From Acidobacteriota bacterium (GTDB lineage: Bacteria > Acidobacteriota > Blastocatellia > Chloracidobacteriales > Chloracidobacteriaceae): 64,000 nucleotides of DNA. Each line of letters begins with the position of its first letter. The first letter of the stretch is position 1. This document shows, piece after piece, positions 1 to 64,000 of the stretch. The position numbers were made by a program, and so were the translations under genes. Below the pieces are notes generated by a model. That model did not search any database. It was given only the letters and a program-made list of their open reading frames with translations, and had not been told where the DNA came from. The stretch is taken from positions 1-64,000 of the forward strand of contig JACQXX010000110.1 in assembly GCA_016208495.1 (NCBI GenBank), written 5' to 3'.

Positions 1-202
1 CAGTTTGCTTGAATATTTTTTTGAGTCGTCGCTCATCGTGCCGACTCAACCCCAGTTCTGATGGACTCCTCGCTTTTCTCATCCGTCGAGCTTAACTCTC
101 ATTCGCTATTTTTCAAATAACTTTTGCTAACTCACTTAGGTGCGCGGTTCGGGAAAAACGTCGCCTTGTTTTATGGCCGATACCCTCAACCCTGGTTTTT
201 CT
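1..202. other. intergenic, no feature recognised
   Basis: AT-rich leader before the first gene. I see no RNA, terminator or convincing promoter here. A GTG at 140 and an ATG at 173 in the frame of the downstream gene leave open a slightly longer protein. Confidence 0.5.
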
Positions 203-766
203 ATGGTTTCACGTGAATTGATCGAATATGTACTGTGCCAATTTCAACTGAGTCACCGAGGGATCCACGGCGTGTCGCACTGGGCACGCGTCCGGGATAA
301 TGGTCTGAGGCTGGCCAAAGTAACCGGTGCAAATCCAACTGTTGTGGAGCTTTTTGCCGTGCTTCACGATTCCCAGCGCCATTTAGATACCTGTGATGAT
401 GATCATGGGCTGCGAGCCGCGATGTTTGCCGCCCAGTTGCAGGGGAAATATTACGACCTCCCGCCAGATGATTTGCGGTTGTTACAACTTGCCTGCGAAG
501 GCCATAGCCACGGCAAAACACAGGGCGAGATTACGGTGGTGACCTGTTGGGATGCCGACCGGCTCGACCTTGGCCGGGTTGGAATCCCGCCACTCGCCAA
601 ATACCTTTGTACCCGTCCAGCCAAAGACCCAAAAATGATTGCCTGGGCTTACAACCGCAGTCTGAAATGGAAAGAGCGGTTTGATGGAAAAGACTGGCTG
701 CCAGTGATACTTGAAGAATTCCTTGAACCGCGAACGGAAGATTTGGAATTGAGGGAGTCGGGTTGA
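203..766 (+). CDS. HD-domain phosphohydrolase-like protein
   Basis: About 187 residues from the ATG at 203; in-frame GTG 140 and ATG 173 are alternative starts and none has a strong ribosome site. The order HGVSHW, then LHDSQR, then EGHSHG, then WDADRLDLGR matches the spaced His/His-Asp/His/Asp metal ligands of the HD superfamily (seen). These enzymes hydrolyse phosphate esters of nucleotides or related small molecules (family knowledge); the substrate here is unknown. There is no signal peptide or membrane segment, so it should be cytoplasmic. It stands alone, followed by the remnant of a broken gene on the other strand. Confidence 0.75.
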   Translation: MVSRELIEYVLCQFQLSHRGIHGVSHWARVRDNGLRLAKVTGANPTVVELFAVLHDSQRHLDTCDDDHGLRAAMFAAQLQGKYYDLPPDDLRLLQLACEGHSHGKTQGEITVVTCWDADRLDLGRVGIPPLAKYLCTRPAKDPKMIAWAYNRSLKWKERFDGKDWLPVILEEFLEPRTEDLELRESG

Positions 767-1027
767 AGACGTCAGGCGGAGGAAAATGGTCTCTCGCCCC
801 AGACTCGAAGGCTTCAGCCCGAAAAACTCATGCGCATTTCCGGTGTCGTGACTTACCGTTTTCCGTCAAGATTGGCCCACTCGCCGGATTGAATAAAAGA
901 CGCCCAGTAGAACGGATGATTCCAGCGTCGGCTTTTGAGCAGTTCAAGTTGAGTATTTTGGAGCGCGTCGCTTCGGCCTTCGCCAGCTTTCAACCGACGA
1001 TAAAAACCGCTCATCAATTCTTTTGTT

Positions 1028-1207
1028 CCTGCTTCTACCGGATTTTGTGTTATGCCAGGTCAACGTTGGAAGTAAAGAACTTGTCAGTACCACCCGCGTG
1101 AGCGGGTGGGGTTAGAAAGAAGCAAGCCAGCCCACCCATTGACGCGGGTGGTACTGACTGATTGGTTCTTCTGATTTGTCTCCAACACAAAATCCGGTAG
1201 AAGCAGG
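1028..1207. repeat. 180-bp palindromic element with 24-bp perfect terminal inverted repeats
   Basis: The arms 1028-1051 and 1184-1207 are perfect reverse complements (24 bp). A second nested pair, 1083-1099 and 1142-1158, is also perfect (17 bp, core CAGTACCACCCGCGT). The element encodes nothing and sits between the pre-peptidase piece and the CHAT end of the broken gene. No clear target duplication flanks it. It looks like a non-autonomous palindromic element, or a repeat whose recombination removed the middle of the gene. Confidence 0.75.
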
Positions 1208-1527
1208 CCCATTTCACGGCATCTGCATTCTGAAGCAGGTCTGTAAGCTCCTGTTCTGTTTGCTCGATTTTGGTCGGAGTCTGTAACTCGCTGACCCTCA
1301 CTTCATATCTTCCCGCAGGTGCGGTTGTATCAGTGGAAACAACCTCGACGTGATAGGTGCCGGCTCCAGGTAAAATACCAGCCAGTACTTTGGATCCCTG
1401 AGGGCCGTTTGGAGTATCAATTTCAGTCAGTTGCTTTGAATCAGGTCCGAACAGTCGCAGGTTGACGTCAATTCCTTTTGGTTTGACCACAAGGTTTAAG
1501 TACTGGCTGCTTTTCACCGTGATCTGA

Positions 1528-1642
1528 TAAGTACCTTGTCATAAATTTCCTGAGATATTGGGTTTGGTAAGTGGTTGATCTTTTTCGTGTTTTTCGTGTT
1601 TTTCGTGGTTAAAATGTCTGGAAACTTTCGGTAAGGTACTTA
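1528..1642. mobile_element. MITE-like element, copy 1 (115 bp, TA target duplication)
   Basis: The ends TAAGTACCTT and AAGGTACTTA are perfect 10-bp inverted repeats, and the outermost TA on each side behaves as a target duplication. The interior carries direct 9-11 bp repeats of TTTTTCGTG and the phrase TCCTGAGATATTG. Copies 2 (11481-11595) and 3 (23198-23313, inverted) share ends and interior. TA duplication is characteristic of IS630/Tc1-mariner transposases, so it is probably moved in trans by such an enzyme; none is encoded in this window. Confidence 0.85.
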
Positions 1643-1973
1643 GAAATGACGCTCGCCGCCGTTGAGATCGCGTTCCTGGTGAAAGCCTTCGATCAACTGA
1701 ACTTCTGATTGAGTTAATTGAGTGGTGGGAGATGCCGGAGCATTCGTTGACGGGTTTTCCTCGACCCCATCAGCCCTGGTTAACCAAATTGGGGCAAAGA
1801 CACCGATGAACAAGAGAAACAGTGGGTTGAACACGTGATTCATCACTTGATCCTTGGGCAAATAGATTTTGAAAAGGGGTTGGCCTGAGCAGATTCGTGA
1901 AGTTGTGCGGTTGAATCAAAGGAAGGTCGCCTGACAGAATATCATTGAATGAATGAGTCAGGCTATCTTTTCA

Positions 1974-2324
1974 TCAACTGTTCCCTCTGTTGTGGAAAGG
2001 TCGGTTTTCGCCCGCAGGGCGCCGGAAAATAGCCGGTGTGGAAGCCGGCTTTGCGGCGCACCCACCGGAATGCGGGCCGTGAAGCGTTCGCGCCCGGCAG
2101 GGCGCTGGACCAAAGTCTCAAAAGTTACGGAAAATTGAGGATTCCCGACCGACAAGATGTTCCAGCGCCCATCCGGGCGCGAAGCGATGTGGACCGGGAT
2201 CCGGTGGTGTGCCCAAAGCGGCAAACCACCGGCTATTTTCCGGCGCCCATTCGGGCGGGAGTTGTCAAGCCCAGGCGACCTTTCCGCAACGAAGATCAAC
2301 TCTTCCCTCCGTTGTAGAAAGGTC
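1974..2324. repeat. GC-rich nested inverted-repeat element, copy 1
   Basis: The unit is flanked by near-identical direct copies of a 29-bp sequence (1974-2002 and 2296-2324, 26 of 29 equal). Inside, 2017-2038 and 2227-2248 are perfect 22-bp reverse complements, with a further inner pair around 2089-2108 and 2161-2181. The motif GGCGCCGG-ATAGCCGGTGG recurs in the second element at 38181-38437. Open frames across it lie in repeat DNA and look non-coding. Confidence 0.7.
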
Positions 2325-2471
2325 AATCAAACTGGACAAGCCCTATCTGACCAGGATTAAACTGCGCGAGATACGTTCAACCTGGATGAAACCCAGCGGC
2401 CCCAGATGAACGTTCCTTTGCACCACAGACTCATTCCCCTCAATATCCCATTCAAAATTCAAAAGGATTCC

Positions 2472-2978
2472 ATGAAACAAAGTATTTTGACAGTATTAGT
2501 TTGGCTGGGTATGACAGGTTTCGTTTTTGGTCAGTCTCCGGCATCTCCCCAGTCTCCGGCTGGCAATACCTCAACGACCACTAAAGAACCAACCGAATTG
2601 TTTTCCACGATCTCCCGGCTGGACAGCCAGCTTTTTGAAGCGTTCAACACCCGCAACCTTGAAAGAGTAAAAACAATGTTTGCCAAAGATGTCGAGTTTT
2701 ACCATGACACCGGCGGGGTGGCGAATTACGACCAGACGATTGAAAACCTGAGAAATCTGTTCGAACAAAGCAAAACCAACGGGTTACGAAGAGACCTGGT
2801 GAAGGGCAGCCTGGAAGTGTATCCGATCAAAGATTTTGGTGCCATTCAGATTGGCCAACACCGGTTTTGCCACAAGGAAAACGGGCGAGACGATTGCGGC
2901 ACGTTTAAGTTTGTACACATCTGGCGCTTCAAGGATGGAGAATGGAAGATTTCGCGCGTGGTGAGTTATGGACATTAA
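2472..2978 (+). CDS. secreted NTF2-like (SnoaL/DUF4440-type) protein
   Basis: 168 residues from ATG 2472, preceded by AAAGGA. The N-terminus MKQSILTVLVWLGMTGFVFGQ is a signal peptide, followed by a Ser/Thr/Pro linker. From about residue 45 the pattern ISRLDSQLFEAFNTRNLERVKTMFAKDVEFYHDTGG is the cone-shaped alpha+beta start of NTF2-like proteins, and the end HIWRFKDGEWKISRVVSYGH is the usual last two strands. Such proteins bind small hydrophobic ligands or act as enzymes; no catalytic residues can be assigned here. It stands alone between a repeat element and an empty stretch. Confidence 0.75.
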   Translation: MKQSILTVLVWLGMTGFVFGQSPASPQSPAGNTSTTTKEPTELFSTISRLDSQLFEAFNTRNLERVKTMFAKDVEFYHDTGGVANYDQTIENLRNLFEQSKTNGLRRDLVKGSLEVYPIKDFGAIQIGQHRFCHKENGRDDCGTFKFVHIWRFKDGEWKISRVVSYGH

Positions 2979-3329
2979 GAGCCTGGGGCTGAAGAAAACG
3001 GGCTGAAGAGATTGGGCCTGGAGTTGAAGAACCTGAAGTCTTCAGCTCTTGGCCCTAAATCCAGGGGGACGTCCTTAAGTTATATCCAATCACCTATATA
3101 AAAAATGATACGATTTCACCTCAATACTGCTTGCCAATGATAGAACCCTCTCCTAATATTGGCTGATCCCCAGAATGATCGAATGATTGACCAATCAGCA
3201 AGATACGAAGTATCTTTGCTCGTTTTTGCCGGGTGTCTAGTTTCTATATTTTTGTTGTCAGGCTACACATAGAAAGATGAACACCTGCTTCTGATTTGGG
3301 AAAAACCGTAAATTGGAGGGGCAAACCCG
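2979..3329. other. intergenic with CTGAAGA repeats
   Basis: Just after the stop, 2984-3046 contains GGGCTGAAGA-type direct copies and an inverted counterpart CTTCAGCTCTTGGCCC, able to form a hairpin that may end transcription. The rest is AT-rich. A good ribosome site, TTGGAGGGG, lies before the next start at 3330. Confidence 0.5.
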
Positions 3330-4151
3330 ATGAAGAAACAGATCTGTCTGGCAGGTGTGATTACTCTTCTCTTTGTACTTCAGGGCTGTTTTCAATCTTA
3401 CGCAAACTCACAAAAACCTGCACCAAAGCCAAAAGGAAAGCCTGGAGACTTGTGGTATGAAACAAACCGGTTCCAGGTGACCATAACAAGCGCGGACAGG
3501 AAGTCAGTTGGAGTATATGAATTTCGAAAAAATAAGAGCGACCTTCGGTTAGAAGTAAATAATCAGGCAGACAATGAATCGGACTCTGGAACCATTCTGG
3601 TCATTGAGGATGCGGTATTGCTGATCAAGGAACTGAAAACAGAAAGCGGGTATGAAATAGACGTCCTGGATGTAAACATATTATCGGTCAAACTTGCCTA
3701 TGCACTTTTAGTCCGAGCTTTCCCAAAGGGCCCCGATTCAATCAGTGATCCCCTCGATGCCAGCATCGTTGAACGGAAGAATGAAATCTCGGTCAACAAT
3801 ATCAGTGCCGGTTTAGAAATTCCTCCACCCTGGAGTTTGAAAGGCACCGCAACCCCGGTTGGTACAGAGTACATTCAATTTGATCTTACCTTTATCTTCC
3901 AATCTCCTGACGATGAAAAAGTCAAAGAAACAATGCAGTTCACTGGAAAGTGGTACAAGAACTCACCGGAACTTGAGATTCCAGCCGAAATGCCAATCCA
4001 GGACTGGCAGATTTTTTCACTGGGGCCAATCCAATCAACCACCGCTCAAGGTGGGATGATTTTTGATTATTCAGCCATCAAAATGAAGAAACTTGGTACC
4101 ATTGGTGAACTGAGAAAAGCTTTGCAAGCTGGGAAACAAGGAAAGAAATAG
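3330..4151 (+). CDS. putative lipoprotein of unknown function
   Basis: 273 residues, start supported by GGAGGGG 8-14 bases upstream. MKKQICLAGVITLLFVLQGC is a lipoprotein signal with lipobox LQGC, so the mature protein should be anchored by its Cys in an envelope membrane. After a Pro/Lys-rich linker the rest is beta-rich and mostly polar (WYETNRFQVTITSADRKSVGVYEF, IQFDLTFIFQ). I recognise no family. The two genes that follow have short spacing and the same strand, so the three may be one operon. Confidence 0.65.
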   Translation: MKKQICLAGVITLLFVLQGCFQSYANSQKPAPKPKGKPGDLWYETNRFQVTITSADRKSVGVYEFRKNKSDLRLEVNNQADNESDSGTILVIEDAVLLIKELKTESGYEIDVLDVNILSVKLAYALLVRAFPKGPDSISDPLDASIVERKNEISVNNISAGLEIPPPWSLKGTATPVGTEYIQFDLTFIFQSPDDEKVKETMQFTGKWYKNSPELEIPAEMPIQDWQIFSLGPIQSTTAQGGMIFDYSAIKMKKLGTIGELRKALQAGKQGKK

Positions 4152-4237
4152 ACACCATGGCACAAACTGGCAAGCGGAATTGTGTTTTGTGTGTCCCTGG
4201 CTGAGAACTGTTACAACTTTATGGAGATCAACAGGTT

Positions 4238-4891
4238 ATGTCAGAAAACCTCTTTCCACGTGAAACCTACGATCTGGATGAAAGCGGGTACTGGAAGCAA
4301 GCCCAGATATTGAGTGGGGTGCTGTTTGGAACCGGGATGTGGGTTGCCGGTGCCGGTGCCTTGCTTTTTGTTTTCAAGGGTTTCGGGAACATTCCCAATG
4401 CAGAGGCTGTGCTTTTTGTTGGCACACTGTTGGGTGTTTTAAGTGGGATTTTCTTCGGCCTGACGTGGGGTTGGATCATGCGCCAAAAGGTAAAAAAGTT
4501 CATGGATCGGCTTTACTCACGGGATCCGGCACTTGTGGACCTGCCCGAACATGACGAACAGTTCCGATATCGGTTGCCTGGAAGCTATATCCCCACGCCA
4601 AATTTCGCTGTGGGAGGCATATGTTACTTTGGTGACTCAGGGTTGCTCTTTATTCCGCACAAAGGAAACCTACCTCGCGATATGAATCGCATTTCCTGGA
4701 GTCACACATCAATTCATCAAATCCAGCTTGTCGAGCAGGATTATACGCTGTTGAAGCGGTTGCTGATGAATAAGTTACCTTTCCTTATCGAAGTAACTAC
4801 TGAATCTGGGAAGGCGCGGTTTTTCTTACCTTGTCCTGAAACAACCATCGGGATTCTGAAAAAAGAGATCAGCCGCAATCAGATTGTTTAA
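4238..4891 (+). CDS. membrane protein with C-terminal PH-like domain
   Basis: 217 residues. Two hydrophobic segments at about residues 27-48 and 55-78 (LFGTGMWVAGAGALLFVF; AVLFVGTLLGVLSGIFFGLTWGWI) form a hairpin. The C-terminal half (FGDSGLLFIPHKGNL, ISWSHTSIHQIQLVEQ, PFLIEVTTESGKARFFL, final helix ETTIGILKKEI) has the strand order and closing helix of a bacterial PH/GRAM-like domain (inference from pattern). Function unknown; it probably acts at the inner membrane. It precedes the next gene by only 28 bases. Confidence 0.65.
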   Translation: MSENLFPRETYDLDESGYWKQAQILSGVLFGTGMWVAGAGALLFVFKGFGNIPNAEAVLFVGTLLGVLSGIFFGLTWGWIMRQKVKKFMDRLYSRDPALVDLPEHDEQFRYRLPGSYIPTPNFAVGGICYFGDSGLLFIPHKGNLPRDMNRISWSHTSIHQIQLVEQDYTLLKRLLMNKLPFLIEVTTESGKARFFLPCPETTIGILKKEISRNQIV

Positions 4892-4919
4892 CAGGTCCTC
4901 AAAACCAAAAGGAGTTTGT

Positions 4920-5696
4920 ATGAATGTGGTTTATCAATCTGGAAATCTCTCACCAGAACTTCAAACCTGCATTGATGAGCTTGTCAGCGGGCATTACTCA
5001 CACCCGAATAACAACCCAACTGATCCACAGGTGTTTCTGAGACTCAATAAGTTGGGAGATGTTCTGAATGGGACTACATTGAACCCAGATTCCTATCTGG
5101 CAGGACCACCATTTGTATTTCTCACCCTTCCACAGGAAATCAGTGGTCTTACTTTACAACAATCTCTCTATAAAGTTGGGTACTCCAGTAACGACATCAA
5201 GCAATTTGTGGGTTTACATCCAATGGCAGCCATTGTGTTCAAGTATCCTGATGAAATTCAGTATTCATCAACTGTTACCAGTCAGTGGCAGAAGCAAGTA
5301 TTTCACTCAACCTGGAGGAATGTTTTTGAACTGGTGGAAAGGGTTTCCAGCCAGGCCGAAATCAGTCCCGGTGTGCTCAATAACCATTCCCAAATTTTCT
5401 TTTCATCTTCCCAAGACCGGGACTTTGCCGGTTCTTTTCCCGATTGGGGAAAACTTAGGCTTCAAGGTGTTTCCTATCAAGAGCTTGAAAGAACTGGTGG
5501 AGCAGACTGGTACTATCGCAAAGAAATTCTCCAGCGGCGGTTTGACATTACTGAATTATTTAATGGAAGCGGCAGGACCTGGTGTGAAAAACCTGAGTTG
5601 GGAAATGCACCAGAATTTCTGGGACCGAATTTCGCTCTGACTGAACTTTCCCATGTGGGAGAACTGGCAATTATTGATTTAGGGCACCTTTCGTAA
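4920..5696 (+). CDS. conserved-looking protein of unknown function
   Basis: 258 residues from ATG 4920, chosen because AAAAGGAG lies 5-12 bases upstream; the frame opens earlier at 4884 but that would overlap the previous gene. No signal peptide or membrane segment. The sequence is globular with many aromatic residues (GPPFVFLTLPQEISGLTLQQSLYKVGYSSNDIKQF; GPNFALTELSHVGELAIIDLGHLS). I do not recognise the family. Likely co-transcribed with the membrane protein before it. Confidence 0.6.
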   Translation: MNVVYQSGNLSPELQTCIDELVSGHYSHPNNNPTDPQVFLRLNKLGDVLNGTTLNPDSYLAGPPFVFLTLPQEISGLTLQQSLYKVGYSSNDIKQFVGLHPMAAIVFKYPDEIQYSSTVTSQWQKQVFHSTWRNVFELVERVSSQAEISPGVLNNHSQIFFSSSQDRDFAGSFPDWGKLRLQGVSYQELERTGGADWYYRKEILQRRFDITELFNGSGRTWCEKPELGNAPEFLGPNFALTELSHVGELAIIDLGHLS

Positions 5697-5697
5697 A

Positions 5698-5763
5698 GAC
5701 TTGGGGCTGAAGAACGTAGGTAGAGTCTCTAACCCATATTCTTCAGCCCAATATCTTCAACCT
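5698..5763. terminator. hairpin between convergent genes
   Basis: GGGCTGAAGAA near 5704-5714 and TTCTTCAGCCC near 5740-5750 form an 11-bp stem between a plus-strand and a minus-strand gene. The same words recur between other convergent genes here (18537-18598, 53029-53069), so this is a dispersed repeat that probably serves as a two-way terminator. Confidence 0.5.
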
Positions 5764-5770
5764 CGGTTTT

Positions 5771-6484
5771 TCAATGCTTGCCGTATTCCATGGCAACGCC
5801 TTTGCGCTGGGCCATGATGTAGGCTTCGATGGCGCGCATTTTCGGGTCATCCGCGTCAAGTTTTTTGCCCCGGGACGGGTTCTCAATGCACCAGTTGATC
5901 ATGTCGCGGAGCAGGGCCACGCGTTGGAGCTGAATCTGGTACTTGGGATAAGTCTCCGGATGGGTGTTGGCTGCGTTTGGATGGCACATCGCACAGGAGA
6001 CGCCATTGGTGCTGCCGACAAGTTTGTCATCGTGGAAAATTTGATTGCCATATTCGACTTCGCGGGCAAGTTCACGTTCCCAAACCTGACGCTCTCGGGC
6101 CGTAAACACCCCGTCCTGTTCTGACTGACTGGCCGGTGCTGCTTTTTCCGAACCTTTCTTTTGAGCCAGTGCCTCAGCCATTTCCTTTTTCCAGGCTTCG
6201 GCGACGTTGGGGTCGGTTTTGGCAAACCACATTGACATCAGTTTATTCGCTGCGGTTTGCGCCTGGTCAGGGGAAAGCCGTTCGTCGGGTTTGACCCCTT
6301 TCATTTCAAGGTTGGTTTCACCGTCGCACAACTGAATCACCAGGTTTTTGCCATCGCCAGGTGCTGGCGGATGTTGTGGAAGCGGCGCTGATTTTTGTTG
6401 AGCCTGGGCCACGCCATAAATTGTCAGTGCCGCCACCGCGACGATCAGAATGAAACTCAGTTTGAACCACTGCCGTGTTTTCAT
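5771..6484 (-). CDS. periplasmic c-type cytochrome (SoxA/TsdA-like)
   Basis: 237 residues from the ATG at 6484 (preceded by GGAG; the longer frame from 6526 starts before the ribosome site). MKTRQWFKLSFILIVAVAALTIYGVAQAQ is a signal peptide. One heme-attachment motif, CAMCH, lies in GVSCAMCHPNAANTHPETYPKYQ at about residue 170, followed by LRDMINWCIENPSRGKKLDADDPKMRAIEAYI, a helix pattern that resembles SoxA/thiosulfate dehydrogenase cytochromes. It is the last gene of a three-gene operon with a metallophosphoesterase and a di-heme peroxidase, so electron transfer in the periplasm is its likely role; its redox partner is unknown. Confidence 0.8.
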   Translation of the reverse strand: MKTRQWFKLSFILIVAVAALTIYGVAQAQQKSAPLPQHPPAPGDGKNLVIQLCDGETNLEMKGVKPDERLSPDQAQTAANKLMSMWFAKTDPNVAEAWKKEMAEALAQKKGSEKAAPASQSEQDGVFTARERQVWERELAREVEYGNQIFHDDKLVGSTNGVSCAMCHPNAANTHPETYPKYQIQLQRVALLRDMINWCIENPSRGKKLDADDPKMRAIEAYIMAQRKGVAMEYGKH

Positions 6485-6596
6485 TGGAACTTCTCCTTTT
6501 TCTCCATATGGAACCGATGTGCTCACAACCAGGGCTGAGGGCCTGGGGCTGAAAAACCATATCCAATCCCTACTCCCTATCCCCAGCCCCCTATCA

Positions 6597-7742
6597 TCAG
6601 TAAGACGGGATCGTCGTTTTGGCTGGTGAATCTTCCGCGCCGTTGGAATTCAAATAGCGGGCTGAGACTTTCATCGGGTTGCGGTTCCAGAGGTTGTAAT
6701 CTTTATCAACTCGACCATTCGGTTTCACCTGAATGGTGCCATCGCCCATGCCTTCGGTTTGATTGAACGGGTCAACGCGGTTCATTTGAACTGTCAATTT
6801 GGGCAGCCCTTGTGGGGCATATGGCCACGGCCAGGCGGTTGACAGCATGCCGTGGAAGTGGATGTTGTCAATGCGATTGGTCAAAACCTGATGGGTGTGT
6901 CCGTGAATGACCGTGACGGTCTTGAAGGGCCGTAACAGCGCCTGGACTTCTTCGGCGTCATCAGTCCAGAAGTTCCAGTTGCGGTAGAGTTTATACAGCG
7001 GGGAATGTGAAAAAACGACCAGTGGCGTGTCTTTCGGGACTTTTTCCAGATCGCGTTTGAGCCATTCGCGTTCTTCTTCGCCGACTTCAAAGGCGCTCTG
7101 ACGACCATCATCCAGACCGGAAACAATCTGCATGCGCTGCATTGGCGTCAGCCCTTTGGCGGTCCAGAAATCCTTTTCATTGACGCTCATCAGGGTGACA
7201 AAGTGGATGCCTTTATGGTCAAAGGAATAATAAGCCGGCCCAAACATGTCTTTCCACAAGTCGCCCATATCCAGAAACCAGTCGTGTTCGCCAACCATCA
7301 TTTTGATCGGTGCTTTGACATCCTTGAGAATTTGGGCACCGATTTTTAATTCGGCTGGTTGACCCAGTTGGGCCAGGTCTCCGCCATAAAGCACAAAATC
7401 TGGTTGTGGGTCGAGGGCATTGATGTCGGCCACGGCGCGTTCAAGCTGGCGGACAAATCGTTCGTTGAGCGTTTTTTCATACAAATGCGAATCTGAAATA
7501 TAGGCAAATGTGAATGGCCGCTCATCGGCCCGAATTGGCTCAGCCGCCTGGACCACTTCCACCAGTTGGAAGGATTGTGGTGTAAATGATTTGACGGCGG
7601 CTGCCGCCCCAGCCCAGGCCGTCATTTCCAGGAATCGCCGCCGGCCCATCATGGTTTGGCCGGCCTGCATCAGTTCGTTGAACCACTGTTCACGTTCGCG
7701 CAGATACTCTTCGCGTCGCTTGCCCCATTTTAAGGGAAACAT
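6597..7742 (-). CDS. Tat-exported calcineurin-like metallophosphoesterase
   Basis: 381 residues from ATG 7742; upstream in-frame codons overlap the preceding gene. The N-terminus is extended: charged residues, then GRRRFLEMTAWAGAAAAVKSF, a twin-arginine signal at about residues 34-52. Metallophosphoesterase motifs follow in order: YISDSHLY (D-x-H), YGGDLAQLG (G-D), VGEHDW (G-x-x-D/H variant), FSHSPLYKLY and VIHGHTHQVL (GHxH). The enzyme should bind two metal ions and cleave phosphate mono- or diesters in the periplasm. Its stop is about 110 bases from the cytochrome gene and its start 20 bases after the peroxidase gene, which argues for one transcript. Confidence 0.88.
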   Translation of the reverse strand: MFPLKWGKRREEYLREREQWFNELMQAGQTMMGRRRFLEMTAWAGAAAAVKSFTPQSFQLVEVVQAAEPIRADERPFTFAYISDSHLYEKTLNERFVRQLERAVADINALDPQPDFVLYGGDLAQLGQPAELKIGAQILKDVKAPIKMMVGEHDWFLDMGDLWKDMFGPAYYSFDHKGIHFVTLMSVNEKDFWTAKGLTPMQRMQIVSGLDDGRQSAFEVGEEEREWLKRDLEKVPKDTPLVVFSHSPLYKLYRNWNFWTDDAEEVQALLRPFKTVTVIHGHTHQVLTNRIDNIHFHGMLSTAWPWPYAPQGLPKLTVQMNRVDPFNQTEGMGDGTIQVKPNGRVDKDYNLWNRNPMKVSARYLNSNGAEDSPAKTTIPSY

Positions 7743-7761
7743 AGGTGTTGCCTCCTTCTCG

Positions 7762-9006
7762 CTATTTCGCGGGTTCGCGGGTTTGCGGCTTGAGCGCCTG
7801 CATTCGCTGGCGGCTGGTGTCACTGGTGAGGGTTTTCAAAAACTCGACCAGATCATTCATTTGCGCATCAGTCATTTTGAGCGGACGCATGCCGCCATCC
7901 AGATTTGGATTGAGTTCTCCGCCCTTGTCATAAAACTTGACCACATCGAGGAGTGTTTTTTCCGACCCGTTGTGCATATAGGGGGCGGTCAATTCGATAT
8001 CGCGAAGCATGGACGTTTTAAATGCGCCAATGTCTTTGGGCTGTTTGGTGATGAGATAGCGGCCAAGTTCTGAAAAACCAGGCTGTAAGGCCAGTTCATC
8101 CACCACCAGGGCGCTGTCTTTGCCCTGGGCAATCAGTTGCCGGGATTTGCGGGCCAGGGCCGGGAAGTTTTGATCTTTGGCGGCAACGCCGATGTTGTGG
8201 AATTTGAAATCGGTGAAGAACGGATTTGATGGGTTGAAGGCATGGCACGAAATACAGCGTGCCTGGCCATTGTATAAATCCCAGCCGCGTTTGGCTGACT
8301 CGGAAATGGCGTTCTGGTCTCCGGCGATAAAGCGGTCAAATGGGGCATCACCCGAAAGCTGGGTTCGTTCAAACGAAGCAATCGCCCTGGCAATTGTGTC
8401 AATGGTAATGCCTTCATTGCCAAAGACTTTGGTGAATTCGGCTTTGTACTCGGGGACTTCTTTGACGCGCTCGACAACCTGCGCGTGATCTTTCATTCCC
8501 ATTTCAAGCGGGTTGATAAGCGGGAGTTTGGATTGTTCTTCAAGCGACGGTGCCCGGCCATCCCAGAACTGAACTTCATTAAACATGGCGTTGAGGATCG
8601 TCGGCGAGTTGCGAGCACCTTTTTTCAACTCGATACCGATGCCGACCATATTGCCATCGGCAAAACCCATCGCCGGGTCGTGGCAGGTGGCACAACTGAC
8701 CGTCCGATCAGATGACAGGCGTTTATCAAAGAAAAGCTTTTCACCCAGGGCAATCTTTTCAGGTGTCAGCGGGTTGTCTTTTGGAATTAAGGATTCAAAC
8801 AAATCCGCCGGGATTCCCTTGGGAATCGCAACGGGCAATTTTTGTGGAACTGAACCGGTGGCGGCATCAGTGTGCTTGCTGATTGAAGTAACTCCAACCG
8901 TAGCCAGTGCAAACACAACTAGAATGAAAACTTTCACCCACCATAGCCGGTGACGCGGCTGGGTAGAATCAAACCGCGATGTGAGCACCAGAAGTGTTTT
9001 GTGCAT
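7762..9006 (-). CDS. di-heme cytochrome c peroxidase (CcpA/MauG family)
   Basis: 414 residues from ATG 9006 (preceded by AAGGAG). After charged residues a hydrophobic segment VKVFILVVFALATVGVTSI forms a signal anchor or uncleaved signal peptide. Two heme-binding motifs are visible: CATCHDP at about residue 110 and CISCHAF at about 255. The stretch GARNSPTILNAMFNEVQFWDGRAPSLEEQ and the C-terminal LRDIELTAPYMHNGSEKTLLDVVKFYDKGG are typical of this family. It reduces peroxides using electrons from small cytochromes, or oxidises protein side chains as MauG does. First gene of the minus-strand operon; divergently placed from an ECF sigma factor. Confidence 0.92.
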   Translation of the reverse strand: MHKTLLVLTSRFDSTQPRHRLWWVKVFILVVFALATVGVTSISKHTDAATGSVPQKLPVAIPKGIPADLFESLIPKDNPLTPEKIALGEKLFFDKRLSSDRTVSCATCHDPAMGFADGNMVGIGIELKKGARNSPTILNAMFNEVQFWDGRAPSLEEQSKLPLINPLEMGMKDHAQVVERVKEVPEYKAEFTKVFGNEGITIDTIARAIASFERTQLSGDAPFDRFIAGDQNAISESAKRGWDLYNGQARCISCHAFNPSNPFFTDFKFHNIGVAAKDQNFPALARKSRQLIAQGKDSALVVDELALQPGFSELGRYLITKQPKDIGAFKTSMLRDIELTAPYMHNGSEKTLLDVVKFYDKGGELNPNLDGGMRPLKMTDAQMNDLVEFLKTLTSDTSRQRMQALKPQTREPAK

Positions 9007-9192
9007 AGCGGGCTCCTTCGTTGAAATATTTTGGACTGCGACGGCTTGACGCCGCTCTAGGGACTCAAACAAGTCGAGTGGAAGGGAGGAGATGACTTGT
9101 GTGAAGCTGGTCTGCGGGTAAGAACACCCGAGATGGAGGTTTATTCCGTCGAATTTGGAAAAAAGGGAAGGAATTTTTTCTCGGGTGAGGTG

Positions 9193-9303
9193 TTATATCA
9201 GTTTGAAGTCAGTAGTCAGTAGTCAGTAGTTCACTAAGTTTAGTTGGTTGAATCACTTGACTGTTTGCTCACACAAGGATTTCAGTGCAGATTGGTGGTA
9301 TGC
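9193..9303. repeat. dispersed ~100-bp element with 7-bp tandem core, copy
   Basis: Begins TATATCAGTTTG, carries AGTCAGT repeated about three and a half times at 9207-9230, continues TTCACTAAGTTTAGTTGGTTGAATCACTTGACTG and ends near GATTGGTGGTAT. The same order recurs at 24525-24624 and 51937-52033, and inverted at 20490-20577. It lies between the divergent peroxidase operon and sigma-factor gene, so it may influence their promoters. Confidence 0.7.
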
Positions 9304-9337
9304 TGCCAGTCACCTTCTTTCACATCACAGGCCGGAA

Positions 9338-9895
9338 ATGAAATCAGACCCGACGCAATCTTCCCAATTTAGTCAGTCAGCGTTGGAGCACCTGGATGCG
9401 CTCTACGGCTTTGCCATGGCTTTGACCCGCAACCAGACTGAGGCGGAAGATCTGGTCCAGGAAACCTACCTCCGGGCCGCCCGGGCATTTGGACGATTGC
9501 TCCCTGACAGCAATCTGAAAAGCTGGTTGTTTGCCATCATGCGCAATATCTGGCTCAATCAGATCCGTCATCATCGGAGCGGTCCGCAGTTTGTGGAACT
9601 GGATGCCGAGGAAGATTCCCGCCGTGACTGGCTTGATTCCGAGCAGAGCAACCCGCACCTGCGACTGGTTCAGAAAATTGAACGTGAACAGGTGCAAACC
9701 GCCATCAGCCGACTTTCAGAGACCCATCGCGAAGTGGTGGTCTTGCGCGACATCGAAGGGTTCAGCTATCAACAAATTGCCAGCATTCTGCAATGTCCGA
9801 TTGGGACGGTGATGTCCCGGCTTGGACGTGCCAGAGAACAGCTTCGATTGTTGCTGAGCCCTTCAGACATGAATCCGTCTCCTGGTGAAAGGTAA
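9338..9895 (+). CDS. ECF-type RNA polymerase sigma factor
   Basis: 185 residues from ATG 9338; the frame opens at 9248 but the extra 30 residues come from repeat DNA. Region 2 is clear (LDALYGFAMALTRNQTEAEDLVQETYLRAARAF, then LKSWLFAIMRNIWLNQIR) and region 4 is a helix-turn-helix (LSETHREVVVLRDIEGFSYQQIASILQCPIGTVMSRLGRAREQL). It recruits RNA polymerase to stress or envelope promoters and should be held inactive by the membrane anti-sigma gene that follows directly. Divergent from the heme peroxidase operon, a plausible target. Confidence 0.93.
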   Translation: MKSDPTQSSQFSQSALEHLDALYGFAMALTRNQTEAEDLVQETYLRAARAFGRLLPDSNLKSWLFAIMRNIWLNQIRHHRSGPQFVELDAEEDSRRDWLDSEQSNPHLRLVQKIEREQVQTAISRLSETHREVVVLRDIEGFSYQQIASILQCPIGTVMSRLGRAREQLRLLLSPSDMNPSPGER

Positions 9896-9911
9896 TCTGG
9901 TATTTTCAGCG

Positions 9912-10823
9912 ATGACTCAGTGTGACCGATTTCGAGATCAAATCAGCTTTTACCTGGATGAAGAACTGGGCGAACCAGAACGCGCGCAGCTTGCCGACCA
10001 TCTGGGTCAATGCGAGTCGTGCCACAAGGTGTTTGAGCAAGAACAGCAGTTTCTGGCGCACATTCGTGCCTGCCAGCCGCTCTACCGGGTCAGCTCCAAT
10101 TTTCGAGCCAAAATCGAACAGACCATTTCCGAAGTTTCAGCCCCGCACCGGGCACCGGCGTCGCTTCGGGACCGAATCCAAAAATCAATGGACGTTCACA
10201 ACAGTTCGCCAACGAGTTCCTTCTGGAACTGGAAGCCGCTGGCCGTGGTCGCATCAATTCTGGTGATGGTGCTGATTGGGATTTGGGTTTTGGGATTGCT
10301 CCCAATAAATCGCCTGATGCCAACCCCTTCGGAATTTGCCCGAATGGCGGTTGATACGCATGTTCGCCGGTTGCGCGGGCAGCTTCCGCTTGAAATCACG
10401 ACTGCTTCGCCCGATCAAATCTCAGCCTGGTTTGCCGGGAAAGTCGCGTTCCAATTGAAGTTGCCAAATTATCAGGAATCTTCAGGCCAAACGAGACTAT
10501 ACCAGCTCGAAGGCGCCCGCCTGGTCGGGTTTAAAAATGATTATGCGGCGTTTGTCGCCTATGAAATGCAGCACCGTCCGATCACGCTCGTGGTGACAGC
10601 CAATTCAGTCGTGATGCCGTCAGGCGGCGAAGAAATCAAATCAAAGGGGATTACTTTTCACTGTGATTCGATCAATGGGTTGAAGGTGATTTCGTGGGCT
10701 GATCGCGGGTTGACCTATGCCCTGGTTTCCGATCTTGAAGAACGCGGGCAGGATTCGTGTTTTGTCTGCCACACTGGCACCAAGGATCGTGATTTCATCG
10801 AGAATTTGAAGCTGGCAAAATAA
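9912..10823 (+). CDS. zinc-finger transmembrane anti-sigma factor with C-terminal CxxCH motif
   Basis: 303 residues from ATG 9912, 16 bases after the sigma gene stop. The cytoplasmic N-terminus has the zf-HC2 motif HLGQCESCHKV (H-x3-C-x2-C, about residues 33-42) used by zinc anti-sigma factors to bind ECF sigma. One membrane segment, WKPLAVVASILVMVLIGIWVLGLLPI, lies at about residues 110-135. The extracytoplasmic part ends with GQDSCFVCHTGTKDRDF. CFVCH fits the covalent heme c attachment pattern, unusual for an anti-sigma factor, and it faces the compartment where heme c is attached. Together with the neighbouring cytochromes this suggests a redox- or heme-sensing switch (inference). Confidence 0.88.
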   Translation: MTQCDRFRDQISFYLDEELGEPERAQLADHLGQCESCHKVFEQEQQFLAHIRACQPLYRVSSNFRAKIEQTISEVSAPHRAPASLRDRIQKSMDVHNSSPTSSFWNWKPLAVVASILVMVLIGIWVLGLLPINRLMPTPSEFARMAVDTHVRRLRGQLPLEITTASPDQISAWFAGKVAFQLKLPNYQESSGQTRLYQLEGARLVGFKNDYAAFVAYEMQHRPITLVVTANSVVMPSGGEEIKSKGITFHCDSINGLKVISWADRGLTYALVSDLEERGQDSCFVCHTGTKDRDFIENLKLAK

Positions 10824-10828
10824 TGTCA

Positions 10829-11015
10829 GTTTATGGTCAGTAGTCAGTGGTTAGTAGTTGATAAGTCAGTAGTCAGTAGTCAGCAGACAAAACTCAGATT
10901 GTTGAATCCGTGGAATTCTTGAAAAGGATTGTTCCTAAATAACTCAAAAAGAACCAAATAGACTTGATAGATAATTCAAAATTCCAACACTCAGCTACTG
11001 ACTACTGACTACTGA
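10829..11015. repeat. 7-bp tandem repeats (GTCAGTA type) in intergenic region
   Basis: Two degenerate AGTCAGT tracts (10829-10883) and an inverted ACTGACT tract (10985-11012) flank about 100 bases of AT-rich DNA. The opposed tracts can pair into a long imperfect hairpin between the convergent anti-sigma and VOC genes. Confidence 0.7.
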
Positions 11016-11456
11016 CTACAAACTGGTATTGGTTAAAAATTCAATGTACTGAGCTGTCATTTCCGGTGTGGTGAACTCAATCAAGATTCGGTTCTCGACC
11101 CAAAACTCAATCAACTCAAAGGGGCCACGATGGCACCGCTCGGTTTTCCATCCTTCACGCTCGCCAATCTGTACAATGTGATTACAGGGTGCCGTCACTG
11201 AAATAAGGGCATGACTGGCTGAATATGGTGAACCGGGCTGGGTTTGGATAAACGTTGGAATCCCATCTCCAGGTTGAAGTTCCGTACCGTACGGCATCAC
11301 CTCAATAAAAGAACCGTACTCATCTCTAGCCAGTACAAACCAGGAATCGGACGGGAATTCAGGCGGTGCTGGAGCCACTTGACCACCAATGACTTCTGCC
11401 AGGATATCGGCAACTTTTCGGGTATTTTTTGCTGAAATCGAAATATGATGAATCAT
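11016..11456 (-). CDS. VOC-family (glyoxalase/bleomycin-resistance-like) protein
   Basis: 146 residues. It opens MIHHISISAKNTRKVADILAEVIGG, the first strand-helix of the vicinal-oxygen-chelate fold with a possible His metal ligand, and ends with ELIEFWVENRILIEFTTPEMTAQYIEFL, containing a Glu at the usual position of the last ligand. Cytoplasmic, single-gene unit. The reaction cannot be told from sequence: family members include lyases, dioxygenases and drug-binding proteins. The last codons are close to a tandem-repeat tract. A MITE copy lies just upstream of its start. Confidence 0.65.
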   Translation of the reverse strand: MIHHISISAKNTRKVADILAEVIGGQVAPAPPEFPSDSWFVLARDEYGSFIEVMPYGTELQPGDGIPTFIQTQPGSPYSASHALISVTAPCNHIVQIGEREGWKTERCHRGPFELIEFWVENRILIEFTTPEMTAQYIEFLTNTSL

Positions 11457-11480
11457 TGTTACAATCCTTTTGTGCGATGG

Positions 11481-11595
11481 TAAGTACTCTGTCGTAAGTT
11501 TCCTGAGATATTGAATTTGGTAAGTGTTTGATTCTTTTCGTGTTTTTCGTGTTTTTCGTGGTTAAAATGTCTTGGAATTTTCGGTAAAGTACTTA
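11481..11595. mobile_element. MITE-like element, copy 2
   Basis: Begins TAAGTACTCT and ends AAAGTACTTA (inverted repeats with mismatches), 115 bp, same interior as copy 1 in the same orientation (TTTCCTGAGATATTG, TTTTTCGTG repeats, GTTAAAATGTCT). It lies upstream of the VOC gene and may separate it from its promoter. Confidence 0.85.
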
Positions 11596-11977
11596 TTTAA
11601 TCTTGATTGAGCTGAGATAGCCTTATTGGTTTTGCCAGGTATAGCCTTTCAGAAAAAGGTTCAGCATATCGTCTTGAGACGAGAGGTTTTTTCTTCCGTC
11701 CCACCCAGCGCGTCTCACGCCTGAAGGCGTTACTTCGGAACAGAAATATTTATCTGAAAAGTCATTCATGTCGTTTTCAACGACGCCCAGAAACAATGAA
11801 AAACAAGATGGGCAGCGGTTCAGTCAGGTATTTTTCAGAGGAGCTATAGATGGCTGTAGCAGAGTCTTTTGAAGGAAATTTCCGTTGCGGAAAGGTTGGG
11901 ATTTGCCTGGAAGATGATGGAGAGTGGCCAACTCTTTATGGATAAAGGGCATTCCAGGCTGGTTCTGACCTCAGGGA
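11596..11977. other. intergenic, no gene recognised
   Basis: No coding pattern in either strand. One short palindrome, GCCTGAAGGC, near 11721, and the words TTTCCGTTGCGGAAAGG near 11879 that also occur at the edge of the GC-rich element at 2270. Otherwise nothing seen. Confidence 0.4.
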
Positions 11978-13354
11978 TTATCTGAATCCATTGCGAACTG
12001 CTGTCATCCAGAGTTCATTTTTCGGCTGCAATGCGATAATTGCCCGGGGTTCAACGGTTTGATGTGGAACCAACTGAAGTCGCCACTGTTGGGCCAGGGT
12101 TGCGATCAGGAGCACCCCTTCCATTCGGGCAAAGCTTTCGCCAATACAAACGCGTGCCCCGCCGCCAAACGGAAAGAAAGAAAACTTTGGGCGTTCGGCT
12201 CTGGCTTCGGGTGTCCATCGGTCCGGATCAAAACGGAATGGGTCAGGAAAGTACCGTGGATCGTGGTGCATCACCCAGGGACTGAGCACAATGGTGGCTC
12301 CCGCAGGAATGTGATAGCCGCCGATGTCAAACCCGTTGATTGCCCGTCGGCCCAGCGCCCAGGCTGGTGGATACATCCGCATGGCCTCATTGAAAACCAT
12401 TTCGGCGTACCGCAGGTTTGGCAAATCTTCAAAGGTTGGAGCTCTACCCTTGAGAACCTGGTCAATCTCGGTCTGGAGCGCCGCTTCAGCCGCCGGATTT
12501 TGTGAGAGCAAATACCACGTCCAGGTCAAGGCATGGGCTGTCGTCCCGTGCCCCGCCAGAAAGATGGTCATTGCTTCGTCGCGCAACTGACGGTCATTCA
12601 TTCCGCTGCCGTCGCCTTCTTCGTCGCGGGCAAAGACCAGCATCGAAAGCAAGTCACCGTGGTCGTTGCCGTTGAGCCGTCGTTCTGAAATCAGGCGATA
12701 GATCACGCTGTCGAGCATCTCAATTGCCCGCCAAAGCCGAATATTGGACGGGAGCGGCAATTTGTCGAGCCATTCGGCAAACGGCAGCAGCAACCGGTTG
12801 AAATTTTGCTCAATGACATTGAGAGCGGCACCAATGTCTTCGGCATCGCCCTCAACATCAGTGTCAAAGAGGGTTTTGCCAACGACAGCCAGTGTCAATC
12901 GCATCATTTCTTTCCTCATGTCGAGCCGGTCACCATCCTGCCACCGGGCTCGCATCCGTTGGGCCTGTTCAACCATCACGGTGCCATACGCGGCAATGCG
13001 CTGGCGGTGAAAAGCTGGTTGTGAAAGTCGGCGCTGACGGCGCCAGAATTCACCTTCACTGGTTAATAGTCCTTTTCCCAGAAACACTTTTGTGCGTTCG
13101 ACCCCCCGACTCTTAATAAAATTCTGGTTGCCGGTCATCAATACATCGCGAATGTAATCAGGGTGATTGAGAAGGTAAATCCGCTGATTCCAAAATTTCA
13201 GATGGACGATATCGCCGTGCTCAAGGGCCACAGCTCGCAGAAAATCGAGTGGGTCACGACGAAAATCTAAAAAACTCCCAAAAAATGGGATCCCTTTTGG
13301 TCCTGGAGGAAGCTTAATCCCGGCTGGTTGGGAAATATCCAGGGATACACTCAT
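11978..13354 (-). CDS. cytochrome P450
   Basis: 458 residues, full family length. The oxygen-binding I-helix motif is FLAGHGTTAHAL at about residue 270, the ExxR pair is FNEAMRMYPPAW, and the heme-thiolate loop is FFPFGGGARVCIGESFARMEG at about residue 400, all intact. The N-terminus lacks a membrane anchor but has the proline-rich hinge KLPPGPKGIPFFGS of class II-like P450s. It inserts one oxygen atom into an organic substrate using electrons from a ferredoxin or flavoprotein, none of which is encoded nearby. Substrate unknown; LxPPGPKG-type bacterial P450s often act on fatty acids or terpenes. Confidence 0.95.
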   Translation of the reverse strand: MSVSLDISQPAGIKLPPGPKGIPFFGSFLDFRRDPLDFLRAVALEHGDIVHLKFWNQRIYLLNHPDYIRDVLMTGNQNFIKSRGVERTKVFLGKGLLTSEGEFWRRQRRLSQPAFHRQRIAAYGTVMVEQAQRMRARWQDGDRLDMRKEMMRLTLAVVGKTLFDTDVEGDAEDIGAALNVIEQNFNRLLLPFAEWLDKLPLPSNIRLWRAIEMLDSVIYRLISERRLNGNDHGDLLSMLVFARDEEGDGSGMNDRQLRDEAMTIFLAGHGTTAHALTWTWYLLSQNPAAEAALQTEIDQVLKGRAPTFEDLPNLRYAEMVFNEAMRMYPPAWALGRRAINGFDIGGYHIPAGATIVLSPWVMHHDPRYFPDPFRFDPDRWTPEARAERPKFSFFPFGGGARVCIGESFARMEGVLLIATLAQQWRLQLVPHQTVEPRAIIALQPKNELWMTAVRNGFR

Positions 13355-13436
13355 TGTGAAAGTCTCCTTTCATTTCAGGTGACGAGAACAGTTATTGAAA
13401 TAAGCGTTTTTTTGAGCTTTGTATCTGCATCGGACA

Positions 13437-14813
13437 TTACTCTGTCTTGAATCCATACAAATTGATCGTGTTTTCACGCAGCACCATTCTGGCCAGTTTC
13501 AGGGCTTGATCCCTTGTGATTTCACCCTCGTTCATCATATCGGTGAGAGCCATCCCAAGTGCCTGCCGGCTGGTTTTCGTGGTAAGCCAGCCGGTTTCCT
13601 CCCATCCAATCTCTGGAACCAGACCAAAGGCATCTGTCCCAAACAACACTTTTTCCGGGACAAACTCCAGCCATTGACGGATCACCAGACTTAATTCGTG
13701 CGGTTGACGGAGAAATGTCTGAGCGGAAAAATCTACATAGACGTTCGGTTTTGTAAGTAAGGCCGTTGTCTGTGTAGAAAAGGGCCAGCCGCCATGCACC
13801 AGCACAAAATTTGTCTTGCGCAAAGTCGGATCATTGAGGGCAGACTCAAGCAAAAGCGGATTGGATCCGGTAACATTGAAATAGGCACCAATACCAATCC
13901 CTGTGTGAATATGGACGGCAAGACCAAGGCGGCCTGCTTCTCGTGCGATGGAACGGAAAAGGTAATCTTGCAGTATTTTGTATTCGGTAGCCGGTGGCTC
14001 ACCACCTCTGACATAGTTTGCATAGATTCTTTTGGCGTCAGCTTCATCGGCATCTGCAAAGTCCAGAGTACGGAGATAAGCCGCTTCAAATTTGACCCCT
14101 ACGACACCATCGCGTTTTTGTTGTTCCAGAATGGGAGTCACAACCGTTGCCAAATACTTATCCAACGTCGCCGGCAATGATTTAATTCCTAGACTGGCAA
14201 GATAGTTTTTTAAAAGGCGCTCTTCATCAAGGTAGAAAGAACAATAATCGGAATTGATGTTTCGTGCCGCTTTTGTGCTCAGGGGGAGCAGTAAGGCATC
14301 AACAAAGCTGACCCACCTGAAACGTGGTGATTGAAGACCAGTCCCCATGGCTACCCGGTTGGCAAACATGGTTTCAATCCCCAACTGATCAAGCACCCAG
14401 GCTGGATACATATCACCCTGTTTGCTCATTACCTGTCGTCTCAATTCCTTCAATTCACGCAAATGTGCTTCAGTTGCATCGGTGTAAGGATACCCATAGA
14501 GAGCCTTCCAGGCTGCAATATATTCGGGGTTATCTGGACGCAAGCGTACAGGGAGGGGAAACGGTTCAATGCCCTCAAGCGTGAGCGCATCTGATTCATT
14601 GTCCCCCTCGCCGTCCTTCACCAGCCGCATCGGATGGGCATGGTGGTCAATCGCTTTGATCTGTTTGATCGCAGCCAGCAATGCTGGATCGGGAGTTGTG
14701 TGCGCGGCTGGTTGATTTGAGGTGCGAGCATTGGCCAAATTCAGCATCAGAACTGGCAGTGCCAGTACCAGTGTGACGAACAAACGTGGCAATGAGGAAG
14801 GATTTGAGTTCAT
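13437..14813 (-). CDS. secreted amidohydrolase-superfamily protein
   Basis: 458 residues with signal peptide (LPRLFVTLVLALPVLMLNLANA). Metal-site motifs of the TIM-barrel amidohydrolases appear in order: IKAIDHHAHPMR (H-x-H, about residue 55), the barrel strand LAVHIHTGIG, FVLVHGGWPF and, near the C-terminus, VLFGTDAFGLVPEIGWEE with the catalytic Asp. This is closest to the amidohydrolase-2 group (decarboxylases, lactonases, metal-dependent hydrolases). It acts outside the cytoplasm; substrate unknown. The amine oxidase gene lies directly upstream on the same strand with about 40 bases between, so both may process related nitrogen compounds (inference). Confidence 0.85.
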   Translation of the reverse strand: MNSNPSSLPRLFVTLVLALPVLMLNLANARTSNQPAAHTTPDPALLAAIKQIKAIDHHAHPMRLVKDGEGDNESDALTLEGIEPFPLPVRLRPDNPEYIAAWKALYGYPYTDATEAHLRELKELRRQVMSKQGDMYPAWVLDQLGIETMFANRVAMGTGLQSPRFRWVSFVDALLLPLSTKAARNINSDYCSFYLDEERLLKNYLASLGIKSLPATLDKYLATVVTPILEQQKRDGVVGVKFEAAYLRTLDFADADEADAKRIYANYVRGGEPPATEYKILQDYLFRSIAREAGRLGLAVHIHTGIGIGAYFNVTGSNPLLLESALNDPTLRKTNFVLVHGGWPFSTQTTALLTKPNVYVDFSAQTFLRQPHELSLVIRQWLEFVPEKVLFGTDAFGLVPEIGWEETGWLTTKTSRQALGMALTDMMNEGEITRDQALKLARMVLRENTINLYGFKTE

Positions 14814-14853
14814 GGCAATGGGTATTTTTTCCTATAAGGTTTGGGATTGAATT

Positions 14854-16317
14854 TCAGGGAGCCAGGATGATTTCCTGTGTCACACGATTGCCCGAATCGA
14901 GCGCCCCTTGCATCCAGCCGGGCCACATTGAGGTGTGCTCTCCGGCGAAATATACTCGACCTTCTGGTCGCGCAATGTGAGGGAAAAGTGAAAACATTTC
15001 CCCAGGCTTCAAGATCGAATAGGCACCACACGCCCACTGGTCTTCATCCCAGCAATAACTCACGCCGCTTTCCAGGGTCTCGCTCAGTCCTGGGAAGACT
15101 TGCTCAAGCTGGTTGCTCACAGCCGAAATCCGGTCTTTTTCAGAAAGCGCCGACAGTTGCCGGGCTTGAACGCCTGAACGGTAAGAAACGAGTATTCCCC
15201 GTTTGCCCGTCTGGTCAAATGTCGGATGCCAGATTTCTTCAGGTAGATCAGTCCTGGCAAAACCACTTACCCCTTCTTTTTCCCAACTCCGCTGGTTTGT
15301 TTGAAGGAAGACCCGCGTAACCGAGTCGTAAGCATGGTGATTGATTGCCTGCTGTTTGTCGCTTGAAAATGGTGGGGAAATTTCGATGCGCCGCAGGGTC
15401 GTGAACGGAGTGGCACACACCAGATAGTCTGTCGAAAGCTGGCGTGTGGTTCCAGCCTGATGATATGTGATGGTCACGCTTTGGCGGTCGTGCTCAATCC
15501 GGACAACCTCAGCGCCATAATGAATTTTCGTAGCCAGCCGCTTTGCAAATGCTTTGGGAAGCAGATCGTTTCCGCCTTTAATTTTATAGTCCAGTTTTTG
15601 GTCTTTCAGGAGCGCTGCTTCGCGTAACCACCACAAGGCTGAAATCTGGTCGTCTTCCGGTTTGTAGTAAGGCATTTCCAACAGTGCAATCGCATCGGAT
15701 GAGGCCCCACACTCACGCAAAAGTTCTGCAAATGTCAGGCGATCAAATTTTCTGAGCGATTCAGAAAGCCAACCTTTCGTTTTAGGACGTCCAATTTCAG
15801 TTAAGACAGGTGTGACATAGCGCTCCCACAGGCCAGGTACGCCACCTTTCCTCTCTTCTGGTTTGAGCGACAAAGGTAAACTTGAAAGCTCAATATGCCT
15901 GCCAGCAGGAACCTTTATTCGTTTCCCTCTGAGATAAGAAGTATCGGATTGCCCGTAAGGCGAAAATGGAACCAGTGTCAGACCAAAGAGACGAGCATAT
16001 CTGATTGTTTGGTAATGAATGTCTGGAATGTGAGCCGCACCGGCTTCGGCATACAGCCCATCGGAGAACGGCTCCCGCAACGTGTAAACCCGGCCCCCGG
16101 CACGTGTGCGGGCTTCAAGTACCATCACGTCGTGGCCAGCCTGGGTAAGTTCATAAGCGGCTGACAGCCCCGCCAATCCAGCACCGATGATTACAATTCT
16201 CTTTCGCGTGCTGGGCCGGTGATGTTTTTGTGCGCCGGAAACACTGACGCTTGAAGGAAAAAGGGCCGCCAGTGCAGCGTGTTTGAGGAATTCTCTTCGG
16301 TTAATTGGGTTTTTCAT
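14854..16317 (-). CDS. flavin monoamine oxidase, Tat-exported
   Basis: 487 residues from ATG 16317; an earlier start at 16356 is possible. NRREFLKHAALAALF is a twin-arginine signal. The FAD dinucleotide motif IVIIGAGLAGLSAAYELTQAGHDVMVLEARTRAGGRV is complete, and the C-terminal FAD-binding motif GRVYFAGEHTSMWPGWMQGALDSGNRVTQEI is typical of monoamine/L-amino-acid oxidases. It oxidises amines with O2 to aldehyde or keto acid, ammonia and H2O2. It precedes the secreted amidohydrolase on the same strand. Confidence 0.92.
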   Translation of the reverse strand: MKNPINRREFLKHAALAALFPSSVSVSGAQKHHRPSTRKRIVIIGAGLAGLSAAYELTQAGHDVMVLEARTRAGGRVYTLREPFSDGLYAEAGAAHIPDIHYQTIRYARLFGLTLVPFSPYGQSDTSYLRGKRIKVPAGRHIELSSLPLSLKPEERKGGVPGLWERYVTPVLTEIGRPKTKGWLSESLRKFDRLTFAELLRECGASSDAIALLEMPYYKPEDDQISALWWLREAALLKDQKLDYKIKGGNDLLPKAFAKRLATKIHYGAEVVRIEHDRQSVTITYHQAGTTRQLSTDYLVCATPFTTLRRIEISPPFSSDKQQAINHHAYDSVTRVFLQTNQRSWEKEGVSGFARTDLPEEIWHPTFDQTGKRGILVSYRSGVQARQLSALSEKDRISAVSNQLEQVFPGLSETLESGVSYCWDEDQWACGAYSILKPGEMFSLFPHIARPEGRVYFAGEHTSMWPGWMQGALDSGNRVTQEIILAP

Positions 16318-16473
16318 TATGTTTTTTTGGTCAGAAGTGGTGGCGGTTGCCATCACTCCAGCTCTCTGGCCAAATTGGTGCTGCCGCCTTTGGTGTGGCC
16401 GGCTGCTGGGTAAAGAGTTACCCCTCGAAACAAGGTTGAATGCGAACCAATTTTCGTCTTTGGATGAAAGTTC

Positions 16474-17361
16474 TCAATCGCAATGAATGAACGGAAGTCG
16501 AGTCAGGGCAATGCTTTTTGGTATTGTTTTAACCGTGTGACAGTTGCCGAGTCGAAAGTAAATGTGGCCGGGCATATGAACCATATGCCCCGAAGCTGGG
16601 GCCAGGCGACTGAGCACTCTGGCACTATTGAGTGCTGACTCGGGTTCGTTGGTACCTTCCACGACATGAATCCAGTAATGATGGGCGGCTGCATTGTTGG
16701 GGTCGGTGGCGAGGACTTCTTTTACCAGTTCAAGACTCCGTTGGCGATTTTTTGAGGGCTCACCGGTCAACTCAAAGCTATGAGAAAAATCATAGATAAA
16801 TAAAAATTGAGCCAGAACCAGTTTGGCCTGGATGTCATTGGGATAGCGGGCAATCAGGGATTCCATCTCTTGCTGATAGGCAAGTCGGCCTTTTTCACCG
16901 CCCAGTGATTCACGAAGTTCAATCGCTTTAATATATGCCTGTTCCTGAGGAGAAACCTTTGGGCCAAGGTCAAGAGCTTTCTTCAGGAAGCCCTTTTTCT
17001 CATCAGGCTTGTCAGCGCCAGTGATTGGATTGGACATAACCTGATACATGCCCCAATACGCCATTGCACAATTGGGATCAAGTCGAATTGCTTCTTGAAA
17101 GGAACGCATGGCTTCGTTGCCCCAAAAACAGTGCAGAAGTGCCAATCCCTGGTTGAAGTATCGTTGGGCGCGGGGTGATTTGGTGGTGATTGTGAGTGCG
17201 GCTTTCCCAATTCCAGTCATCAAGCGTGGAGGAGACCCTGATTCTGGCAGTGGAAGGTCTGATTTTGAAGAGAGGCAGTGGTTTTTAGAGGGATAGTCCT
17301 GAGCCGAAAGCGGAAAAGAACTAATGAAAACGATAGATAAAAGAAGGATTCCTGATCTCAT
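16474..17361 (-). pseudogene. TPR-repeat protein, C-terminally truncated
   Basis: 295 residues from ATG 17361. Signal peptide (GILLLSIVFISSFPLSAQ), then AQRYFNQGLALLHCFWGNEAMRSFQEAIRLDPNCAMAYWGMYQVMSNP and further helical repeats up to HMVHMPGHIYFRLGN. Related proteins continue after this HMPGH motif with several more TPRs (about 500-600 residues, from memory). Here the frame changes to HTVKTIPKSIALTRLPFIHCD and stops, and no continuation is visible in the other frames before the next gene, so the second half seems lost. It may still be expressed as a short protein. Confidence 0.65.
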
Positions 17362-17427
17362 GGATTTACTGAATACACAGAAGATTACCCTGTTGATCGA
17401 GATCTTTTGACCAAAGTCCTCAATCAA

Positions 17428-17955
17428 TTCGGATTGAAGTGGACTAAACTGGGTGGGAGTCTTGTGAGAAGGCTATAGTGATTTAGACTTGCAATGGAGT
17501 TTGGTGGGGCTACGAGGGAGTGACCAAAAATGGTTTTCGAACTCTGTATTTGCTCAAGTTATTTCTTGATGCCGACCCGGTACTGACCAGAGGTGTTGAC
17601 AAACCATCAAGGACAACGGGAATTTGGGAGGAACTACCTGCTTCAATCTGACCTGTGGATTCAGTGGTTGTTCAAATTTGTGAACGCGTTCACAACGGGT
17701 CAAATAATTGAAAGGATTAGGCTTAAATGGTCCTAGACAGAAAAGATAGGATCATTTTTGGTCAACTGAGCCGGCAGGTCATGACAGTGTACTGTTGCTG
17801 GTTGCCAGGTCTTACCAGTTGAGTCCATCCGTGCTTCTTTTTCCCTTTTTGCTTCAAAGAAATAGGGGGTTGTGGTAGCTTAGCGCGGTTTTATACACCA
17901 TCCGCTGTACTTCATTCAGCATCATTTCAAAAAAGGCGAGGATTCGAAGATCATC
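17428..17955. other. intergenic, no gene recognised
   Basis: About 530 bases between divergent genes. Promoters for both must lie here but I cannot place them with confidence. One palindromic word, GTGAACGCGTTCAC, at about 17681-17694 is a possible operator. Confidence 0.4.
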
Positions 17956-18519
17956 ATGAGTGTAAATAAAGAAGATTGCATTCTGTTTAGCGGCGGCGCC
18001 AACGGTGCCGAAGCTGAATTTGGTGCGGTAGCCGAAGCCTTCGGCATTGAAGAAGTCAATTTTACCTTTGAAGGCCACAATATTGCCCGCCAGCGTGGTC
18101 TGCGGGTTCTCAACCACGAAGAGTTGAAAAACGGAGACGTCAGCCTCGAATATATTTCCCGGCTGATGAATCGCCGCTACACCGACAGCCCGATTTTTCG
18201 CAAATTGTTACAAAGCATCTGGTATCAAATTAACAATGGCCAGGAAATCTATGTCATTGGCGAGATTTTAGAAGACAAAACCGTCAAGGGCGGCACTGGT
18301 TGGGGGGCTGAATTTGCCAAGTTATGCAATAAGCCATTGCATGTGTTTGATCAGAAACGCGATGCCTGGTTTACCTGGAATCAAGTCGAATGGGTTGAAT
18401 GTACCCAGGATAATCTTCCAGTGATTACTCACACCCATTTTTCCGGTACCGGAACGCGGTTTATCGAAGACAACAGCCGCAAAGCCATCCGGGAATTGTT
18501 TGAACGATCATTTTCTTAA
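17956..18519 (+). CDS. SLOG-like (YpsA/DprA-type Rossmann) nucleotide-binding protein
   Basis: 187 residues. It starts ILFSGGANGAEAEFGAVAEAFG, resembling the GGxxGxE nucleotide loop of SLOG domains, and later has GGTGWGAEFAKLCNKPLHVFDQKRDAWFTWN, matching the second conserved patch in which a Gly-rich turn is followed by a hydrophobic strand. SLOG proteins bind nucleotide-derived ligands such as ADP-ribose or cytokinin nucleotides (family knowledge). Cytoplasmic. It is convergent with the ThiF end of the Ro60-like locus, so membership in that system is possible but not shown. Confidence 0.65.
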   Translation: MSVNKEDCILFSGGANGAEAEFGAVAEAFGIEEVNFTFEGHNIARQRGLRVLNHEELKNGDVSLEYISRLMNRRYTDSPIFRKLLQSIWYQINNGQEIYVIGEILEDKTVKGGTGWGAEFAKLCNKPLHVFDQKRDAWFTWNQVEWVECTQDNLPVITHTHFSGTGTRFIEDNSRKAIRELFERSFS

Positions 18520-18528
18520 AAACCAGGG

Positions 18529-18640
18529 GCTGAGGGCTTGGGGCTGAAGAAATCGGGTTCAATACTCTGAGCTCAACTTCTTCAGCCCGCTGTCTTCAGC
18601 CCAATGTCTTCAGCCCGCTGTCTTCAGCCCCGTTTCTTCA
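18529..18640. repeat. 14-bp tandem repeats and hairpin between convergent genes
   Basis: GGGCTGAAGAA at about 18540 pairs with TTCTTCAGCCC at about 18578, and from 18582 the unit TCTTCAGCCCRMTG is repeated about four times with a 14-bp period (two 7-bp units). Probably a terminator region as well as a repeat tract. Confidence 0.7.
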
Positions 18641-18644
18641 GTCT

Positions 18645-19283
18645 TCAAACTTGCCTCACGTTCAAATCGCGTAGCGTGATCATAAATCCGTGCTTTTGCT
18701 GATTTTCAATAAAATTGATCAGCGTTTCTGATGTGACGGCCACCGTCAACATCACCAGATTGCGAGCCAGCGGATACTCACACACGTCATCCTGGGTCGC
18801 TGAAGGCACCCGATACCGTTCATTCCAGGTAATTTCCGCAAAATCAGAAGCCATTCCGGCATGAAGACAGGCCATTGCGTACGTCTCGCACGCCTGTTTG
18901 ACGGCTGCCCGTGAGAGGCTGTTGTCAAATGTATCAACCACAATCTGGCTTCCTTGCAGAAGTTTACGGGCATTTTCCGAAGTCAATCGGTCAGCAACCG
19001 AATCAAGCTGGATTCCCAGTGCCCGAAAAAGAGAATTGGCCAGGATTTTCACCTTGTGGGCGCCGATGTCGCTTCGGTAGTAAGGCTGTGACGACAAATT
19101 CCGCTCTTCGACGCGATCAAAGTCAATGACGCGAAGTTTTCGGAATCCAATCCGGGCCAGCGTTTCAATCAGGTTTGCCCCCAGTGCCCCGGCGCCACAG
19201 ACCGTGACCTGTGTTTCGCGGAGTTTGAGCAAAAGTTCCTGGGTGCGATAGAGCTGTTCGTGAAAAGTAAATGAGTGTGACAT
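18645..19283 (-). CDS. ThiF/E1-like adenylyltransferase
   Basis: 212 residues, the size of a minimal E1 adenylation domain. ATP-binding loop VTVCGAGALGANLIETLARIG and the following DFDRVEERNLSSQPYYRSDIGAHKVKILA (D-x-D-x-V-E-x-x-N-L-x-x-Q) are intact, as is VVDTFDNSLSRAAVKQAC. The zinc CxxC pairs of MoeB/ThiF are absent; a Cys in QDDVCEYPLARN is the only candidate thioester residue. Such enzymes adenylate the C-terminal glycine of a ubiquitin-like protein. The 66-residue protein at 23867-24067, ending in Gly, is a candidate partner. Last gene of the Ro60-like locus. Confidence 0.85.
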   Translation of the reverse strand: MSHSFTFHEQLYRTQELLLKLRETQVTVCGAGALGANLIETLARIGFRKLRVIDFDRVEERNLSSQPYYRSDIGAHKVKILANSLFRALGIQLDSVADRLTSENARKLLQGSQIVVDTFDNSLSRAAVKQACETYAMACLHAGMASDFAEITWNERYRVPSATQDDVCEYPLARNLVMLTVAVTSETLINFIENQQKHGFMITLRDLNVRQV

Positions 19284-19589
19284 ACAAATCAGGGTTCAGG
19301 GTTTTCGGAAGGGATGAGGGATGAGGGATGAGGGATGAAAAAAATCACCTTTTCACCATGTCATTTTTTCACCATGTCATCCTGTCATTATGTCCTGGTT
19401 TTCGCCGCCGCAGCGGTGGTTGAATTGAGGCAGGTCGTTTACGGCCTGAAAAACAGAAAAGACAGAAAGGACATACATTCGAAAACCCGGAACCCAGACC
19501 AGATGACCAAATGACACGGTGAGAGGGTGATTTTTTTCATCCCTCATCCCTCATCCCTTCTGAAAACCCGGAACCCGGAGCCCGAAGAA
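19284..19589. repeat. 7-bp tandem repeats (GGGATGA and inverse) between ThiF and the unknown gene
   Basis: GGGATGA runs about four times at 19312-19338 and the inverse TCATCCC run lies at 19538-19560, so the whole spacer can fold as a long stem. No gene is visible inside. The spacer separates two genes of one strand and may be inserted into an older operon. Confidence 0.65.
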
Positions 19590-20465
19590 TCAGTCTTCAA
19601 ACCGTTGTTCAATCACATTGACCAGTGACTGCAAATCAAAATCCCGGTCACGTCCACTTAAACAAATCCCCGAGCTCACCACCGTCAAATCGTGCTTATT
19701 GATGGCTGAGGTATGCGTTTCGCCGGATGGGGTTTGCCATTCGACCAGCCAGAATTCGTCACGGTCGGTATACTTCATCAGCTTCCCGCCACCCAGTTCC
19801 AGGGCCTGTCGCAATCGCTGGTCATTAGTGGTTGCTGGTCGCTGAACGGTACGCCTGGCGGAATCTGACCGAATCGGGGACACACCACTTCTGGCAATTT
19901 GATAGGTTTGGCGCATTTCGGGCGTCATCCCGGAAAATTTGAGTTGATCAAACCCGACCAAATTTTCAAACGCTTCTCGCATTGATTCGGCTGGGAGTGG
20001 GTCGGCTCGACGATCCAGATCTTCGTACCACCAGACCTGTCCACTGCCACGCACAATGACTGATTCAAACCGGCTGCCTTCGGTGACCAGATGGACCATC
20101 ATCGGTCGGGCGGAACCAAACCGGGCCTGCATATCAGCCCCATTGACTGGATAGGCAAGCCACGTTCTCCGATCCAGATTGGCAATCAACCGCACCCGAA
20201 GTGCCTTGAGTAATGCACAATAGCGAGCAATGACATCAAGAGAAGCTTCTTCGATCAGGTCGGCAGTATTGAGGTCTTTTGGTTGGAAAATACCCCAGCC
20301 TTCAAATGTCTTTGGCACTGGGGAAAACGTGCGAACCAGACCCTGAATCCGGGTTTGAACTTTCCCACGAAACACGCAGGGCGCCACAAACCGGGTTGTT
20401 TGTAGCGCCTGATCTGCTTCAAGCAGAGATTGAATTAACTGGTTCAGGGTGTTGCGCTGTCTCAT
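19590..20465 (-). CDS. unknown protein of the Ro60-like locus
   Basis: 291 residues, no signal peptide or membrane segment. N-terminal helix (TLNQLIQSLLEADQALQ), then a beta-rich part (RFVAPCVFRGKVQTRIQGLVRTF, GWGIFQPKD), a helical middle, and a C-terminal beta part (KLMKYTDRDEFWLVEWQTPSGETHTSAINKHDLTVVSSGICLSGRDRDFDLQSLVNVIEQRFED). I recognise no family. Its position between the vWA protein and the E1-like enzyme suggests an adaptor or conjugation factor. An E2-like role was considered because of the nearby E1, but no E2 motif is visible. Confidence 0.75.
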   Translation of the reverse strand: MRQRNTLNQLIQSLLEADQALQTTRFVAPCVFRGKVQTRIQGLVRTFSPVPKTFEGWGIFQPKDLNTADLIEEASLDVIARYCALLKALRVRLIANLDRRTWLAYPVNGADMQARFGSARPMMVHLVTEGSRFESVIVRGSGQVWWYEDLDRRADPLPAESMREAFENLVGFDQLKFSGMTPEMRQTYQIARSGVSPIRSDSARRTVQRPATTNDQRLRQALELGGGKLMKYTDRDEFWLVEWQTPSGETHTSAINKHDLTVVSSGICLSGRDRDFDLQSLVNVIEQRFED

Positions 20466-20489
20466 AACATATCATTTTGCAATGAAGTG

Positions 20490-20577
20490 TTCATATGAAA
20501 AAGTAGTCAAGTAATTCAATCAGATGGACTTAGTGAATTACTGACTACTGACTACTGACTACTGGCTGATATAAAAA
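20490..20577. repeat. dispersed ~100-bp element with 7-bp core, inverted copy overlapping a gene end
   Basis: Read on the minus strand this is TTTTATATCAGCC, then AGTAGTC repeats, then AATTCACTAAGTCCATCTGATTGAATTACTTGACTACT. It supplies the last codons and the stop of the vWA gene ending at 20545, whose tail LYQPVVSSQ is a translation of the repeat. Confidence 0.65.
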
Positions 20578-21387
20578 ACCACGCTTGCCAAGTCGAGCAA
20601 CTGATCGAGCGACGCGTTGGCGGGGTGTTTGCAACTGTTCGGAAATCTCTCCGATCAACGCCAGTGGCGATTGAACCACTACATCCAGAACCTGCTGGTC
20701 AAACGCCAGTCCTTCAAATTCCTGCTTCAACTGGTTGATAATCACCTCAATCACTGAACCCTGGACAGTTGAGCAGGTACCACCCGTGAAGGTCGCCAGT
20801 TCGGAAAAGGCGGCCCGGGCATACACACAGCCACCCATCAACAGACCGTGAATGGTAATCATGTGGGCTTCAGCCTCAGCAGTCACTGACCGGATGGTAC
20901 TTCCACAGGGACACCCGTTTGGCCAGGCATCGCCATTCATTCTGACTGGACGGTGCTGGTGCTGCCGTCGAGGTTGTGGTTCATCCGAAGCCGGCAGGGT
21001 ATATCCATGCGGAGGCGCATCTCCGACAAGCAAAATCAATCGGTAACTGGTTGGACGCCACTTGACTTGGGTACAGGCCGCCACAACTCCGTCATAGACG
21101 GCTTCCGGGCCATCGCCACCGCCTTGCGGAGACAGTTTCTTGATGTAACTTTCAACCTGTTTGAAATCCCCAGTCGGCACAGAAACTCGCGTCACAAACG
21201 AGTTGTCCTGGGGAGGATGGTCACGATATTCAACCAGCCCACAGTGCAAATCAACCTGGGTCAGTTTGGTCAGTTGACTCAAGGCATCCAGCAAATGCTT
21301 TTGAGCCTGTTGGATAAACCCACCCATGCTGCCAGTGACATCAATCACAAAACAAAGATCCACCGAATTGAGTCCAGTTGTGTACAT
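20545..21387 (-). CDS. vWA-domain protein with winged-helix-like C-terminus
   Basis: 280 residues. The vWA metal-ion site is LCFVIDVTGSMGGFIQQAQ near the N-terminus (D-x-T-G-S), with LVEYRDHPP and SPQGGGDGPEAVYDG completing the fold. A His/Arg-rich insert with NGCPCGS (about residues 140-160) could bind metal. The C-terminal QSPLALIGEISEQLQTPRQRVARSVARLGKRGFL reads like a winged helix. The final residues derive from a repeat element. It lies 42 bases after the Ro60-like gene and probably works with it, as vWA proteins assemble multi-protein or ribonucleoprotein complexes through the metal site. Confidence 0.85.
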   Translation of the reverse strand: MYTTGLNSVDLCFVIDVTGSMGGFIQQAQKHLLDALSQLTKLTQVDLHCGLVEYRDHPPQDNSFVTRVSVPTGDFKQVESYIKKLSPQGGGDGPEAVYDGVVAACTQVKWRPTSYRLILLVGDAPPHGYTLPASDEPQPRRQHQHRPVRMNGDAWPNGCPCGSTIRSVTAEAEAHMITIHGLLMGGCVYARAAFSELATFTGGTCSTVQGSVIEVIINQLKQEFEGLAFDQQVLDVVVQSPLALIGEISEQLQTPRQRVARSVARLGKRGFLYQPVVSSQ

Positions 21388-21428
21388 AGTAATACCATTT
21401 CGGGTTCCAGGTTCCGGAACCCGGAACC

Positions 21429-23040
<1,612 letters not shown>

Positions 23041-23045
23041 TAAAA

Positions 23046-23186
23046 GGTTCTGTCCTGCACAAGTTGTAAAAGCAATTAGTGGTTACACACGGGATTTGAA
23101 CCCGCTACCCTCTGTTCCAAAAACAGATGCTCTACCCAGTTGAGCTAGTGTATGTATGCTTTAACGGTTTGAGTGCAGGACAGAAA
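23046..23186 (-). ncRNA. tRNA-like Y-RNA candidate 1 (UUG loop)
   Basis: Read on the minus strand. Ends pair perfectly over 13 bp (23173-23185 with 23048-23060). Then comes an internal loop (CTCAAACCG opposite ACAACTTG), a second stem (AAAGCA/TGCTTT), and a cloverleaf at 23152-23084: 5-bp stem TACAC/GTGTA, T-A linker, D arm GCTC-AACTGGGTA-GAGC, anticodon arm TCTGT-TTTTGGA-ACAGA (TTG at positions 34-36, + strand 23118-23120), 5-base variable loop, T arm GCGGG-TTCAAAT-CCCGT. It is not a working tRNA because the acceptor is short and merges into the long stem. It matches a bacterial Y RNA: tRNA mimic plus Ro60-binding stem. Confidence 0.82.
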
Positions 23187-23197
23187 AAATTATGAAT

Positions 23198-23313
23198 TAA
23201 GTACCTTACCGAAAATTTCCAGACATTTTGAACCACGAAACACACGAAATACACGAAAAAAATCAAACACTTACCAAATCCAATATCTCAGAAAACTTAT
23301 GACAAGGTACTTA
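23198..23313. mobile_element. MITE-like element, copy 3 (inverted), inside the tRNA-like RNA array
   Basis: 116 bp with ends TAAGTACCTT/AAGGTACTTA, interior reverse complement of copies 1 and 2 (CAGACATTTTGAACCACG, CACGAAA repeats, CCAATATCTCAG). It separates tRNA-like RNAs 1 and 2. TGAAT flanks both sides, but this may be chance in local TGAATTA repeats. Confidence 0.85.
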
Positions 23314-23425
23314 TGAATTATGAATTATGAAAAACTGGCTCTGGTTTGGTTGCCTGTGAGTATTCCCCCACCATATGACTGGTCTCCAGAGAGATATTTT
23401 TCTTCATTCTTCGTTCGTTTTTAAA

Positions 23426-23565
23426 GGTTCTGTCCTGTACGAGTTGCAAAAGCTGTTTTGGGTTACACATTGGATTCGAACCAATGAATGTCTGCTTATG
23501 AGGCAGGTGCTCTACCACTGAGCGAGTGTATGTAAGCTTTTTCTGTCGGAGTACAGGACAGAACT
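23426..23565 (-). ncRNA. tRNA-like Y-RNA candidate 2 (CAU loop)
   Basis: Same design as candidate 1. A perfect 14-bp closing stem (23551-23564 with 23427-23440), an internal loop CTCCGACAG opposite GCAACTCG, a second stem AAAAGCT/AGCTTTT, and a cloverleaf at 23530-23464: TACAC/GTGTA, D arm GCTC-AGTGGTA-GAGC, anticodon arm CCTGC-CTCATAA-GCAGA (CAT, + strand 23498-23500), T arm ATTGG-TTCGAAT-CCAAT. The closing stem and internal loop are shared with candidate 1 while the cloverleaf differs, as expected if one part binds a common protein and the other specifies a function. The loop UCCGA/CAACU resembles the Ro-binding site of animal Y RNAs as I remember it. Confidence 0.82.
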
Positions 23566-23627
23566 CAATTTTCAAAAAAAACAAAAAAGGAATTGTAAAT
23601 CGCTAACCCTTTGAAAATAATGCTTTA

Positions 23628-23674
23628 CTGACTACTGACTACTGACTACTGACTACTGACTACTGACTACTGAC
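23628..23674. repeat. 7-bp tandem array (CTGACTA)
   Basis: CTGACTA is repeated about seven times without interruption, the longest heptamer array in the window, directly between tRNA-like RNAs 2 and 3. Confidence 0.9.
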
Positions 23675-23680
23675 TTGTGA

Positions 23681-23858
23681 TTGATCATCTCCGCGCAAGT
23701 TACTGAAGCGGTTGTCACTACGTTCAGTGTGTATCCATTTCACCACAAACCCAAATGGTGGATTTGACAGGAGTCGAACCTGCAGAGCCCGTGAGGGCCG
23801 CTGAATTAAATTGAGTGTGTATGCTTCACCGGTCAGAGCGCAGAGATGAAAAGATCAA
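23681..23858 (-). ncRNA. tRNA-like Y-RNA candidate 3: circularly permuted class II cloverleaf
   Basis: Minus strand, closing stem 23838-23848/23686-23696 (11 bp, one G-U) plus TTGATC/GATCAA, internal loop CTCTGACCGG opposite GTAACTTG (as in candidates 1 and 2), then TGAAGC/GCTTCA and CACT/AGTG. The cloverleaf is in permuted order: anticodon 3' strand TTCAG (23805-23801), long variable arm with GCCC-TCAC-GGGC, T arm GCAGG-TTCGACT-CCTGT, acceptor CAAATCC, ACCA, a 3-base loop TTT, acceptor GGGTTTG (7 bp, one G-U), TG, D arm GTG-AAATGGATA-CAC, A, anticodon 5' strand CTGAA (23727-23723). All segments abut exactly. The anticodon loop is replaced by the long stem. Confidence 0.82.
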
Positions 23859-23866
23859 ATGTTCAT

Positions 23867-24067
23867 TTATCCATAGACGGCTTCGGGGCGAATGATCACC
23901 GTGCCGTTGGCTGTTCGATCCACAACGTAGTTCTTGAGTCGCTCTGGGGCAACATTGAGCAGTGTCGCAACCCGGCGTAAAACATCAGCGTCGGCTGTGG
24001 TCGGTCGGATATTGGCCGCCTGCGGCTGGAAATCATAGGACCGTCCTTCAAATCGAATGTGTACCAT
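23867..24067 (-). CDS. small ubiquitin-like (beta-grasp) candidate ending in Gly
   Basis: 66 residues from ATG 24067, with ribosome site AAAGGAG 9 bases upstream. Predicted order strand-strand-helix-strand: MVHIRFEGRSYDF, a second strand, helix DADVLRRVATLLNVAPERLKNYVV, strand GTVIIRPEAVYG. The protein ends in Tyr-Gly, so its C-terminus could be adenylated by the E1-like enzyme at 18645-19283. This resembles small Ubl partners of ThiF enzymes in bacteria, but sequence identity to a named family is not evident to me. It lies just upstream of the tRNA-like RNA array on the same strand. Confidence 0.6.
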   Translation of the reverse strand: MVHIRFEGRSYDFQPQAANIRPTTADADVLRRVATLLNVAPERLKNYVVDRTANGTVIIRPEAVYG

Positions 24068-24524
24068 ACGGTGGGTGCTCCTTTGGAATCGGTTCGATCA
24101 GCACTGAGCGGCTGTTCTCTGACTGTGAGTAATGGCATTCTGTGTGCCAGTTCCAGCGACGAACTTATAGATTTTTTATAAAATATTGAAAATACAGGGG
24201 TAATTTTTTTTCTTAGGTTTTGCTTGCGATATTCTTTGTTGCTTAAAGTAAGAGTTCTTTAGAAAATCAGATAGTTTTCTTTGAATTTTGTCGAGTACTG
24301 ATTTGATTCTTTCAACTCTGACTTGATTGGAATATTCGCAACCCATTGTTCGAAACTGGGAAACTGACGTGTCAGGAGCGAACACGGAATAAAGCAGCGT
24401 TACTGCCGCTTTCATAAGAAGAAATGATATAACCCATTCAATTACAGTAATTTAAACTCATTATTCTTCGTTTTTTATCCATTGGCACATCACTTGCACT
24501 TCTGAGTTGGTTTCAACGTCATTT
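24068..24524. other. intergenic; likely promoter region of the Ro60-like locus
   Basis: About 460 bases, strongly AT-rich from 24170. A 79-codon minus-strand frame at 24176-24415 has no ribosome site and a basic, low-complexity end, so I do not call it. Promoters for the minus-strand locus must lie near 24080-24180. Confidence 0.4.
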
Positions 24525-24624
24525 TTATCCCAGTCAGTAGTCAGTAGTCAGTAGTTCACTCAGTTTATTTGATTGAATCGCTTGACTGTTTTCTAATGCA
24601 AGGATTCCATTCTAAGTGGGTATA
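24525..24624. repeat. dispersed ~100-bp element with 7-bp core, copy
   Basis: Starts TTATCCCAGTCAGT, carries three AGTCAGT units (24531-24555), then TTCACTCAGTTTATTTGATTGAATCGCTTGACTG, and ends AGTGGGTATAA. The ends TTATCCCA/TGGGTATAA are inverted repeats. It lies immediately before the S41-like gene and may carry its promoter. Confidence 0.7.
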
Positions 24625-24636
24625 AGGAATGAACAT

Positions 24637-26343
24637 ATGAGGTATTCAAAACTTTTGTTTGGGTCGGTGTGTATCGGCATTTTGGCCAGCTTGCTCAGTT
24701 GTACACTTTCCCCGCAACTCCAATCTGCAAGTGCCAAAGCCCAGTCACAGAACGTCAATCGGGTTACCATCAAGGAAGCCCAGGCGCTTTTTGCCAGACA
24801 GGAATGGGCTCAAACCGCTGTGGTCTGTGAGGAACTGGTCAAGACCAATCCCTATAATGGAGCGATTTGGGACATGCTTGGGTTTGCCCATCATCAACTC
24901 AAGCACTTTGACCAGGCCATCCCGGCATTTCAAAAGGCGGCGGAATGCGGCACCAAGCCTGCAACCCAGTTTTATAATATTGCCTGTGGCTATGCGTTGA
25001 AGGGCGAGAAAGAACAGGCCATGGCCTGGCTTGAAAAGGCAATGAAGACCCGCTTTTCAGATTTTGAAACACTTCGCAATGATTCCGATATTGACAGCCT
25101 GCGCAATGACCCACGTTTTAAAAAAATGATTGGGGAAAAGCCTGAAGGGTCATTCACTCGCGACGAGCAATGGCGCTATGACCTGCACTATCTGGCAAGT
25201 GAATTCAAACGATTACATTACAATGTCTACAACAAACTGGATCAGGCCCGGTTTGAAGCCACCCTGGCTGACATTGATCGCAAAATTCCAACTTTGAAAG
25301 ATCATCAGATTATCGTCGAACTGGTGTGCCTGACGGCTGCGATTGGCGATGGACACACTTTCTTTATGCCTCCAACCAGTGGTCCGGGCGAGTTTCACAA
25401 AATCCCGATTCAATTTACCGAATTCAAAGAAGGGATTTTTGTCACCGGAGCGGTTGAAGAATATAAAGCCGCGCTTGGCATGAAGCTGATCAAAATTGGA
25501 AAAACCTCCGTCGAACAGGCATATCGGGCAATCGCTAAAACGGTTTCCCGCGATAACGACATCTGGTTGCGAACGCAAGTCCCCCGCCGGTTTGCGGTTC
25601 CAGAATATGTGCAGGCATTTGGAATGATTCCAACTCTTGACGAGGTCCCCTATGTGCTGGCTGATGCAAGTGGCAAGGAAGTGACGATCTCGCCCAAACC
25701 ACGACCGTTTTTGGAGAAAGTCGAACTGATTTCTGTTCGTCCGAGTGGGCCAGAGGTCACGCCCCTCTACCTGAAAAATCAGGAGGATCTGTACTGGTAC
25801 GAATACCTGAAAGACTCAAAAACTGTCTTTTTTCAATACAATGGAGTTCAAAACAAACCCGATGAGTCAATTGCGGCCTTTGTGAAGAAGATGTTTGCAT
25901 TTATCAATGCCAACGAGGTGGAACGGCTCATCATTGACCTTCGGTGGAATGGCGGCGGCAATAACTTTCTCAACAAACCGCTGGTTCAGGAAATCATCCG
26001 ATGTGACAAAATCAATCAACCGGGCAAACTGTTTGTGATCATGGGGCGCAATACGTTTTCAGCCGCGATTTGTGGTGCTTCGGATTTGCAACAACAAACC
26101 CAGGCCATGTTTGTGGGCGAACCCTCAGCCTCACCGCCAAACTTTATTGGTGAGACCATTTTTACCACCCTGCCATTCTGCAAATTGCGGGCGAGCATTT
26201 CCACACTCTACTGGCAAAATGCGCCTGCGATGGATTACCGAATGTGGATTGCTCCGGATCTGGCTGCCGAACCGACCTACGAAGCTTTTGTCGCCAATCG
26301 CGATCTGGCGCTCGAAGCCATCTTCAGCTATGGGAAGGAATGA
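24637..26343 (+). CDS. lipoprotein with TPRs and S41-type (tail-specific protease-like) domain
   Basis: 568 residues from ATG 24637. Lipoprotein signal with lipobox LLSC. TPR-like helices at about residues 45-170 (AQTAVVCEELVKTNPYNGAIWDMLGFAHHQLKHFDQAIPAFQKAAE). From about 200 a protease-like part: IGDGHTFFMPP, LIIDLRWNGGGNNFLNKPLVQEI (substrate-strand region of S41), and GRNTFSAAICGASDLQ, where Ser fits the S41 nucleophile. The usual catalytic Lys is replaced or shifted (QQTQAMFVGEP), so activity is uncertain. Anchored in the cell envelope. Confidence 0.85.
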   Translation: MRYSKLLFGSVCIGILASLLSCTLSPQLQSASAKAQSQNVNRVTIKEAQALFARQEWAQTAVVCEELVKTNPYNGAIWDMLGFAHHQLKHFDQAIPAFQKAAECGTKPATQFYNIACGYALKGEKEQAMAWLEKAMKTRFSDFETLRNDSDIDSLRNDPRFKKMIGEKPEGSFTRDEQWRYDLHYLASEFKRLHYNVYNKLDQARFEATLADIDRKIPTLKDHQIIVELVCLTAAIGDGHTFFMPPTSGPGEFHKIPIQFTEFKEGIFVTGAVEEYKAALGMKLIKIGKTSVEQAYRAIAKTVSRDNDIWLRTQVPRRFAVPEYVQAFGMIPTLDEVPYVLADASGKEVTISPKPRPFLEKVELISVRPSGPEVTPLYLKNQEDLYWYEYLKDSKTVFFQYNGVQNKPDESIAAFVKKMFAFINANEVERLIIDLRWNGGGNNFLNKPLVQEIIRCDKINQPGKLFVIMGRNTFSAAICGASDLQQQTQAMFVGEPSASPPNFIGETIFTTLPFCKLRASISTLYWQNAPAMDYRMWIAPDLAAEPTYEAFVANRDLALEAIFSYGKE

Positions 26344-26394
26344 TTTGGGGCTGAGAAAACCAGGGCTGAGGGCTTGGTTTTTTCAGCCTGATAT
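26344..26394. terminator. two-way terminator between convergent genes
   Basis: GAAAACCA (26354-26361) pairs with TTGGTTTTTTC (26376-26386) around GGGCTGAGGGC, with T-runs on both strands. It overlaps the stop codon of the histidine kinase gene and follows that of the S41-like gene. Confidence 0.6.
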
Positions 26395-29373
26395 CAGATG
26401 AATGGACTGCAGCAACCGGGTTAAATCATCAATGGAGAATGGTTTGACCAGCCGATTGATAAATCCATGTCGCTGTGGAAAAACCATGCATGGGTCGTTG
26501 ACATGTCCGCTGCAGGCTACGGCCTGGACGGTTGAGTCCAGTTTCTGGAGTTGATGAAGAGTATCCACACCGCCAGTTCCACCTGGAATCGTCAAATCCA
26601 AAATGACCAGATGAAACGGGGTATGATGCTGTTGAGCGGCTTGAAATGCAGAGATTGCTTCAGTTCCATCAACCACTTTGGTGACTTCACAGCCCAAACA
26701 TTCGAGAGAATCCTTGAGTAAATCCCCAACCAGTGGATCATCTTCGAGGACTAAAATCCGGAGGTTTCCAAACTGGGGCGAATTTGAGTCAACGTCAGGT
26801 GACAACAACTCAGTTGGTGTGACTGGGATGGCTGGGACCCAAATCGTAAATTGAGTTCCTTGACCGGGTTGGGAATTGACGGTGATGTGTCCACTATGGC
26901 GGCGGACAATGGAATGAACCACCGCCAGACCTAACCCGCTTCCATGATTTTTAGTCGTGAAATAGGGGTCAAAAATTTTATGAATGTGTTCAGGTTGGAT
27001 TCCAACGCCTTCATCTGAAAATCGCAACCGAAGGTAGGCTCCGGCTTTGAGTGGCAGGGGCGAGTCTTCGTCAAGCATTTCGTTGGTGGCTGAGATGGCG
27101 ATTTGTCCGCCGCCTGGCAAGGCATCACGAGCGTTTAAAACCAGATTTTGAACCACTTGCCCGATCTGGTTCGGATCCACATTGGCCTCCCACAATCCGG
27201 AATCAAATTCGAATCGGCATTTCACATTTGACCCGCGCAAGGCAAAGATGGCGGCTTCGGAAAGCACGGAAGTGATATCGGTTGGCATTCGGTGCGGGGC
27301 GCCGCCTTTCGAGAACGTCAAGAGCTGCTGGGCGAGTGCCCGTGCCCGATCAACCGCATTTTCAACCACTTGAAGTTTCGCATCAACCTTTGTCGGGTTG
27401 TCGAGCATATGTCTGGCGAGCGAAACATTGCCCAGAATCGCCGCCAGCAGATTATTGAAATCGTGGGCAATGCCGCCAGCCAGCACGCCCAAACTTTCCA
27501 ATCTGGAGAGTTTCTGGCGTTCTTCTTCCTCACGCCTGCGTTCTGTCACATCAATATTGATCCCAACAATCCCACAAATTTTACCTTCATCCCAGATGGG
27601 CAGGATCAGTTGCCACAGCACCCGCTCTTCACCATTGACCAGAAACACATTTTCCTCATCAATATGCTCACCATTAAATACGCGAGCGTGATTGGCTTTC
27701 CATTTGGCGATGGTTTCCTGGGGCTGGTTGGCTTCATCTGGCAACTGGCCGACAATCGAACCCCAATGTTTGACGGACTGAGCGTTCTGGTAAGTGCATC
27801 GGTGACTGATGTCACGGATCCAGATATCAAACGGGATCACCTCCAGGAGGGCCTGAAAATGGGCCCGGCTTTGACGGAGGGCTTCGGCGGCTTCGCGTTG
27901 TTCGGTCAGGTCAATCACCAGCCCTTCGAGCAAGATTGGATTTTCTTCGGCATCAAACACAATTCGGAAGCGATCCTGTACCCACCGAATATTTCCGTTT
28001 TTATGGATCACACGATAGGTCAATTCACCTTCAGGTTGAACCTTACACTTCTCAACCCGCTGGCGGACGATCCCCAAATCGTCTGGATGAACACACGTTT
28101 CCCATAATTGTGGTGTGTGAAAAAAATCAGACGCCGGATATCCGGTAATTCCTTCAATGGCTGGGTTGAGATACAGAGTCCGAAAATCAGGCAATGAAAC
28201 CGACCACAAAATTTCCCGCATCCAGTTTAAAATACCATTCAGACGACTCTGGCTTTGTTTGAGTGCTTCCAGGGTGGCTCGCTGTTCAGTCACATCTCTG
28301 AAGTTCACCACAATGCCTTGAACAATCGGGTTTTCGAGCAGGTTCCGACTGTACATTTCGACCACTCGCCAGTCACCGTTGGTATGTTGGATTCTGGTTT
28401 CGATGATGCGGCCTTCATTTGGATGTGACATAAAGATCTGGGTCTGTTCCCGGATCTGTTCCACTTCATCTGGATGGACGTTGGCATAGGGACTTTGCCC
28501 AATGATCTGGTTTGGCCGCCGACCGGTAATTTGCTCAATGGGGGGGGTGATATAGGTTACAATTCCGTGTTGATTGACCACGGCCATCGCTTCAAATGAT
28601 TTCTCCACCAGGGTTCGGAACCATTCCTCACGCTCACGGAGCCGGTCTTCGGCCAGTTTGCGTTCGGTGACGTCATGAAAACTAAATACAATTCCCTTGA
28701 GCTTTGGATTCGAAAGGTGATTTTGAGCTTTTCCCTCGATCCAGCGCCAGGTGCCATCTTTATGTTGAATTCGAACTAAGGCCGTTTTGATGATTTCCGG
28801 ATGAATGAGTAGTTGATCAAATTCTGCCTTTAAGAGTGGAACGTCATCTGGATGAATAAATGTAAACCCATTGATTCCCTGGACTTCAGGTAACTCGCGC
28901 CCCAGAACATAGACATTATTTTGACTGGTATATTTGGTTGATCCGTCAGATGAAACCAGCGTGACGGCTTCTGGAATTTCATTGACCAATCGTCGGAGCC
29001 GACGATCAAAATATTCGCGATGGAGTTTGGTGATGCATGTCTTGAGTCGCCTGGGTGATTCCAACAAGACATAATCCTGGAGCCGACCTTGTTCAAGCTG
29101 CTCAAGTGCGGTGTCTTCTTCCTGGGCTGTGACCACACCAATGATCGGGATGAGATGAAACCGGGTGTTGAGCTGGGTCAACAGCGATGACTCAACGTGT
29201 TGAGTCACCACAATATCTGGGATTGCACTGAGTTCGGGGCCAGGAGGTGGCGTGGTCATACTGAACGAGAATCCAGACTGGCTCAGGATGTGGGACAGTG
29301 GATCAGGGGCCGTTGAAATCAAGAGAACGTGCGGTAAGAGTAAATCCTCAACTGGAGGTGACGGCTCAAACAT
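26383..29373 (-). CDS. multi-PAS hybrid sensor histidine kinase
   Basis: 996 residues. A degenerate receiver-like N-terminus (about 1-110), then four PAS/PAC units at about 115-235, 245-365, 375-495 and 505-620 (each with WRWIEG, WRVVEM, IRWVQD or ERVLW signatures). The phosphoacceptor is LGVLAGGIAHDFNNLLAAILGN at about residue 640, followed by ATPase boxes NLVLNARDAL, FSDEGVGI and HGSGLGLAVV. It ends with a receiver domain whose Asp lies in LVILDLTIPGG at about 925. There is no membrane segment, so it is a cytoplasmic sensor with internal phosphorelay. No separate response regulator is adjacent; the neighbouring propeller-kinase gene is on the same strand. Confidence 0.93.
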   Translation of the reverse strand: MFEPSPPVEDLLLPHVLLISTAPDPLSHILSQSGFSFSMTTPPPGPELSAIPDIVVTQHVESSLLTQLNTRFHLIPIIGVVTAQEEDTALEQLEQGRLQDYVLLESPRRLKTCITKLHREYFDRRLRRLVNEIPEAVTLVSSDGSTKYTSQNNVYVLGRELPEVQGINGFTFIHPDDVPLLKAEFDQLLIHPEIIKTALVRIQHKDGTWRWIEGKAQNHLSNPKLKGIVFSFHDVTERKLAEDRLREREEWFRTLVEKSFEAMAVVNQHGIVTYITPPIEQITGRRPNQIIGQSPYANVHPDEVEQIREQTQIFMSHPNEGRIIETRIQHTNGDWRVVEMYSRNLLENPIVQGIVVNFRDVTEQRATLEALKQSQSRLNGILNWMREILWSVSLPDFRTLYLNPAIEGITGYPASDFFHTPQLWETCVHPDDLGIVRQRVEKCKVQPEGELTYRVIHKNGNIRWVQDRFRIVFDAEENPILLEGLVIDLTEQREAAEALRQSRAHFQALLEVIPFDIWIRDISHRCTYQNAQSVKHWGSIVGQLPDEANQPQETIAKWKANHARVFNGEHIDEENVFLVNGEERVLWQLILPIWDEGKICGIVGINIDVTERRREEEERQKLSRLESLGVLAGGIAHDFNNLLAAILGNVSLARHMLDNPTKVDAKLQVVENAVDRARALAQQLLTFSKGGAPHRMPTDITSVLSEAAIFALRGSNVKCRFEFDSGLWEANVDPNQIGQVVQNLVLNARDALPGGGQIAISATNEMLDEDSPLPLKAGAYLRLRFSDEGVGIQPEHIHKIFDPYFTTKNHGSGLGLAVVHSIVRRHSGHITVNSQPGQGTQFTIWVPAIPVTPTELLSPDVDSNSPQFGNLRILVLEDDPLVGDLLKDSLECLGCEVTKVVDGTEAISAFQAAQQHHTPFHLVILDLTIPGGTGGVDTLHQLQKLDSTVQAVACSGHVNDPCMVFPQRHGFINRLVKPFSIDDLTRLLQSIHLISG

Positions 29374-29516
29374 AAAGGTACCTGGCAGGAAATCGACTGG
29401 CTAAACTTCTCTGTTAATTGATGTTCTCAACATATCAGGAATGAATGAGAAGCAACAATCGTTTTGCGGCACCTCAGAAGGTCAGCTTCTCAAGTGTGGT
29501 GGAATTTCGAGTGGAC

Positions 29517-32500
29517 TTATTCAGGATTGGTTCGAGTCGAGGGCAGATTTTGGGTTTCCACCAGATTGGTGCTGGTAAACTCAGCCGTGGGTAAGGCCGC
29601 AATCTCCCGATTCTGGTCCGCTGATCGGGCTGAGTGCGGAAATTGATCACTTTCTTCAGGAAGTATATTGAAAATCTGGGCAATCTGGTCCGCAAATTCC
29701 TGGGCAGTTGGACGATCAACTGGTTTCTTGGATAACCCACGCAAGACCAGTGCTTCAACGGCCTCAGGAACATATTCAGCAAATTTCCGCACCGGTGGCG
29801 GGGGATATTGCAGATGAGCCACCACCAGACTGGCAAACGCCTGGGCATGTTCGGCAAATGGCTGCCTGCCGCACAGGAGTTCATACATCATCACGGCCAG
29901 GCTGTAGATATCAGAGCGGCCATCATACGAGTGAGCCGCCAGACGTTCCGGCGCCATATAGGCCGGAGTTCCAACAATACCCCCAGTTGCTGTAAGTTGC
30001 ATCCATTCGCCAGTATCATCGCCAAACATTTTCGCCACGCCAAAATCAAGCACTTTGACGATCTCTCCGCCTGGTCCCTGGTGCAGAAAAACATTCTCGG
30101 GTTTGATATCACGGTGGATGATTCCCTGGGTGTGGGCTTCGATCAGCGCAAAACACACCTGTTGCGCAATCCGCAAACTGTGCCGAACTGACAAAACCGG
30201 AGTTTCCTTCAATACCTCGCTTAGTGCCTGGCCCTGTAACAATTCCATCACCAGAAATGCGATACCGTCGGCTGAAATACCTGAGTCAAGAACCTGTATC
30301 GCATTCGGATGGATCACTTTTGAAGCCGAAATGCCTTCGCGCCGAAAGCGTTCGATGGCATCCGCACTGTCGTTGCCGGGTGACGGTTTAAACACCTTGA
30401 CCGCCACCTGACGATTGAAGGCCAGTTGCGTGGCTCGAAACACAATTCCAAACCCGCCGGCGCCGATTTTTTCATCCAATCGGTATTTCTCATCCAGCAC
30501 CGTGCCCGGCAATGCTTCGGCCAGCGCTGAAAAAATTCGGTCCGCCTGAATTTGGGACACGACCAGTTTCTGGTTCATTTCGGCCAGTTCCTGATTTTTG
30601 CGATCCAAAGCTTTATTTTGAATAGCCAGTTGGGCGGCGGCTTCGGCTTTGGCCTGGGCGGTTTCACGTTCGGCACGGGCGGTGAGTTCCGCTTCGCGAA
30701 GTCGCGCCCGGGTTTGCAACCGGTGCTGTTGAAACCGAAAGGCGCCGGCCACCATCCCCGTCAACAGACAGGTATATCCCACATACGCCCACCAGGTCCG
30801 CCAGGGCGGCGGCAGAATCACCACTCGGAGGGCGATCCCGGCTTCGTTCCACACGCCGTCATTGTTTGAAGCTTTGACCCGAAAGGTGTATTCGCCAGGA
30901 TCAAGATTGGTATAGCTGGCAAACCGCCGGTGACCACAATAAATCCAGTCGCGGTCAAAACCTTCAAGCTGGTAGGCGTACTGGTTTTTATCCGGCAGAT
31001 GAAAATTCAAGGCCGCAAATTCAAACGACAGATAATTTTCATCATAACGAAGCGGTGCAATTTCCTTGCCGTTAAAGCCTTCGACCAGATGGTCATACTG
31101 TCGAAACTGGGTTATAACGACTGGTGGAATGTACGGGTTATCGGTGATATCACGCGGGTGAAACAGGTTAAATCCATTGATTCCACCAAATAAAAGCTCG
31201 CCTTGCGGTGATTTGGCATAAGCGCCGGAATTAAATTCGTTACTCTGCAATCCATCCCGGATGTCATACGCCCGGATCGCTCGGGTGCGGGGATTGTATT
31301 TGGCGAGCCCGGTGTTGGTGCTTAACCAGAGGTTGCCATCGTCATCCAGCACAATGCCATAAATGTTGTCATCCGGCAGGCCATTTTGAGTGGTAACGGG
31401 CGAAAACTCTCCGGTTGTTGGTGAGAACCGGTTTAATCCCCCGTTGGTGCCAATCCACAGGGTGCCGTCAGCGTCCTCGACCAGACAAAAAACCCGGTTG
31501 CTGGTGATACTTTTTGGATCCGTGGGATTGTGAACATAGTGCCGAATGTGGTGTGAGGCCGGGTCATATCGAAACAACCCGGCTGAAGTGGCCAGCCACA
31601 GGAGATTGTGTTGACCAAACACAAGCGACCAGATCCGGTTGTTGCCGACTTCAGAGGCTTCTTCGGGAAATGGGCGAAAAACCTGGGCCGTGCCGGTATC
31701 TGGATCAAAGCGGTTTAAGGTATAGCCGGAAGATGAAAGCCACAGATTCCCAGTCTGATCCTCGGCAATCCGCATCACCGTGCTGGAGCTTAAACTCTGG
31801 GGGTTTTGCGGATCGTGTCGGAAACAGGTAAAGGTGTCGGTGTCGCGTTCATAGCGACAGAGACCCGCGACTGAGCCGAACCAGAGCCGATGGTGCCGGT
31901 CTTCAAAAATACAGGTGGCCACTTTGGCTGGAAACCCGGTTTTGCCGGTTATATCAACCGGATACACTTTGACGATGCCGGCAGTCGGATCAATCCGGTT
32001 GAGTCCATCAGGCGTGCTGGCCCAGATGAGTCCGCTACGATCTTTATACAAGGCGAAGACCGATTCATGACTCAGTGTATTGGGCAGGTCCGGATTGTGA
32101 GTGAAGTGCTGGAAGCGCCGGGCACGGTAATCCAGCCGATTGAGCCCGCCGCCGCTGAGTCCCACCCAGACATTGCCGGCTCGGTCTTGAAAAATGGACC
32201 GAATATTGTCATCGCCAAGCGTGGTTGGATCCTTGCGGTCGTGCCGATACTGGATAAAGCTATCGCTTTGTGGGTCATAGAGATTGAGTCCCAATCGGGC
32301 GCCAATCCACACTCGTCCCTGCTGATCACAATAGAGTGCCCGAATATTGCTGGCCGTCAGGCTCTTTGGATTGGCCGGGTCGCTGACATAGGTTTTCAGC
32401 TCGCCGGTGCTCACCGAGTAGCGGCATAGTTCTTTGGTCGTGCCGATCCAGAGATTGCCCTGGCGGTCAAATTTGAGCGAAATACAATGTGGGCTGGGCG

Positions 32501-33188
32501 CTTCAGGGTTTTTATCGTCAGTCAGTTTTACAGCGGAGAAAGTCTGGGTATTTGGATCAAACCGGTTGACGCCACCGCCATCCGTTCCAATCCAGAGAAT
32601 TCCGTTCTGGTCCTGAGCAATCGCTCGAACGTAATTGTGACCAATACTTTGCGGGTTATTTGGGTCGTATTGAAACCGTTGAAATGAATTGGTTTTTGGA
32701 AGATATAAATGCAGTCCGTTGGTGGTTCCAAGCCAGATTCGGTGGTTTTGATCTTCAACGATGGCATCAACCCGGCTGGCCGCGAGGGCACTCGGATTGG
32801 CCGGGTCAGGATAGAAACGGGTGAACGTGCCGGTTTTGCGGTCAAACCGGGTCGCTCCGCCGCCATTGGTGCCAATCCATAAAAACCCTTGTGAGTCTTC
32901 CAGCAGACAATGGACGTCATTATTGATCAAACTATTGGGATTATTTGGGATATAGCGATAAATGAAAAATTCATACCCGTCATAGCGGTTTAATCCATCC
33001 TGAGTGCCGATCCACAGGTATCCGTCCTGATCCTGAACCATACACTGGACCGAGGATTGAGACAGGCCCTGTTCAAACGTGATGTGCCGAAAGACAGGGC
33101 GGGGAGGTTCAGCGGCAGACACCAGTGCCTGCCAGCCAAAAAGCAGCAATCCCAGACACATCAGACAGGCGAGACGAGGCATAGACAA
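29517..33188 (-). CDS. regulator-propeller/Y_Y_Y sensor fused to a Ser/Thr protein kinase
   Basis: 1223 residues. Signal peptide (LGLLLFGWQALVSAAE), then about fourteen repeats of the two-component regulator propeller (DxDGYLWIGTxDGLNRYD), a Y_Y_Y domain at about 710-780 (YAYQLEGFDRDWIYCG, ASYTNLDPGEYTFRVKASNNDGVWN), one membrane segment at about 795-815, a charged coiled coil at about 820-890, and a complete Hanks kinase from about 905: GAGGFGIVF, VAVK, HRDIKPEN, DFGVAK, and APE in YMAPERL. Propeller proteins of this type normally carry a histidine kinase, a cyclase or a phosphatase; a Ser/Thr kinase is less common. It should sense a periplasmic ligand and phosphorylate cytoplasmic proteins. 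Confidence 0.93.
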   Translation of the reverse strand: MSMPRLACLMCLGLLLFGWQALVSAAEPPRPVFRHITFEQGLSQSSVQCMVQDQDGYLWIGTQDGLNRYDGYEFFIYRYIPNNPNSLINNDVHCLLEDSQGFLWIGTNGGGATRFDRKTGTFTRFYPDPANPSALAASRVDAIVEDQNHRIWLGTTNGLHLYLPKTNSFQRFQYDPNNPQSIGHNYVRAIAQDQNGILWIGTDGGGVNRFDPNTQTFSAVKLTDDKNPEAPSPHCISLKFDRQGNLWIGTTKELCRYSVSTGELKTYVSDPANPKSLTASNIRALYCDQQGRVWIGARLGLNLYDPQSDSFIQYRHDRKDPTTLGDDNIRSIFQDRAGNVWVGLSGGGLNRLDYRARRFQHFTHNPDLPNTLSHESVFALYKDRSGLIWASTPDGLNRIDPTAGIVKVYPVDITGKTGFPAKVATCIFEDRHHRLWFGSVAGLCRYERDTDTFTCFRHDPQNPQSLSSSTVMRIAEDQTGNLWLSSSGYTLNRFDPDTGTAQVFRPFPEEASEVGNNRIWSLVFGQHNLLWLATSAGLFRYDPASHHIRHYVHNPTDPKSITSNRVFCLVEDADGTLWIGTNGGLNRFSPTTGEFSPVTTQNGLPDDNIYGIVLDDDGNLWLSTNTGLAKYNPRTRAIRAYDIRDGLQSNEFNSGAYAKSPQGELLFGGINGFNLFHPRDITDNPYIPPVVITQFRQYDHLVEGFNGKEIAPLRYDENYLSFEFAALNFHLPDKNQYAYQLEGFDRDWIYCGHRRFASYTNLDPGEYTFRVKASNNDGVWNEAGIALRVVILPPPWRTWWAYVGYTCLLTGMVAGAFRFQQHRLQTRARLREAELTARAERETAQAKAEAAAQLAIQNKALDRKNQELAEMNQKLVVSQIQADRIFSALAEALPGTVLDEKYRLDEKIGAGGFGIVFRATQLAFNRQVAVKVFKPSPGNDSADAIERFRREGISASKVIHPNAIQVLDSGISADGIAFLVMELLQGQALSEVLKETPVLSVRHSLRIAQQVCFALIEAHTQGIIHRDIKPENVFLHQGPGGEIVKVLDFGVAKMFGDDTGEWMQLTATGGIVGTPAYMAPERLAAHSYDGRSDIYSLAVMMYELLCGRQPFAEHAQAFASLVVAHLQYPPPPVRKFAEYVPEAVEALVLRGLSKKPVDRPTAQEFADQIAQIFNILPEESDQFPHSARSADQNREIAALPTAEFTSTNLVETQNLPSTRTNPE

Positions 33189-33499
33189 TGAAAAACAGGT
33201 TGAGCGAGAATCGTAAAAGCAAAAAATCGTGTAGAGGGTGGGAATAGCTCTGATTGAAAAAAGTGCGTAAGCCTAACTGAAATCAGGACATTTGAAAACC
33301 GGGGGTGGTGTTTTCCAGGTGAGGAGGTCAGACTGTCATCGCCTGTTGTTAAGAGAACCATTCTTTTTCGTAGTGGTACACTTTAGTTTTGTGTCACACA
33401 AATAAACTTTTGGGAAGTTTCTGATTGTATTTTGGTGTCATCCACCAGTTAGAAAACCTGATTCGGCAGTTACAAAAAAAGGTCAGGAGGTTAAGCCAG
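33189..33499. other. intergenic, divergent promoter region
   Basis: About 310 bases between the propeller-kinase gene and the PD40 gene. I see no gene; the start codon at 33425 in the downstream frame would add a charged N-terminus before the signal peptide and is less likely than 33500. Confidence 0.4.
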
Positions 33500-34489
33500 A
33501 TGATCAAAGCACTGTTATCAATAGGAGTTGGGTTCATTCTCTGTTTGCCTGTTTTTGGGAATTCTCATCAGTTGAGTGACTTATCACAGAAAGAAAAAGC
33601 TCAATTTCTCATCTATGAGCCAGGCGCTAACCGCTCAACAGTGCTTATTGCTGGACAGTCAGTTCTTGTTTACCCACAACCTGGAGAACTGACTTCGCGT
33701 GGGTTTTCCTGGAACAGTGATATTCTCCACTATGGATTCCCAACTATGTCACCCGATGGAACCCGAATAGCGTTTGTGAGACGGTTAAACAGTCAAAGCC
33801 AGGATGAAACGATCACGGTTTATTCGTTTGCGTCCAAAACCTATCTCGATGTAATTACCCTACCGCTAAGTGTTTATGCCCTTGCCTGGTCCCCAGTGAA
33901 TGACACCATCGCTTTTTTGGCCAAAGAGAAAGATGGATATAAGTTCGTTCTTCAACAGGTCAACCTGCAAGGCCAGTCAGCCCCAGAATTGCTGACACCG
34001 GCTGTTTTTGGCCCAAACGATTTATTTTCCTGGTCTCCAGATGGGAAAAAAATTGTGATTGAACAGTCCACCCCGAACGAATCTGATCCTGCGAAGGAAA
34101 AGCAGTTGTTGATTCTTGATTTGGAAACCAAAACCTTGAAATTTCTGACTTATGGGTACAATCCGTCCTGGTCCCCGACTGAACAAAAAATTGCCTTCCT
34201 AGATGTTCAGCAAAAGCATTGTTTTCAAATCAATTCCGATGGCACAAAAAAACAAAAGCTGTTTACCTATCGGGAGTTACTCCCTTCTGGTCACACCTTG
34301 GTCGGTCCGTTGGTTTGGTCGCCTGATTCACGATTTCTGGTCTACCATATCACTGACGGGATGAAAGGGGATCGTCGAAAGGTTTTTTGTTTCGAGTTGA
34401 AAAATGGAAAAAAACGACGAGTAAAGTGTATTAATTCTTTTTTACTTGTTAGCTGGAAAAAAATAGTGAAATTTTCTGAGAAAAATTAG
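33500..34489 (+). CDS. secreted PD40/TolB-like beta-propeller protein
   Basis: 329 residues from ATG 33500, preceded by GGAGG. Signal peptide MIKALLSIGVGFILCLPVFGNS. At least four PD40 blades are visible: FPTMSPDGTRIAFVRR, ALAWSPVNDTIAFLAK, LFSWSPDGKKIVIEQ, NPSWSPTEQKIAFLD and PLVWSPDSRFLVYHI. TolB-like propellers bind proteins or cell-wall ligands in the periplasm. The C-terminus becomes Lys-rich. Followed at 8 bases by the next gene, so an operon is likely. These two genes are richer in A+T than most neighbours. Confidence 0.75.
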   Translation: MIKALLSIGVGFILCLPVFGNSHQLSDLSQKEKAQFLIYEPGANRSTVLIAGQSVLVYPQPGELTSRGFSWNSDILHYGFPTMSPDGTRIAFVRRLNSQSQDETITVYSFASKTYLDVITLPLSVYALAWSPVNDTIAFLAKEKDGYKFVLQQVNLQGQSAPELLTPAVFGPNDLFSWSPDGKKIVIEQSTPNESDPAKEKQLLILDLETKTLKFLTYGYNPSWSPTEQKIAFLDVQQKHCFQINSDGTKKQKLFTYRELLPSGHTLVGPLVWSPDSRFLVYHITDGMKGDRRKVFCFELKNGKKRRVKCINSFLLVSWKKIVKFSEKN

Positions 34490-34497
34490 GTAATGTT

Positions 34498-35211
34498 ATG
34501 GAAAAAATATGCTATTCAAAAATAAGACTCATTGGATATATTGCCTGGGTCGCTTCCTCTTTTTTGGCTTTGTCAACCCTAGTATATTCAATTGGGCAAA
34601 ATTCATTTCAGAAAAGTAAAACTCAATTAATCCAGGAGGTTTTACTGAATCAACCTGATTTTTATGCTCAACTCACAACACTGGAAAAGAAGGAGAAGGG
34701 AACTTTTCGTGTTGCTAAGAAAGAGGAATTCCGTCGATTTGAGATTGTTGTTCCATTGGAACGACAACATAAAGAAACAGTTGTTTTGATAACAAAAAAT
34801 AAGCAAGCAATTGCTTCATTATTGCCAGATAGAAAAGGATTTCTTGATTCCCCAGAAATAGGCTTGCCTGGTAATGTGAACTTTCTTCCTCTGGCACTTC
34901 AGATGTGTTGTGATCAACCAACATTGATTGAAAAGGTGGTGGCTGAGAAAGGCATATTACTTTCGGAAGAGGGATCCAAATGGATAGATGGTTATGAATG
35001 CCAGGTGATTAAGATAGTTGAGCCGTCATCCAAAGTTGTGTGGCGAATCTTTTGCGCAAAGGAATTGAGCAATTTGATAATCAAAGTTGAAGTACCTTCA
35101 GAAAGGTTTTCATATACCTTGAGTGAGATCAAGTTAGTTGTACCACAAGAACTTTTCCAAATTCCTTCTGACTATAAAAAAATTGACTTACTCAAGGACC
35201 AGGCCAGGTAA
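34498..35211 (+). CDS. membrane-anchored protein of unknown function
   Basis: 237 residues. One hydrophobic segment near the N-terminus (IRLIGYIAWVASSFLALSTLVYSIG), then an extracytoplasmic part rich in beta strands (FRRFEIVVPLERQHKETVVLITKNKQAIASLLP; WIDGYECQVIKIVEPSSKVVWRIFCAKELSNLIIKVEV). The pattern WxDGYExxVxKI...VxWRIFxAKELxNLIIKxE resembles LolA/DUF4412-type carriers (weak inference). Two Cys pairs may form disulfides. Starts 8 bases after the PD40 propeller gene, with which it probably acts. Confidence 0.65.
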   Translation: MEKICYSKIRLIGYIAWVASSFLALSTLVYSIGQNSFQKSKTQLIQEVLLNQPDFYAQLTTLEKKEKGTFRVAKKEEFRRFEIVVPLERQHKETVVLITKNKQAIASLLPDRKGFLDSPEIGLPGNVNFLPLALQMCCDQPTLIEKVVAEKGILLSEEGSKWIDGYECQVIKIVEPSSKVVWRIFCAKELSNLIIKVEVPSERFSYTLSEIKLVVPQELFQIPSDYKKIDLLKDQAR

Positions 35212-35255
35212 GTTAATGTAAAGTCAACCTTTTTCTCATTCTTGGTCCCCAAGGT

Positions 35256-36761
35256 TTACTGCAATTTAAACGATGTTTCTGGATATCGTATCTTACCCGT
35301 CAGTCCAACCGGGAGTTCTGAGACAAAGATAATTTTCCGGGGAATTTTGAAGGCGCTGATTCGTTCTTTCAAAAAAGTCTCAAGCGCCAGTTCAGTTAAG
35401 GTTTCATCTGACCGGGTGACAAACGCCCAGGGAACTTCTGAAGTATCCTTAGATTGAGCCGATATCACGACACAACCCAAAACTGCCGAATGGCTCAGTA
35501 TGGCTTGCTCGACTTCACCGGGAGAGACGTTGTCTCCGGTGCTCAGGACAATGATGTTTTTCTTGCGTCCGGCAAACCAGAAATATCCTTCATTATCCTG
35601 ATAGGCCAGATCGCCGCTGGCCAGCCAGCCGTCTACAAAGGCAGCCTGGGTGAGCGGGGCATTATTTAAATATCCAACCATTGTTCTTGGGCTTTTGATG
35701 TAAATTTCGCCGACTTCACCAGTGGGAACTTCAATCCCCTGTGAGTCCACCAGTTTAATTTGAATATCGGGGCCCGGTTTTCCCAGCGCCAGGCATTTAT
35801 CGAGGCGTCCCTCAAAATTCACCAGGGCCCAGCTTGATTCCGTCAGCCCATAACTGACGGCTAACGGCTTTCCAGTGAGCGCAATAAATCTATTTTGAAC
35901 TCGTGGAGTCACGCGATCAGCCCCTACGGAAGCAAACAATACGTTCTGAAAGCTGCTTTCCGAGATCGCTGGATGATGCAGCAGGCGGTCAAATGGGTTG
36001 ACGGTCATCATCAAATGCGTCGGCTGGTATTGATCAACGGCAGCCACCAGTGGTTCAAGATCATAAGATTCAAGCAACACGATCCGGCCACCTGCCGCCA
36101 GCAATGCCAGACTTTGATGAAGGCCGACGCTTTGAGTCAAACACGATGCCACAACGGCGGTGCTCTCTGGCGTGAGTTTGGTGTGGTTGAGCCGGAAATG
36201 TAAGATGTGATTGAGGTTGCGGTATGAGAGCACCACACCTTTGGCATACCCTTCAGAACCCGAAGTGTGCAACACAAACCCTGGGCTGTCTTCTGAAAGG
36301 CAGGGGGCAATAAAGTCCCGCCGGGTATTCGTCAATTCATGATAAGTGCGAAAGGGTGCGGACTGCTGGTCTGACTCAATGACATAAATCTGATGAAGGC
36401 TGGTCGTGGCAAACTCCACGGGCCACTCGTCAAGGATTTTTCGTGAGGTGATCAGGTTTTTGGCCTGGGTGGCAACCAAAATATGATGTACTTCCGACCA
36501 GGTCATTCCCTGATGAAAAGGCATCGGAACAATTCCGGCTTTCAAACAAGCCAGAAAAATACACAAAATTTCAGGGCAATTTGGCAGCCAGATCGCGAGT
36601 AAGTCACCAGGGGTGGCAGTTTGCAATAGTCCGCAGGCCAGCCGCGAAACTTCATCTGAGAGGTCTTGATAGGTATAAGTCCAATCCTGATAAACGAGCG
36701 CCGTCTTCGCCGCCATAGCTGGAAGACTGGAATCAAGAATGTGGCGCACGTCAATTGTCAT
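35256..36761 (-). CDS. acyl-AMP ligase (ANL superfamily, acyl-CoA synthetase-like)
   Basis: 501 residues from ATG 36761; the longer frame from 36842 runs into repeat DNA. Motifs: P-loop FVLHTSGSEGYAKGVVLSYRN, aromatic YGLTESSWALVN, GDLAYQDNEGYFWFAGRKKNIIV, and the C-terminal catalytic Lys in PVGLTGKIRY. It activates a carboxylic acid as an acyl-adenylate and passes it to CoA, a carrier protein or an amine. No CoA-specific signature could be assigned. It directly follows the TauD-type dioxygenase gene on the same strand; no carrier-protein gene is present, so the acceptor is unknown. Confidence 0.9.
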   Translation of the reverse strand: MTIDVRHILDSSLPAMAAKTALVYQDWTYTYQDLSDEVSRLACGLLQTATPGDLLAIWLPNCPEILCIFLACLKAGIVPMPFHQGMTWSEVHHILVATQAKNLITSRKILDEWPVEFATTSLHQIYVIESDQQSAPFRTYHELTNTRRDFIAPCLSEDSPGFVLHTSGSEGYAKGVVLSYRNLNHILHFRLNHTKLTPESTAVVASCLTQSVGLHQSLALLAAGGRIVLLESYDLEPLVAAVDQYQPTHLMMTVNPFDRLLHHPAISESSFQNVLFASVGADRVTPRVQNRFIALTGKPLAVSYGLTESSWALVNFEGRLDKCLALGKPGPDIQIKLVDSQGIEVPTGEVGEIYIKSPRTMVGYLNNAPLTQAAFVDGWLASGDLAYQDNEGYFWFAGRKKNIIVLSTGDNVSPGEVEQAILSHSAVLGCVVISAQSKDTSEVPWAFVTRSDETLTELALETFLKERISAFKIPRKIIFVSELPVGLTGKIRYPETSFKLQ

Positions 36762-36799
36762 AGATCCAAGAGGGTTCAGGGTGTTAGAGGGTTTCAAGA

Positions 36800-36856
36800 C
36801 ATTGTTAACCACGAAACACACGAAATACACGAAACAAATCAAATACTTGCCAAAAC
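36800..36856. repeat. partial MITE-like copy
   Basis: AAGACATTGTTAACCACG followed by CACGAAA repeats and AAATCAAATACTTGCCAAA matches the centre of the MITE family in the orientation of copy 3, without the GTACCTT ends. It lies between the dioxygenase stop and the ligase start. Confidence 0.6.
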
Positions 36857-36862
36857 AGGTGT

Positions 36863-37945
36863 TCAGTAGCTTACTTCAGGCAGCGGAAGGCCGCCGCGAA
36901 TCGCCCCGGCCTCAGTATTTTGAAAGAAATAGTGTTTGTACCGAGGCGACAGGGGGCGTGAATTGGGCACGGAAAGCCAGATTCGGGACAAATGCCGCCG
37001 ACAGGCTTCGTTTGTTTGATCATCTTTGAATGCGGCTCGGGCATGAAAGCAGACGAAATTATTCACAAACACCATATCGCCCGGCTGATACTGAAAAGTG
37101 AGGTGCCATTTCTCGTTTTGCAATTCGCCTTCAAACGCAGCGATGGCCTGGTGTTGGTGGGGCGTAAGCCGTGGCACTTCAGCAAGTTCCTGGGCCTGAT
37201 CAATATAAAACCGCGAGTATTTGCAGGCAAAATAGCCTTGTTCCGTACTAAAAGTTGGCATCGAGTACACCCGTTGTTTGGGAAGCAGGTCCTGGTTCAT
37301 CCCAGTTCGTACAAATAAATAATCCTGATAGGTGTTGGTGAAATCTTGATAGAGCGTTTGTACGTGTTTGGGTGACGATCTGAGCAGCGCATTGTGGATG
37401 GCCACGCTGCTGGCAAACAGCCCCTGACCTCCAGACAAAGCTGGTTTAATACATAAAAAGGAAATGGCATCGCACGGGTCGTTGTGAAACGGCAGGGCAC
37501 GGTTGTGTTTACTGCCACGGCGTTCGATCAGTGATGCCTGCCCGACGTCTTTGATGTCTTGGACCATCTCTCCAAAAACGGTTTGCGGGCGTGGCGTCCC
37601 GACATAGCTGGCAATTCCAGCGTGCAGCAACTGTAGTTCCTTACCTGAAAAACCCGAGACCGGCACGCCTTTCAACAAAACCAGGCCATATTTTTCTTCC
37701 AGGTCAGTCTGGACTTGTTTGAGTCGCGGGCCCAGGGTTGGCAATGGAAAATTGGCTGGCTGCGGGGTCATATTTCCGTGAAGCCACTGAGCGGTCAGCC
37801 CTTGGGAATGGGTGGTATCCTTAAAAAATTCCAGGGCAGAAATCAATTCGGCTTGTTGGGAATCAGTCAGGTGGATAATCCAGGAAGTATCTCGGTGGAG
37901 AGTTGCTGCGTCCCAGGCAGCCAGAATTTCAAACGGTTGTATCAT
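36863..37945 (-). CDS. TauD/TfdA-type Fe(II)/2-oxoglutarate dioxygenase
   Basis: 360 residues, the usual length. Iron ligands appear as LPFHNDPCDAISF (H-x-D, about residue 175) and VCFHARAAF (distal His, about 305), with the 2-oxoglutarate Arg in RRHLSRIWLS. The N-terminal LVLLKGVPVSGFSGKELQLLHAGIASYVGTPRPQ matches TauD-like proteins. It hydroxylates or desaturates a small molecule or carrier-bound amino acid. Paired on the same strand with an acyl-AMP ligase about 100 bases downstream; this suggests a two-step route to a small metabolite. Confidence 0.9.
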   Translation of the reverse strand: MIQPFEILAAWDAATLHRDTSWIIHLTDSQQAELISALEFFKDTTHSQGLTAQWLHGNMTPQPANFPLPTLGPRLKQVQTDLEEKYGLVLLKGVPVSGFSGKELQLLHAGIASYVGTPRPQTVFGEMVQDIKDVGQASLIERRGSKHNRALPFHNDPCDAISFLCIKPALSGGQGLFASSVAIHNALLRSSPKHVQTLYQDFTNTYQDYLFVRTGMNQDLLPKQRVYSMPTFSTEQGYFACKYSRFYIDQAQELAEVPRLTPHQHQAIAAFEGELQNEKWHLTFQYQPGDMVFVNNFVCFHARAAFKDDQTNEACRRHLSRIWLSVPNSRPLSPRYKHYFFQNTEAGAIRGGLPLPEVSY

Positions 37946-38009
37946 AGGGGGATTGGGGCTGAACAGAAAATGCAGAATACCAGGGTATTGACTGGTTGCT
38001 GATTAAAGA

Positions 38010-38160
38010 TGGGAACCCCCAATTTTGTCAAATAAGTATGAAAAGAAGAATTTGACCTTCTGGTCCAATCTCATTCGTCTGTACCCGGAAGTCCAACCAG
38101 AATTTCACGACAAAGAACATAGAGGAACACCGAGGCATTAAATGGGGGGATGGAATTTCG
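38010..38160. other. intergenic, nothing recognised
   Basis: AT-rich stretch upstream of the dioxygenase gene. Likely promoter region on the minus strand near 37950-38000. No coding pattern. Confidence 0.3.
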
Positions 38161-38180
38161 GTGATTCCGAATTGGCTTTC

Positions 38181-38437
38181 GCCCGGATGGGCGCCGGACA
38201 ATAGCCGGTGGTTTGCCGCTTTGGGCACACCACCGGATCTTTGGTCCGCAGTGGGTTGCGCCCGGATGGGCGCTGGAAGCTGGTTCGGGTCCCGGTTTTC
38301 GTGGAAGTTTCGACTGCTGGCTTACGACTCCTGTTCCAGCGCCCATCCGGGCGCGAACCCGTGATGGCGGCTCTGTCCGGTGGCCGCGTGTCCAAAGCGA
38401 CACTTGCCACCGGCTATTCTCCGGCGCCCATCCGGGC
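38181..38437. repeat. GC-rich nested inverted-repeat element, copy 2
   Basis: The outer arms 38181-38211 and 38407-38437 are reverse complements with one mismatch in 31. The inner arms 38258-38278 and 38334-38354 are perfect over 21 bp. The unit CGCCCGGATGGGCGC is shared with copy 1 at 1974-2324. Several overlapping open frames cross it in both directions and result from its GC content. Confidence 0.75.
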
Positions 38438-38488
38438 GAAAACCAATGTTTCTGCCAGCGAGTGGTCGAATTTCATCCCCCTTTTATA

Positions 38489-38545
38489 GGGACTTGTACT
38501 AAGTTTGGTTGATTGAATTACTTGACTGCTTTTCAATACAAATGT
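38489..38545. repeat. partial copy of the ~100-bp dispersed element
   Basis: GACTTGTACTAAGTTTGG followed by TTGATTGAATTACTTGACTGCTTTTCAATAC matches the second half of the element at 51937-52033; the heptamer core is absent. Confidence 0.6.
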
Positions 38546-38867
38546 TTCCTTGCACAATGGCATAAGGTTTGAAAATGTGCATGAAAAAGAGGGTTGGGAG
38601 ATTCCCAACCCTTTCAAGAGGCATTGTTACCCATGCTTTACAATGCACCATTGCAAAAGTGACTCGACCGCGCCCATTGGAACGCTCGTTTTTCAGATAA
38701 ATAGTTCCTCAGTCCGTATTCGGTTGGAATCTCGGAAATTATTGAAGAAACTGGATTTATTTTCCGTGTAGTTCGTGTATTCCGTGGTTTCTTTTTCTGA
38801 TAAAGAAATCGTTCTCTCTGACACTACACAGGGAGTCACTTGCCTTATCCAACAACATTCACCTGTC
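38546..38867. other. intergenic, nothing recognised as a gene
   Basis: Contains a hairpin AGAGGGTTGGGAGATTCCCAACCCT at 38589-38613 (stem AGGGTTGGGA/TCCCAACCCT) and a CGTGTAGTTCGTGTATTCCGTGG tract at about 38764-38787 related to the MITE interior. Confidence 0.5.
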
Positions 38868-40013
38868 TCAAAAAGACACCCGCTGGATCGTCCAGTAAAC
38901 CGCGATACAGGCGATCAGCATTGATGCTGGGACGACGATGAGACGGCGGTACCAGTCGCGATGGGCGCAATACCATCCGACAAGCAGAAAAGCTGCCCCG
39001 ATCACAGCCAGTTGTCCAGCTTCAACCCCGATGTTGAACGTCAACAACGCCATTACAAATTCCGAGCGGGGCAATCCAAGCTCCTGAAGTACTCCCGCGA
39101 ATCCCATCCCGTGCAGTAGCCCGAAGGCGAAAACCAGAGCCACCCGCCAGGATTTCAGCTCTGAAAGATAGATATTTTCAATGGCGACATACACGATGGA
39201 GAGAGCAATGAAGGGCTCGACGATCTTCGGCGACAGGGCAATCAGTCCGTACATGCTCAGCCCCAACGTGATGGAATGAGCGATGGTGAACGCACTGACT
39301 TGCCACAGAACGGAGCGAGCACGATTGCTCAACAGGTAAATGCCAAGCACAAACAGAATGTGATCCAGCCCGTAGGGCACAATGTGGGTAAAGCCAAGCG
39401 TGAAGTACCGCCAGGCAATCCCAAGCCGATCAACCGATTCTGTCGGCGGAGTCAAGGTGAAGGGAGCGCTGCTTTGACCGCCGTCGAGCCATTCGGTTGT
39501 GACCTTCTCAGATGTATCCCAGCCAGACGTCAATGAGTAAGCGGCAAACGTCCAGCTATAATTCCAGGTAAAGTGCCGTGCCTCTGGAGGAATCTGACCG
39601 GTCAGTCGGATGGTTGCAACTGCTGGTAACAGGGCATCGCTTGCTGGCGCGACAGAATACGTGATGACCGGACGAACTTCCGACGAATCAAATGCCAGGT
39701 TTACTCGCTGGCGAAATTTCTCATCGAAACTGGTAAGTAAAGCCTGAAGATGCGCTGGACTGGTGTCGGCAGGTACCGGGCCACCAGTTGAAGCTTCGAG
39801 CTTCTCGACGAGTGTCACCGCATCGGTCACAATTTTGACTTCGTAAGTCCGATCTTGCTGAAAAAAGAGGACTGACACGCGCGTGGTGCCGATTTCATGG
39901 GCGCGAACCACGGCACAGCACAGAAACGCAACAACAACCGCGCATAGCGTTGGGCCGATAAGCCACCGTCGCCCCGAAGCTGAACGCACAACCGCCAAAA
40001 TACTGGTGCCCAT
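38868..40013 (-). CDS. HupE/UreJ-family membrane protein
   Basis: 381 residues. Signal peptide ending ...CCAVVRAHEIG, a periplasmic beta-rich domain of about 180 residues, then six or seven membrane segments starting FTLGFTHIVPYGLDHILFVLGIYLL. The motifs GFTHIVPYGLDHILF, AHSITLGL and GLLHGMGFAG contain the His residues that mark the HupE/UreJ family, linked to nickel or cobalt transport. Preceded by a DUF4198 gene, also found near metal-transport genes. Last gene of a three-gene set with DUF4331. Confidence 0.85.
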   Translation of the reverse strand: MGTSILAVVRSASGRRWLIGPTLCAVVVAFLCCAVVRAHEIGTTRVSVLFFQQDRTYEVKIVTDAVTLVEKLEASTGGPVPADTSPAHLQALLTSFDEKFRQRVNLAFDSSEVRPVITYSVAPASDALLPAVATIRLTGQIPPEARHFTWNYSWTFAAYSLTSGWDTSEKVTTEWLDGGQSSAPFTLTPPTESVDRLGIAWRYFTLGFTHIVPYGLDHILFVLGIYLLSNRARSVLWQVSAFTIAHSITLGLSMYGLIALSPKIVEPFIALSIVYVAIENIYLSELKSWRVALVFAFGLLHGMGFAGVLQELGLPRSEFVMALLTFNIGVEAGQLAVIGAAFLLVGWYCAHRDWYRRLIVVPASMLIACIAVYWTIQRVSF

Positions 40014-40049
40014 TCCTTTATGACCTTTGGATTCTGTGATTCCTCATTC

Positions 40050-40895
40050 CTATGAGGCACTTTTTGTTCGAAGTTCGAAGGTGAGTGATGCCCAAAAGCT
40101 TTCCCATTGGGAGATGGTGCCGGGTGCCGCCGGAACCATATGAACGGCTTTGATCAGCCACATCCCGTTTGGTCGCAACCGGAACCGCACGCGACCATTG
40201 GCATCAGTCCGAGCTGACAGTTTTTCGGAAGGGTTCAGACGGTTCATGGCAACGACGAGCGCGCCAGCGAGCGGACGGTTCTGATACACCAGGCAAACCG
40301 GGAGATCCTCACCGGCGCGGAGGGTGTACGGATTTCGTTCCGCCACGAGTTCGAGGGGAAAACCGAGGCGCCGATCAGCTTGTGCTTTGCTTGGAGACCC
40401 CGACAGCACCAGGCTTTTGGCGCAGCGTGTAAAGAGTTCGCGGGTACTGGCGCCAGTTTCATTGCGACGGGCTCTGAGTGCCGTAATTGTATCGAGCCCC
40501 TCCTCTTTCAAATATTGATTGAACTTGCCTGCCGCCAACTCAACAATGCTTGGGTGGCTATAATAACCGATGACGAGCAAGCCGGGCCTGGCTATGCGCA
40601 AGAGACCAGCCGGATCAGTGCCGTTCCGACCATAAATCGGATTGCGGCCAGACGTGTCTTCGACGATAAACTGATTGACGAGCGCGGGATTGCGCGGAAC
40701 TGGATCGCCGAGAAGGTTTTGCCCCAGACGTAATCGCACGCCAACGATTTGACCTCGTTCCGGAGAAAAGGTCGTTGGTTCGATCCATAGATCATGCGCA
40801 AGAATGGGTGTTGGAAGCAGAATGGTCACCGCCAGCACCACCAGCCGACGAAATATTGATGGACTCAACCGAAGGGAAATCATGGGTATTCTCAC
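40050..40895 (-). CDS. DUF4198-like secreted protein
   Basis: 281 residues. Signal peptide (LVVLAVTILLPTPILAHD), then AHDLWIEPTTFSPERGQIVGVRLRLGQNLLGDPVPR, the characteristic start of DUF4198 domains with a His-Asp after the cleavage site. Ig-like strands follow, with GEDLPVCLVYQNRPLAGALVVAMNR and the closing DANGRVRFRLRPNGMWLIKAVHM. DUF4198 proteins are periplasmic and often occur with HupE-like or TonB-linked metal uptake genes. It starts 37 bases upstream of the HupE gene, same strand, so they are co-transcribed. Confidence 0.85.
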   Translation of the reverse strand: MRIPMISLRLSPSIFRRLVVLAVTILLPTPILAHDLWIEPTTFSPERGQIVGVRLRLGQNLLGDPVPRNPALVNQFIVEDTSGRNPIYGRNGTDPAGLLRIARPGLLVIGYYSHPSIVELAAGKFNQYLKEEGLDTITALRARRNETGASTRELFTRCAKSLVLSGSPSKAQADRRLGFPLELVAERNPYTLRAGEDLPVCLVYQNRPLAGALVVAMNRLNPSEKLSARTDANGRVRFRLRPNGMWLIKAVHMVPAAPGTISQWESFWASLTFELRTKSAS

Positions 40896-40985
40896 CTGTC
40901 TCCAGAAAAAAGTTCAAGCTTTAGCTTGCGAAACTTTTTACTTCAGAGTGCTCAAATTATTGATTTTATTTGAATTATAATAAAT

Positions 40986-41011
40986 AACGGCCCCCGCGAG
41001 CGGGGGCCGTT
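40986..41011 (-). terminator. rho-independent terminator after the DUF4331 gene
   Basis: AACGGCCCCCG (40986-40996) and CGGGGGCCGTT (41001-41011) form an 11-bp GC-rich stem; on the minus strand it is followed by ATTTATTATAATT. It lies 20 bases after the DUF4331 stop and ahead of the DUF4198 gene, so DUF4331 may be transcribed mostly alone. Confidence 0.85.
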
Positions 41012-41031
41012 CTGATTCTATCGCTGGCAGG

Positions 41032-42540
41032 CTATGGGAGCGGGACATCTGGAACCGTCGGTTCGTTGATATCACCATGTCCCTGGAGCAGGCCCTGGTG
41101 AGCCGGTGCCAGGAACGGAAACCGGTTGAGATAGTTTTTGTCGTTGACTTCAACGCCTTTGGCGAGACCGGCGGTTGCGTCACCGGCCACGATCAGGCTG
41201 ATCAGCACACTATTGACATTGACCTGATTGCGGTTTGGCGCCGTTCCGCCACCCAGGCGGCGACCATTGGGGAAGCTCGAATCAATGGCGGCATCGAGCG
41301 TAATGACATCGCCCGTGGAACCGTCAGCAACTGGGATTGGCCGTCCCAGGTTGATGGCACTGATGATGTCCATGCGAGGCCCTTTGAGTTTGGCAACGAC
41401 GCTGTCTGGAACACCAAGGGCTTTATAAATGCCGAGGGCTTCGGCGTCGCGCACAAGCACTGGAAACAGGATATCGGCGCCAAAGTTGGTCACGTCGCGG
41501 AGCGGATTGGTGCGCAGATAGAGCGTCTGCCGTTGCGTTCCGACCAGCCCGGCGTTAAACAGCGGCAACGCGTTGCGACCAACCTGGACATACGGGCCAG
41601 AACCTTTGATGCCGGTGATGATGTTGCTCATATCAACGACTTGCTTCTTCTGACGAAGGATTTCTGAATGCACCCGAAGCAAGCTGTCGGTTGATTTCGG
41701 ATCAAGCGTTCCGTTGTGCGGAATGCCGTTCGGGAAAATGTCAGTAATTGGCACTTCAAGCGCAATCGAAAGGACATTGAAGCCCGTGAACACATCTTCC
41801 GCTGGGGCGCTACGCCCTCCTGGAATTCCACCAAGATCGTTGCGGTTGAAGTTGACCAGATCGAAAATGCCCTTTTCATCAAGTTGATAGGGATCGTCAA
41901 ACTGGCCGGCGATGATCCGTCCGCCGTTCGAAAGCGTGTGAATAAAGGAATCCACGAAGGTTTGATCATACAGACCGACAGAACGGCTTGAAGGATCTTT
42001 AGAATCGTACCCCGAGAAAGCGCCAAGTTTGTAAATCAGCCGGTCAGTCTGCGGGCCGTGGTTGTTTGGAAGTACTGGAAGGTCTTTGCCCAGGATGACG
42101 TCGGGTTGCCCTTTCACGAGCCGGGTAATGGTCAAGGTCTCTGTGCCGCCGGTGAGCTGCCAGAGAAGCTCGTTGCCGCCGCCCAGCGGATCCGTGGCAC
42201 TGGGGGTTGCTTCTGGCAACAGCGCGTTTTTGAACTCAACGCGATACACCACTTTATCTTCAAGACTGGCGCCGATTCCGATGTGAAACTCATAGCGGTA
42301 GCCATTGGAAGTCCGCAGGCCCTGGTTCCCCTGGCCCGGCTCGTGGAGCGGGTTGTAGTTCATGATCAGGTAGAGTTTATCGTGCGTGCCGTCTGACACC
42401 CAGGCATAGGTATCAGTATTGTCGGCAGCCGGTTCGTTCAGAACCGCCAGCGCCTCACGGTGGCTTGATGCCTGTAATGGCAACCCCGTTACGACCAGTA
42501 GAGTTATTGCAAATAACGCTTTGAATAACAGTTTTTTCAT
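41032..42540 (-). CDS. DUF4331 secreted protein
   Basis: 502 residues with signal peptide (LLFKALFAITLLVVTGLPLQAS). SSHREALAVLNEPAADNTDTYAWVSDGTHDKLYLIMNYNPLHEPGQG is the DUF4331 signature (SSHRE...D.TD.Y.F). Later parts GVYDQTFVDSF-like and DLVNFNRNDLGGIPGGRSAPAEDVFTGFNVLSIALEVPI fit the family. Function unknown; DUF4331 proteins are exported and beta-rich. Neighbouring DUF4198 and HupE genes on the same strand form a recurrent set in soil bacteria (from memory). Confidence 0.88.
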   Translation of the reverse strand: MKKLLFKALFAITLLVVTGLPLQASSHREALAVLNEPAADNTDTYAWVSDGTHDKLYLIMNYNPLHEPGQGNQGLRTSNGYRYEFHIGIGASLEDKVVYRVEFKNALLPEATPSATDPLGGGNELLWQLTGGTETLTITRLVKGQPDVILGKDLPVLPNNHGPQTDRLIYKLGAFSGYDSKDPSSRSVGLYDQTFVDSFIHTLSNGGRIIAGQFDDPYQLDEKGIFDLVNFNRNDLGGIPGGRSAPAEDVFTGFNVLSIALEVPITDIFPNGIPHNGTLDPKSTDSLLRVHSEILRQKKQVVDMSNIITGIKGSGPYVQVGRNALPLFNAGLVGTQRQTLYLRTNPLRDVTNFGADILFPVLVRDAEALGIYKALGVPDSVVAKLKGPRMDIISAINLGRPIPVADGSTGDVITLDAAIDSSFPNGRRLGGGTAPNRNQVNVNSVLISLIVAGDATAGLAKGVEVNDKNYLNRFPFLAPAHQGLLQGHGDINEPTVPDVPLP

Positions 42541-43328
42541 TTCGATCTCCTTTGGGTTCTAAGGTTTGGCTTCAAAATAAATGATGATTTAGATTGAGTA
42601 ATTTGAACTGAAAACCTCTGTGGAAAAGTGAGGCGCCAGATCCTGGCGTTCCAATGAATAAGGTAAAAAAACAATCAAACCAGAGGACTTCTTCAACTTG
42701 CGGTTTCTGAAGCAGAGAAATGATGAAGTTCTTTTGAGGCAAAACCTAAAATTCTCATTTTGTTTATTGAACCCCAGTGAAGGACACTCAATCGGTACAA
42801 AGATCCAGGGTTTAAGTAGAAGAGGCTCTGAACTGGGAAATGGTAGGTTGAGTTCTCCGCAAAAATCCTCAAGAAAATCTCAAATTGTTATATGGTAAGG
42901 CGGGCTTAAATATTTTTTTGAAGTGAAAAGGAAACTTGCCTGTAGTGCAAACTATTTATAATAAAGAACTTGGTTGAGTTTAGAAAAAAAATGACCATAC
43001 TCATTTTCTGAAAGGCGATGGTTCAGGGCTGAGCCGAAAAATAATTGCGGCCTGTCGCCTGGGGTGAAATGCTTGCAAAAAATGAAAAGAGCGTGTAGCA
43101 CTTCAGCCTCACGCTCTTTTTTAGGGTTCCGGTGTTTAAAAGACAATAAGGACGAAAAGGACTTAAATTCGAAAACCCCCGAACCCCCGAAACCCTGGAC
43201 AAGATGACAAGATGACAAGGTGACAATGGGACAAGGTGACAATGGGATTTTTTCATCCCTCATCCTTCATCCCTCATCCCTCATCCCTTGAAAGAACCCA
43301 GAAACCCTGAACCCTGAACCTCGAAACC
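42541..43328. other. intergenic with 7-bp and 9-bp repeats
   Basis: About 790 bases without a convincing gene. 43188-43245 has GACAAGATGACAAGGTGACAATGGGACAAGG units of about 9 bp, 43250-43290 CATCCCT units of 7 bp, and 43300-43328 GAACCCT-type units that reach the ribosome-site position of the tex gene. A 66-codon frame at 42698-42898 has no family pattern and is not called. Confidence 0.5.
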
Positions 43329-45632
43329 ATGAACATTTCTCAACTGATTGCTGATGAACTTTCGCTTACAATTACTCAAATTCAGAATGTTTTAGCGCTG
43401 TTTGCCGAAGGCGGTACTGTTCCGTTTATCGCCCGCTACCGCAAGGAACGGACTGGCGAACTCAACGAAATCGTTCTGCGCGACATTCAGGACCGCTATG
43501 AGTACCTGACCGAACTCGAAGACCGGAAGAAAACGATCCTTGATTCAATTACTGAACAAGGGAAGCTGACCGATGAACTCCGCCAGCAAATCGAATCGTG
43601 TCTCAACAAAACCGAGTTGGAAGACCTCTACCTGCCCTATCGTCCAAAACGCCGAACTCGGGCGACGATTGCCCGCGAAAATGGCCTCGAACCGCTGGCC
43701 ATGCTCATCAAGGACCACAACCAGCCTGGCGCACCGGAAATTGCCCTCGAACTCGAAGCCCTCAAGTTTATTTCCGAAGATGGCAATATTAAGACGATTG
43801 TTGAAGCGCTACGGGGCGCCTCGGATATTTTGGCGGAGGAAGTTTCGGAAAAAGCCGAACTCCGCGCCCATTTGCGCAACTATTTTCTCAACGATTCAGT
43901 TGTGGTGGCGCAAATCAAGGAAGAGTTTCCCCTGGGTACAACCAAATTTGAGATGTATCGCGACTACCGCGTACCAGTAAAAGACATTGCGCCGCACAAT
44001 ATGCTGGCGCTCCGCCGGGGCGAAAACGAAGGCGTGTTGACGTTCAACTTCGAGTTTGACGATGCCCATGTTCAACAATACCTCGAACACCAGGAACTCC
44101 ACACCGATGCGGTGCAACTGCGCAAGTTCTATCAGGAACTGCTGGCCGATGCGTTTGACCGGCTGATGAAAACATCGCTTTTGGGTGAAGTGCGACTCGA
44201 AAAGAAAAAATATTCAGATGTGATTTCGATTCAGAACTTCGAAGCGAATTTCCGCGAACTCCTGCTTTCAAGCCCCGCCGGGATGAAGCCGACGCTTGGG
44301 GTGGATCCTGGGTTCCGAACTGGCTGTAAAGTCGCGGCGATTGATGAAACTGGAAAGTTTGTCGGGTATGAAACGGTCTTTCCGCATCAGTCGGAAAACG
44401 AACGGGCGCGGGCGGCTGATACATTGCGCAAGATGATCAAGCGCTATAACATCAGTTTGATTGCGATTGGCAATGGGACGGCTGGCCGCGAAACCGATGC
44501 CTTTGTCACCGAAGTCATCAAAGAACTCGATACCCGACCCATCAAGGTGATGGTCAACGAATCAGGCGCTTCGATTTATTCAGCGAGTCAGGTGGCGATT
44601 GATGAATTTCCCGACATGGATTTGACCGTTCGCGGCGCCATCAGCATTGCCCGTCGGTTGCAGGATCCACTGGCGGAGCTGGTCAAAATTGATCCGAAAT
44701 CCATCGGTGTCGGCCAGTATCAGCACGACGTGGATCAGAAATTGCTCAAGAAAAAGCTGGAAGAGACCGTTGAAAGCTGCGTGAACTTCGTTGGTGTTGA
44801 TCTCAACACGGCTTCGAAGGAATTGCTCAGCTATGTGGCGGGGATCAATTCGTCGGTTGCCAAAAACATTGTCAGCTTCCGCGATGAACACGGTGCTTTC
44901 CGCAGTCGTCAGGAGCTGATGAAAGTGCCGAAGTTTGGCCCGAAAACGTTTGAACAGGCATCGGGCTTTTTGCGGATTCGTGACGGGGTAAACCCGCTCG
45001 ATAATTCAGCGGTTCACCCGGAAAGCTACCCGATTGTCGAGCGGATTGCGGCTGATTTGAACGTGCCATTGACGGACATTACCCGGATTCCGGATCAGAT
45101 TCAAAATCTGGATATCCGCAAGTACGTCACCGCTGAGGTTGGCGAACCCACACTGGCGGACATTAAAAATGAATTATTGAAACCAGGGCGTGACCCACGG
45201 GCGGAATTCCGGTACGCGACCTTCAACGAGGAAATCAAGGAAATCACGGATCTGTCGCCAGGGATGATCCTCGAAGGCACCATCACCAACGTGACCAATT
45301 TCGGAGCGTTTGTGGACATCGGTGTTCATCAGGACGGGCTGGTCCATATTTCACAGATGTCGGCCAAATTTGTGGATGACACCACCAAAGTCGCCAAAGT
45401 TGGCCAGATTGTGAAAGTGCGGGTGGTTGAGGTCAACGTTCCGCTCAAACGCATCAGCTTATCAATGCGGCTCAATGAACCGACGGCTGCCAAACCCAAG
45501 GTCCCAGCCGCCGCACCACAGGCCAGGCCGCAGACAACCGGAAAATCGAAACCGGTGCCGGCGGCCCAGCCAGCCAAAAAGCATGCCACAATTGATGACC
45601 TGATGGCCAAATTCAATCGCAATCGAGGGTGA
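43329..45632 (+). CDS. tex: Tex-family RNA-binding transcription accessory protein
   Basis: 767 residues, normal length. N-terminal Tex helices (FIARYRKERTGELNEIVLRDIQDRYEYLTELEDRKKTIL), central YqgF-like domain LGVDPGFRTGCKVAAIDETGKFV with IGNGTAGRETDAF, helix-hairpin-helix part (VGVDLNTASKELLSYVAGINSSVAKNIVSFRDEHGAFRSRQEL), and a C-terminal S1 domain at about 645-715 (GMILEGTITNVTNFGAFVDIGVHQDGLVHISQMS). It binds nucleic acids and influences transcription and translation. An Ala/Pro/Lys-rich tail extends past the S1 domain. No ribosome site is evident because the leader is a repeat tract. Confidence 0.97.
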   Translation: MNISQLIADELSLTITQIQNVLALFAEGGTVPFIARYRKERTGELNEIVLRDIQDRYEYLTELEDRKKTILDSITEQGKLTDELRQQIESCLNKTELEDLYLPYRPKRRTRATIARENGLEPLAMLIKDHNQPGAPEIALELEALKFISEDGNIKTIVEALRGASDILAEEVSEKAELRAHLRNYFLNDSVVVAQIKEEFPLGTTKFEMYRDYRVPVKDIAPHNMLALRRGENEGVLTFNFEFDDAHVQQYLEHQELHTDAVQLRKFYQELLADAFDRLMKTSLLGEVRLEKKKYSDVISIQNFEANFRELLLSSPAGMKPTLGVDPGFRTGCKVAAIDETGKFVGYETVFPHQSENERARAADTLRKMIKRYNISLIAIGNGTAGRETDAFVTEVIKELDTRPIKVMVNESGASIYSASQVAIDEFPDMDLTVRGAISIARRLQDPLAELVKIDPKSIGVGQYQHDVDQKLLKKKLEETVESCVNFVGVDLNTASKELLSYVAGINSSVAKNIVSFRDEHGAFRSRQELMKVPKFGPKTFEQASGFLRIRDGVNPLDNSAVHPESYPIVERIAADLNVPLTDITRIPDQIQNLDIRKYVTAEVGEPTLADIKNELLKPGRDPRAEFRYATFNEEIKEITDLSPGMILEGTITNVTNFGAFVDIGVHQDGLVHISQMSAKFVDDTTKVAKVGQIVKVRVVEVNVPLKRISLSMRLNEPTAAKPKVPAAAPQARPQTTGKSKPVPAAQPAKKHATIDDLMAKFNRNRG

Positions 45633-45639
45633 GGAACAG

Positions 45640-45775
45640 GGTTCCGGGTTCTGGGTTTTCGAATTTATGTCCCTTTCGTCCCTTTCGTCCTTTATGTCTT
45701 TTAAGCCCTGAACCCTGAACCCCGAACCCTGAACCCTAAAGTTTTAGTCCTATACAAATTACACAGAAAGGGTTT
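45640..45775. repeat. GAACCCT/CCTTTCGT tandem repeats
   Basis: TCCCTTTCG units at 45669-45690, then CTGAACC/CCGAACC units of 7 bp at 45706-45740. The same words flank the tex gene on its left. No coding pattern. Confidence 0.7.
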
Positions 45776-45782
45776 TTATCGA

Positions 45783-46547
45783 ATGGGGAAGCAATTTTTG
45801 GATAAAGTTGTGCTGGTGACTGGTGGTGGCTCCGGGATTGGTCGAGCCACCGCGCTCGCCTTTGCCCACGCTGGCGCTCAGGTTGTGATTTCTGATGTGT
45901 CAGTCGGAGGCGGGGAAGAAACTGTAAGGTTGATTCAGGAAGCCGACGGGAAAGCCAGTTTTCTCAAGGCGGATGTGTCAGTGGTGGCCGAAGTTCAGGC
46001 GCTGATTGAGAAAATCGTTGCCGACTTTGGACGACTCGATATTGCCTTTAACAATGCCGGAATTCCGGGTGATTTAGGAAAAACGGCTGAGTGTTCGATT
46101 GAAAACTGGGAACGCGTGGTGGCGGTTGATTTAAACGGCGTCTTTTACTGTGCCAAGTTTGAATTGCAGCAAATGCTCAAACAGGGTGAAGGCATCATTG
46201 TGAATATGGCTTCGGTCGCTGGGCTGGTCGGAACGCCATTTGGAGCGCCCGCCTACGTTGCCAGCAAACACGGCGTGGTTGGGTTAACCCGATCAATGGC
46301 GCTGGAATATGCCCGGTCCAATATCCGGGTCAACGCGGTTTGCCCCGCGTTTACTGATACTCCAATCTTGGATCCGCTCCGCGCCTTTGACCCAACTATG
46401 GTGGAACGTTTTGCCGACCGCCAGCCGCTGGGCCGGCTTGGAAAACCCGAAGAAGTTGCTTCGGTCGTGTTGTGGTTGTGTTCACCCGCCGCCAGTTTCA
46501 TCACCGGTGCGGCAATCCCAATTGATGGTGGAACGACAGCCAATTAA
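45783..46547 (+). CDS. short-chain dehydrogenase/reductase (SDR)
   Basis: 254 residues, classical SDR. Cofactor loop VLVTGGGSGIGRATALAFAHAGA, FNNAGIPGD, catalytic Ser in NMASVAGL and YVASKHG (Tyr-x3-Lys), and the C-terminal SFITGAAIPIDGG. Asp following the second strand (VISDVS) favours NAD(H). Substrate unknown; it may be a sugar or secondary alcohol. Monocistronic between tandem-repeat tracts. Confidence 0.93.
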   Translation: MGKQFLDKVVLVTGGGSGIGRATALAFAHAGAQVVISDVSVGGGEETVRLIQEADGKASFLKADVSVVAEVQALIEKIVADFGRLDIAFNNAGIPGDLGKTAECSIENWERVVAVDLNGVFYCAKFELQQMLKQGEGIIVNMASVAGLVGTPFGAPAYVASKHGVVGLTRSMALEYARSNIRVNAVCPAFTDTPILDPLRAFDPTMVERFADRQPLGRLGKPEEVASVVLWLCSPAASFITGAAIPIDGGTTAN

Positions 46548-46890
46548 AAAGCGAGTAGCGAGTAGCGAGTAGTGAGTAGTCAGAAAAAGATTCTCCGTTC
46601 AAGGTGGTTTGAAATTTGCGGATCTTTGGTATTTCCCGTGGAAACGAGCAAAACTCCAAAAACGAATATTGATTCTAAAGAATTTACCGGTTCAAATTTT
46701 CATCAAAATGCCAATTTTCACGGCAAATACCAAAGAGCCAATTTTGCTTTGGTAACTGTGAAGTACCCAAAGGCTGAAAAGTGAATTCAAGTACCAATGG
46801 CTTGACTACTCACTACTCGCTACTCACTACTCGCTACTCTTGCTACTCACTATTCGCTTTTTGATCAATCCTTCACTCAAAAGAGGTTCT
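46548..46890. repeat. 7-bp tandem repeats GCGAGTA and inverse, with spacer
   Basis: GCGAGTA repeats at 46551-46581 and CTCACTA/CTCGCTA repeats at 46805-46858 flank about 225 bases, so both tracts could pair. A 70-codon frame at 46572-46784 begins inside the repeat and has no family pattern, so it is not called. Confidence 0.7.
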
Positions 46891-47655
46891 ATGAATGATC
46901 CGATCCAGCGATTTTCCACCCGTGTTGAAAACTATGTGAAATATCGGCCTGGCTATCCGGCTGGGGTCCTGACGATGCTGGAACAGGAATGCGGACTTAC
47001 CGCTGAGTCAATTATTGCCGACGTCGGCTCCGGCACCGGGTTTTCAACTGCCCTGTTCCTGGAGCATGGAAATCAGGTCTATGGCATTGAGCCTAACCTG
47101 GAAATGCGAACCGCAGGGGAAGCCTATCTGGCCAAATATCCTAAGTTTGTGAGTCTTGACGCCCGATCTGAAGCGACCACCCTGCCAGACCAGAGCGTTG
47201 ATTTTGTGGTCTGTGCCCAATCCTTCCACTGGTTGAACCGTGAAAAGACCCGACCGGAATTTGTGCGGATTCTCAAACCCGATGGCTGGCTGGTGATCAT
47301 TTGGAATGACCGATTGATGGACACAACCCCTGTCCTTCGGGCTTATGAAGATGCACTGCAGAAATACTCGACTGATTATTCAGTGGTGAATCACAAGCGA
47401 ATTGAATATGCGACGCTAGCTGAGTTTTTTGGTGGCGACCATTTTCAGGTGCGGCATTTTGAGAATATCCAGGAGTTTGACTATACCGGTTTCATTGGCC
47501 GGGTGCTGTCATCATCCTATGTGCCCGAACCCGGCCATCCAAACTATGAGCCGCTCATGCAAACCCTGAAGACGGTGTTTGATGAATATAATCAAGATGG
47601 AAAGGTCAACTTTGAATATGACACGCAGGTGTTTTTTGGAAAATTGAAATCATGA
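46891..47655 (+). CDS. class I SAM-dependent methyltransferase
   Basis: 254 residues from ATG 46891, preceded by AAGAGG; the longer frame from 46840 starts in repeat DNA. N-terminal VENYVKYRPGYPAGVLTMLEQECG is typical of the methyltransferase group that follows RPxYP. Motif I is IADVGSGTGFSTALFLEHG, motif II ends YGIEPN, and motif IV includes DFVVCAQSFHWLN followed by KPDGWLVIIWND. It methylates a small acceptor with SAM; target unknown. The next gene follows after about 230 bases. Confidence 0.9.
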   Translation: MNDPIQRFSTRVENYVKYRPGYPAGVLTMLEQECGLTAESIIADVGSGTGFSTALFLEHGNQVYGIEPNLEMRTAGEAYLAKYPKFVSLDARSEATTLPDQSVDFVVCAQSFHWLNREKTRPEFVRILKPDGWLVIIWNDRLMDTTPVLRAYEDALQKYSTDYSVVNHKRIEYATLAEFFGGDHFQVRHFENIQEFDYTGFIGRVLSSSYVPEPGHPNYEPLMQTLKTVFDEYNQDGKVNFEYDTQVFFGKLKS

Positions 47656-47871
47656 GTGGTTCGGGATATCAGGAAATTCTTTCCAAAATGAAGTGAGTTG
47701 AAATCCAGCCGATTTTTCGGATCTGGTTGGGTTAAGGGAATTGATAAAGGCAAAGCACCGCAGGTAGAATGGTTACCCGAAGCCGGGGAATTTTGAGTTC
47801 ATCAAAAACATCCCCGGCTTTGGCTTTCTGGCCGCAAGTCTCCTTTATCCAGGGAAATTGTCTGACGTTGT

Positions 47872-48345
47872 TTGATAGGACTTCATCCCGTGACCAATCA
47901 CATCCCACTGACACCAGAAACATTTTTTACCGCCCGTCAATTTGTCTTAGATCGGTGGCGCGCCCGGGCGCGTGAACTTGGCCGTCCAGAGCCCTCCGAT
48001 CTTTCACGGGCCTGTTTATTTGCTTCCTTGTTTGCCTATCAGGTATTTGGAGGAATGTTGCAGGGAAACCGCTTCCATCAATACACGGTCAAAGCCGGGC
48101 ATCTGATTGATTTAACGATTGGATCCGAGGATTTACAAAAGCTCCGCGAAGCTGGAATTGACCCGCACGAACACGATCCACGCTGGTGGGCCAACCCGGT
48201 GCATTTGGAAGCCATGACGTCATGTTTACCTCGGGTTGAACGCTGGGTTGAAGAGTTCCTGAAGGAACTGAACCCTGGGGACGGGGACTTTCCTCCGCTG
48301 CAGTCACCCAACCAGGACCAGGATTCGAGAAGTTATCGTCGGTAA
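47872..48345 (+). CDS. YunG-like small protein
   Basis: About 157 residues from TTG 47872, or 151 from GTG 47890; neither has a strong ribosome site. The pattern LSRACLFASLFAYQVFGGMLQGNRFHQYTVKAGHLIDLTIGSEDL places a Cys, a His and an Asp in the order seen in YunG-type proteins with a papain/transglutaminase-like fold (weak recognition from memory), and DPRWWANPVHLEAMTSCLPRVERWVEEFLKEL follows. Possibly a cysteine-dependent hydrolase or an inactive relative. Alone on its strand between a methyltransferase and the aminopeptidase. Confidence 0.6.
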   Translation: MIGLHPVTNHIPLTPETFFTARQFVLDRWRARARELGRPEPSDLSRACLFASLFAYQVFGGMLQGNRFHQYTVKAGHLIDLTIGSEDLQKLREAGIDPHEHDPRWWANPVHLEAMTSCLPRVERWVEEFLKELNPGDGDFPPLQSPNQDQDSRSYRR

Positions 48346-48417
48346 GGACAGCCCTTCAGAGATACAGGTTGTTCTTGATCTAATTGCGTCTGATAAGCTT
48401 AGATATAACTTTCGTCA

Positions 48418-51054
48418 ATGCTCACATCCATCTTCGCCACCTTGCTCATGTCATTTCTTCCATTTGGCCCTCAATCAAGTGAAAAACCTGCTGCTCCACA
48501 ACCAGGAGTTCCACTTGAACTAGCTCAATGGCGCGCATCCCACCACCACAAAATTCAATATTTACTGACGCTGAACCTGACACCAAACTCGGAAAAACTC
48601 ACTGGTACTGAAGAAATTCTGCTCACATTGGACAAAGAGGTTTCTGAACTGGTACTGGACTGGCGACCACAAACATTTGCCGACCAGAGTCTCGCCAAAG
48701 TCTGGAATATTGAGGTCAACGACCAGCCTGTCTCCGATGCCCGATTTGAAAACGAACATCTCATCATTCCGAAGATTTACCTGAAATCTGGCATCAATCG
48801 GGTGTCGTTCAAGTTTGAATCGCCTGTGAAACGATCCGGGTCAGCCGTGACGCGCTACGTTGATCAACAGGATAATTCAGAATATATCTACACGTTGTTT
48901 GTCCCATCTGATGCCAGCACCGTGTTTCCCTGTTTTGATCAACCCGATTTGAAAGCCCGGTTTATTCTCGAACTCAATGTTCCGGAAGACTGGAATGTTG
49001 TTTCCAACACCGACGTGGCCTGGTCCAAAGTGGAAAATGAATCAAACCAGTTGCGCGTCCGGTTTCATAAAACCGAACCCATCAGTACCTATCTGTTTGC
49101 GTTTGCCGCCGGCCCATTTGAGATTTTGCGGGATTCCAAAGTCGAAGATCCAACCCGCCTGTTTGTCAGGAAGTCCAAAATGGCCCGTGCCCGCCAGGAT
49201 GCTGACGAAGTGTTGCGTCTCAATCGCGAAGCAATGCTGTACTTTGAGCGCTACTTTAAATACCGGTTTCCCTTTTCCAAATATGACCTGGTCCTGATTC
49301 CTGAATTTCCCTATGGCGGGATGGAGCACGCCGGAGCGACGTTCCTGCGGGAAAATGCGATTCTGTTTCTCTCAACGCCCAGCGGAAATGACCTGGTGGG
49401 CCGGGCGCAACTGATCTTTCATGAAACCGCCCATCAGTGGTTTGGTGACCTGGTCACGATGAAATGGTTTGATGATTTGTGGCTCAAAGAAGGCTTTGCC
49501 AACTTTATGGCTGCCAAGGCCACCGAAAAAATCCTGCCGCAATACAATGCCTGGAATGCCTTTCACGCCGCCAAAACCAATGCTTACCGAACGGACATCA
49601 CGCCCGGCACCACGCCAATTTATCAGGTCATCCCTAACCTTTCGGCGGCGAAATCAGCCTATGGAAATATTGTCTACAACAAGGCCCCAAGTGTACTGCG
49701 CCAGGCCGAGTTTTATCTGGGAGCGAAAACCTTTCAAACGGCGGTTCAACGATTTGTCAAACAGCATGCTTTCGCCAATGCGGAATGGAAAGACCTTGTC
49801 ACATCATTTGAACAGGCTTCAAAACGCGAACTCGACACCTGGGCTGATGCCTGGGTAAAACGCCGGGGTTTGGCCAATATCCGCGCCGGATGGGAGCTTG
49901 ATCAACACCAACGGATCCGTAATTTTACACTCACACAGGAAAATGCGCTGGGCGAGGCCGGTGTGTGGCCAATGCGCCTTCAAATCCTGGCCCACTGGAG
50001 TGACGATAAGACCAAAACCCTGGCTGTCGTGTTAGATGGCGCTAAAACAGTTGTTCCGGAGTTCAATGGGTTGCCGGCGCCGCTTTTTGTGTATGCCAAT
50101 GCTGGTGATTATGGCTATGGCCGGTTTTTGCTCGATTTGCACAGTCGAAAATCGCTTCTGACCGAGTTTCAGCACGTTGAAGACCCATTTTTACGGTCAC
50201 TGCTCTGGGGAGCGCTCTGGGATGCGGTTTTGGATGCTGACCTGGCACCGCTCGACTATCTAAACCTGGTTCTGACCAATCTGCCCGTTGAACAGGATGA
50301 AGTGACCATTTCAGCCTTGCTTGGGCGGACATTTACCCTCTGTGAAAAATACCTGTCTCCCGCCCAACGCCAGCAGGTAGCCGAACCGGTTGAAAAAATG
50401 CTGGCACAAGGCATGCTCAATCATTCGCACAAAGGGACGCGGATATTATTTTTCCGGGCATTTACCTGGCTGGCGGTGAGCCCGTCGGCCCAGGCGAAAC
50501 TGATTGATTTGCTCAATGAAAAGGTTTCAATCCCCGAAATCAAGCTCAGTTCCAGTGACCGGTTTGATATCGTGGCCAGGCTTATCCAACGCAATCACCC
50601 TGACGCTGCAACCTGGTTTGCCAGACAAAGCCAGCTTGATAAAACAGATGATGGCCGACGGGCGACGTTTGCGGTCAAAGCTGTCAGTCCAACGGTTGAA
50701 ACGAAACAGCAGTATTTTGAAGCTTATTTCAAAGATCAGTCACTTCCGGAAAGCTGGATCGAAGACAGCCTGTCATTTTTTAATGTCCCCGATCAGGCCG
50801 AACTCACCCAGTCTTTTTTGAAGATGGCGTTGACTGAAATTCCAAATCTGAAAAAGAAGCGCAAAATTTTCTTTATCAATCGCTGGCTGGGAGCATTTAT
50901 CGGAGGCCAGACCAGTGGTTCGGCGTTAAACGTGGTTGAAACATTCCTGGCTGAGACCCAATTGGAGCCGGATCTGAAACTCAAAGTCCTTGAATTTCGG
51001 GATGGACTGGAACGATGCGTGAAAATCCGGGAAAAATATGCTCGCCCCGAGTAA
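48418..51054 (+). CDS. M1-family zinc aminopeptidase
   Basis: 878 residues. Short signal peptide (LTSIFATLLMSFLPFG), then the M1 N-terminal beta saucer. The exopeptidase motif is PYGGMEHAGATF (GxMEN-type with His) at about 300, and the zinc motif IFHETAHQWFGDLVTMKWFDDLWLKEGFANF (HEXXH plus Glu 18 residues later) at about 337. The C-terminal helical domain is full length. It removes N-terminal residues from peptides in the periplasm. Followed by a DUF2807 gene 120 bases later. Confidence 0.95.
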   Translation: MLTSIFATLLMSFLPFGPQSSEKPAAPQPGVPLELAQWRASHHHKIQYLLTLNLTPNSEKLTGTEEILLTLDKEVSELVLDWRPQTFADQSLAKVWNIEVNDQPVSDARFENEHLIIPKIYLKSGINRVSFKFESPVKRSGSAVTRYVDQQDNSEYIYTLFVPSDASTVFPCFDQPDLKARFILELNVPEDWNVVSNTDVAWSKVENESNQLRVRFHKTEPISTYLFAFAAGPFEILRDSKVEDPTRLFVRKSKMARARQDADEVLRLNREAMLYFERYFKYRFPFSKYDLVLIPEFPYGGMEHAGATFLRENAILFLSTPSGNDLVGRAQLIFHETAHQWFGDLVTMKWFDDLWLKEGFANFMAAKATEKILPQYNAWNAFHAAKTNAYRTDITPGTTPIYQVIPNLSAAKSAYGNIVYNKAPSVLRQAEFYLGAKTFQTAVQRFVKQHAFANAEWKDLVTSFEQASKRELDTWADAWVKRRGLANIRAGWELDQHQRIRNFTLTQENALGEAGVWPMRLQILAHWSDDKTKTLAVVLDGAKTVVPEFNGLPAPLFVYANAGDYGYGRFLLDLHSRKSLLTEFQHVEDPFLRSLLWGALWDAVLDADLAPLDYLNLVLTNLPVEQDEVTISALLGRTFTLCEKYLSPAQRQQVAEPVEKMLAQGMLNHSHKGTRILFFRAFTWLAVSPSAQAKLIDLLNEKVSIPEIKLSSSDRFDIVARLIQRNHPDAATWFARQSQLDKTDDGRRATFAVKAVSPTVETKQQYFEAYFKDQSLPESWIEDSLSFFNVPDQAELTQSFLKMALTEIPNLKKKRKIFFINRWLGAFIGGQTSGSALNVVETFLAETQLEPDLKLKVLEFRDGLERCVKIREKYARPE

Positions 51055-51173
51055 AAAATCTGTAAATTGGAGTGAACTCTTTTTTTTAGAGGGGCGTATG
51101 GGGCGACGTCATCAAACACATCTTCCCAATTCAAATCAGCAAAAGATTCAGCTATCAAAGAGAGGTTCTTCCC

Positions 51174-51842
51174 ATGAAACGTGTATTCCCGACAATTCTT
51201 CTGGTGTTGTTTTTGGCCATTTGGGCCGTCTCCATGGCCATTGGTCCCCGGCTGAAGGGCAGCGGAACAACCAAAGCCGAGCCCCGCGCGGTGGCAACGT
51301 TTAATAAAATCGAATTACGCGGCGCCTTTGACGTCAAAGTTATTTGTCAGCGTGACCAGAGCATTGATATTCAAGCCGATGATAACCTGCTCCCGTTTAT
51401 TTATTCCGAAGTTGACGGCTCAACCCTCAAGATCGGCACCCGCCAGAAGTTTTCAACGCGCACTCCAATTCAAATCACCATCACCGTTCCAAATCTCGAA
51501 GCCCTCTCTCTGGCTGGCTCCGGCGATGTTGAAGTCATCGAAGTCAACAACCAGCAACTTGCCATCAATCTGGCTGGTTCCGGTGATGTCAGACTGTCTG
51601 GGACAACCAAGGCCGTGAACCTGTCATTAGCTGGTTCAGGCGATATTGACGCCCAGGAATTATTTTCAGACAGCGCGAAGGTGTCAGTCGCCGGCTCAGG
51701 AAATGTGGTCGTCAATGCGGAAAAAGACCTTGAGACGCGCATCGCGGGTTCAGGTGATGTGACCTACTTTGGCAACCCAACCAACGTGGTCAAGAAAGTT
51801 GCCGGTTCTGGCAGCATCCATCACGGATCAAGCGAAAACTAA
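51174..51842 (+). CDS. DUF2807 (head GIN-type) secreted protein
   Basis: 222 residues, preceded by AGAGAGG. N-terminal membrane segment or signal (VFPTILLVLFLAIWAVSMAIG), then FNKIELRGAFDVKVICQRDQSIDIQADDNLLPFI and repeated AGSGD turns (LSLAGSGDVEV, INLAGSGDVRL, LSLAGSGDIDA, VSVAGSGNVVV, TRIAGSGDVTY), the parallel beta-helix pattern of DUF2807. Such proteins are exported and of unknown function. Strong terminator directly after. Confidence 0.9.
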   Translation: MKRVFPTILLVLFLAIWAVSMAIGPRLKGSGTTKAEPRAVATFNKIELRGAFDVKVICQRDQSIDIQADDNLLPFIYSEVDGSTLKIGTRQKFSTRTPIQITITVPNLEALSLAGSGDVEVIEVNNQQLAINLAGSGDVRLSGTTKAVNLSLAGSGDIDAQELFSDSAKVSVAGSGNVVVNAEKDLETRIAGSGDVTYFGNPTNVVKKVAGSGSIHHGSSEN

Positions 51843-51880
51843 TCAGAACTCAGGGCTGAATCAGTTCAAGGGGTAACAAA

Positions 51881-51920
51881 AAACCGTTTGCGGAGTGAAA
51901 ACTCGCAAACGGTTTTTTGT
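51881..51920 (+). terminator. rho-independent terminator
   Basis: AAACCGTTTGCGGAGT and ACTCGCAAACGGTTT form a 15-bp stem with one bulged G around GAAA, followed by TTTGTTTTT. It ends the aminopeptidase/DUF2807 unit. Confidence 0.9.
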
Positions 51921-51936
51921 TTTTGGATAAGGACTT

Positions 51937-52033
51937 ATACCAGTTTGTAGTCAGTAGTCAGTAGTTCGCTAAGTTTATTCGATTGAATTACTTGACTGTT
52001 TTCTAATACGAGGACTCCAGTACAAATTGGTAT
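51937..52033. repeat. dispersed ~100-bp element with 7-bp core, best copy
   Basis: Begins ATACCAGTTTGTAG and ends GTACAAATTGGTAT, which are inverted repeats (12 of 14). Inside are AGTCAGT repeats, TTCGCTAAGTTTATTCGATTGAATTACTTGACTG and TAATACGAGGACTCC. Three other full copies and one partial copy occur in this window. Confidence 0.75.
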
Positions 52034-52059
52034 TAGAGAGCTAATAGTTGCCAACACTT

Positions 52060-52563
52060 TCACCAGTTTCGGGTTCTGCTCGGTTCCACTGTCTCAACGC
52101 GCCGATTGGGTTCAACTGATTCCTTATCTGGTGGCGCGTCCCCAGGTATGGGACTATCTTCGGTTCGAATTCGAACTGCCTGAACAGAGCCATTTTCAAA
52201 AATAATCCATAATTCCCAGTTCGAAGCCCCAAATTCCAGAGGAGTAGATGCACTTAACAGGTTCGGAGCATACCCCACTGTAATTTCAGGAGTTTTGTAT
52301 TTATTGACAATGGCTGAAGCTTCCTTAAAAGACATGCCAGGCGATACTTCCTGGTGAATGCGAGTGATTACCTGTCGTTGAGGAGCATCTTGTTCCCATC
52401 TATATTGTGCAAATCGCAAAACCCCTAAAATAACCAGAACAATACTAAGGCACACAATCAGCGGACCTTTACGATCCAGCCAGGCTCTCAACGATGACTG
52501 TTCACCTGGATGACGAGGGAAAAAGTAAGGGTTGAGCTTAACTGGTGGAGGCAATGGGTTCAT
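52060..52563 (-). CDS. single-pass membrane protein of unknown function
   Basis: 167 residues. One membrane segment at about residues 33-52 (GPLIVCLSIVLVILGVLRFAQYRW), then an extracytoplasmic part (VSPGMSFKEASAIVNKYKTPEITVGYAPNLL...WELWIIFENGSVQAVRIRTED) that resembles SmpA/BamE-like or PepSY-like small domains with a GMSxxE-type turn (weak inference). Acidic, proline-rich tail. No clear family. Confidence 0.65.
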   Translation of the reverse strand: MNPLPPPVKLNPYFFPRHPGEQSSLRAWLDRKGPLIVCLSIVLVILGVLRFAQYRWEQDAPQRQVITRIHQEVSPGMSFKEASAIVNKYKTPEITVGYAPNLLSASTPLEFGASNWELWIIFENGSVQAVRIRTEDSPIPGDAPPDKESVEPNRRVETVEPSRTRNW

Positions 52564-52635
52564 AAACTCACTTCTGATCTATGCGGAAAGCATTTTAACC
52601 TTTTGGTTAAAGTTTGTAACTCACTGAAAAAAGAC

Positions 52636-53013
52636 CTATTCAAGGGTGTCTTCTTCGTGAAATTCACCATAGAACTCAGCCGCAATCTCAATCTGGCCCA
52701 CAATCGAATTGTTAAATCTGAGTACATCATCCGAAAGAATCTGGTATTCACGAAAAGGTGTGCCGTCAACCGGTTCGGTCCGGTAGTTTTTGAGAAACTC
52801 AAGCGCTACGTCACATTGCGTCACAAACCCTGCCGGAGGAACACAAAACCGGGCAATCCAGTCACGGGCAAGCTGCTCGGCATGAGCAAACTGCAATGAC
52901 AAACACAACACCGGTTGATCAGGAAGTCGCGGTGGAAATCGGGTAAACCCACTGGCTTCAATCATTTCAAGTTCTTGCAAACTGATGGCGCGATAGAGTG
53001 TAATCGTTGACAT
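52636..53013 (-). CDS. small protein of unknown function
   Basis: 125 residues from ATG 53013; the longer frame is translated from repeat DNA. It starts STITLYRAISLQELEMIEASGFTRFPPRLPDQPVLCLSLQFAHAEQLARDW, a layout (L-Y-R start, later F-x-x-x-x-E/A-A) that recalls ADP-ribosyltransferase-like or RES-type folds, but no catalytic residues can be assigned. Acidic C-terminus. Similar genes of this kind occur near toxin-immunity loci (weak). Confidence 0.6.
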   Translation of the reverse strand: MSTITLYRAISLQELEMIEASGFTRFPPRLPDQPVLCLSLQFAHAEQLARDWIARFCVPPAGFVTQCDVALEFLKNYRTEPVDGTPFREYQILSDDVLRFNNSIVGQIEIAAEFYGEFHEEDTLE

Positions 53014-53014
53014 A

Positions 53015-53364
53015 TATTTGGGGCTGAAGAATATCGGGCTGAGAAAACCAGGGCTGAGGGCTTGGGGCCATGAGCGCCGGGATAAGGAAACAAAGTTCGA
53101 TCTGGACAAGGGACAAGGGGACAAGGGGACAAGGAGAAAAAATATTCTCCCGCTCCCAACGTCGGTCGGAGGATCTCCTTGTCTCCTCAGCTCCTTGTCT
53201 CAAACAGGCTCACATTTCCTTATCCTGGCGCTCATGGGGCTTGGGGCTGAGAGCTGAAGAAAGTGGTTTTATTTCATCCCTCATCCTTCATCCCTTCGAT
53301 TGCTCCGAGCTTGCGAGTCTTCAGCCCCAAGCCCTGAGCCCGTTTTCTTCAGCCCGAGGATTTT
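53015..53364. repeat. mixed CTGAAGA/GACAAGG/TCATCCC repeats
   Basis: 53015-53070 holds GGGCTGAAGAATATCGGGCTGAG and GGGCTTGGGG words, 53105-53140 GACAAGGG units, 53220-53250 and 53305-53365 further CTTCAGCCC words. All are also found elsewhere in the window and none encodes a supported gene. Confidence 0.6.
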
Positions 53365-53868
53365 TCATCCCGGTTCTTCCTCCGTCCACACCGCGAGACA
53401 TTTCCTGTCCTGCCAGAATTGTTCAAGCGTCATTTTGGGATCCCCGATGACAGAAATGTGCAGCGGGCTGAGCCGGATACTGATTGTGTGTGACGCCTGT
53501 CCCTGCCAGCTTCCAATATCCATCACTTCTTTGCCATTGAGCTTGAGATTCTTTCGCTGAAGGTACTCTAAAATCGCTGGAACCTGCAGGTCAACACCAG
53601 TGGTAGCTTCGGCATGCGGATTTCTCAGTGTTTTGGCGGTCGAGATCAGTTCGGACAGATCCTCTGGATGGGCAGCGAAGTGGGCTTCATAGCTTCGATA
53701 ATAAATTGTTTCCAGGGCGTCTTCCTGTGTAACAAATTCGCCATCAATGACATAGCCGATTTGCCACATCCCGTCTCCATATTTTTGGTTCCACTGGTGC
53801 TGGCGGGCAGTCCGCTGTTTGATTCCGCCGGCGCGTCCAATACGGCGTTCGACAACTTTCCAGGGCAT
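53365..53868 (-). CDS. protein of unknown function
   Basis: 167 residues from ATG 53868. WKVVERRIGRAGGIKQRTARQHQWNQKYGDGMWQIGYVIDGEFVTQEDALETIYYRSYEAHFAAHPEDLSELISTAKTLRNPHAEATTGVDLQVPAILEYLQRKNLKLNGKEVMDIGSWQG is well structured, with a helix-rich core and few low-complexity parts, so I think it is real. No known motif. Ends within an acidic tail. Likely cytoplasmic. Confidence 0.65.
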   Translation of the reverse strand: MPWKVVERRIGRAGGIKQRTARQHQWNQKYGDGMWQIGYVIDGEFVTQEDALETIYYRSYEAHFAAHPEDLSELISTAKTLRNPHAEATTGVDLQVPAILEYLQRKNLKLNGKEVMDIGSWQGQASHTISIRLSPLHISVIGDPKMTLEQFWQDRKCLAVWTEEEPG

Positions 53869-53925
53869 AAAAAAAGAGCCTCTCAATTTTTTAGATGTGA
53901 GAGGCCCAAGCATAAGGGATTTCAA

Positions 53926-54123
53926 TCAAAACCAACAGTAAGAAGAAAGAAGGAGAACCAACGCACATTCACGGATGAAGTATGAATGATGAAACCAATT
54001 GAACCTCACATCCTCACCACAAGCAAAACCTGAATACTTAGAGGACTTCTATTCACTTGAGCCTTAAGCTCAATACCAGGTGATCAACCGGCTGAAGTTT
54101 CTCAATCATTCATACTTCAATTT
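53926..54123. other. intergenic, nothing recognised
   Basis: About 200 bases upstream of the minus-strand gene ending at 53365; its promoter should lie here. No repeats of note. Confidence 0.3.
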
Positions 54124-54639
54124 TCAAGTACGCTCACAGGCCCGCAGTTCACGCTCGGCCAAAAAACCAGCGCCAATGCAGATCAACACGTAGATGTGAA
54201 ACACAATCGCCAGGGCACTGCCAAGGAAGGTGTACAGCAGTCCGTCCAACGCATAGAGCGCTAAACCTGGTAAAAACCCCCAGTAGGATCGGTGGCGAGC
54301 CATAACACCAAAGAATACAAATAACCCGGCAACCATCAGGTCAAAGAAGACTGAAATAACCACTCCGATTGGACCAGTAAACATCCGAAATCCAGTATCT
54401 ATGATTTGGGTTACCGCCAATCCCAGCACAAAGCTGATATCACCGCCCAGATGCTGAATCACTGAATTAACCAGTGACAACCCGGCAATCCAGTAAAACC
54501 AGTTCCCCCCACTGTGAATTCGCTTGAGAAGCAATTCCTGCTTTACAGGATCAATGAGTGTCACTGAAACCGGATCCGGCTGGTATCCGGCATAATTTGC
54601 AGGGACAGGTTGTTGATATGAATAGGGTTGTTGCTCCAT
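54124..54639 (-). CDS. multi-pass membrane protein of unknown function
   Basis: 171 residues. A Gln/Pro/Tyr-rich cytoplasmic start (MEQQPYSYQQPVPANYAGYQPDPVSV) precedes four membrane segments (FYWIAGLSLVNSVIQHLGG, VLGLAVTQIIDTGF, VGVVISVFFDLMVAGLFVFFGVMA, and ALDGLLYTFLGSALAIVFHIYVLICIG). This is the layout of small TM2/DUF-type proteins with a proline-rich head; no specific family. Likely in the inner membrane. The stop is close to the gene at 54666, same strand. Confidence 0.7.
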   Translation of the reverse strand: MEQQPYSYQQPVPANYAGYQPDPVSVTLIDPVKQELLLKRIHSGGNWFYWIAGLSLVNSVIQHLGGDISFVLGLAVTQIIDTGFRMFTGPIGVVISVFFDLMVAGLFVFFGVMARHRSYWGFLPGLALYALDGLLYTFLGSALAIVFHIYVLICIGAGFLAERELRACERT

Positions 54640-54665
54640 AGAGGTTGCTCCTCAACCGACGGGAA

Positions 54666-55178
54666 TTATTTACATTTGGCCAATGCTTGCTCAAGAAACC
54701 TGTCGAGACCACCAGTCTCACGCAACGAAAACAACTGATCGGCAAACTTCACTTTGAGTTTTGGTTTGCCAGCTTTCATAGTGGCGTAGGCTTTGAGAAT
54801 TCCATCAACCCCGGCCCGGTTCACAGCCACAGGATCACTCGCTTGATCAGGATGTTCCACAATGAACCGGGCCTGGCTGAATATGAAGTGACCAAATAAA
54901 AAGGTGGATTCGTCAGAGTCGAGATCATTTTTCTCAGCGGCCAAAACATCGGTACAAACCGTCACTGTCACGTCTGGAGCATCTGCCAGCCAGGAAAAGA
55001 CCTCGCTCGCCATTTTCTTTGAATCCGAATGATATGGATTGCTTTCCATGCGATTGATGAGAGCAATCATTTTGGCTTTTTTTTCTGGTGAGGTTGGTTT
55101 TTCAGCCAAAAGCACGGTGCTGCCAGACAGCACCAGGACCAGGCACCACCCCCAAACCATTCGACGAATGAAACGCAT
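54666..55178 (-). CDS. secreted protein of unknown function
   Basis: 170 residues. Signal peptide (MVWGWCLVLVLSGSTVLLA), then a helical, charged domain KAKMIALINRMESNPYHSDSKKMASEVFSWLADAPDVTVTVCTDVLAAEKNDLDSDESTFLFGHFIFSQARFIVEHPDQ. Two Cys may form a disulfide. No recognised family. In the same direction as and just upstream of the four-segment membrane protein gene. Confidence 0.65.
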   Translation of the reverse strand: MRFIRRMVWGWCLVLVLSGSTVLLAEKPTSPEKKAKMIALINRMESNPYHSDSKKMASEVFSWLADAPDVTVTVCTDVLAAEKNDLDSDESTFLFGHFIFSQARFIVEHPDQASDPVAVNRAGVDGILKAYATMKAGKPKLKVKFADQLFSLRETGGLDRFLEQALAKCK

Positions 55179-55211
55179 GACTTTTCTCCGAACTTTGCAA
55201 AGTGCCTGCCA

Positions 55212-56054
55212 TCAAGCTGAAATAAGAACTTCAACACCTTCAACCCAGCTTGTATAAAGCGCTGTCAGCCAGTGATTCATGAAATTGAGGGACGGGGTTG
55301 AAAGGTGATTGAAGTCAATCGCCAGTGAGGTTCGGTCTTTTCGGTTTTCGATGGTATCCATCTCAAGCAGAAGCTCTTCAACTTCTTTGACATCCATATG
55401 CCAGGGATGGTCACCATCAATTTTCAATGCCCCAAACCACAATAAAATCGAAGCACTCATCATCGGAGTCAAGGGTTGGTTATTGGCAAACAGGAGACCC
55501 ATCAGGAAATTAGAATTCAACCGAACCTTTTCGTTTCCAATGGGATCTTCCCATTCAATTGGCTCTTCCAACTCAAAGAGACCGTTTTCACGCATTTCGC
55601 TGGCAATCCCCGCGAGTTCAACCTGCCAGGCAATCGCCTGCATAAACAGTTTTCCACCCAATGTAGTTGCCGGTTCCAGATTTGAAACCAGCCAGTGCTC
55701 AATTTCAGCCGGGATTGGGTATGACATAGATCGAAAACAGCCAAATGGTTGACAGGATGGGTTGACCGGACAGGATTTACATTTGGTTCGAAAATTCAAA
55801 AGTCCAGCCGCTTCAGCTCGAAGCTCAACAAATGGCAAGGGCTGGAGTTCGACTCCATTTGATGTTATGCGGCGAAAAGTAGCTGACAACGTCAATGGAT
55901 TTAATTGGTTTTGGTGGGCAAAAACTGCCATTTCATTTGAGAGGTGGTGAGCACGAATTTTGGTATCCAGAACTCCAGTTCCAAATTCGACATCACCTTT
56001 TCCCAAAAACATTTTGACTTCACAAGGGTAGTGAACAACGTAATCAAGCGCCAC
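55212..56054 (-). CDS. cysteine-motif protein of unknown function
   Basis: 280 residues, no signal. The Cys cluster CKSCPVNPSCQPFGC (C-x2-C-x5-C-x4-C, about residues 92-106) is a plausible iron-sulfur or zinc site; the rest is helical (LFMQAIAWQVELAGIASEMRENGLFELEEPIEWED). I recognise no family. Its start is near 56054, about 390 bases from the next plus-strand gene. Confidence 0.65.
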   Translation of the reverse strand: MALDYVVHYPCEVKMFLGKGDVEFGTGVLDTKIRAHHLSNEMAVFAHQNQLNPLTLSATFRRITSNGVELQPLPFVELRAEAAGLLNFRTKCKSCPVNPSCQPFGCFRSMSYPIPAEIEHWLVSNLEPATTLGGKLFMQAIAWQVELAGIASEMRENGLFELEEPIEWEDPIGNEKVRLNSNFLMGLLFANNQPLTPMMSASILLWFGALKIDGDHPWHMDVKEVEELLLEMDTIENRKDRTSLAIDFNHLSTPSLNFMNHWLTALYTSWVEGVEVLISA

Positions 56055-56441
56055 AAGCGTTCTCCTTCACATCTTCATATTTTTTACTGATTTACCGCGG
56101 GGCTGATCACGGGTGGAAAAACCGGGATGGTTTCTTTCAAGCCGTGCATGACGGCTTATTACATATCAACCTGTGTGCCAGAACTTGTCAAAAAGTTGAA
56201 CTTTCTATCTAAACTCATATAATAAAAGAGCTTAAACTTTATATTCAATCATTCGCTTACACTGAAACAGCCATTTATTGGCATTCAAGGACTCATTATT
56301 TTAGCTTTTTGGTTAAAAGTTTTAACCAAAAGGTTAAAGTGAGGGCGGAAGACATCGGACGGAAGAAATTGGTTTTATTTCATCCCTCATCCCTTCGATT
56401 GCTCCGAGCTTGCGAGACTTCAGCCCCGAGCTTTCCAACCT
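56055..56441. other. intergenic with palindromic and repeat words
   Basis: The plus strand contains AAAAGTTTTAACCAAAAGGTTAAAG at 56313-56338 and, before the next gene, TTCAGCCCCGAG-type repeat words at about 56418. No gene. Promoters for both neighbours must lie here. Confidence 0.4.
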
Positions 56442-57278
56442 ATGCGTAAATTCCGAGCGTCCCTTCAAACTTCAGACACACTCAATGAGCGGTGCCTCGG
56501 CCAGCCGACGCGAGGAAAAACCGCACCCAATCGGTTGCGGCAGACAGACGTCTTTCTGGCGATTGCTTTTCCTGGAATCATCCAAACCTGGAACTGCCGC
56601 TATGTTGATCTTGGCTATGGTGAATCACCAATTACGACCCTTGAAACCTGGGAACGCCTGAAAAAAATCAATCCTGGGATTCAGGTTCTAGGGGTCGAAA
56701 TTGACCCTAATCGGGTGGCGGATGCCCAGCCTTTCGCCCAGGAAAATCTGGAATTTCGTCTCGGAGGCTTTAACCTGCCGGTGGCACCAGATGAAATGGT
56801 CAATGTCATCCGGGTTTTTAATGTCCTTCGCCAGTATGAAGAAGACGCCGTTGGTCTGGCGCTCCGGGCACTTGGCCAGTCACTGGTGCCAGGAGGGCTC
56901 ATCCTTGAAGGAACCTGTGACCCAACCGGACGATTTATGGCATTCCAGCTCTTCCAGAAACGTAACTCTGATGACCTTGACCACATCGGTCTGGTGTTTG
57001 CCCCCCGGCTACGCGGTGAATTTTATCCGCGCCAGTTGCAATCGATTCTACCCAAGAGCCTGATTCATCATGCTGAACCCGGAGGCACAGTTGACCAATT
57101 CTTTTCGTGCTGGCATATCTGCTGGCAGACCGCACGCGCCCAGCTTCCTGGACACACTCAACAACAGATTTTTGCCCAGGCGGCCCTGAGATTAAGAGAT
57201 ATGTACGGTTATCACCTTGATCAACGGCTCACGCTGCTCAAACGTGGGTTTCTGGTACTTTCCCCAAGGCACTTTTAA
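56442..57278 (+). CDS. SAM-dependent methyltransferase-like protein
   Basis: 278 residues. After a basic N-terminus, RYVDLGYGESPITTLETWERL is motif I with Tyr in place of the usual small residue, LGVEIDPNRVADAQPF is the acidic-loop motif II, and VNVIRVFNVLRQYEEDAVGLALRALGQSLVPGGLILEGTCDPTGRFMAFQLF covers motifs IV and V. It resembles a group of bacterial methyltransferase-like proteins with DLGYGxSPxTT (from memory). Whether it methylates a substrate is unknown. It is followed by a partial MITE copy. Confidence 0.8.
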   Translation: MRKFRASLQTSDTLNERCLGQPTRGKTAPNRLRQTDVFLAIAFPGIIQTWNCRYVDLGYGESPITTLETWERLKKINPGIQVLGVEIDPNRVADAQPFAQENLEFRLGGFNLPVAPDEMVNVIRVFNVLRQYEEDAVGLALRALGQSLVPGGLILEGTCDPTGRFMAFQLFQKRNSDDLDHIGLVFAPRLRGEFYPRQLQSILPKSLIHHAEPGGTVDQFFSCWHICWQTARAQLPGHTQQQIFAQAALRLRDMYGYHLDQRLTLLKRGFLVLSPRHF

Positions 57279-57320
57279 CCACGAAATACACGAACTACAC
57301 AAAAAAAATCAAATCCCAAA
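57277..57320. repeat. partial MITE-like copy
   Basis: TTAACCACGAAATACACG followed by AACTACACAAAAAAAATCAAATCCC matches the interior of MITE copy 3 without its ends. Confidence 0.55.
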
Positions 57321-57445
57321 CCTCCGGAAAGCGACCAAATTAACCGTACGTTCAGGTACCGTATGCTAGGGTGTCAGGTACCAGGAGTATGGTCTCTCTG
57401 GCACGTGTGCCTGCCAGATCTTGCATGCAGGCACGGGAGGTTCAT

Positions 57446-58012
57446 ATGAAGAAGGTTATTTTTTTCTCAATCCTTGTCGCCTGCATATTGATCGTGTGCG
57501 GGCTCAGATCTAAAGCCCAGACACCAGTCACAGCAGAGCAACCAATCCGTGAAGCGCTTATTTCAGCAATTGACGATGAACGCCAGGCCCAGGCGTATTA
57601 TGCGGCTGTACTTGCGAAATTTGGTCAGGTTCGACCCTACACCCAGCTTGTGAAAGCCGAAGCTCGTCACGAAGAAATTCTGGTCCGGTACTGTGAACAA
57701 AACGGCATTGAAGTTCCGGCCAACCAGTGGGCCACACCCACAATGCCGCTTCCAGCAACACTTGAAGAGGTTCGTCAGCAAAGCCTGGCTCGCGAAGTCA
57801 AAAATGTCGAAATGTATGACGAATTTCTGAAAACCATCAAAACACCGGCTCTGGTCACGATTTTCGAGAATTTGCGAAGTGCATCGCTCGATCATCATAT
57901 TCCGGCCTTGAAAGGTGAACGCATGGGGAAAGGCCGTGGCACGGGTCGAAGTGCTCAAACCTGTCCACTCTCAGGAGATCAAAATTGTTGTGCTGCCAGA
58001 AAGTGCAAATGA
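57446..58012 (+). CDS. secreted ferritin-like DUF2202 protein
   Basis: 188 residues from ATG 57446, preceded by GGGAGG. Signal peptide MKKVIFFSILVACILIVCGLRSKA. The ferritin-like four-helix core shows ALISAIDDERQAQAYYAAVLAKFG, KAEARHEEILVRYCEQNG, REVKNVEMYDEFLKTI and SASLDHHIPALKGE, with Glu/His (E-R-x-A, E-A-x-H, E-x-x, D-H-H) as metal ligands, as in DUF2202. It probably binds iron or handles oxidants outside the cytoplasm. The C-terminus is Cys-rich (TCPLSGDQNCCAARKC). Confidence 0.85.
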   Translation: MKKVIFFSILVACILIVCGLRSKAQTPVTAEQPIREALISAIDDERQAQAYYAAVLAKFGQVRPYTQLVKAEARHEEILVRYCEQNGIEVPANQWATPTMPLPATLEEVRQQSLAREVKNVEMYDEFLKTIKTPALVTIFENLRSASLDHHIPALKGERMGKGRGTGRSAQTCPLSGDQNCCAARKCK

Positions 58013-58057
58013 GAAGTCGTTACACCGTTTTTTGATTGAAATTTGAGTGAATCACTG

Positions 58058-58096
58058 AAAAATGGCAGACCTGAAAAGGGTTTGCCATTTTTATTT
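58058..58096 (+). terminator. rho-independent terminator
   Basis: AAAAATGGCAGACC (58058-58071) and GGTTTGCCATTTTT (58079-58092) form a 14-bp stem with one G-U, followed by ATTTTGGG; it ends the ferritin-like gene. Confidence 0.8.
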
Positions 58097-58165
58097 TGGG
58101 AAATGAAGCAACCCATGATTCATTAGGTTATCAGACTCAATCAACATTCAAGGAAGGGAATTGAC

Positions 58166-58783
58166 GTGGAAACCAAGCCTCACTGGGAAAAGATCTATCA
58201 CACCAAAGCTCCAGATCAGGTGAGTTGGTATCAGGTATGTCCCGAACTCTCGCTCAAATTGATCCAGCAAACCGGGGTCAACTCCAGTGCCAGCATCATT
58301 GATGTTGGTGGTGGTGCTTCGACTCTGGTTGATTTCCTGCTCCAAAACGGGTTTGCCAACCTGGCGGTCCTTGATCTTTCAGCGACAGCCCTTGAGACGT
58401 CAAAGCACCGGCTTGGAGAACTGGCCCGTCAGGTCACCTGGATCGAAGCCGATATCACCCAGGCTCACCTTCCAAACCAGGGCTACGATGTCTGGCACGA
58501 CCGGGCCGTGTTTCATTTCCTGACACAGGCCGAAGACCGGCAGCGGTACGTTGAACAGGTCAAACACAGCGTCAAACCTGATGGGTTTGTCATTGTGGCG
58601 ACCTTTGGCCCGGAAGGGCCCTTGCGATGTAGTGGGCTTGAGATTGTTCGCTATAGCCCCGATGCCCTCCACAGCGAGTTCGGCTCTGATTTTCAACTGC
58701 TGGAAAGCCGTCAGGAAACCCACCAAACACCGTTTGGTTCCGAACAACAGTTCATCTATTGCTTTTGCCGACGCACTGGATAA
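58166..58783 (+). CDS. class I SAM-dependent methyltransferase
   Basis: 205 residues from GTG 58166, with AAGGAAGGG 10 bases before. HWEKIYHTKAPDQVSWYQVCPELSLKLI is the usual N-terminus of this small group. Motif I is IIDVGGGASTLVDFLLQNG, followed by LAVLDLSATALETSK, YDVWHDRAVFHFLTQAEDRQRYVEQVKHSVKPDGFVIVATFGPEGPLRCSG. Cytoplasmic; target unknown. An in-strand Asp/Glu racemase follows. Confidence 0.92.
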   Translation: METKPHWEKIYHTKAPDQVSWYQVCPELSLKLIQQTGVNSSASIIDVGGGASTLVDFLLQNGFANLAVLDLSATALETSKHRLGELARQVTWIEADITQAHLPNQGYDVWHDRAVFHFLTQAEDRQRYVEQVKHSVKPDGFVIVATFGPEGPLRCSGLEIVRYSPDALHSEFGSDFQLLESRQETHQTPFGSEQQFIYCFCRRTG

Positions 58784-58844
58784 AAGATCCTTTGTACACC
58801 AGAAGCGTTTCTGTCTTTTTCTGTGTGTTGCGTGGTTTCTCTTG

Positions 58845-58905
58845 TCTTTTTTGTTTTGGCTTTTTTCGTGTATTTCGTGTGTTTCGTGGTTACTCTCTGA
58901 AATTT
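58845..58905. repeat. partial MITE-like copy
   Basis: TTTTTTCGTGTATTTCGTG followed by TGTTTCGTGGTTACTCTCTGAAATTTTTC matches the MITE interior in the orientation of copy 1. It lies directly before the racemase gene. Confidence 0.55.
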
Positions 58906-58925
58906 TTCAGCCAAATTTTTTACTT

Positions 58926-59621
58926 ATGAAAACAATCGGCTTAATCGGCGGGATGAGTTGGGAATCAACCGCGCTGTACTACAAATTGATCAATCAGGGC
59001 GTGGCAACACAATTGGGTGGCCTGCATTCGGCGAAAATCCTGCTCTATAGCGTTGATTTTGCGGAGATTGAAGCACTTCAACGAGAAGGAAACTGGGATG
59101 TAGCCGGTCAATTGCTGGCTCAGGCGGCTCAAAAGTTAGCAACCGGCGGCGCCGATTTTATTGTGTTGTGTACCAACACCATGCACAAAGTTGGCAACTG
59201 GATTGAAACGGCATCCAGCCTGCCACTGCTCCACATTGCCGATGCCACCGCCGAACGATTGTTGGCGGATGGAATTTGCCGCGTAGGTCTGCTCGGAACA
59301 CGCTACACCATGGAGCAGGATTTTTATCGCGGGCGACTCGCAGACCGATATGGCCTTGAAGTCCTGGTCCCAGCCCAACCCGACCGTGACATTATTCACC
59401 GTGTGATTTATGACGAATTGTGTCACGGAATCATCCGGCCCGAATCAAAAGCTGAATATTGTCGCATCATCCAGACATTGATTGATCAGGGTGCGCAAGG
59501 AATTATCTTCGGCTGCACTGAAATTGGAATGCTGGTAACCGCTTCGGATGTGGCAACCAGCGTTTATGACACAACCCAAATTCATGCTGAACAGGCTGTC
59601 TACCTCGCACTGGAAGAATGA
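58926..59621 (+). CDS. aspartate/glutamate racemase family protein
   Basis: 231 residues from ATG 58926; longer frames begin inside the upstream methyltransferase gene and the repeat. MKTIGLIGGMSWESTALYYKLINQ is the classic start, the two catalytic Cys lie in FIVLCTNTMHKV (about residue 83) and IIFGCTEIGMLV (about 200), both present. It interconverts L- and D-forms of aspartate or a related acid without cofactor. No amino-acid D-Ala ligase is nearby; it may serve peptidoglycan or signalling. Confidence 0.92.
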   Translation: MKTIGLIGGMSWESTALYYKLINQGVATQLGGLHSAKILLYSVDFAEIEALQREGNWDVAGQLLAQAAQKLATGGADFIVLCTNTMHKVGNWIETASSLPLLHIADATAERLLADGICRVGLLGTRYTMEQDFYRGRLADRYGLEVLVPAQPDRDIIHRVIYDELCHGIIRPESKAEYCRIIQTLIDQGAQGIIFGCTEIGMLVTASDVATSVYDTTQIHAEQAVYLALEE

Positions 59622-59712
59622 AGAATTGAGAATGAAAGCTCCTGATTCCTGGTTTCTAAACCCCCAGCCCGTCATCTTCAGCCCTTGCATTTCTGTCATC
59701 CGGAAGAAAACC

Positions 59713-59728
59713 TTGACCAATCGGTCTA
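59713..59728. promoter_or_regulatory. TetR-type operator upstream of the repressor
   Basis: TTGACCAATCGGTCTA is an imperfect palindrome with GACC/GGTC half-sites. The same site occurs at 60357-60372 upstream of the SDR. It lies 20 bases ahead of the repressor start. Confidence 0.75.
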
Positions 59729-59747
59729 AGTTAACTAGAGTGCCGTT

Positions 59748-60338
59748 ATGAAACGTGGACCTGAGAAACAATTTTGCCCAACCGAGGCGCTCCAGAAAGC
59801 GATGGAAGTTTTTCTGGCTCGCGGCTACCAGGGGGCGAGTTTGTCAGAATTACTCGACCAGATGGGGATTGGGCGCAAAAGTCTCTATGACACGTTTGGT
59901 AATAAACACGAGCTTTTTTTGAAAACATTGGAGCTTTATTCCCAGACCGCCATCAAGGAAATGCAAGATCAACTGGCGGCACCCGGCTCACCCAAAGCCA
60001 ATATCGAAGCGGTCCTGCTCAAGTGGCAGGATGCCAACTCCCAACCTGACAGCAAAGGCTGTCTAATTGGCAACAACCTCGCTGATTTTTGTACTGAAGA
60101 TGAAGGAATGGCCCACGTTTTGAGCAAACACCTGACCCAACTTGAAAATGCGTTTACCGATGCGGTGGCCCGAGCCCAGACGGCAGGTGAAGTCCCAGCC
60201 GACATCCCGCCCGGCGACCTTGCCCGATTGCTGGTCTGTCTTGGCCAGGGAGTTGCACTGATGGGGCGTGTCACCACCGATCAAACCCATTTCAAAGGCG
60301 TGTTTGAGGCAATTTTGACGCTGCTCCGGCCAGCCTGA
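59748..60338 (+). CDS. TetR/AcrR-family repressor
   Basis: 196 residues. The N-terminal helix-turn-helix is complete: ALQKAMEVFLARGYQGASLSELLDQMGIGRKSLYDTFGNKHELFLKTLE. The C-terminal helical ligand domain contains KGCLIGNNLADFCTEDEGMAHVLSKHL, the pattern of YxaF/Acr-like repressors. It should bind as a dimer to the two TTGACC-type operators upstream of its own gene and of the SDR gene, which it probably represses until a ligand binds. Strong gene-pair context. Confidence 0.93.
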   Translation: MKRGPEKQFCPTEALQKAMEVFLARGYQGASLSELLDQMGIGRKSLYDTFGNKHELFLKTLELYSQTAIKEMQDQLAAPGSPKANIEAVLLKWQDANSQPDSKGCLIGNNLADFCTEDEGMAHVLSKHLTQLENAFTDAVARAQTAGEVPADIPPGDLARLLVCLGQGVALMGRVTTDQTHFKGVFEAILTLLRPA

Positions 60339-60356
60339 TTTTTTTTACCCAAAACC

Positions 60357-60372
60357 TTGACCGATCAGTCAA
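60357..60372. promoter_or_regulatory. TetR-type operator upstream of the SDR
   Basis: TTGACCGATCAGTCAA, near-perfect palindrome around GATC, with the same GACC half-site as the repressor's own site at 59713-59728. It lies 40 bases before the SDR start, suggesting repression of that gene. Confidence 0.8.
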
Positions 60373-60411
60373 AGTTTTTATAGATTTAACCTATCTTTAG
60401 GAGATTTTAAA

Positions 60412-61161
60412 ATGTCACGCTTGAGTAACAAAACCGCAGTCATCACCGGTGGCACGACCGGTCTTGGATTTGAAACCGCCCGCCACTTTATCAAAGAAGG
60501 CGCCCGCGTCATCATCACTGGTCAAAACGAAGACCGCCTGGCCAAAGCGGCCAGAGAGCTTGGTCCCCAGGCAATTCCAGTTCGGGCCGATGCCAAATCA
60601 CTGGCTGATTTGGATCAACTTGCCCGGCGGGTACGCGAAGAATTTGGGAAACTCGATATTTTGTTTGCCAACGCCGGAATTGCCAAATTTGCGCCACACG
60701 AAGCCGTTGATGAAAACCACTTTGACGAACAGTTTGATGTCAACGTCAAAGGTCTTTATTTCACAGTTCAAAAACTCTCGGGATTGCTCAACGAAGGCGC
60801 GAGTGTCATCCTCAATGCCTCCGCCGTGAATGAAAAAGGACTTCCGATGGGCACCGTCTATCTGGCCACCAAAGCCGCTGTTCGGTCGCTGGCCCGGTCG
60901 TTTGCGGCTGAATTTGGGGCTCGCCGGATTCGCGTCAATGCTGTCAGCCCAGGATTTGTGCCAACTGAAATCCAATCCAAAATGGGGCTTCCGTCTGAAG
61001 TTATGGCCGGGTTTGAAGCCTCTATCGCGCAGACAACGCCTTTGAAACGTGTTGGCCAACCAGAAGAAGTCGCGACTGCGGTCGTGTTCCTGGCAAGTGA
61101 CGAAGCGTCGTACATTACAGCCGCTGACCTGACCGTTGACGGCGGCTTTATGCACGTCTGA
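60412..61161 (+). CDS. short-chain dehydrogenase/reductase regulated by TetR
   Basis: 249 residues, preceded by TAGGAG. TAVITGGTTGLGFETARHF is the cofactor loop, FANAGIAKF, NASAVNEKG with Ser, and TVYLATKAAVRSLA (Tyr-x3-Lys), and the closing YITAADLTVDGG. Thr-Gly-Gly-Thr-Thr is a slight variant of the normal TGxxxGxG. The second strand ends ITGQNEDRL, with Gln-Asn in place of Asp, so NADP(H) is more likely. Controlled by the upstream TetR. Substrate unknown. Confidence 0.92.
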   Translation: MSRLSNKTAVITGGTTGLGFETARHFIKEGARVIITGQNEDRLAKAARELGPQAIPVRADAKSLADLDQLARRVREEFGKLDILFANAGIAKFAPHEAVDENHFDEQFDVNVKGLYFTVQKLSGLLNEGASVILNASAVNEKGLPMGTVYLATKAAVRSLARSFAAEFGARRIRVNAVSPGFVPTEIQSKMGLPSEVMAGFEASIAQTTPLKRVGQPEEVATAVVFLASDEASYITAADLTVDGGFMHV

Positions 61162-61189
61162 AAAAACCAGGGCTTGGGGCTGGTTTTTT
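61161..61189. terminator. two-way terminator overlapping both stop codons
   Basis: AAAAAACCAG (61161-61170) and CTGGTTTTTT (61180-61189) form a 10-bp stem around GGCTTGGGG. The stop of the SDR ends at 61161 and that of the propeller phosphatase begins at 61189, so each stop codon touches the stem. Confidence 0.85.
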
Positions 61190-64000
61190 CAGCCTGACAC
61201 CGTTTCGACCCGGACTGAAGAGGATTGTCTGACTGCTCGAACCGGCTGGTATTGAATCACCACAAACGTCATATCATCAGCCTGGGGAACGCCTCGGGCC
61301 CAGGCTTCACCGGTTTGAATCAACCGGGAAATCACATCCTGCGGGGATTGGGCAGGTGAAGCCTCCAAAATTTCCCGCATTCGTCCATAGCCAAAAACTT
61401 CTTCAGTCGGATTGAGTTGCTCTGGAAATCCATCGCTCATCAGCACAACCATGTCCTCTGGATCGAGGGTAAATTCAGCGGTTTGATATGGAAACTGGAT
61501 AAAACTCCCGAGCGGAAGCCCTTCGATTTCAATATCTTCAATCTGGCCGGTATGAGCGCGATACACCAGTGCCGGAGGCATCCCGGCGGCCCCGAGCGTG
61601 ACCCGATTCCCCTTGATCCTGAGCACGGTCAGCGCCATGTACAGCGTTTTCAAATTCAATCGCTTGAGCGCCTGGGACATCCGCGAGAGCAACTGCGGCA
61701 AATCAGGTTCCTGGGCCAGCGTCCCAAACAAACTTTTGGTTGCGGTCACCATCATCCCGGCGCGCAACCCGTGACCCGTGGCATCTCCGATCACCACTGA
61801 CAGGGTCTGGTCATCTGCCAGATGGAAGTCATAATAATCACCACCAACTTCGGTGGCCGTTTTCATATAAACCGAAATTGCGAGATCTGGGAGGTTTGGA
61901 ATGGTGCGCGGAAGCATCGAAAGCTGCAACTGACGGGCTTCTTCCAGTTCCTGGGCCTGCCGTTGGCGCTCGGCCTCAATCGCCCGGGCCAGATTGACCG
62001 CTGCCTCGGCTTTCGCTCGTGAAACTTCAGCTTCGCTTTCAGCCGTTTTCGCCCGTAGATGAACTTCTTTGAGATGAGCGCGCGACTTCACCTTGCTGGT
62101 TTGAAATTGCACGACACCCCACAGGCCAGCGCTGAATCCAAGCACATAGAGCCCATAAGCCCACCACGTCCGCCAGGGCGGAGGAATAATCCGGACCCGA
62201 ATGGACTGGCCGACATCGTTCCAAACTCCATCATTGTTTGATCCTTTGACGCGAAAAATGTACTCACCAGGGTTGAGATTGGTGTAATTGACAAAGCGGC
62301 GATTTCCACAGTACACCCAATCGGCATCGAAATTGACCAACTGATAGGCATATTGATTTTTCTCGGCTGACCGGTAATTCAGTGCCGAAAATTCAAACCC
62401 GAAGACCGTTTCCCAATAATTCAGTTCGATTTCTTGCAGCGTACACAGCGAAGCATTGAGCCGGGTGACTTTGTCAAATTTGCGGAAAGCAGTCAGTCGG
62501 ACGGGTGGAATTTCAGGATTGTCTTTGATTTTGTCTGGCCAGAATCGGGTAATGCCGCCAACTCCGCCCAGATAAAACTGACCATCCGGTGCTTCAAAGG
62601 CACATCCGATATTGAACCGCCGGGTTTGAATTCCATCTTTGCTGTTATAGATGTGAAAGGTTCCTGTCGCGGGTTCAAATTTCGCCAGAGCAAAATGAAA
62701 ACTGATCCAGAGATTCCCAGTTGGATCTGGCAAGATCTCCAGCACATAGGGCGCCGGGAGTCCATTTTTTTCCGTGTATCGGACAAATTTTTGCTGATCA
62801 GGCACAAACCGATTGAAGCCGTTTGATGTCCCCACCCAGAGTGTTCCGCTTCGGTCTTCGACAATCGAAGTGATGATGTCACTTGATAAGCTGGCCGGAT
62901 CCTGGTTTTCATGTCGAAAAGCAACCACCGCACCGGTTTGAGGGTTGAGCCGGAGCAACCCGGCGCCGCCGCCGGCATTGGTGCTGATGGTTGGCCCCGT
63001 ACCAACCCAAAGCTGCCCCTGACGGTCACGCCATAAGGCTGAAACAGAAAATGCCCCTGTCGCCCCAGGCACAGCAAATTCAGCCGCCACTTGCGTGAAT
63101 TGCCCGGTTTGCGGGTTAAACCGATTTAAGCCCTGGTCAGTCCCAACCCATAAATCACCAGATGGATCTTCCAGGATTCGACCAACATAGTTTGAACTGA
63201 TGGAGTTTGGATTTTTTGGATCGTGTGAGAACGCCCGAAAAGACTTCTTTTGAGGATCGTATTGTAACAAGCCACGAGTTGCCGTCCCAAACCAGATCAT
63301 TCCGCGTCGGTCTTCGACAATCGAATAAAATCCGGTCGTCTCCCCAAGTCCAGCCACCGTCCCATTCCCCTCATATGTTTTGACATCACCGGTTTTGAGA
63401 TTGACCTGATGCAAGACCGGGCTATCCGTCCCAAGCCATACATCGCCGCGCGAATCAATTTCCACGGCATAATAATTGTCACCCAAATCAAACGGGTTTT
63501 CCGGGTGAAGCAAAAAACTGGTAAAGCTTTTGGCGCGCAAATCATATTTATTGAGCCCACGCGATGTGCCAATCCAGAGCAGTCCCGAGGCGTCTTCCAG
63601 CAGCGTCGTGCCAAAATTCCAGCTCAGGCTGTACGGATTTTTCGGATCATAGGCAAACGATTCAAACTGTTTTGTCGCTCGATGAAAACGATGCAGGCCA
63701 CCTTCAATACTGCGCAGGTACGACGTGATCCAGATTTGCCCAAGACTGTCTTCCAGAATGCAGGAGACATTGTTTCCTTCCTCGTTGGGTGAAAACAAAA
63801 AGGCTTCAAAGGTACTGGTTTCAGGGTGGTAGAGATTTAACCCACCACCGAGTGTCCCAACCCAGAGTTGCCCCGAACGATCAACCAGGAGCGAACGAAC
63901 CTCCCTGGCACCTAAACTCCCAGGGCGTGCCGGGTCATGGCGAAATGACCGAAAGCGACTGGTGTCTGGGCTAAATTCGAGGAGTCCGTCCCCAGTCCCA
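61189..64000 (-). CDS. regulator-propeller/Y_Y_Y sensor with SpoIIE/PP2C phosphatase, start beyond window
   Basis: The frame is open to the right edge, so the N-terminus is missing; about 937 residues are visible. Propeller repeats (GQLWVGTLGGGLNLYHP, GQIWITSYLRSIEGGLHRFH and others), a Y_Y_Y domain (YAYQLVNFDADWVYCG, NYTNLNPGEYIFRVKGSNNDGVWND), one membrane segment (WWAYGLYVLGFSAGLWGVVQF), an Ala/Glu-rich coiled coil, and a PP2C-type phosphatase from about 690 (VGGDYYDFHLADDQTLSVVIGDATGHGLRAGMMVTATKSLFG, MVVLMSDGFPEQLN, ADDMTFVVIQY). It should remove phosphate from a Ser/Thr target in response to a periplasmic signal, the opposite activity of the propeller-kinase at 29517-33188. Confidence 0.93.
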   Translation of the reverse strand, partial: GTGDGLLEFSPDTSRFRSFRHDPARPGSLGAREVRSLLVDRSGQLWVGTLGGGLNLYHPETSTFEAFLFSPNEEGNNVSCILEDSLGQIWITSYLRSIEGGLHRFHRATKQFESFAYDPKNPYSLSWNFGTTLLEDASGLLWIGTSRGLNKYDLRAKSFTSFLLHPENPFDLGDNYYAVEIDSRGDVWLGTDSPVLHQVNLKTGDVKTYEGNGTVAGLGETTGFYSIVEDRRGMIWFGTATRGLLQYDPQKKSFRAFSHDPKNPNSISSNYVGRILEDPSGDLWVGTDQGLNRFNPQTGQFTQVAAEFAVPGATGAFSVSALWRDRQGQLWVGTGPTISTNAGGGAGLLRLNPQTGAVVAFRHENQDPASLSSDIITSIVEDRSGTLWVGTSNGFNRFVPDQQKFVRYTEKNGLPAPYVLEILPDPTGNLWISFHFALAKFEPATGTFHIYNSKDGIQTRRFNIGCAFEAPDGQFYLGGVGGITRFWPDKIKDNPEIPPVRLTAFRKFDKVTRLNASLCTLQEIELNYWETVFGFEFSALNYRSAEKNQYAYQLVNFDADWVYCGNRRFVNYTNLNPGEYIFRVKGSNNDGVWNDVGQSIRVRIIPPPWRTWWAYGLYVLGFSAGLWGVVQFQTSKVKSRAHLKEVHLRAKTAESEAEVSRAKAEAAVNLARAIEAERQRQAQELEEARQLQLSMLPRTIPNLPDLAISVYMKTATEVGGDYYDFHLADDQTLSVVIGDATGHGLRAGMMVTATKSLFGTLAQEPDLPQLLSRMSQALKRLNLKTLYMALTVLRIKGNRVTLGAAGMPPALVYRAHTGQIEDIEIEGLPLGSFIQFPYQTAEFTLDPEDMVVLMSDGFPEQLNPTEEVFGYGRMREILEASPAQSPQDVISRLIQTGEAWARGVPQADDMTFVVIQYQPVRAVRQSSSVRVETVSG

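Follow-up and report, generated by a model that had tools for sequence, protein, structure and literature searches.

A PPC-TPR-CHAT gene in the window, the 64,000-nt stretch of DNA analyzed here, was found to be broken by two different MITE families, represented by element A and element B. Element A is very probably a non-autonomous, MITE-like DNA transposon. A DDE transposase acting in trans would have inserted it into a TA of the gene by cut-and-paste transposition with duplication of the TA, in the style of Tc1/mariner-IS630 elements, and two copies of B in the gene would have recombined, deleting the stretch between them and with it the middle of the gene. The Tc1/mariner-IS630 route and the type of transposase were proposed on account of the TA target alone. 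The features are as follows.

853..1027, minus strand: final 58 residues encoded by the CHAT gene, with its stop codon (PF12770 positions 240-289 of 289, E 5.2e-12).
1028..1207, plus strand: element B, a second MITE-like repeat, 180 bp with 24-bp perfect terminal inverted repeats, one long hairpin.
1208..1527, minus strand: rest of the PPC domain and the following region (QITVKSSQYLNLVV...NADAVKWA; PF04151 E 3.4e-5, narrowly missing the gathering cut-off).
1528..1642, plus strand: element A, a MITE-like repeat, 115 bp with both TAs and 111 bp without (family alignment, direct reading).
1528..1529, strand not applicable: TA, one copy of the target duplication (direct reading, homologues, family copies).
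1641..1642, strand not applicable: TA, the other copy of the duplication (same evidence).
1643..1843, minus strand: N-terminal piece of the PPC-TPR-CHAT gene, from the ATG at 1843 through ...RDLNGGERHF into a TAA formed by A (blastp to intact paralogues).
11481..11595, plus strand: diverged copy of A with the TAAGTACTTT end variant.
23198..23313, minus strand: another copy of A, within a TGAATTA-type tandem repeat.

The initial annotation had recognized a MITE insertion at a TA site but gave the range as 1208-1861. The insertion was borne out by a family of repeats with common ends, of which 55 distinct intact copies were sampled and 51 carried TA at both ends. The range proved to be that of the surrounding gene remnant, A itself occupying 1528-1642, and the exact ends already proposed for it agree with the TA-bounded alignment of the family copies. 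The inverted ends of A are AAGTACCTT...AAGGTACTT and its bounding sequences TAAGTACCTT...AAGGTACTTA. The terminal inverted repeats are imperfect (TAAGTACCTTGTCATAAATTTCC / GGAAACTTTCGGTAAGGTACTTA), with arms of 32 nt that pair at 75%, and the element encodes no transposase.

Direct reading of the minus strand gave GGC GAG CGT CAT TTC, then the element (TAAGTACCTTACCG...GACAAGGTACTTA), then T CAG ATC ACG GTG AAA. With A present the frame terminates immediately (TTC TAA). Removal of A with one TA kept yields CAT TTC TAT CAG ATC (H F Y Q I) and hence GERHF-Y-QITVK in frame, the single-TA sequence at the site being CATTTCTATCAGATC; retention of zero or two TAs shifts the frame by two. The earlier reading that the PPC domain is rejoined in frame with TAT at the junction was therefore confirmed in the codons TTC TAT CAG. 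Its wider claim, that removing the element restores the frame, held for the PPC domain and failed for the gene, which carries B and lacks about 930 codons.

The site was then compared with related proteins, as had been suggested for the GERHFYQITVK junction. A 101-residue stretch was searched against 58 genomes, and a single homologue from each of 29 other genomes was aligned. All 29 PPC homologues were gap-free across the point occupied by A and had Tyr or Phe as the junction residue, which shows that the target contained TA once and that A duplicated it. A search of viral contigs for homologues of the interrupted gene found none. Copies of A elsewhere in the genome gave the same picture. At locus L177, joining the flanks by one TA reconstructed an empty site as a perfect 7-bp tandem repeat, (TAACCAC)n, running through the junction. 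At locus L141, one TA restored the end of a third repeat, element C, that C itself lying in the hairpin of a B copy. The base next to the TA agreed in 13 of 55 and 17 of 55 copies, about the level of chance, so the duplication is taken to be 2 bp and not 3. Together these comparisons of sequence support, as the initial annotation had proposed, a target duplication from a single TA and an insertion later than the origin of the gene, since the homologous PPC domains are continuous where A now lies. With more than 40 matches to A at E<1e-39 and all 29 homologues in agreement, the pattern is not due to chance. It documents, to the base, a MITE insertion with its target duplication in a bacterial class that has received little study, backed by homologues and by empty sites within the genome.

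The TAs could instead belong to A, which would then have fixed ends (TAAGTACC/GGTACTTA) and have inserted without any duplication. TA stands at nearly every A end, so the family alignment alone cannot separate this reading from duplication. However, fixed TAs would make the ancestral sequence CAT TTC TCA GAT, with a broken frame and loss of the aromatic residue present in all 29 homologues, and would put the 7-bp repeat at L177 out of phase; we regard the idea as hardly credible. A long-frame test of all 49 A copies returned 11, 15 and 14 frames of at least 150 aa with one, no and two TAs, respectively, numbers that carry no weight either way because most copies are intergenic. One further copy (L012:1501-1615) seemingly interrupts a gene, where a single TA leaves 301 codons open with the junction at 200/101.

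The family was also surveyed in the genome. BLAST gave at least 42 copies among the matches listed (E<1e-39, 91-100% identity), and the copy number was put at roughly 75-100. Allowing up to 1 mismatch, one end type occurred 102 times, and exact ends of both types pooled occurred 144 times. The length was 115-116 bp in 54 of the 55 sampled copies, and the median divergence from the consensus was 5%. Spans of 298 and 329 bp were copies with an internal insertion or replacement, and spans of 142 and 155 bp were other end pairings. In the flanks, T was moderately favored three bases ahead of the TA (105 of 196 sides, many copies being counted on both strands). Short length, absence of a transposase, terminal inverted repeats, target duplication and many near-identical copies are the traits of a MITE, and they support A as a MITE-like family, a clear-cut instance of a familiar type of element and a new family of that type.

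Spread of A by recombination as a structured RNA or regulatory repeat of the REP/ERIC kind, rather than by transposition, was judged highly improbable. A can form a hairpin, although one barely better than those of shuffled sequences (z -1.8), and no transposase partner was found for it; an Rfam search, on the other hand, returned no match to A, and the 2-bp target duplication in a gene, in tandem repeats and in other repeats is a signature of transposition.

A appears to be a private expansion, since its end pattern was confined to its own genome among the 162 searched in the class, was not found in viral contigs and, for the one end searched, was not found in one-genome-per-species contigs, a collection that may omit the genome of the window. 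A plasmid collection likewise contained no A end pattern. In 38 relatives only the central CACGAAA repeats of A were matched, over short stretches. This central motif, CACGAAA x3 (AACCACGAAANACACGAAANACACGAAA), was observed in other genomes of the class (e.g. around position 1501 of L061, L063 and L064), in some cases within short hairpins, without the ends of A.

A helper for A was sought at the DDE_3 and DDE_Tnp_1 loci of the genome, a draft of 177 contigs in which multi-copy insertion sequences may be lost at contig edges, and none of the three DDE_3 loci and neither of the two DDE_Tnp_1 loci belonged to an autonomous element with the ends of A. A shows the TA target duplication of an IS630/Tc1-mariner-derived MITE; an IS630-family helper with matching ends was not found at any of the three DDE_3 loci. 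The locus on contig C85 (355 aa) had no A-like end, that on C61, at a contig edge, had an end matching element C, and that on C23 was ISAzo13-like with GGGAGTCGG ends and adjoined a copy of A. At L069:569-1861 an insertion sequence of the ISAzo13 type (PF07592), bounded by GGGAGTCGGAAG ends, was observed immediately next to an A copy, and an end similar to that of this element lies beside A at L009. At C61:38843-39317 (L068) a partial DDE_3 transposase gene reaches the contig edge with an end equal to that of element C, and is probably the helper of C. The C end was seen again at the edge of another contig (C58:113-136).

Element C is about 101 bp long (TACCATTTTGGAAT...CTACAAACTGGTA), has 3-bp TNA target duplications (TCA, TTA, TGA, TAA), and its ends gave 74 matches with up to 3 mismatches. 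The repeats were repeatedly found inside one another: B lies within a copy of A at L043 with an 8-bp duplication (TTATGACA), A occupies the TA of a C end, that C being inside a B hairpin, at L013, L116 and L141, and C occupies a TA common to two adjacent A copies at L112 and L127. A C end was present at 11 of 55 sampled A junctions. Our tentative picture is that A is a species-private MITE family, its transposase absent from the assembly, whose insertions may cluster at C ends, with A and C perhaps each inserting at the termini of the other and thereby building nested stacks. Nesting among at least three MITE families in one genome makes the order of their activity readable. The window also contains, at 1980-2310, a large G+C-rich palindrome-like block (GGAAAGGTCG...CGACCTTTCC) with inverted repeats at 2087-2112/2158-2183, which is probably another repeat family; similar text, GCCCGGATGGGCG, is found after an A copy in L112.

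Besides A, a second lesion has killed the gene: B stands at the site of the lost codons. The piece at 1208..1527 aligns with residues 104-209 in an intact 1194-residue relative, and the C-terminal piece at 853..1027, which shares 79% identity with a paralogue's C-terminus, begins at residue 1136. Because the relative is matched up to residue 209 and then from 1136, about 930 codons (~2.8 kb) are missing. Removal of A makes the PPC domain whole, but the gene still encodes no CHAT protease domain. The remaining coding pieces contain no further stop or frameshift, and their otherwise clean state suggests that the decay is recent. A reading into the end of B, PVEAGTKELM, resembles the CHAT motif PVSDQGTKELM; it was checked and taken as coincidence. 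Members of the gene family are numerous, with about 41 further matches to its PPC domain in the window's own genome; the nearest relative (G001) has 42. Several of them form tandem clusters, on C52 and C145 of the former and C59 of the latter.

Element B is present in many copies in the genome and its predicted fold is very stable (-103 kcal/mol, z -11.5). Both deletion breakpoints coincide with its two outer ends, the deletion starting on the 1207/1208 side. The flanks of the window copy (TTTTGTTC / GCCCATTT) match at 2 of 8 positions and so show no target duplication, whereas 7 of 14 full copies match at 7-8 of 8 (four exact 8-bp duplications and three at 7/8). This difference fits recombination between two B copies, which would be the simplest account of the missing middle. 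Since the copies at L032, L036 and L041 also lack the 8-bp duplication, its absence here is weak evidence for recombination. An adjacent deletion caused by the transposase of B, or an illegitimate deletion, is a realistic though somewhat doubtful alternative. Adjacent deletion too would leave B without a flanking duplication, as some other copies are; breakpoints at both outer ends of B, however, are the direct prediction of recombination between two insertions, with nothing more to be assumed. The inner hairpin of B (window 1083-1158, GTCAGTACCACCCGCGTGAGCGGGTGGG; query 56-132) was also observed standing alone at many sites in the genome, and B may contain an older repeat. Rfam gave the B hairpin a weak P9 match only, below the gathering score.

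Among known systems, ISY100-type Tc1/mariner-IS630 elements (PMC2170065) share the TA target with A but are autonomous and carry a transposase, whereas A encodes none. The Correia/NEMIS elements of Neisseria, of about 107 and 155 bp with TA termini (PMC2229807), resemble A in being short and numerous, with terminal TA, a duplicated target and inverted ends about 24 bp long; the likeness is one of description, and they belong to another organism with no link to this genome. The repeat unit of pneumococcus, RUP, is outlined in the same source as 107 bp long, with about 108 copies and a TA target, and as inserting into IS elements (PMC2229807 citing Oggioni and Claverys 1999). As outlined there, and by description rather than by comparison of sequences, RUP is like A in length, copy number, short terminal inverted repeats, TA target, lack of a protein and landing in or beside other mobile elements. 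It comes from a different organism and, judging by the features listed for it, has different ends, and it is credited with a candidate helper with matching ends, IS630-Spn1, whereas none was found for A. By analogy, A would work as RUP and the Correia elements do while being filed with neither, and is best placed as a separate family of the same kind.

Follow-up and report, generated by a model that had tools for sequence, protein, structure and literature searches.

The 64,000-nucleotide stretch of acidobacterial DNA analysed here (the window) contains a one-strand locus in which, as judged by sequence, a Ro60-like protein and Y-type RNAs are combined with a ubiquitin-like protein (Ubl), an E1-type enzyme and a cysteine protein, with a JAB peptidase added in phage relatives and, in many cases, a tRNA array nearby. 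These genes very probably form one functional system, and the preferred explanation, assigned a probability of about 0.42, is a second Ro60 ribonucleoprotein system built with an Ubl conjugation cassette and protecting translation. The host genome possesses a classical RtcR-Rsr-YrlA-RtcBA operon on a separate contig (C147), and the window locus is therefore a second, different Ro60 system; neither RtcB nor RtcA nor RtcR was detected among the window genes scanned, which sets it apart from the Rsr-RtcBA type. The set of open reading frames, their coordinates and their common location on the minus strand (Table 1) agree with the original prediction, which had proposed an undescribed system. Conservation of the gene order supports this proposal, with several amendments: the RNAs are of Y type, one of them permuted, the vWA protein is accessory, the 291-residue protein may be an E2, and relatives additionally have tRNA arrays, a JAB peptidase and rRNA-mimic RNAs.

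Table 1 Features of the Ro60-Ubl locus in the window
Feature	Position	Strand	Characteristics
Ubl (predicted), 66 aa	23867-24067	minus	first gene; ends ...RPEAVYG
Y-type RNA 1, permuted tRNA domain	23684-23850	minus	Y stem frame, permuted topology
Y-type RNA 2, linear tRNA-like domain	23425-23566	minus	ARAGORN/Rfam tRNA call, 14-bp outer stem
Y-type RNA 3, linear tRNA-like domain	23047-23186	minus	ARAGORN/Rfam tRNA call, 13-bp outer stem
Ro60-like protein, 482 aa	21429-22877	minus	C-terminal vWA; MIDAS DKSSSMD, residues 301-307
vWA protein, 280 aa	20545-21387	minus	MIDAS DVTGSMG; C-terminal HTH-like region; accessory
Protein without assigned family, candidate E2, 291 aa	19590-20465	minus	Cys268 invariant; OB-like middle domain
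E1/ThiF-type adenylating enzyme, 212 aa	18645-19283	minus	Pfam ThiF 2.6e-28

The RNAs display the hallmarks of Y RNAs: their two ends pair into a stem of the Ro-binding type that is interrupted by an internal loop, and they are encoded beside the Ro60 gene. That a Y-RNA-like stem frame encloses all three window RNAs had gone unremarked in the original prediction. This frame was found 72 times in related loci versus not once in 1.22 Mb of shuffled sequence, and its six inner stem pairs covary, all being standard in 68 of the 72 copies and in 19 after exchanging partners. The tRNA-like character predicted for the three RNAs was confirmed. Both ARAGORN and Rfam call RNA 2 (23460-23532, 'Met' cat, 48.5 bits) and RNA 3 (23081-23155, 'Gln' ttg, 49.6 bits) tRNAs, and RNA 1 is a circularly permuted tRNA, in which the T-arm is followed by a 7-bp acceptor stem (CAAATCC-[ACCATTT]-GGGTTTG) and then by D-arm-like sequence, all inside the Y stem frame; a partial match to Rfam tmRNA_permuted covers the T-arm/CCA part. 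The Y frame and the complete permuted acceptor stem rule out a mere tRNA remnant. Permuted topology was observed in 28 of 75 RNAs (RNA 1 and 27 others) versus 0.36 in shuffles. An anticodon-like hairpin is retained in only 11 of 26 permuted RNAs (control, 1.5), so that anticodon nucleases cannot be the sole prey of such RNAs.

A permuted tRNA-like domain is characteristic of YrlA and is shared by RNA 1, RNAs 2 and 3 being linear; since the Rfam YrlA model already has this order, a permuted tRNA-Y RNA was dismissed as a novelty in itself. No match to that model was obtained with the window RNAs, and the best relative (L028, 42.9 bits) stays below its gathering cut-off of 69 bits, as do the host's own classical YrlA copies with merely 39-48 bits. 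On account of these scores the RNAs are named divergent Y-type RNAs rather than filed under YrlA; a 3' ACUUG is common to them and the YrlA model.

Overall, the common stem frame presents exchangeable domains, namely linear tRNAs, permuted tRNAs, hairpins and rRNA mimics. The last, confined to three relatives, resemble the GTPase centre of 23S rRNA plus the sarcin-ricin loop. A GTPase-centre mimic matched the Rfam LSU covariance model (3.6e-14), local BLAST against Escherichia coli 23S rRNA yielded 1.4e-11, 7e-9 and 0.024, and an exact sarcin-ricin 12-mer precedes each of the three; unlike these two approaches, blastn of an rRNA-mimic RNA against E. coli genomes returned no match. To our knowledge, no Y-RNA frame carrying mimics of the sarcin-ricin loop and the GTPase-associated centre has been described. 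H69 mimics were not detected in a scan of viral sequences, and a sarcin-ricin match in viral contigs (L094), lacking the Y frame and any gene of the system, was judged a chance occurrence in coding sequence.

The proposed Ro60 relationship of the 482-residue protein was substantiated by three lines of evidence: the family profile aligned to the TROVE structures 9l5y/9kop (PDB) with 5e-5 over positions 23-394, Pfam vWA_Ro60 was matched by 3 of 13 family members, and, in a search of a very small set, the profile matched the host's classical Rsr, a Pfam TROVE and vWA_Ro60 protein, with 23 bits. A sequence relationship to Ro60/TROVE thus extends over most of its length. The window protein by itself gave a weak match to Pfam VWA_2 and none to the Pfam TROVE models. 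Viral sequences were not matched in a single-sequence search with this protein; an alignment-based search retrieved 50 loci. Remoter viral TROVE-like proteins (~30 % identity), several with tRNA arrays, have neither the Ubl nor the E1 nor the Y frame.

A beta-grasp Ubl with C-terminal Gly is predicted for the 66-residue protein, as had been supposed. Its AF2 model (pLDDT 90) comprises strands 2-6 and 9-13, helix 26-36 and strands 47-51 and 57-61; the VIA matches, mostly ubiquitin, NEDD8 and ISG15 besides PB1, are modest (Z 4-5.5), and Foldseek returned no significant match with the model. The C-terminal Gly is invariant (n = 16), and nearly all homologues stop exactly at this residue. Short tails beyond it occur in two phage Ubls (L039, L042), with JAB present at both loci, and in one locus (L089) the Ubl is fused in frame to Ro60 (...LRPDSVLG|KEDEYTV...).

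The ThiF-like E1 was likewise recognized correctly: a predicted adenylation domain with invariant CGxGALG, C139 and C168 (DxCxYPLAR) was found, with ThiF and Tcd as nearest families. Its PRTRC_ThiF score of 49 bits lies below the cut-off of that model (145), and neither the Ubl nor the 291-residue protein matched PRTRC models, such that the locus is not of PRTRC type. The latter protein may represent an E2. Its AF2 model (pLDDT 72) shows an OB-like middle domain (modest VIA match, Z 7.7, residues 87-154) and a C-terminal four-strand beta-meander followed by the motif GICLSG, the Cys268 of which is conserved in 29 of 29 aligned sequences; hhalign against PRTRC_B, as a test for E2, and Foldseek with the model gave no significant match. 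A deubiquitinase-like JAB gene (Prok-JAB, best 1e-10; motif HTHP...S..D) is located between the genes for candidate E2 and E1 in 10 phage loci; no bacterial locus, that of the window included, was found to have one. The vWA protein (Pfam VWA_4, 1.3e-11; MarR_2, 0.002) recurs only in few loci (L008, L027, L042).

The order Ubl, Ro60, 291-residue cysteine protein and E1 on one strand is shared by 20 loci, which come from Acidobacteria, from plasmids of cyanobacteria and from long contigs of viral origin, one viral carrier being a 595-kb phage. The gene set thus resides in certain bacteria and, often, on bacterial plasmids or in huge phages. Random placement of the genes in relatives had been named in advance as a refuting outcome; this did not come true, because the neighbourhood is strongly conserved, and the counts of the stem frame together with this gene order show that the locus is not a product of chance. 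tRNA arrays adjoin the locus in L006, L007, L008, L012, L029, L030 and L034, with 20-38 tRNA genes beside several bacterial relatives' loci; the window has no such array, tRNA genes being merely dispersed in its genome.

Under the preferred explanation, the Ro60-like ring would grip the Y RNAs by their stem, and the mimic domains would recruit proteins acting on tRNA or on the ribosomal factor-binding site, possibly nucleases of tRNA or rRNA, toxins, defence effectors or factors. The captured proteins would be loaded with Ubl by E1 and the cysteine protein and thereby marked or inactivated, JAB would mature or remove Ubl, and damaged tRNAs would be replaced from the tRNA array, so that translation is protected for the element or phage. 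The baiting-and-tagging step itself falls somewhat short of even odds. Its full form, an RNA-directed Ubl tagging in which interchangeable baits mimicking tRNA or ribosome are displayed on the Ro60 particle and attackers or regulators of translation are disarmed for phages and plasmids, is offered more tentatively still.

Unlikely is a RYPER-like RNA quality control, where a Ro60-like ring and Y RNAs supply a nuclease of the host with damaged tRNA or rRNA and the Ubl cassette only regulates the Ro60 particle. The known role of Rsr, Y RNA and PNPase in structured RNA decay (PMC8394870, PMC4726728) provides a precedent, and the Ubl-Ro60 fusion would suit Ro60 as modified partner, but the 23S GTPase-centre and sarcin-ricin copies, as well as the several different mimics per locus kept at many loci, are left unexplained. 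Purely decoying Y-type RNAs, sacrificed together with the tRNA array as sponges for tRNA/rRNA nucleases of host defence while the Ubl cassette sets particle levels, are clearly unlikely, even if tRNA arrays, huge phages, the retained anticodon-like hairpins and the proposal that YrlA competitively inhibits an anticodon nuclease (PMC7790460) would fit. Only a side role would then be left to E1, cysteine protein and JAB despite their recurrence in nearly all complete loci.

Highly unlikely is an Ubl that serves as a ThiS/MoaD/Urm1-like thiocarboxylate donor for thiolation of array tRNAs, with the Ro60 particle as tRNA scaffold. ThiF and Tcd as nearest E1 families would agree with it, and JAB enzymes occur also in sulfur-carrier pathways; however, neither rhodanese nor tRNA thiolase was seen among the recurrent neighbour families in a non-exhaustive annotation that identified only the JAB, HNH and known genes, and the window combines Ubl and E1 without an array. 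Chance neighbours or shared residence on mobile elements, suggested by the HNH endonuclease genes and mobile replicons common around the loci and by Ubl and Ro60 without nearby E1 in L006, L007 and L009, are most improbable and largely refuted by one order in 20 loci from several phyla and phages and by the in-frame fusion.

Bacterial Ro60 and Ubl systems have so far been treated as separate subjects, and one conserved cassette holds both. Together with the natural Ubl-Ro60 fusion it provides a testable enzymatic output for Ro60 particles, and the ribosome-mimic RNAs render the purpose of Y RNA domains directly testable. The cassette suggests an undescribed way to catch and tag proteins acting on the translation machinery, and its association with tRNA arrays of plasmids and of huge phages points to a possible role in conflicts over translation.

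Long plasmid tRNA arrays, as in relatives of the window locus, are also known from the cyanobacterial trn operon, which comprises 26 tRNA genes on an Anabaena megaplasmid, is repressed by TrcR in normal growth and is switched on by translational stress (PMC10272220). Unlike the trn operon, the relatives' arrays adjoin Ro60-Ubl genes; the terms Ro60, TROVE, Y RNA, ThiF and ubiquitin are all absent from the report on the former. TROVE proteins of jumbo phages and Borg elements have been linked to RNA repair or RNA binding/decay (PMC7824862, PMC11208441), and the present Ro60-like proteins also occur in huge phages; ThiF is absent from the jumbo-phage paper, where the word 'ubiquitin' appears twice, both times unrelated to TROVE. 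Literature joining TROVE with ThiF, or a tRNA array with Ro60, was not found in a survey whose scope excluded most subscription papers, including the main ones on bacterial Y RNAs.

With the Rsr/YrlA-YrlB/RtcBA operon, the locus shares a protein of the Ro60 family, the presence of several Y RNAs next to it, their layout (S1, asymmetric internal loop with 3' ACUUG, S2, tRNA-like domain) and, with YrlA, the permuted tRNA-like domain; it differs by Ubl, E1 and cysteine protein in place of RtcB, RtcA and RtcR, and by the linear tRNA and rRNA-mimic domains of the new system. A Gly-ended Ubl, a ThiF-type E1 and, in phage relatives, a JAB peptidase are common to prokaryotic Ubl systems (E1-E2-JAB-Ubl, PRTRC, 6A-MBL, E1-E2 defence). 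The E1, however, falls far short of the cut-offs for PRTRC_ThiF and 6A-MBL, and, unlike in prokaryotic Ubl systems in general, the candidate E2 is without match and a Ro60-like protein and structured RNAs are coupled to the Ubl module.

Genes for a ubiquitin-like protein ending in Gly (Ubl), the Ro60-like protein, a 291-residue protein with an invariant Cys268 (Cys protein) and the E1 follow each other in this order on a single strand in 20 loci (window, L008, L012, L013/L014, L015, L028, L030-L032, L036-L042, L044, L047, L086 and L089; L numbers denote other loci, in bacteria, plasmids and viral contigs). Together with Y-type RNAs carrying exchangeable mimic domains, and with a JAB (deubiquitinase-like) peptidase in phages, they form, on sequence evidence, one conserved system. 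Carriers are Acidobacteria, the cyanobacterial plasmids Kovacikia pA and Dolichospermum pAfl69, and viral contigs of up to 595 kb. The same genes occur in different order in L011 (Melainabacteria), while L006, L007 and L009 harbour Ubl, RNAs and Ro60, E1 being absent from the stretch read. The vWA protein, found in few loci, is accessory. Arrays of 20-38 tRNA genes adjoin seven bacterial loci (L006, L007, L008, L012, L029, L030 and L034); tRNA genes of the window's genome are dispersed only. In L008 and L034, an HNH_5 endonuclease is encoded next to either Ubl or the tRNA array, and related genes are placed likewise in ten further loci.

In the window, all five protein genes are located on the minus strand, exactly where the original prediction had placed them. 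The locus is not a displaced classical Ro60 operon, since a Pfam-confirmed set (RtcR, Rsr, YrlB plus three YrlA, RtcB, RtcA) is present on a different contig of the same genome.

Features of the window and of related loci
Locus	Feature	Position	Strand
Window	Predicted Ubl, 66 residues	23867-24067	minus
Window	RNA 1	23684-23850	
Window	RNA 2	23425-23566	
Window	RNA 3	23047-23186	
Window	Ro60-like protein, 482 residues	21429-22877	minus
Window	vWA protein	20545-21387	minus
Window	Cys protein, 291 residues	19590-20465	minus
Window	E1	18645-19283	minus
Window	Short tandem repeats	near 20560, 22950, 23650, 24540	
L105 (G000:C147, window's genome)	Classical operon	2928-12334	
L007 (G009:C3)	Ro60-like gene with intein-like insert	9604-12588	
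L033 (G426:C9)	Ro60-like gene, two frames	1169-2547	
L007	Three-hairpin Y domain	8752-8890	
L012	Three-hairpin Y domain	14780-14930	
L028	Three-hairpin Y domain	10143-10265	
L012	PolyA_pol head domain protein	16427-17227	
L013	Y-frame 5' half with H69-H71-like sequence	near 1529-1546	minus
L015	Y-frame 5' half with H69-H71-like sequence	16695 onwards	
L008	HNH_5 endonuclease	5819-6367	
L034	HNH_5 endonuclease	804-1484	
L014 (pAfl69)	Hypothetical and HEPN proteins	16620-18114	opposite

The window protein of 482 residues is classed as Ro60-like: the family profile matches the TROVE structures 9l5y/9kop and recovers the Rsr of the window's own genome, a clear TROVE/vWA_Ro60 protein, and three family members have a vWA_Ro60 match. 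In L007, the gene is a single 994-codon frame with an intein-like insert (first residues CVTGDTLI, last FISNGIVSHN, LAGLIDADG-like stretches) located exactly within the MIDAS, between DK and SGSM; in L033 it is probably broken, in genome or assembly. In L014, the hypothetical and HEPN protein genes are inserted between the Ro60-like and Cys protein genes. The TROVE-like proteins encoded on viral contigs L045-L077 are more divergent (identity about 30%); many lie near 7-34 tRNA genes, and Ubl, E1 and the Y frame are absent there.

All three window RNAs possess complementary strands of 10-14 bp at both ends. Across related loci, the same frame opens with S1 as outer stem and a loop on the 5' side, usually CCTGAC/CCCGAC/CCTAAC; next come stem S2, mostly terminating AAGC:GCTT, the sequence TTACAYAC and the variable domain, and on the 3' side a loop closing with ACTT precedes S1. 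A scan requiring a minimum of 6 pairs in S1 and 4 in S2 yielded 72 RNAs with this frame in related loci, whereas 1.22 Mb of block-shuffled sequence gave none; the window RNAs, whose otherwise identical frame has T as first loop base and thus escaped the strict scan, were recovered by a looser one. S1 covaries (n=51 distinct inner 8-mers), and its six inner pairs are all standard in 68 of 72 RNAs versus 19 after exchanging partners between RNAs, the exchange being more informative than the raw percentage because the scan had selected for pairing. As this layout matches the Rfam YrlA model (S1, internal loop with 3' ACUUG, S2, tRNA-like domain), window and related RNAs are classed as Y-type RNAs; none of those tested reached the YrlA gathering score. 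Short tandem repeats (type CAGTAGT/GGTTAGT) lie in intergenic stretches around the window locus.

Domains within the common frame are exchangeable. A linear tRNA-like domain was detected by ARAGORN in 23 RNAs, including two from the window, and the tRNA-like character originally predicted was borne out for two window RNAs by both ARAGORN and Rfam tRNA; RNA 1 was missed by both because its parts stand in a different order. It belongs to a permuted type (T-arm, then 7-bp acceptor stem; 28 of 75 RNAs versus 0.36 in shuffles) whose acceptor stem is mostly capped by a short loop, containing ACCA in RNA 1. A D-arm-like sequence follows 3' of the acceptor stem in 19 permuted RNAs (0.02 in shuffles), and an anticodon-like hairpin is retained in 11 of 26 (control 1.5). 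YrlA has this same permuted order, so permutation in itself is not new. Three relatives (L006, L012 and L014), and not the window, encode ribosome-copying RNAs, in which the exact sarcin-ricin 12-mer AGTACGAGAGGA and then the 23S GTPase-associated centre form the domain; the L012 centre matches Rfam LSU (3.6e-14, positions 1081-1156), and BLAST against E. coli 23S gave 1.4e-11 (L014), 7e-9 (L012) and 0.024 (L006). Remaining domains are short hairpins.

An additional domain class has three hairpins with a GCAAGCCTGA-like core, its L028 member lacking an Rfam match. In L013 and L015, Y-frame 5' halves are followed by 23S H69-H71-like sequence (TAACGGTTCTAAGGTAGC / TGACGGTCATAAGGTAGC), seemingly with an intron-like stretch 3' of it. 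The L012 PolyA_pol protein (CCA-adding/polyA polymerase type) is encoded between the Ro60-like gene and the ribosome-mimic RNA.

The 66-residue window protein is a predicted beta-grasp Ubl. Its last Gly is invariant and nearly all homologues end directly after it; short tails occur in two phage loci, both with JAB, whose gene lies between those of Cys protein and E1 in ten phage loci. L089 harbours an in-frame fusion of Ubl to Ro60. As E1, the locus encodes a short ThiF-type enzyme in which C168 is invariant. Family searches with the Cys protein gave no match; its predicted model has an OB-like middle and a C-terminal beta-meander carrying GICLSG, a motif recalling the active site of E2 enzymes, with the Cys invariant in 29 of 29 aligned sequences. 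E2 identity is only a lead, because comparing its profile with that of PRTRC_B gave no significant match.

Ro60 would hold the Y-type RNAs by S1, the mimic domains may recruit proteins acting on tRNA or the ribosomal factor site, and the Ubl would be attached to these by E1, perhaps also by the Cys protein. Sequence alone does not discriminate between this reading, RNA decay with a regulatory Ubl, Y-type RNAs as pure decoys, and the Ubl as a sulfur carrier. A literature search, with key bacterial Y RNA papers outside its scope, returned no paper joining TROVE with ThiF, or tRNA arrays with Ro60. To our knowledge, the joint Ro60/Y RNA/Ubl system and ribosome-mimicking Y-type RNAs are undescribed; every module is a variant of something already known.

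What the first reader, a model, noticed from the sequence alone, without database searches (positions are those of the whole stretch)
23046..23565. Two tRNA-like RNAs share a closing stem but carry different cloverleafs
Candidates 1 and 2 have 13- and 14-bp perfect closing stems with nearly the same sequence, a shared internal loop, and different anticodon loops (TTG and CAT) and T arms. A common binding handle with variable tRNA mimics would let one Ro60-like ring use different effectors. The acceptor stem is too short and is continued by the long stem, so they cannot be ordinary tRNAs.
Basis: partly seen in the sequence, partly recalled or inferred. Interest (0 to 1): 0.82.

Follow-up and report, generated by a model that had tools for sequence, protein, structure and literature searches.

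The report
Ro60-bound RNAs posing as tRNAs
Next to a gene for a ring-shaped RNA-binding protein (a distant Ro60), this bacterium encodes three small RNAs that share one stem handle but display different tRNA look-alikes, and related bacteria hang ribosome look-alikes on the same handle beside spare tRNA gene sets, which suggests bait or adaptor RNAs for stress on protein synthesis.

Summary
On the minus strand, RNA1 (23048-23185) and RNA2 (23427-23564) have perfect 13- and 14-bp closing stems, a shared internal loop, an inner stem and then a tRNA cloverleaf. A third RNA (23685-23849), outside the given coordinates, has the same handle but a circularly permuted tRNA. They lie directly upstream of a Ro60-fold protein (21429-22877). 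The handle recurs beside this protein in Acidobacteriota, cyanobacteria, plasmids and a 595-kb phage: 153 hits on the coding strand against 3 on the other. Covariation is strong, with 26 of 35 pairs compensated. Thirty-nine cloverleaf copies carry 21 different anticodons, so they are neither Gln- nor Met-specific. In relatives the same handle also carries lone anticodon arms, 23S H69-H71, and the sarcin-ricin loop joined to the GTPase-associated centre. In 15 of about 40 loci an array of 24-40 tRNA genes lies upstream. In cyanobacteria these units carry sites like those of TrcR, the translational-stress repressor. These are Ro60 Y RNAs of a new variant. My best guess is bait or sensor RNAs for agents damaging tRNA or ribosomes; the main rival is an enzyme tether.

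The parts
23048..23185 (-). RNA1: Ro handle (outer stem 23048-23060 with 23173-23185) presenting a full tRNA cloverleaf (23081-23155, anticodon UUG)
23427..23564 (-). RNA2: same handle (outer stem 23427-23440 with 23551-23564) presenting a full tRNA cloverleaf (23460-23532, anticodon CAU)
23685..23849 (-). RNA3: same handle (12-bp outer stem) presenting a permuted class II tRNA-like module: variable arm, T arm (23768-23782), acceptor strands AAAUCC/GGGUUU closed by a loop, D arm; no anticodon arm
   Evidence: topology read from the sequence and compared with YrlA
21429..22877 (-). Ro60-like ring protein (HEAT-like helices + vWA with DxSxS), 482 aa
23867..24067 (-). 66-aa conserved small protein upstream of the RNAs, possibly ubiquitin-like (inferred from pairing with ThiF)
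   Evidence: homologs upstream of Ro in most loci; no Pfam/NCBIfam hit
20545..21387 (-). second vWA protein with a winged-helix-like C-terminus
19590..20465 (-). conserved 291-aa protein of unknown family, part of the locus in most relatives
18645..19283 (-). ThiF/E1-like adenylyltransferase, part of the locus in most relatives

Best explanation
The three RNAs are Y RNAs of the adjacent Ro60-like ring. The paired 5' and 3' ends, with their conserved internal loops and inner stem, form a standard handle that the ring holds. The distal part is an exchangeable mimic of a translation RNA. RNA1 and RNA2 show the anticodon, D and T side of a tRNA, with the handle replacing the acceptor. RNA3 shows the acceptor, T and D side, with the handle replacing the anticodon arm. 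I think the mimics most likely act as bait: they bind, or are cut by, agents that attack tRNA and ribosomes (anticodon nucleases, ribotoxins). The Ro ring and its partner proteins thereby sense or sequester such agents. In many relatives a linked tRNA array supplies replacement tRNAs. Shown here: anatomy, conservation, covariation, linkage, the Ro fold, and stress-operator-like sites in cyanobacteria. Inferred: Ro binding, transcription as separate RNAs, and the bait function.
For: RNAs lie beside a Ro60-fold protein and high-scoring copies occur only in genomes with that protein: 8 hits of at least 100 bits in 6 of 7 Ro-positive genomes, with everything else at or below 58.6 bits, including all Ro-negative genomes. 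Covariation: 96.1% of cells paired, 166 compensated cells against 43.5 in shuffles and 14-24 when slid. Modules vary while the handle stays: 21 anticodons in 39 copies; lone anticodon arms; 23S H69-H71, and sarcin-ricin loop plus GTPase-associated centre. Several of these are sites that nucleases and ribotoxins are known to attack (general knowledge). tRNA arrays upstream on the same strand in 15 loci. TrcR-type sites (TGTAGTAT) within 400 nt upstream of 10 of 11 arrays and within 500 nt of 14 of 30 small-ORF/Ro units, against 4-5% in random windows. In Anabaena the trn array, rtcB and an HNH gene are TrcR-repressed and induced by translational stress (PMC10272220). Present on plasmids and a huge phage.
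Against: No expression, binding or cleavage data. The GTPase-associated centre and H69 are also binding sites for translation factors, so factor capture would explain them too. Known bacterial Y RNAs act as gates and tethers. The window's own locus has no tRNA array and no TrcR-like site, and no rRNA mimic was detected in it.
Confidence: 0.5

Rival explanations
1. Adaptor/tether model: the tRNA-like and rRNA-like modules recruit enzymes that normally act on tRNA or rRNA (PNPase, modification, CCA-adding or repair enzymes) to the Ro ring, as Y RNA tethers Rsr to PNPase in Deinococcus; different modules recruit different enzymes.
For: Published precedent for the Y RNA tether and for tRNA-enzyme recognition of YrlA (PMC8394870, PMC7790460). 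Modules keep native tRNA core features (D/T loops, 7-nt anticodon loop with U33).
Against: A tether needs one good mimic, not many anticodons, lone anticodon arms, the sarcin-ricin loop and the GTPase-associated centre; linkage to spare tRNA sets points to damage.
Confidence: 0.3
2. Factor-capture model: the mimics titrate translation factors or synthetases (translational GTPases on sarcin-ricin loop plus GTPase-associated centre, tRNA-binding proteins on cloverleaves) to slow translation under stress.
For: One relative RNA joins exactly the two 23S elements that form the GTPase factor-binding site; H69 is another factor and tRNA contact (general knowledge).
Against: Does not explain lone anticodon arms or anticodon turnover; low-copy RNAs would have to compete with ribosomes.
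Confidence: 0.13
3. Ordinary or suppressor tRNA genes with unusual precursor stems.
For: ARAGORN and Rfam tRNA score them; ARAGORN names a Nostoc array copy tRNA-Pyl(cta).
Against: 5-bp acceptor, no CCA, among the three lowest of 45 Rfam tRNA scores in the genome; genome has its own Gln(UUG) and Met tRNAs; the handle itself covaries; same handle on non-tRNA modules.
Confidence: 0.02

Closest known systems
YrlA, the tRNA-like bacterial Y RNA (Rfam RF02553; Salmonella and others)
   Same: Encoded beside Ro60; paired ends form a long stem; tRNA-like module; 3' loop ACUUG before the outer helix; RNA3 and relatives share its order T arm - closed acceptor - D arm
   Different: RNA1/RNA2 present the opposite half of tRNA with a full anticodon arm; 5' loop CCYNAC and a UACAUAC segment not in the YrlA consensus; score below Rfam threshold (36 against 69 bits in relatives, none in the window)
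Ro60 / Rsr RNPs (vertebrate Ro60, Deinococcus Rsr, Thermus phage phiLo Ro60)
   Same: Full-length fold match, Z 18-22
   Different: 14-17% identity, not recognised by Pfam TROVE; locus with ThiF, a small conserved protein and, in relatives, tRNA arrays rather than rtcBA
Silent plasmid tRNA arrays of cyanobacteria (Anabaena trn operon, TrcR regulon)
   Same: HNH gene, 20 or more tRNAs in conserved order and TrcR-type sites upstream; two Nostoc arrays contain a handle RNA
   Different: Papers found do not mention Ro60 or Y RNAs with these arrays; the window itself lacks the array
Circularly permuted tRNA genes (algae, archaea)
   Same: RNA3 carries tRNA parts in permuted order
   Different: Not matured to tRNA as far as sequence tells; ends pair into a Ro handle (comparison from general knowledge)

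Membership tests
Bacterial Y RNA (Ro60-associated) | Encoded next to a Ro60 ortholog | tested here: met
   Ro60-fold gene 170 nt downstream of RNA1; linkage kept in relatives
Bacterial Y RNA (Ro60-associated) | 5' and 3' ends pair into a long stem with a conserved handle | tested here: met
Bacterial Y RNA (Ro60-associated) | Physical binding by Ro60 | not testable with these tools
   needs EMSA or pull-down
YrlA (RF02553) | Rfam gathering score of 69 bits | tested here: not met
   No YrlA hit in window 22900-23900 up to E 10; relatives reach 36.2 bits
YrlA (RF02553) | Module order T arm - acceptor closed by loop - D arm, handle in place of anticodon arm | tested here: met
   RNA3 and class B relatives by sequence and model alignment; RNA1 and RNA2 do not have it
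Ro60/TROVE protein | HEAT-like ring plus vWA fold | tested here: met
   AF2 model pLDDT 83; the ten best PDB matches, Z 18.2-22.5, are all Ro60/TROVE
Ro60/TROVE protein | Pfam TROVE (PF05731) match | tested here: not met
   No TROVE hit at E<=1 for the window protein or 16 relatives; Pfam vWA_Ro60 in 4 of 17
Functional tRNA | 7-bp acceptor with discriminator and CCA site | tested here: not met
   5-bp acceptor, flanked by mismatches and handle
Functional tRNA | Cloverleaf core (D, anticodon, T arms) | tested here: met
TrcR-regulated tRNA-array unit | Array and TGTAGTAT sites upstream | tested here: not met
   Met in cyanobacterial relatives, but the window has neither

The most novel reading that the evidence does not exclude
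A previously undescribed Ro60 system in which one RNA handle presents a kit of mimics of the translation machinery (both halves of tRNA, lone anticodon arms, 23S H69-H71, sarcin-ricin loop plus GTPase-associated centre), linked to a spare tRNA set and switched on by translational stress: an RNA bait system against tRNA- and ribosome-damaging agents.
Probability: 0.5. Interest if true: 0.94.

Novelty: new variant of a known kind. Interest (0 to 1): 0.86.

Why it matters
What bacterial Ro60 and its tRNA-mimicking Y RNAs are for is a long-standing open question. Here the RNAs come as a kit whose modules name their likely targets, linked in relatives to spare tRNA genes and sites for a stress repressor with known inducers, so the question can be tested in cyanobacteria that grow in the laboratory. 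It also explains some odd 'tRNA-Gln', 'tRNA-Pyl' or partial-rRNA annotations as Ro-associated mimics.

Tried and rejected
Ordinary tRNA genes: rejected (acceptor, scores, anticodon turnover, host tRNAs present). Derived from host tRNA-Gln or tRNA-Met: rejected, closest host tRNAs are Val and Arg at 70-76%. Known Rfam family: only tRNA at threshold in the window, YrlA below threshold in relatives. Class D inserts (GGUGC-hairpin-UGCRAGCCUGA..AGCAGGC): no convincing Rfam hit and no blastn match to 23S/16S at E 0.01; a resemblance to rRNA pieces by eye was not accepted. Hits of the sarcin-ricin RNA to Allocoleopsis and Fischerella plasmids are true rRNA operons, not mimics. No homolog found in IMG/VR viral contigs with the peptide patterns used. 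Sigma-70 promoter and terminator scans of the region were at chance level.

Full report
OBSERVATION. Both RNAs lie on the minus strand. ARAGORN finds tRNA-Gln(ttg) at 23081-23155 and tRNA-Met(cat) at 23460-23532, and Rfam's tRNA model scores them 49.6 and 48.5 bits, among the three lowest of 45 tRNA matches in the genome. Around them are perfect 13- and 14-bp stems, folding z-scores -4.3 and -4.8. The order inward is: outer stem, internal loop (5' UCCGAC or UCAAAC, 3' ACUC or ACUU), 7-bp inner stem, a second loop containing UACAUAC, then a cloverleaf whose acceptor is only 5 bp. A repeat search shows a third copy of the 5' half of the handle. It belongs to RNA3 at 23685-23849, outside the given coordinates.

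RNA3. Its insert reads: variable arm, T arm CAGGUUCGACUCCUG, AAAUCC, loop, GGGUUU, then a D-arm-like GUGGUGAAAUGGAUACAC. This is a tRNA in circularly permuted order, with the acceptor closed by a loop and the handle where the anticodon arm would be. The Rfam YrlA model has the same order; it even matches junctions between neighbouring tRNA genes, and it scores two RNAs of this permuted kind in relatives at 34-36 bits, below its threshold of 69. RNA1 and RNA2 show the other half of tRNA. The three RNAs of the window thus present complementary sides of a tRNA.

PROTEIN AND OPERON. The gene downstream (21429-22877, 482 aa) is not recognised by Pfam TROVE. Sequence search finds TROVE proteins in the PDB at E 3.5e-4, and Pfam vWA_Ro60 in 4 of 17 family members. 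A model from an alignment of 16 homologs (pLDDT 83) matches Ro60 along its whole length: Foldseek E 1e-11, and the ten PDB entries with Z 18.2-22.5 are all Ro60/TROVE. The same strand carries a 66-aa conserved protein, the RNAs, Ro, a second vWA protein, a 291-aa protein and a ThiF-like enzyme. The 66-aa, 291-aa and ThiF genes recur beside Ro in most relatives.

CONSERVATION. Homologs of the Ro-like protein occur in 7 of 39 close relatives, the window's genome counted, 6 of 396 Acidobacteriota sampled, 39 of 388 genomes of the class of a cyanobacterial homolog, a Melainabacteria MAG, cyanobacterial plasmids and a 595-kb phage. A simple handle scan upstream of Ro gives 69 hits on the coding strand and none on the other; a broader scan of whole loci gives 153 against 3. 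In 30 aligned cloverleaf RNAs, 96.1% of pair cells are standard pairs, 26 of 35 pairs are compensated, and 166 cells have double changes against 43.5 in shuffles and 14-24 when slid. A covariance model finds copies of 100 bits or more only in genomes with the Ro-like gene; all other hits in 39 relatives score 58.6 bits or less. The model was built from some of these sequences, so the gap, not the E-value, is the evidence.

MODULES DIFFER. Thirty-nine cloverleaf copies carry 21 different anticodons, while the 7-nt loop with U33 is nearly always kept. Other inserts on the same handle are: lone anticodon stem-loops such as CUUC-CUGUUAA-GAAG; permuted tRNAs; a permuted piece of 23S H69-H71 (AUAACGGUCCUAAGGUAGC; blastn E down to 1e-8); and an RNA joining the sarcin-ricin loop (AGUACGAGAGGA, invariant in 12 of 12) to the GTPase-associated centre. 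The last passes Rfam's LSU threshold in one locus (52.7 against 50 bits) and has 20 compensated pairs. It occurs in cyanobacteria and in the window's own family (L119). Shuffled inserts gave 4 matches in 765 at E 0.01. One further insert class remains unidentified. The window itself has only tRNA-type modules.

LINK TO SPARE tRNAs AND STRESS. In 15 of about 40 loci an array of 24-40 tRNA genes lies upstream on the same strand, none downstream. Such arrays in Anabaena are silent until translation is stressed, and are repressed by TrcR together with rtcB and an HNH gene (PMC10272220). The site TGTAGTAT lies within 400 nt upstream of 10 of 11 cyanobacterial arrays, within 500 nt upstream of 14 of 30 small-ORF/Ro units and within 60 nt of 3 of 10 sarcin-ricin RNAs, against 4.7, 4.3 and 0.8% of random windows. 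Two Nostoc arrays contain a handle RNA, which ARAGORN calls tRNA-Pyl(cta) in the one listed. The window's locus has neither array nor site, so for it this link is by homology only.

WHAT IT IS NOT. The genome has its own Gln(UUG), Gln(CUG) and Met(CAU) tRNAs; the nearest host tRNAs to RNA1 and RNA2 are Val and Arg. No CCA, no 7-bp acceptor. They are not ordinary tRNAs.

MECHANISM. Shown: architecture, conservation, covariation, linkage, fold. Inferred: the ring holds the handle; the module is displayed; the modules are bait for agents that damage tRNA or ribosomes. The list of modules reads like a list of sites attacked by nucleases and ribotoxins (general knowledge), and spare tRNAs under a translation-stress repressor fit replacement after damage. 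The tether model known from Deinococcus (PMC7790460, PMC8394870) and capture of translation factors remain open.

NOVELTY. tRNA-mimicking Y RNAs are known; a review describes D, T and acceptor arms. A full cloverleaf with an anticodon arm, several different mimics per locus, rRNA mimics on the same handle, and the tie to tRNA arrays were not found in the papers searchable here, which exclude most subscription journals. Hence a new variant of a known kind.

Noticed in passing
L085, L086, L088, L089, L092, L097 (around 6111-6166, minus strand), L100, L102, L111, L115, L119, L108: Handle RNA that joins the 23S sarcin-ricin loop to the GTPase-associated centre; in most cyanobacterial loci it lies downstream of the Ro-like gene.
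   Followed up: partly
L094, L097, L100, L107, L108, L109, L110, L113, L114 upstream of Ro: Handle RNA with a permuted 23S H69-H71 piece, the handle taking the place of the H69 loop.
   Followed up: partly
L084, L085, L087, L088, L089, L092, L096, L098, L108, L120 upstream of Ro: A further conserved handle insert (GGUGC-hairpin-UGCRAGCCUGA..AGCAGGC) that no Rfam family or rRNA match explains.
   Followed up: partly
L140:6163-6234; L141:10269-10392: Handle RNA embedded in the tRNA arrays of Nostoc plasmids; ARAGORN calls the L140 copy tRNA-Pyl(cta). No Ro-like gene was annotated nearby.
   Followed up: partly
L049 (LR756511.1, 595-kb phage): A huge phage carries the Ro-like gene, handle RNAs, the small conserved protein, the 291-aa protein and ThiF.
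   Followed up: partly
L012:2737-3405: A 222-aa ORF resembling endonuclease V (from memory, not tested) in the array-Ro interval of the nearest relative.
   Followed up: no
window 24483-24498: Perfect sigma-54-type promoter TGGCACATCACTTGCA on the plus strand, upstream of the divergent TPR/S41-peptidase gene 24616-26343.
   Followed up: no
window 23626-23680, also near 20540-20560 and 24520-24550: Tandem TACTGAC/GTCAGTA heptamer repeats in several intergenic regions.
   Followed up: no
L037 (G000:C68:10160-10680): Four 72-nt tRNA-like genes (acc, gct, atc, cca) packed in tandem in the window's genome, unlike its other tRNAs.
   Followed up: no
L144:5001-5045: A 45-nt 3' piece of the sarcin-ricin handle RNA (98% identical) in front of an endonuclease/exonuclease/phosphatase gene on a Planktothrix plasmid.
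   Followed up: no
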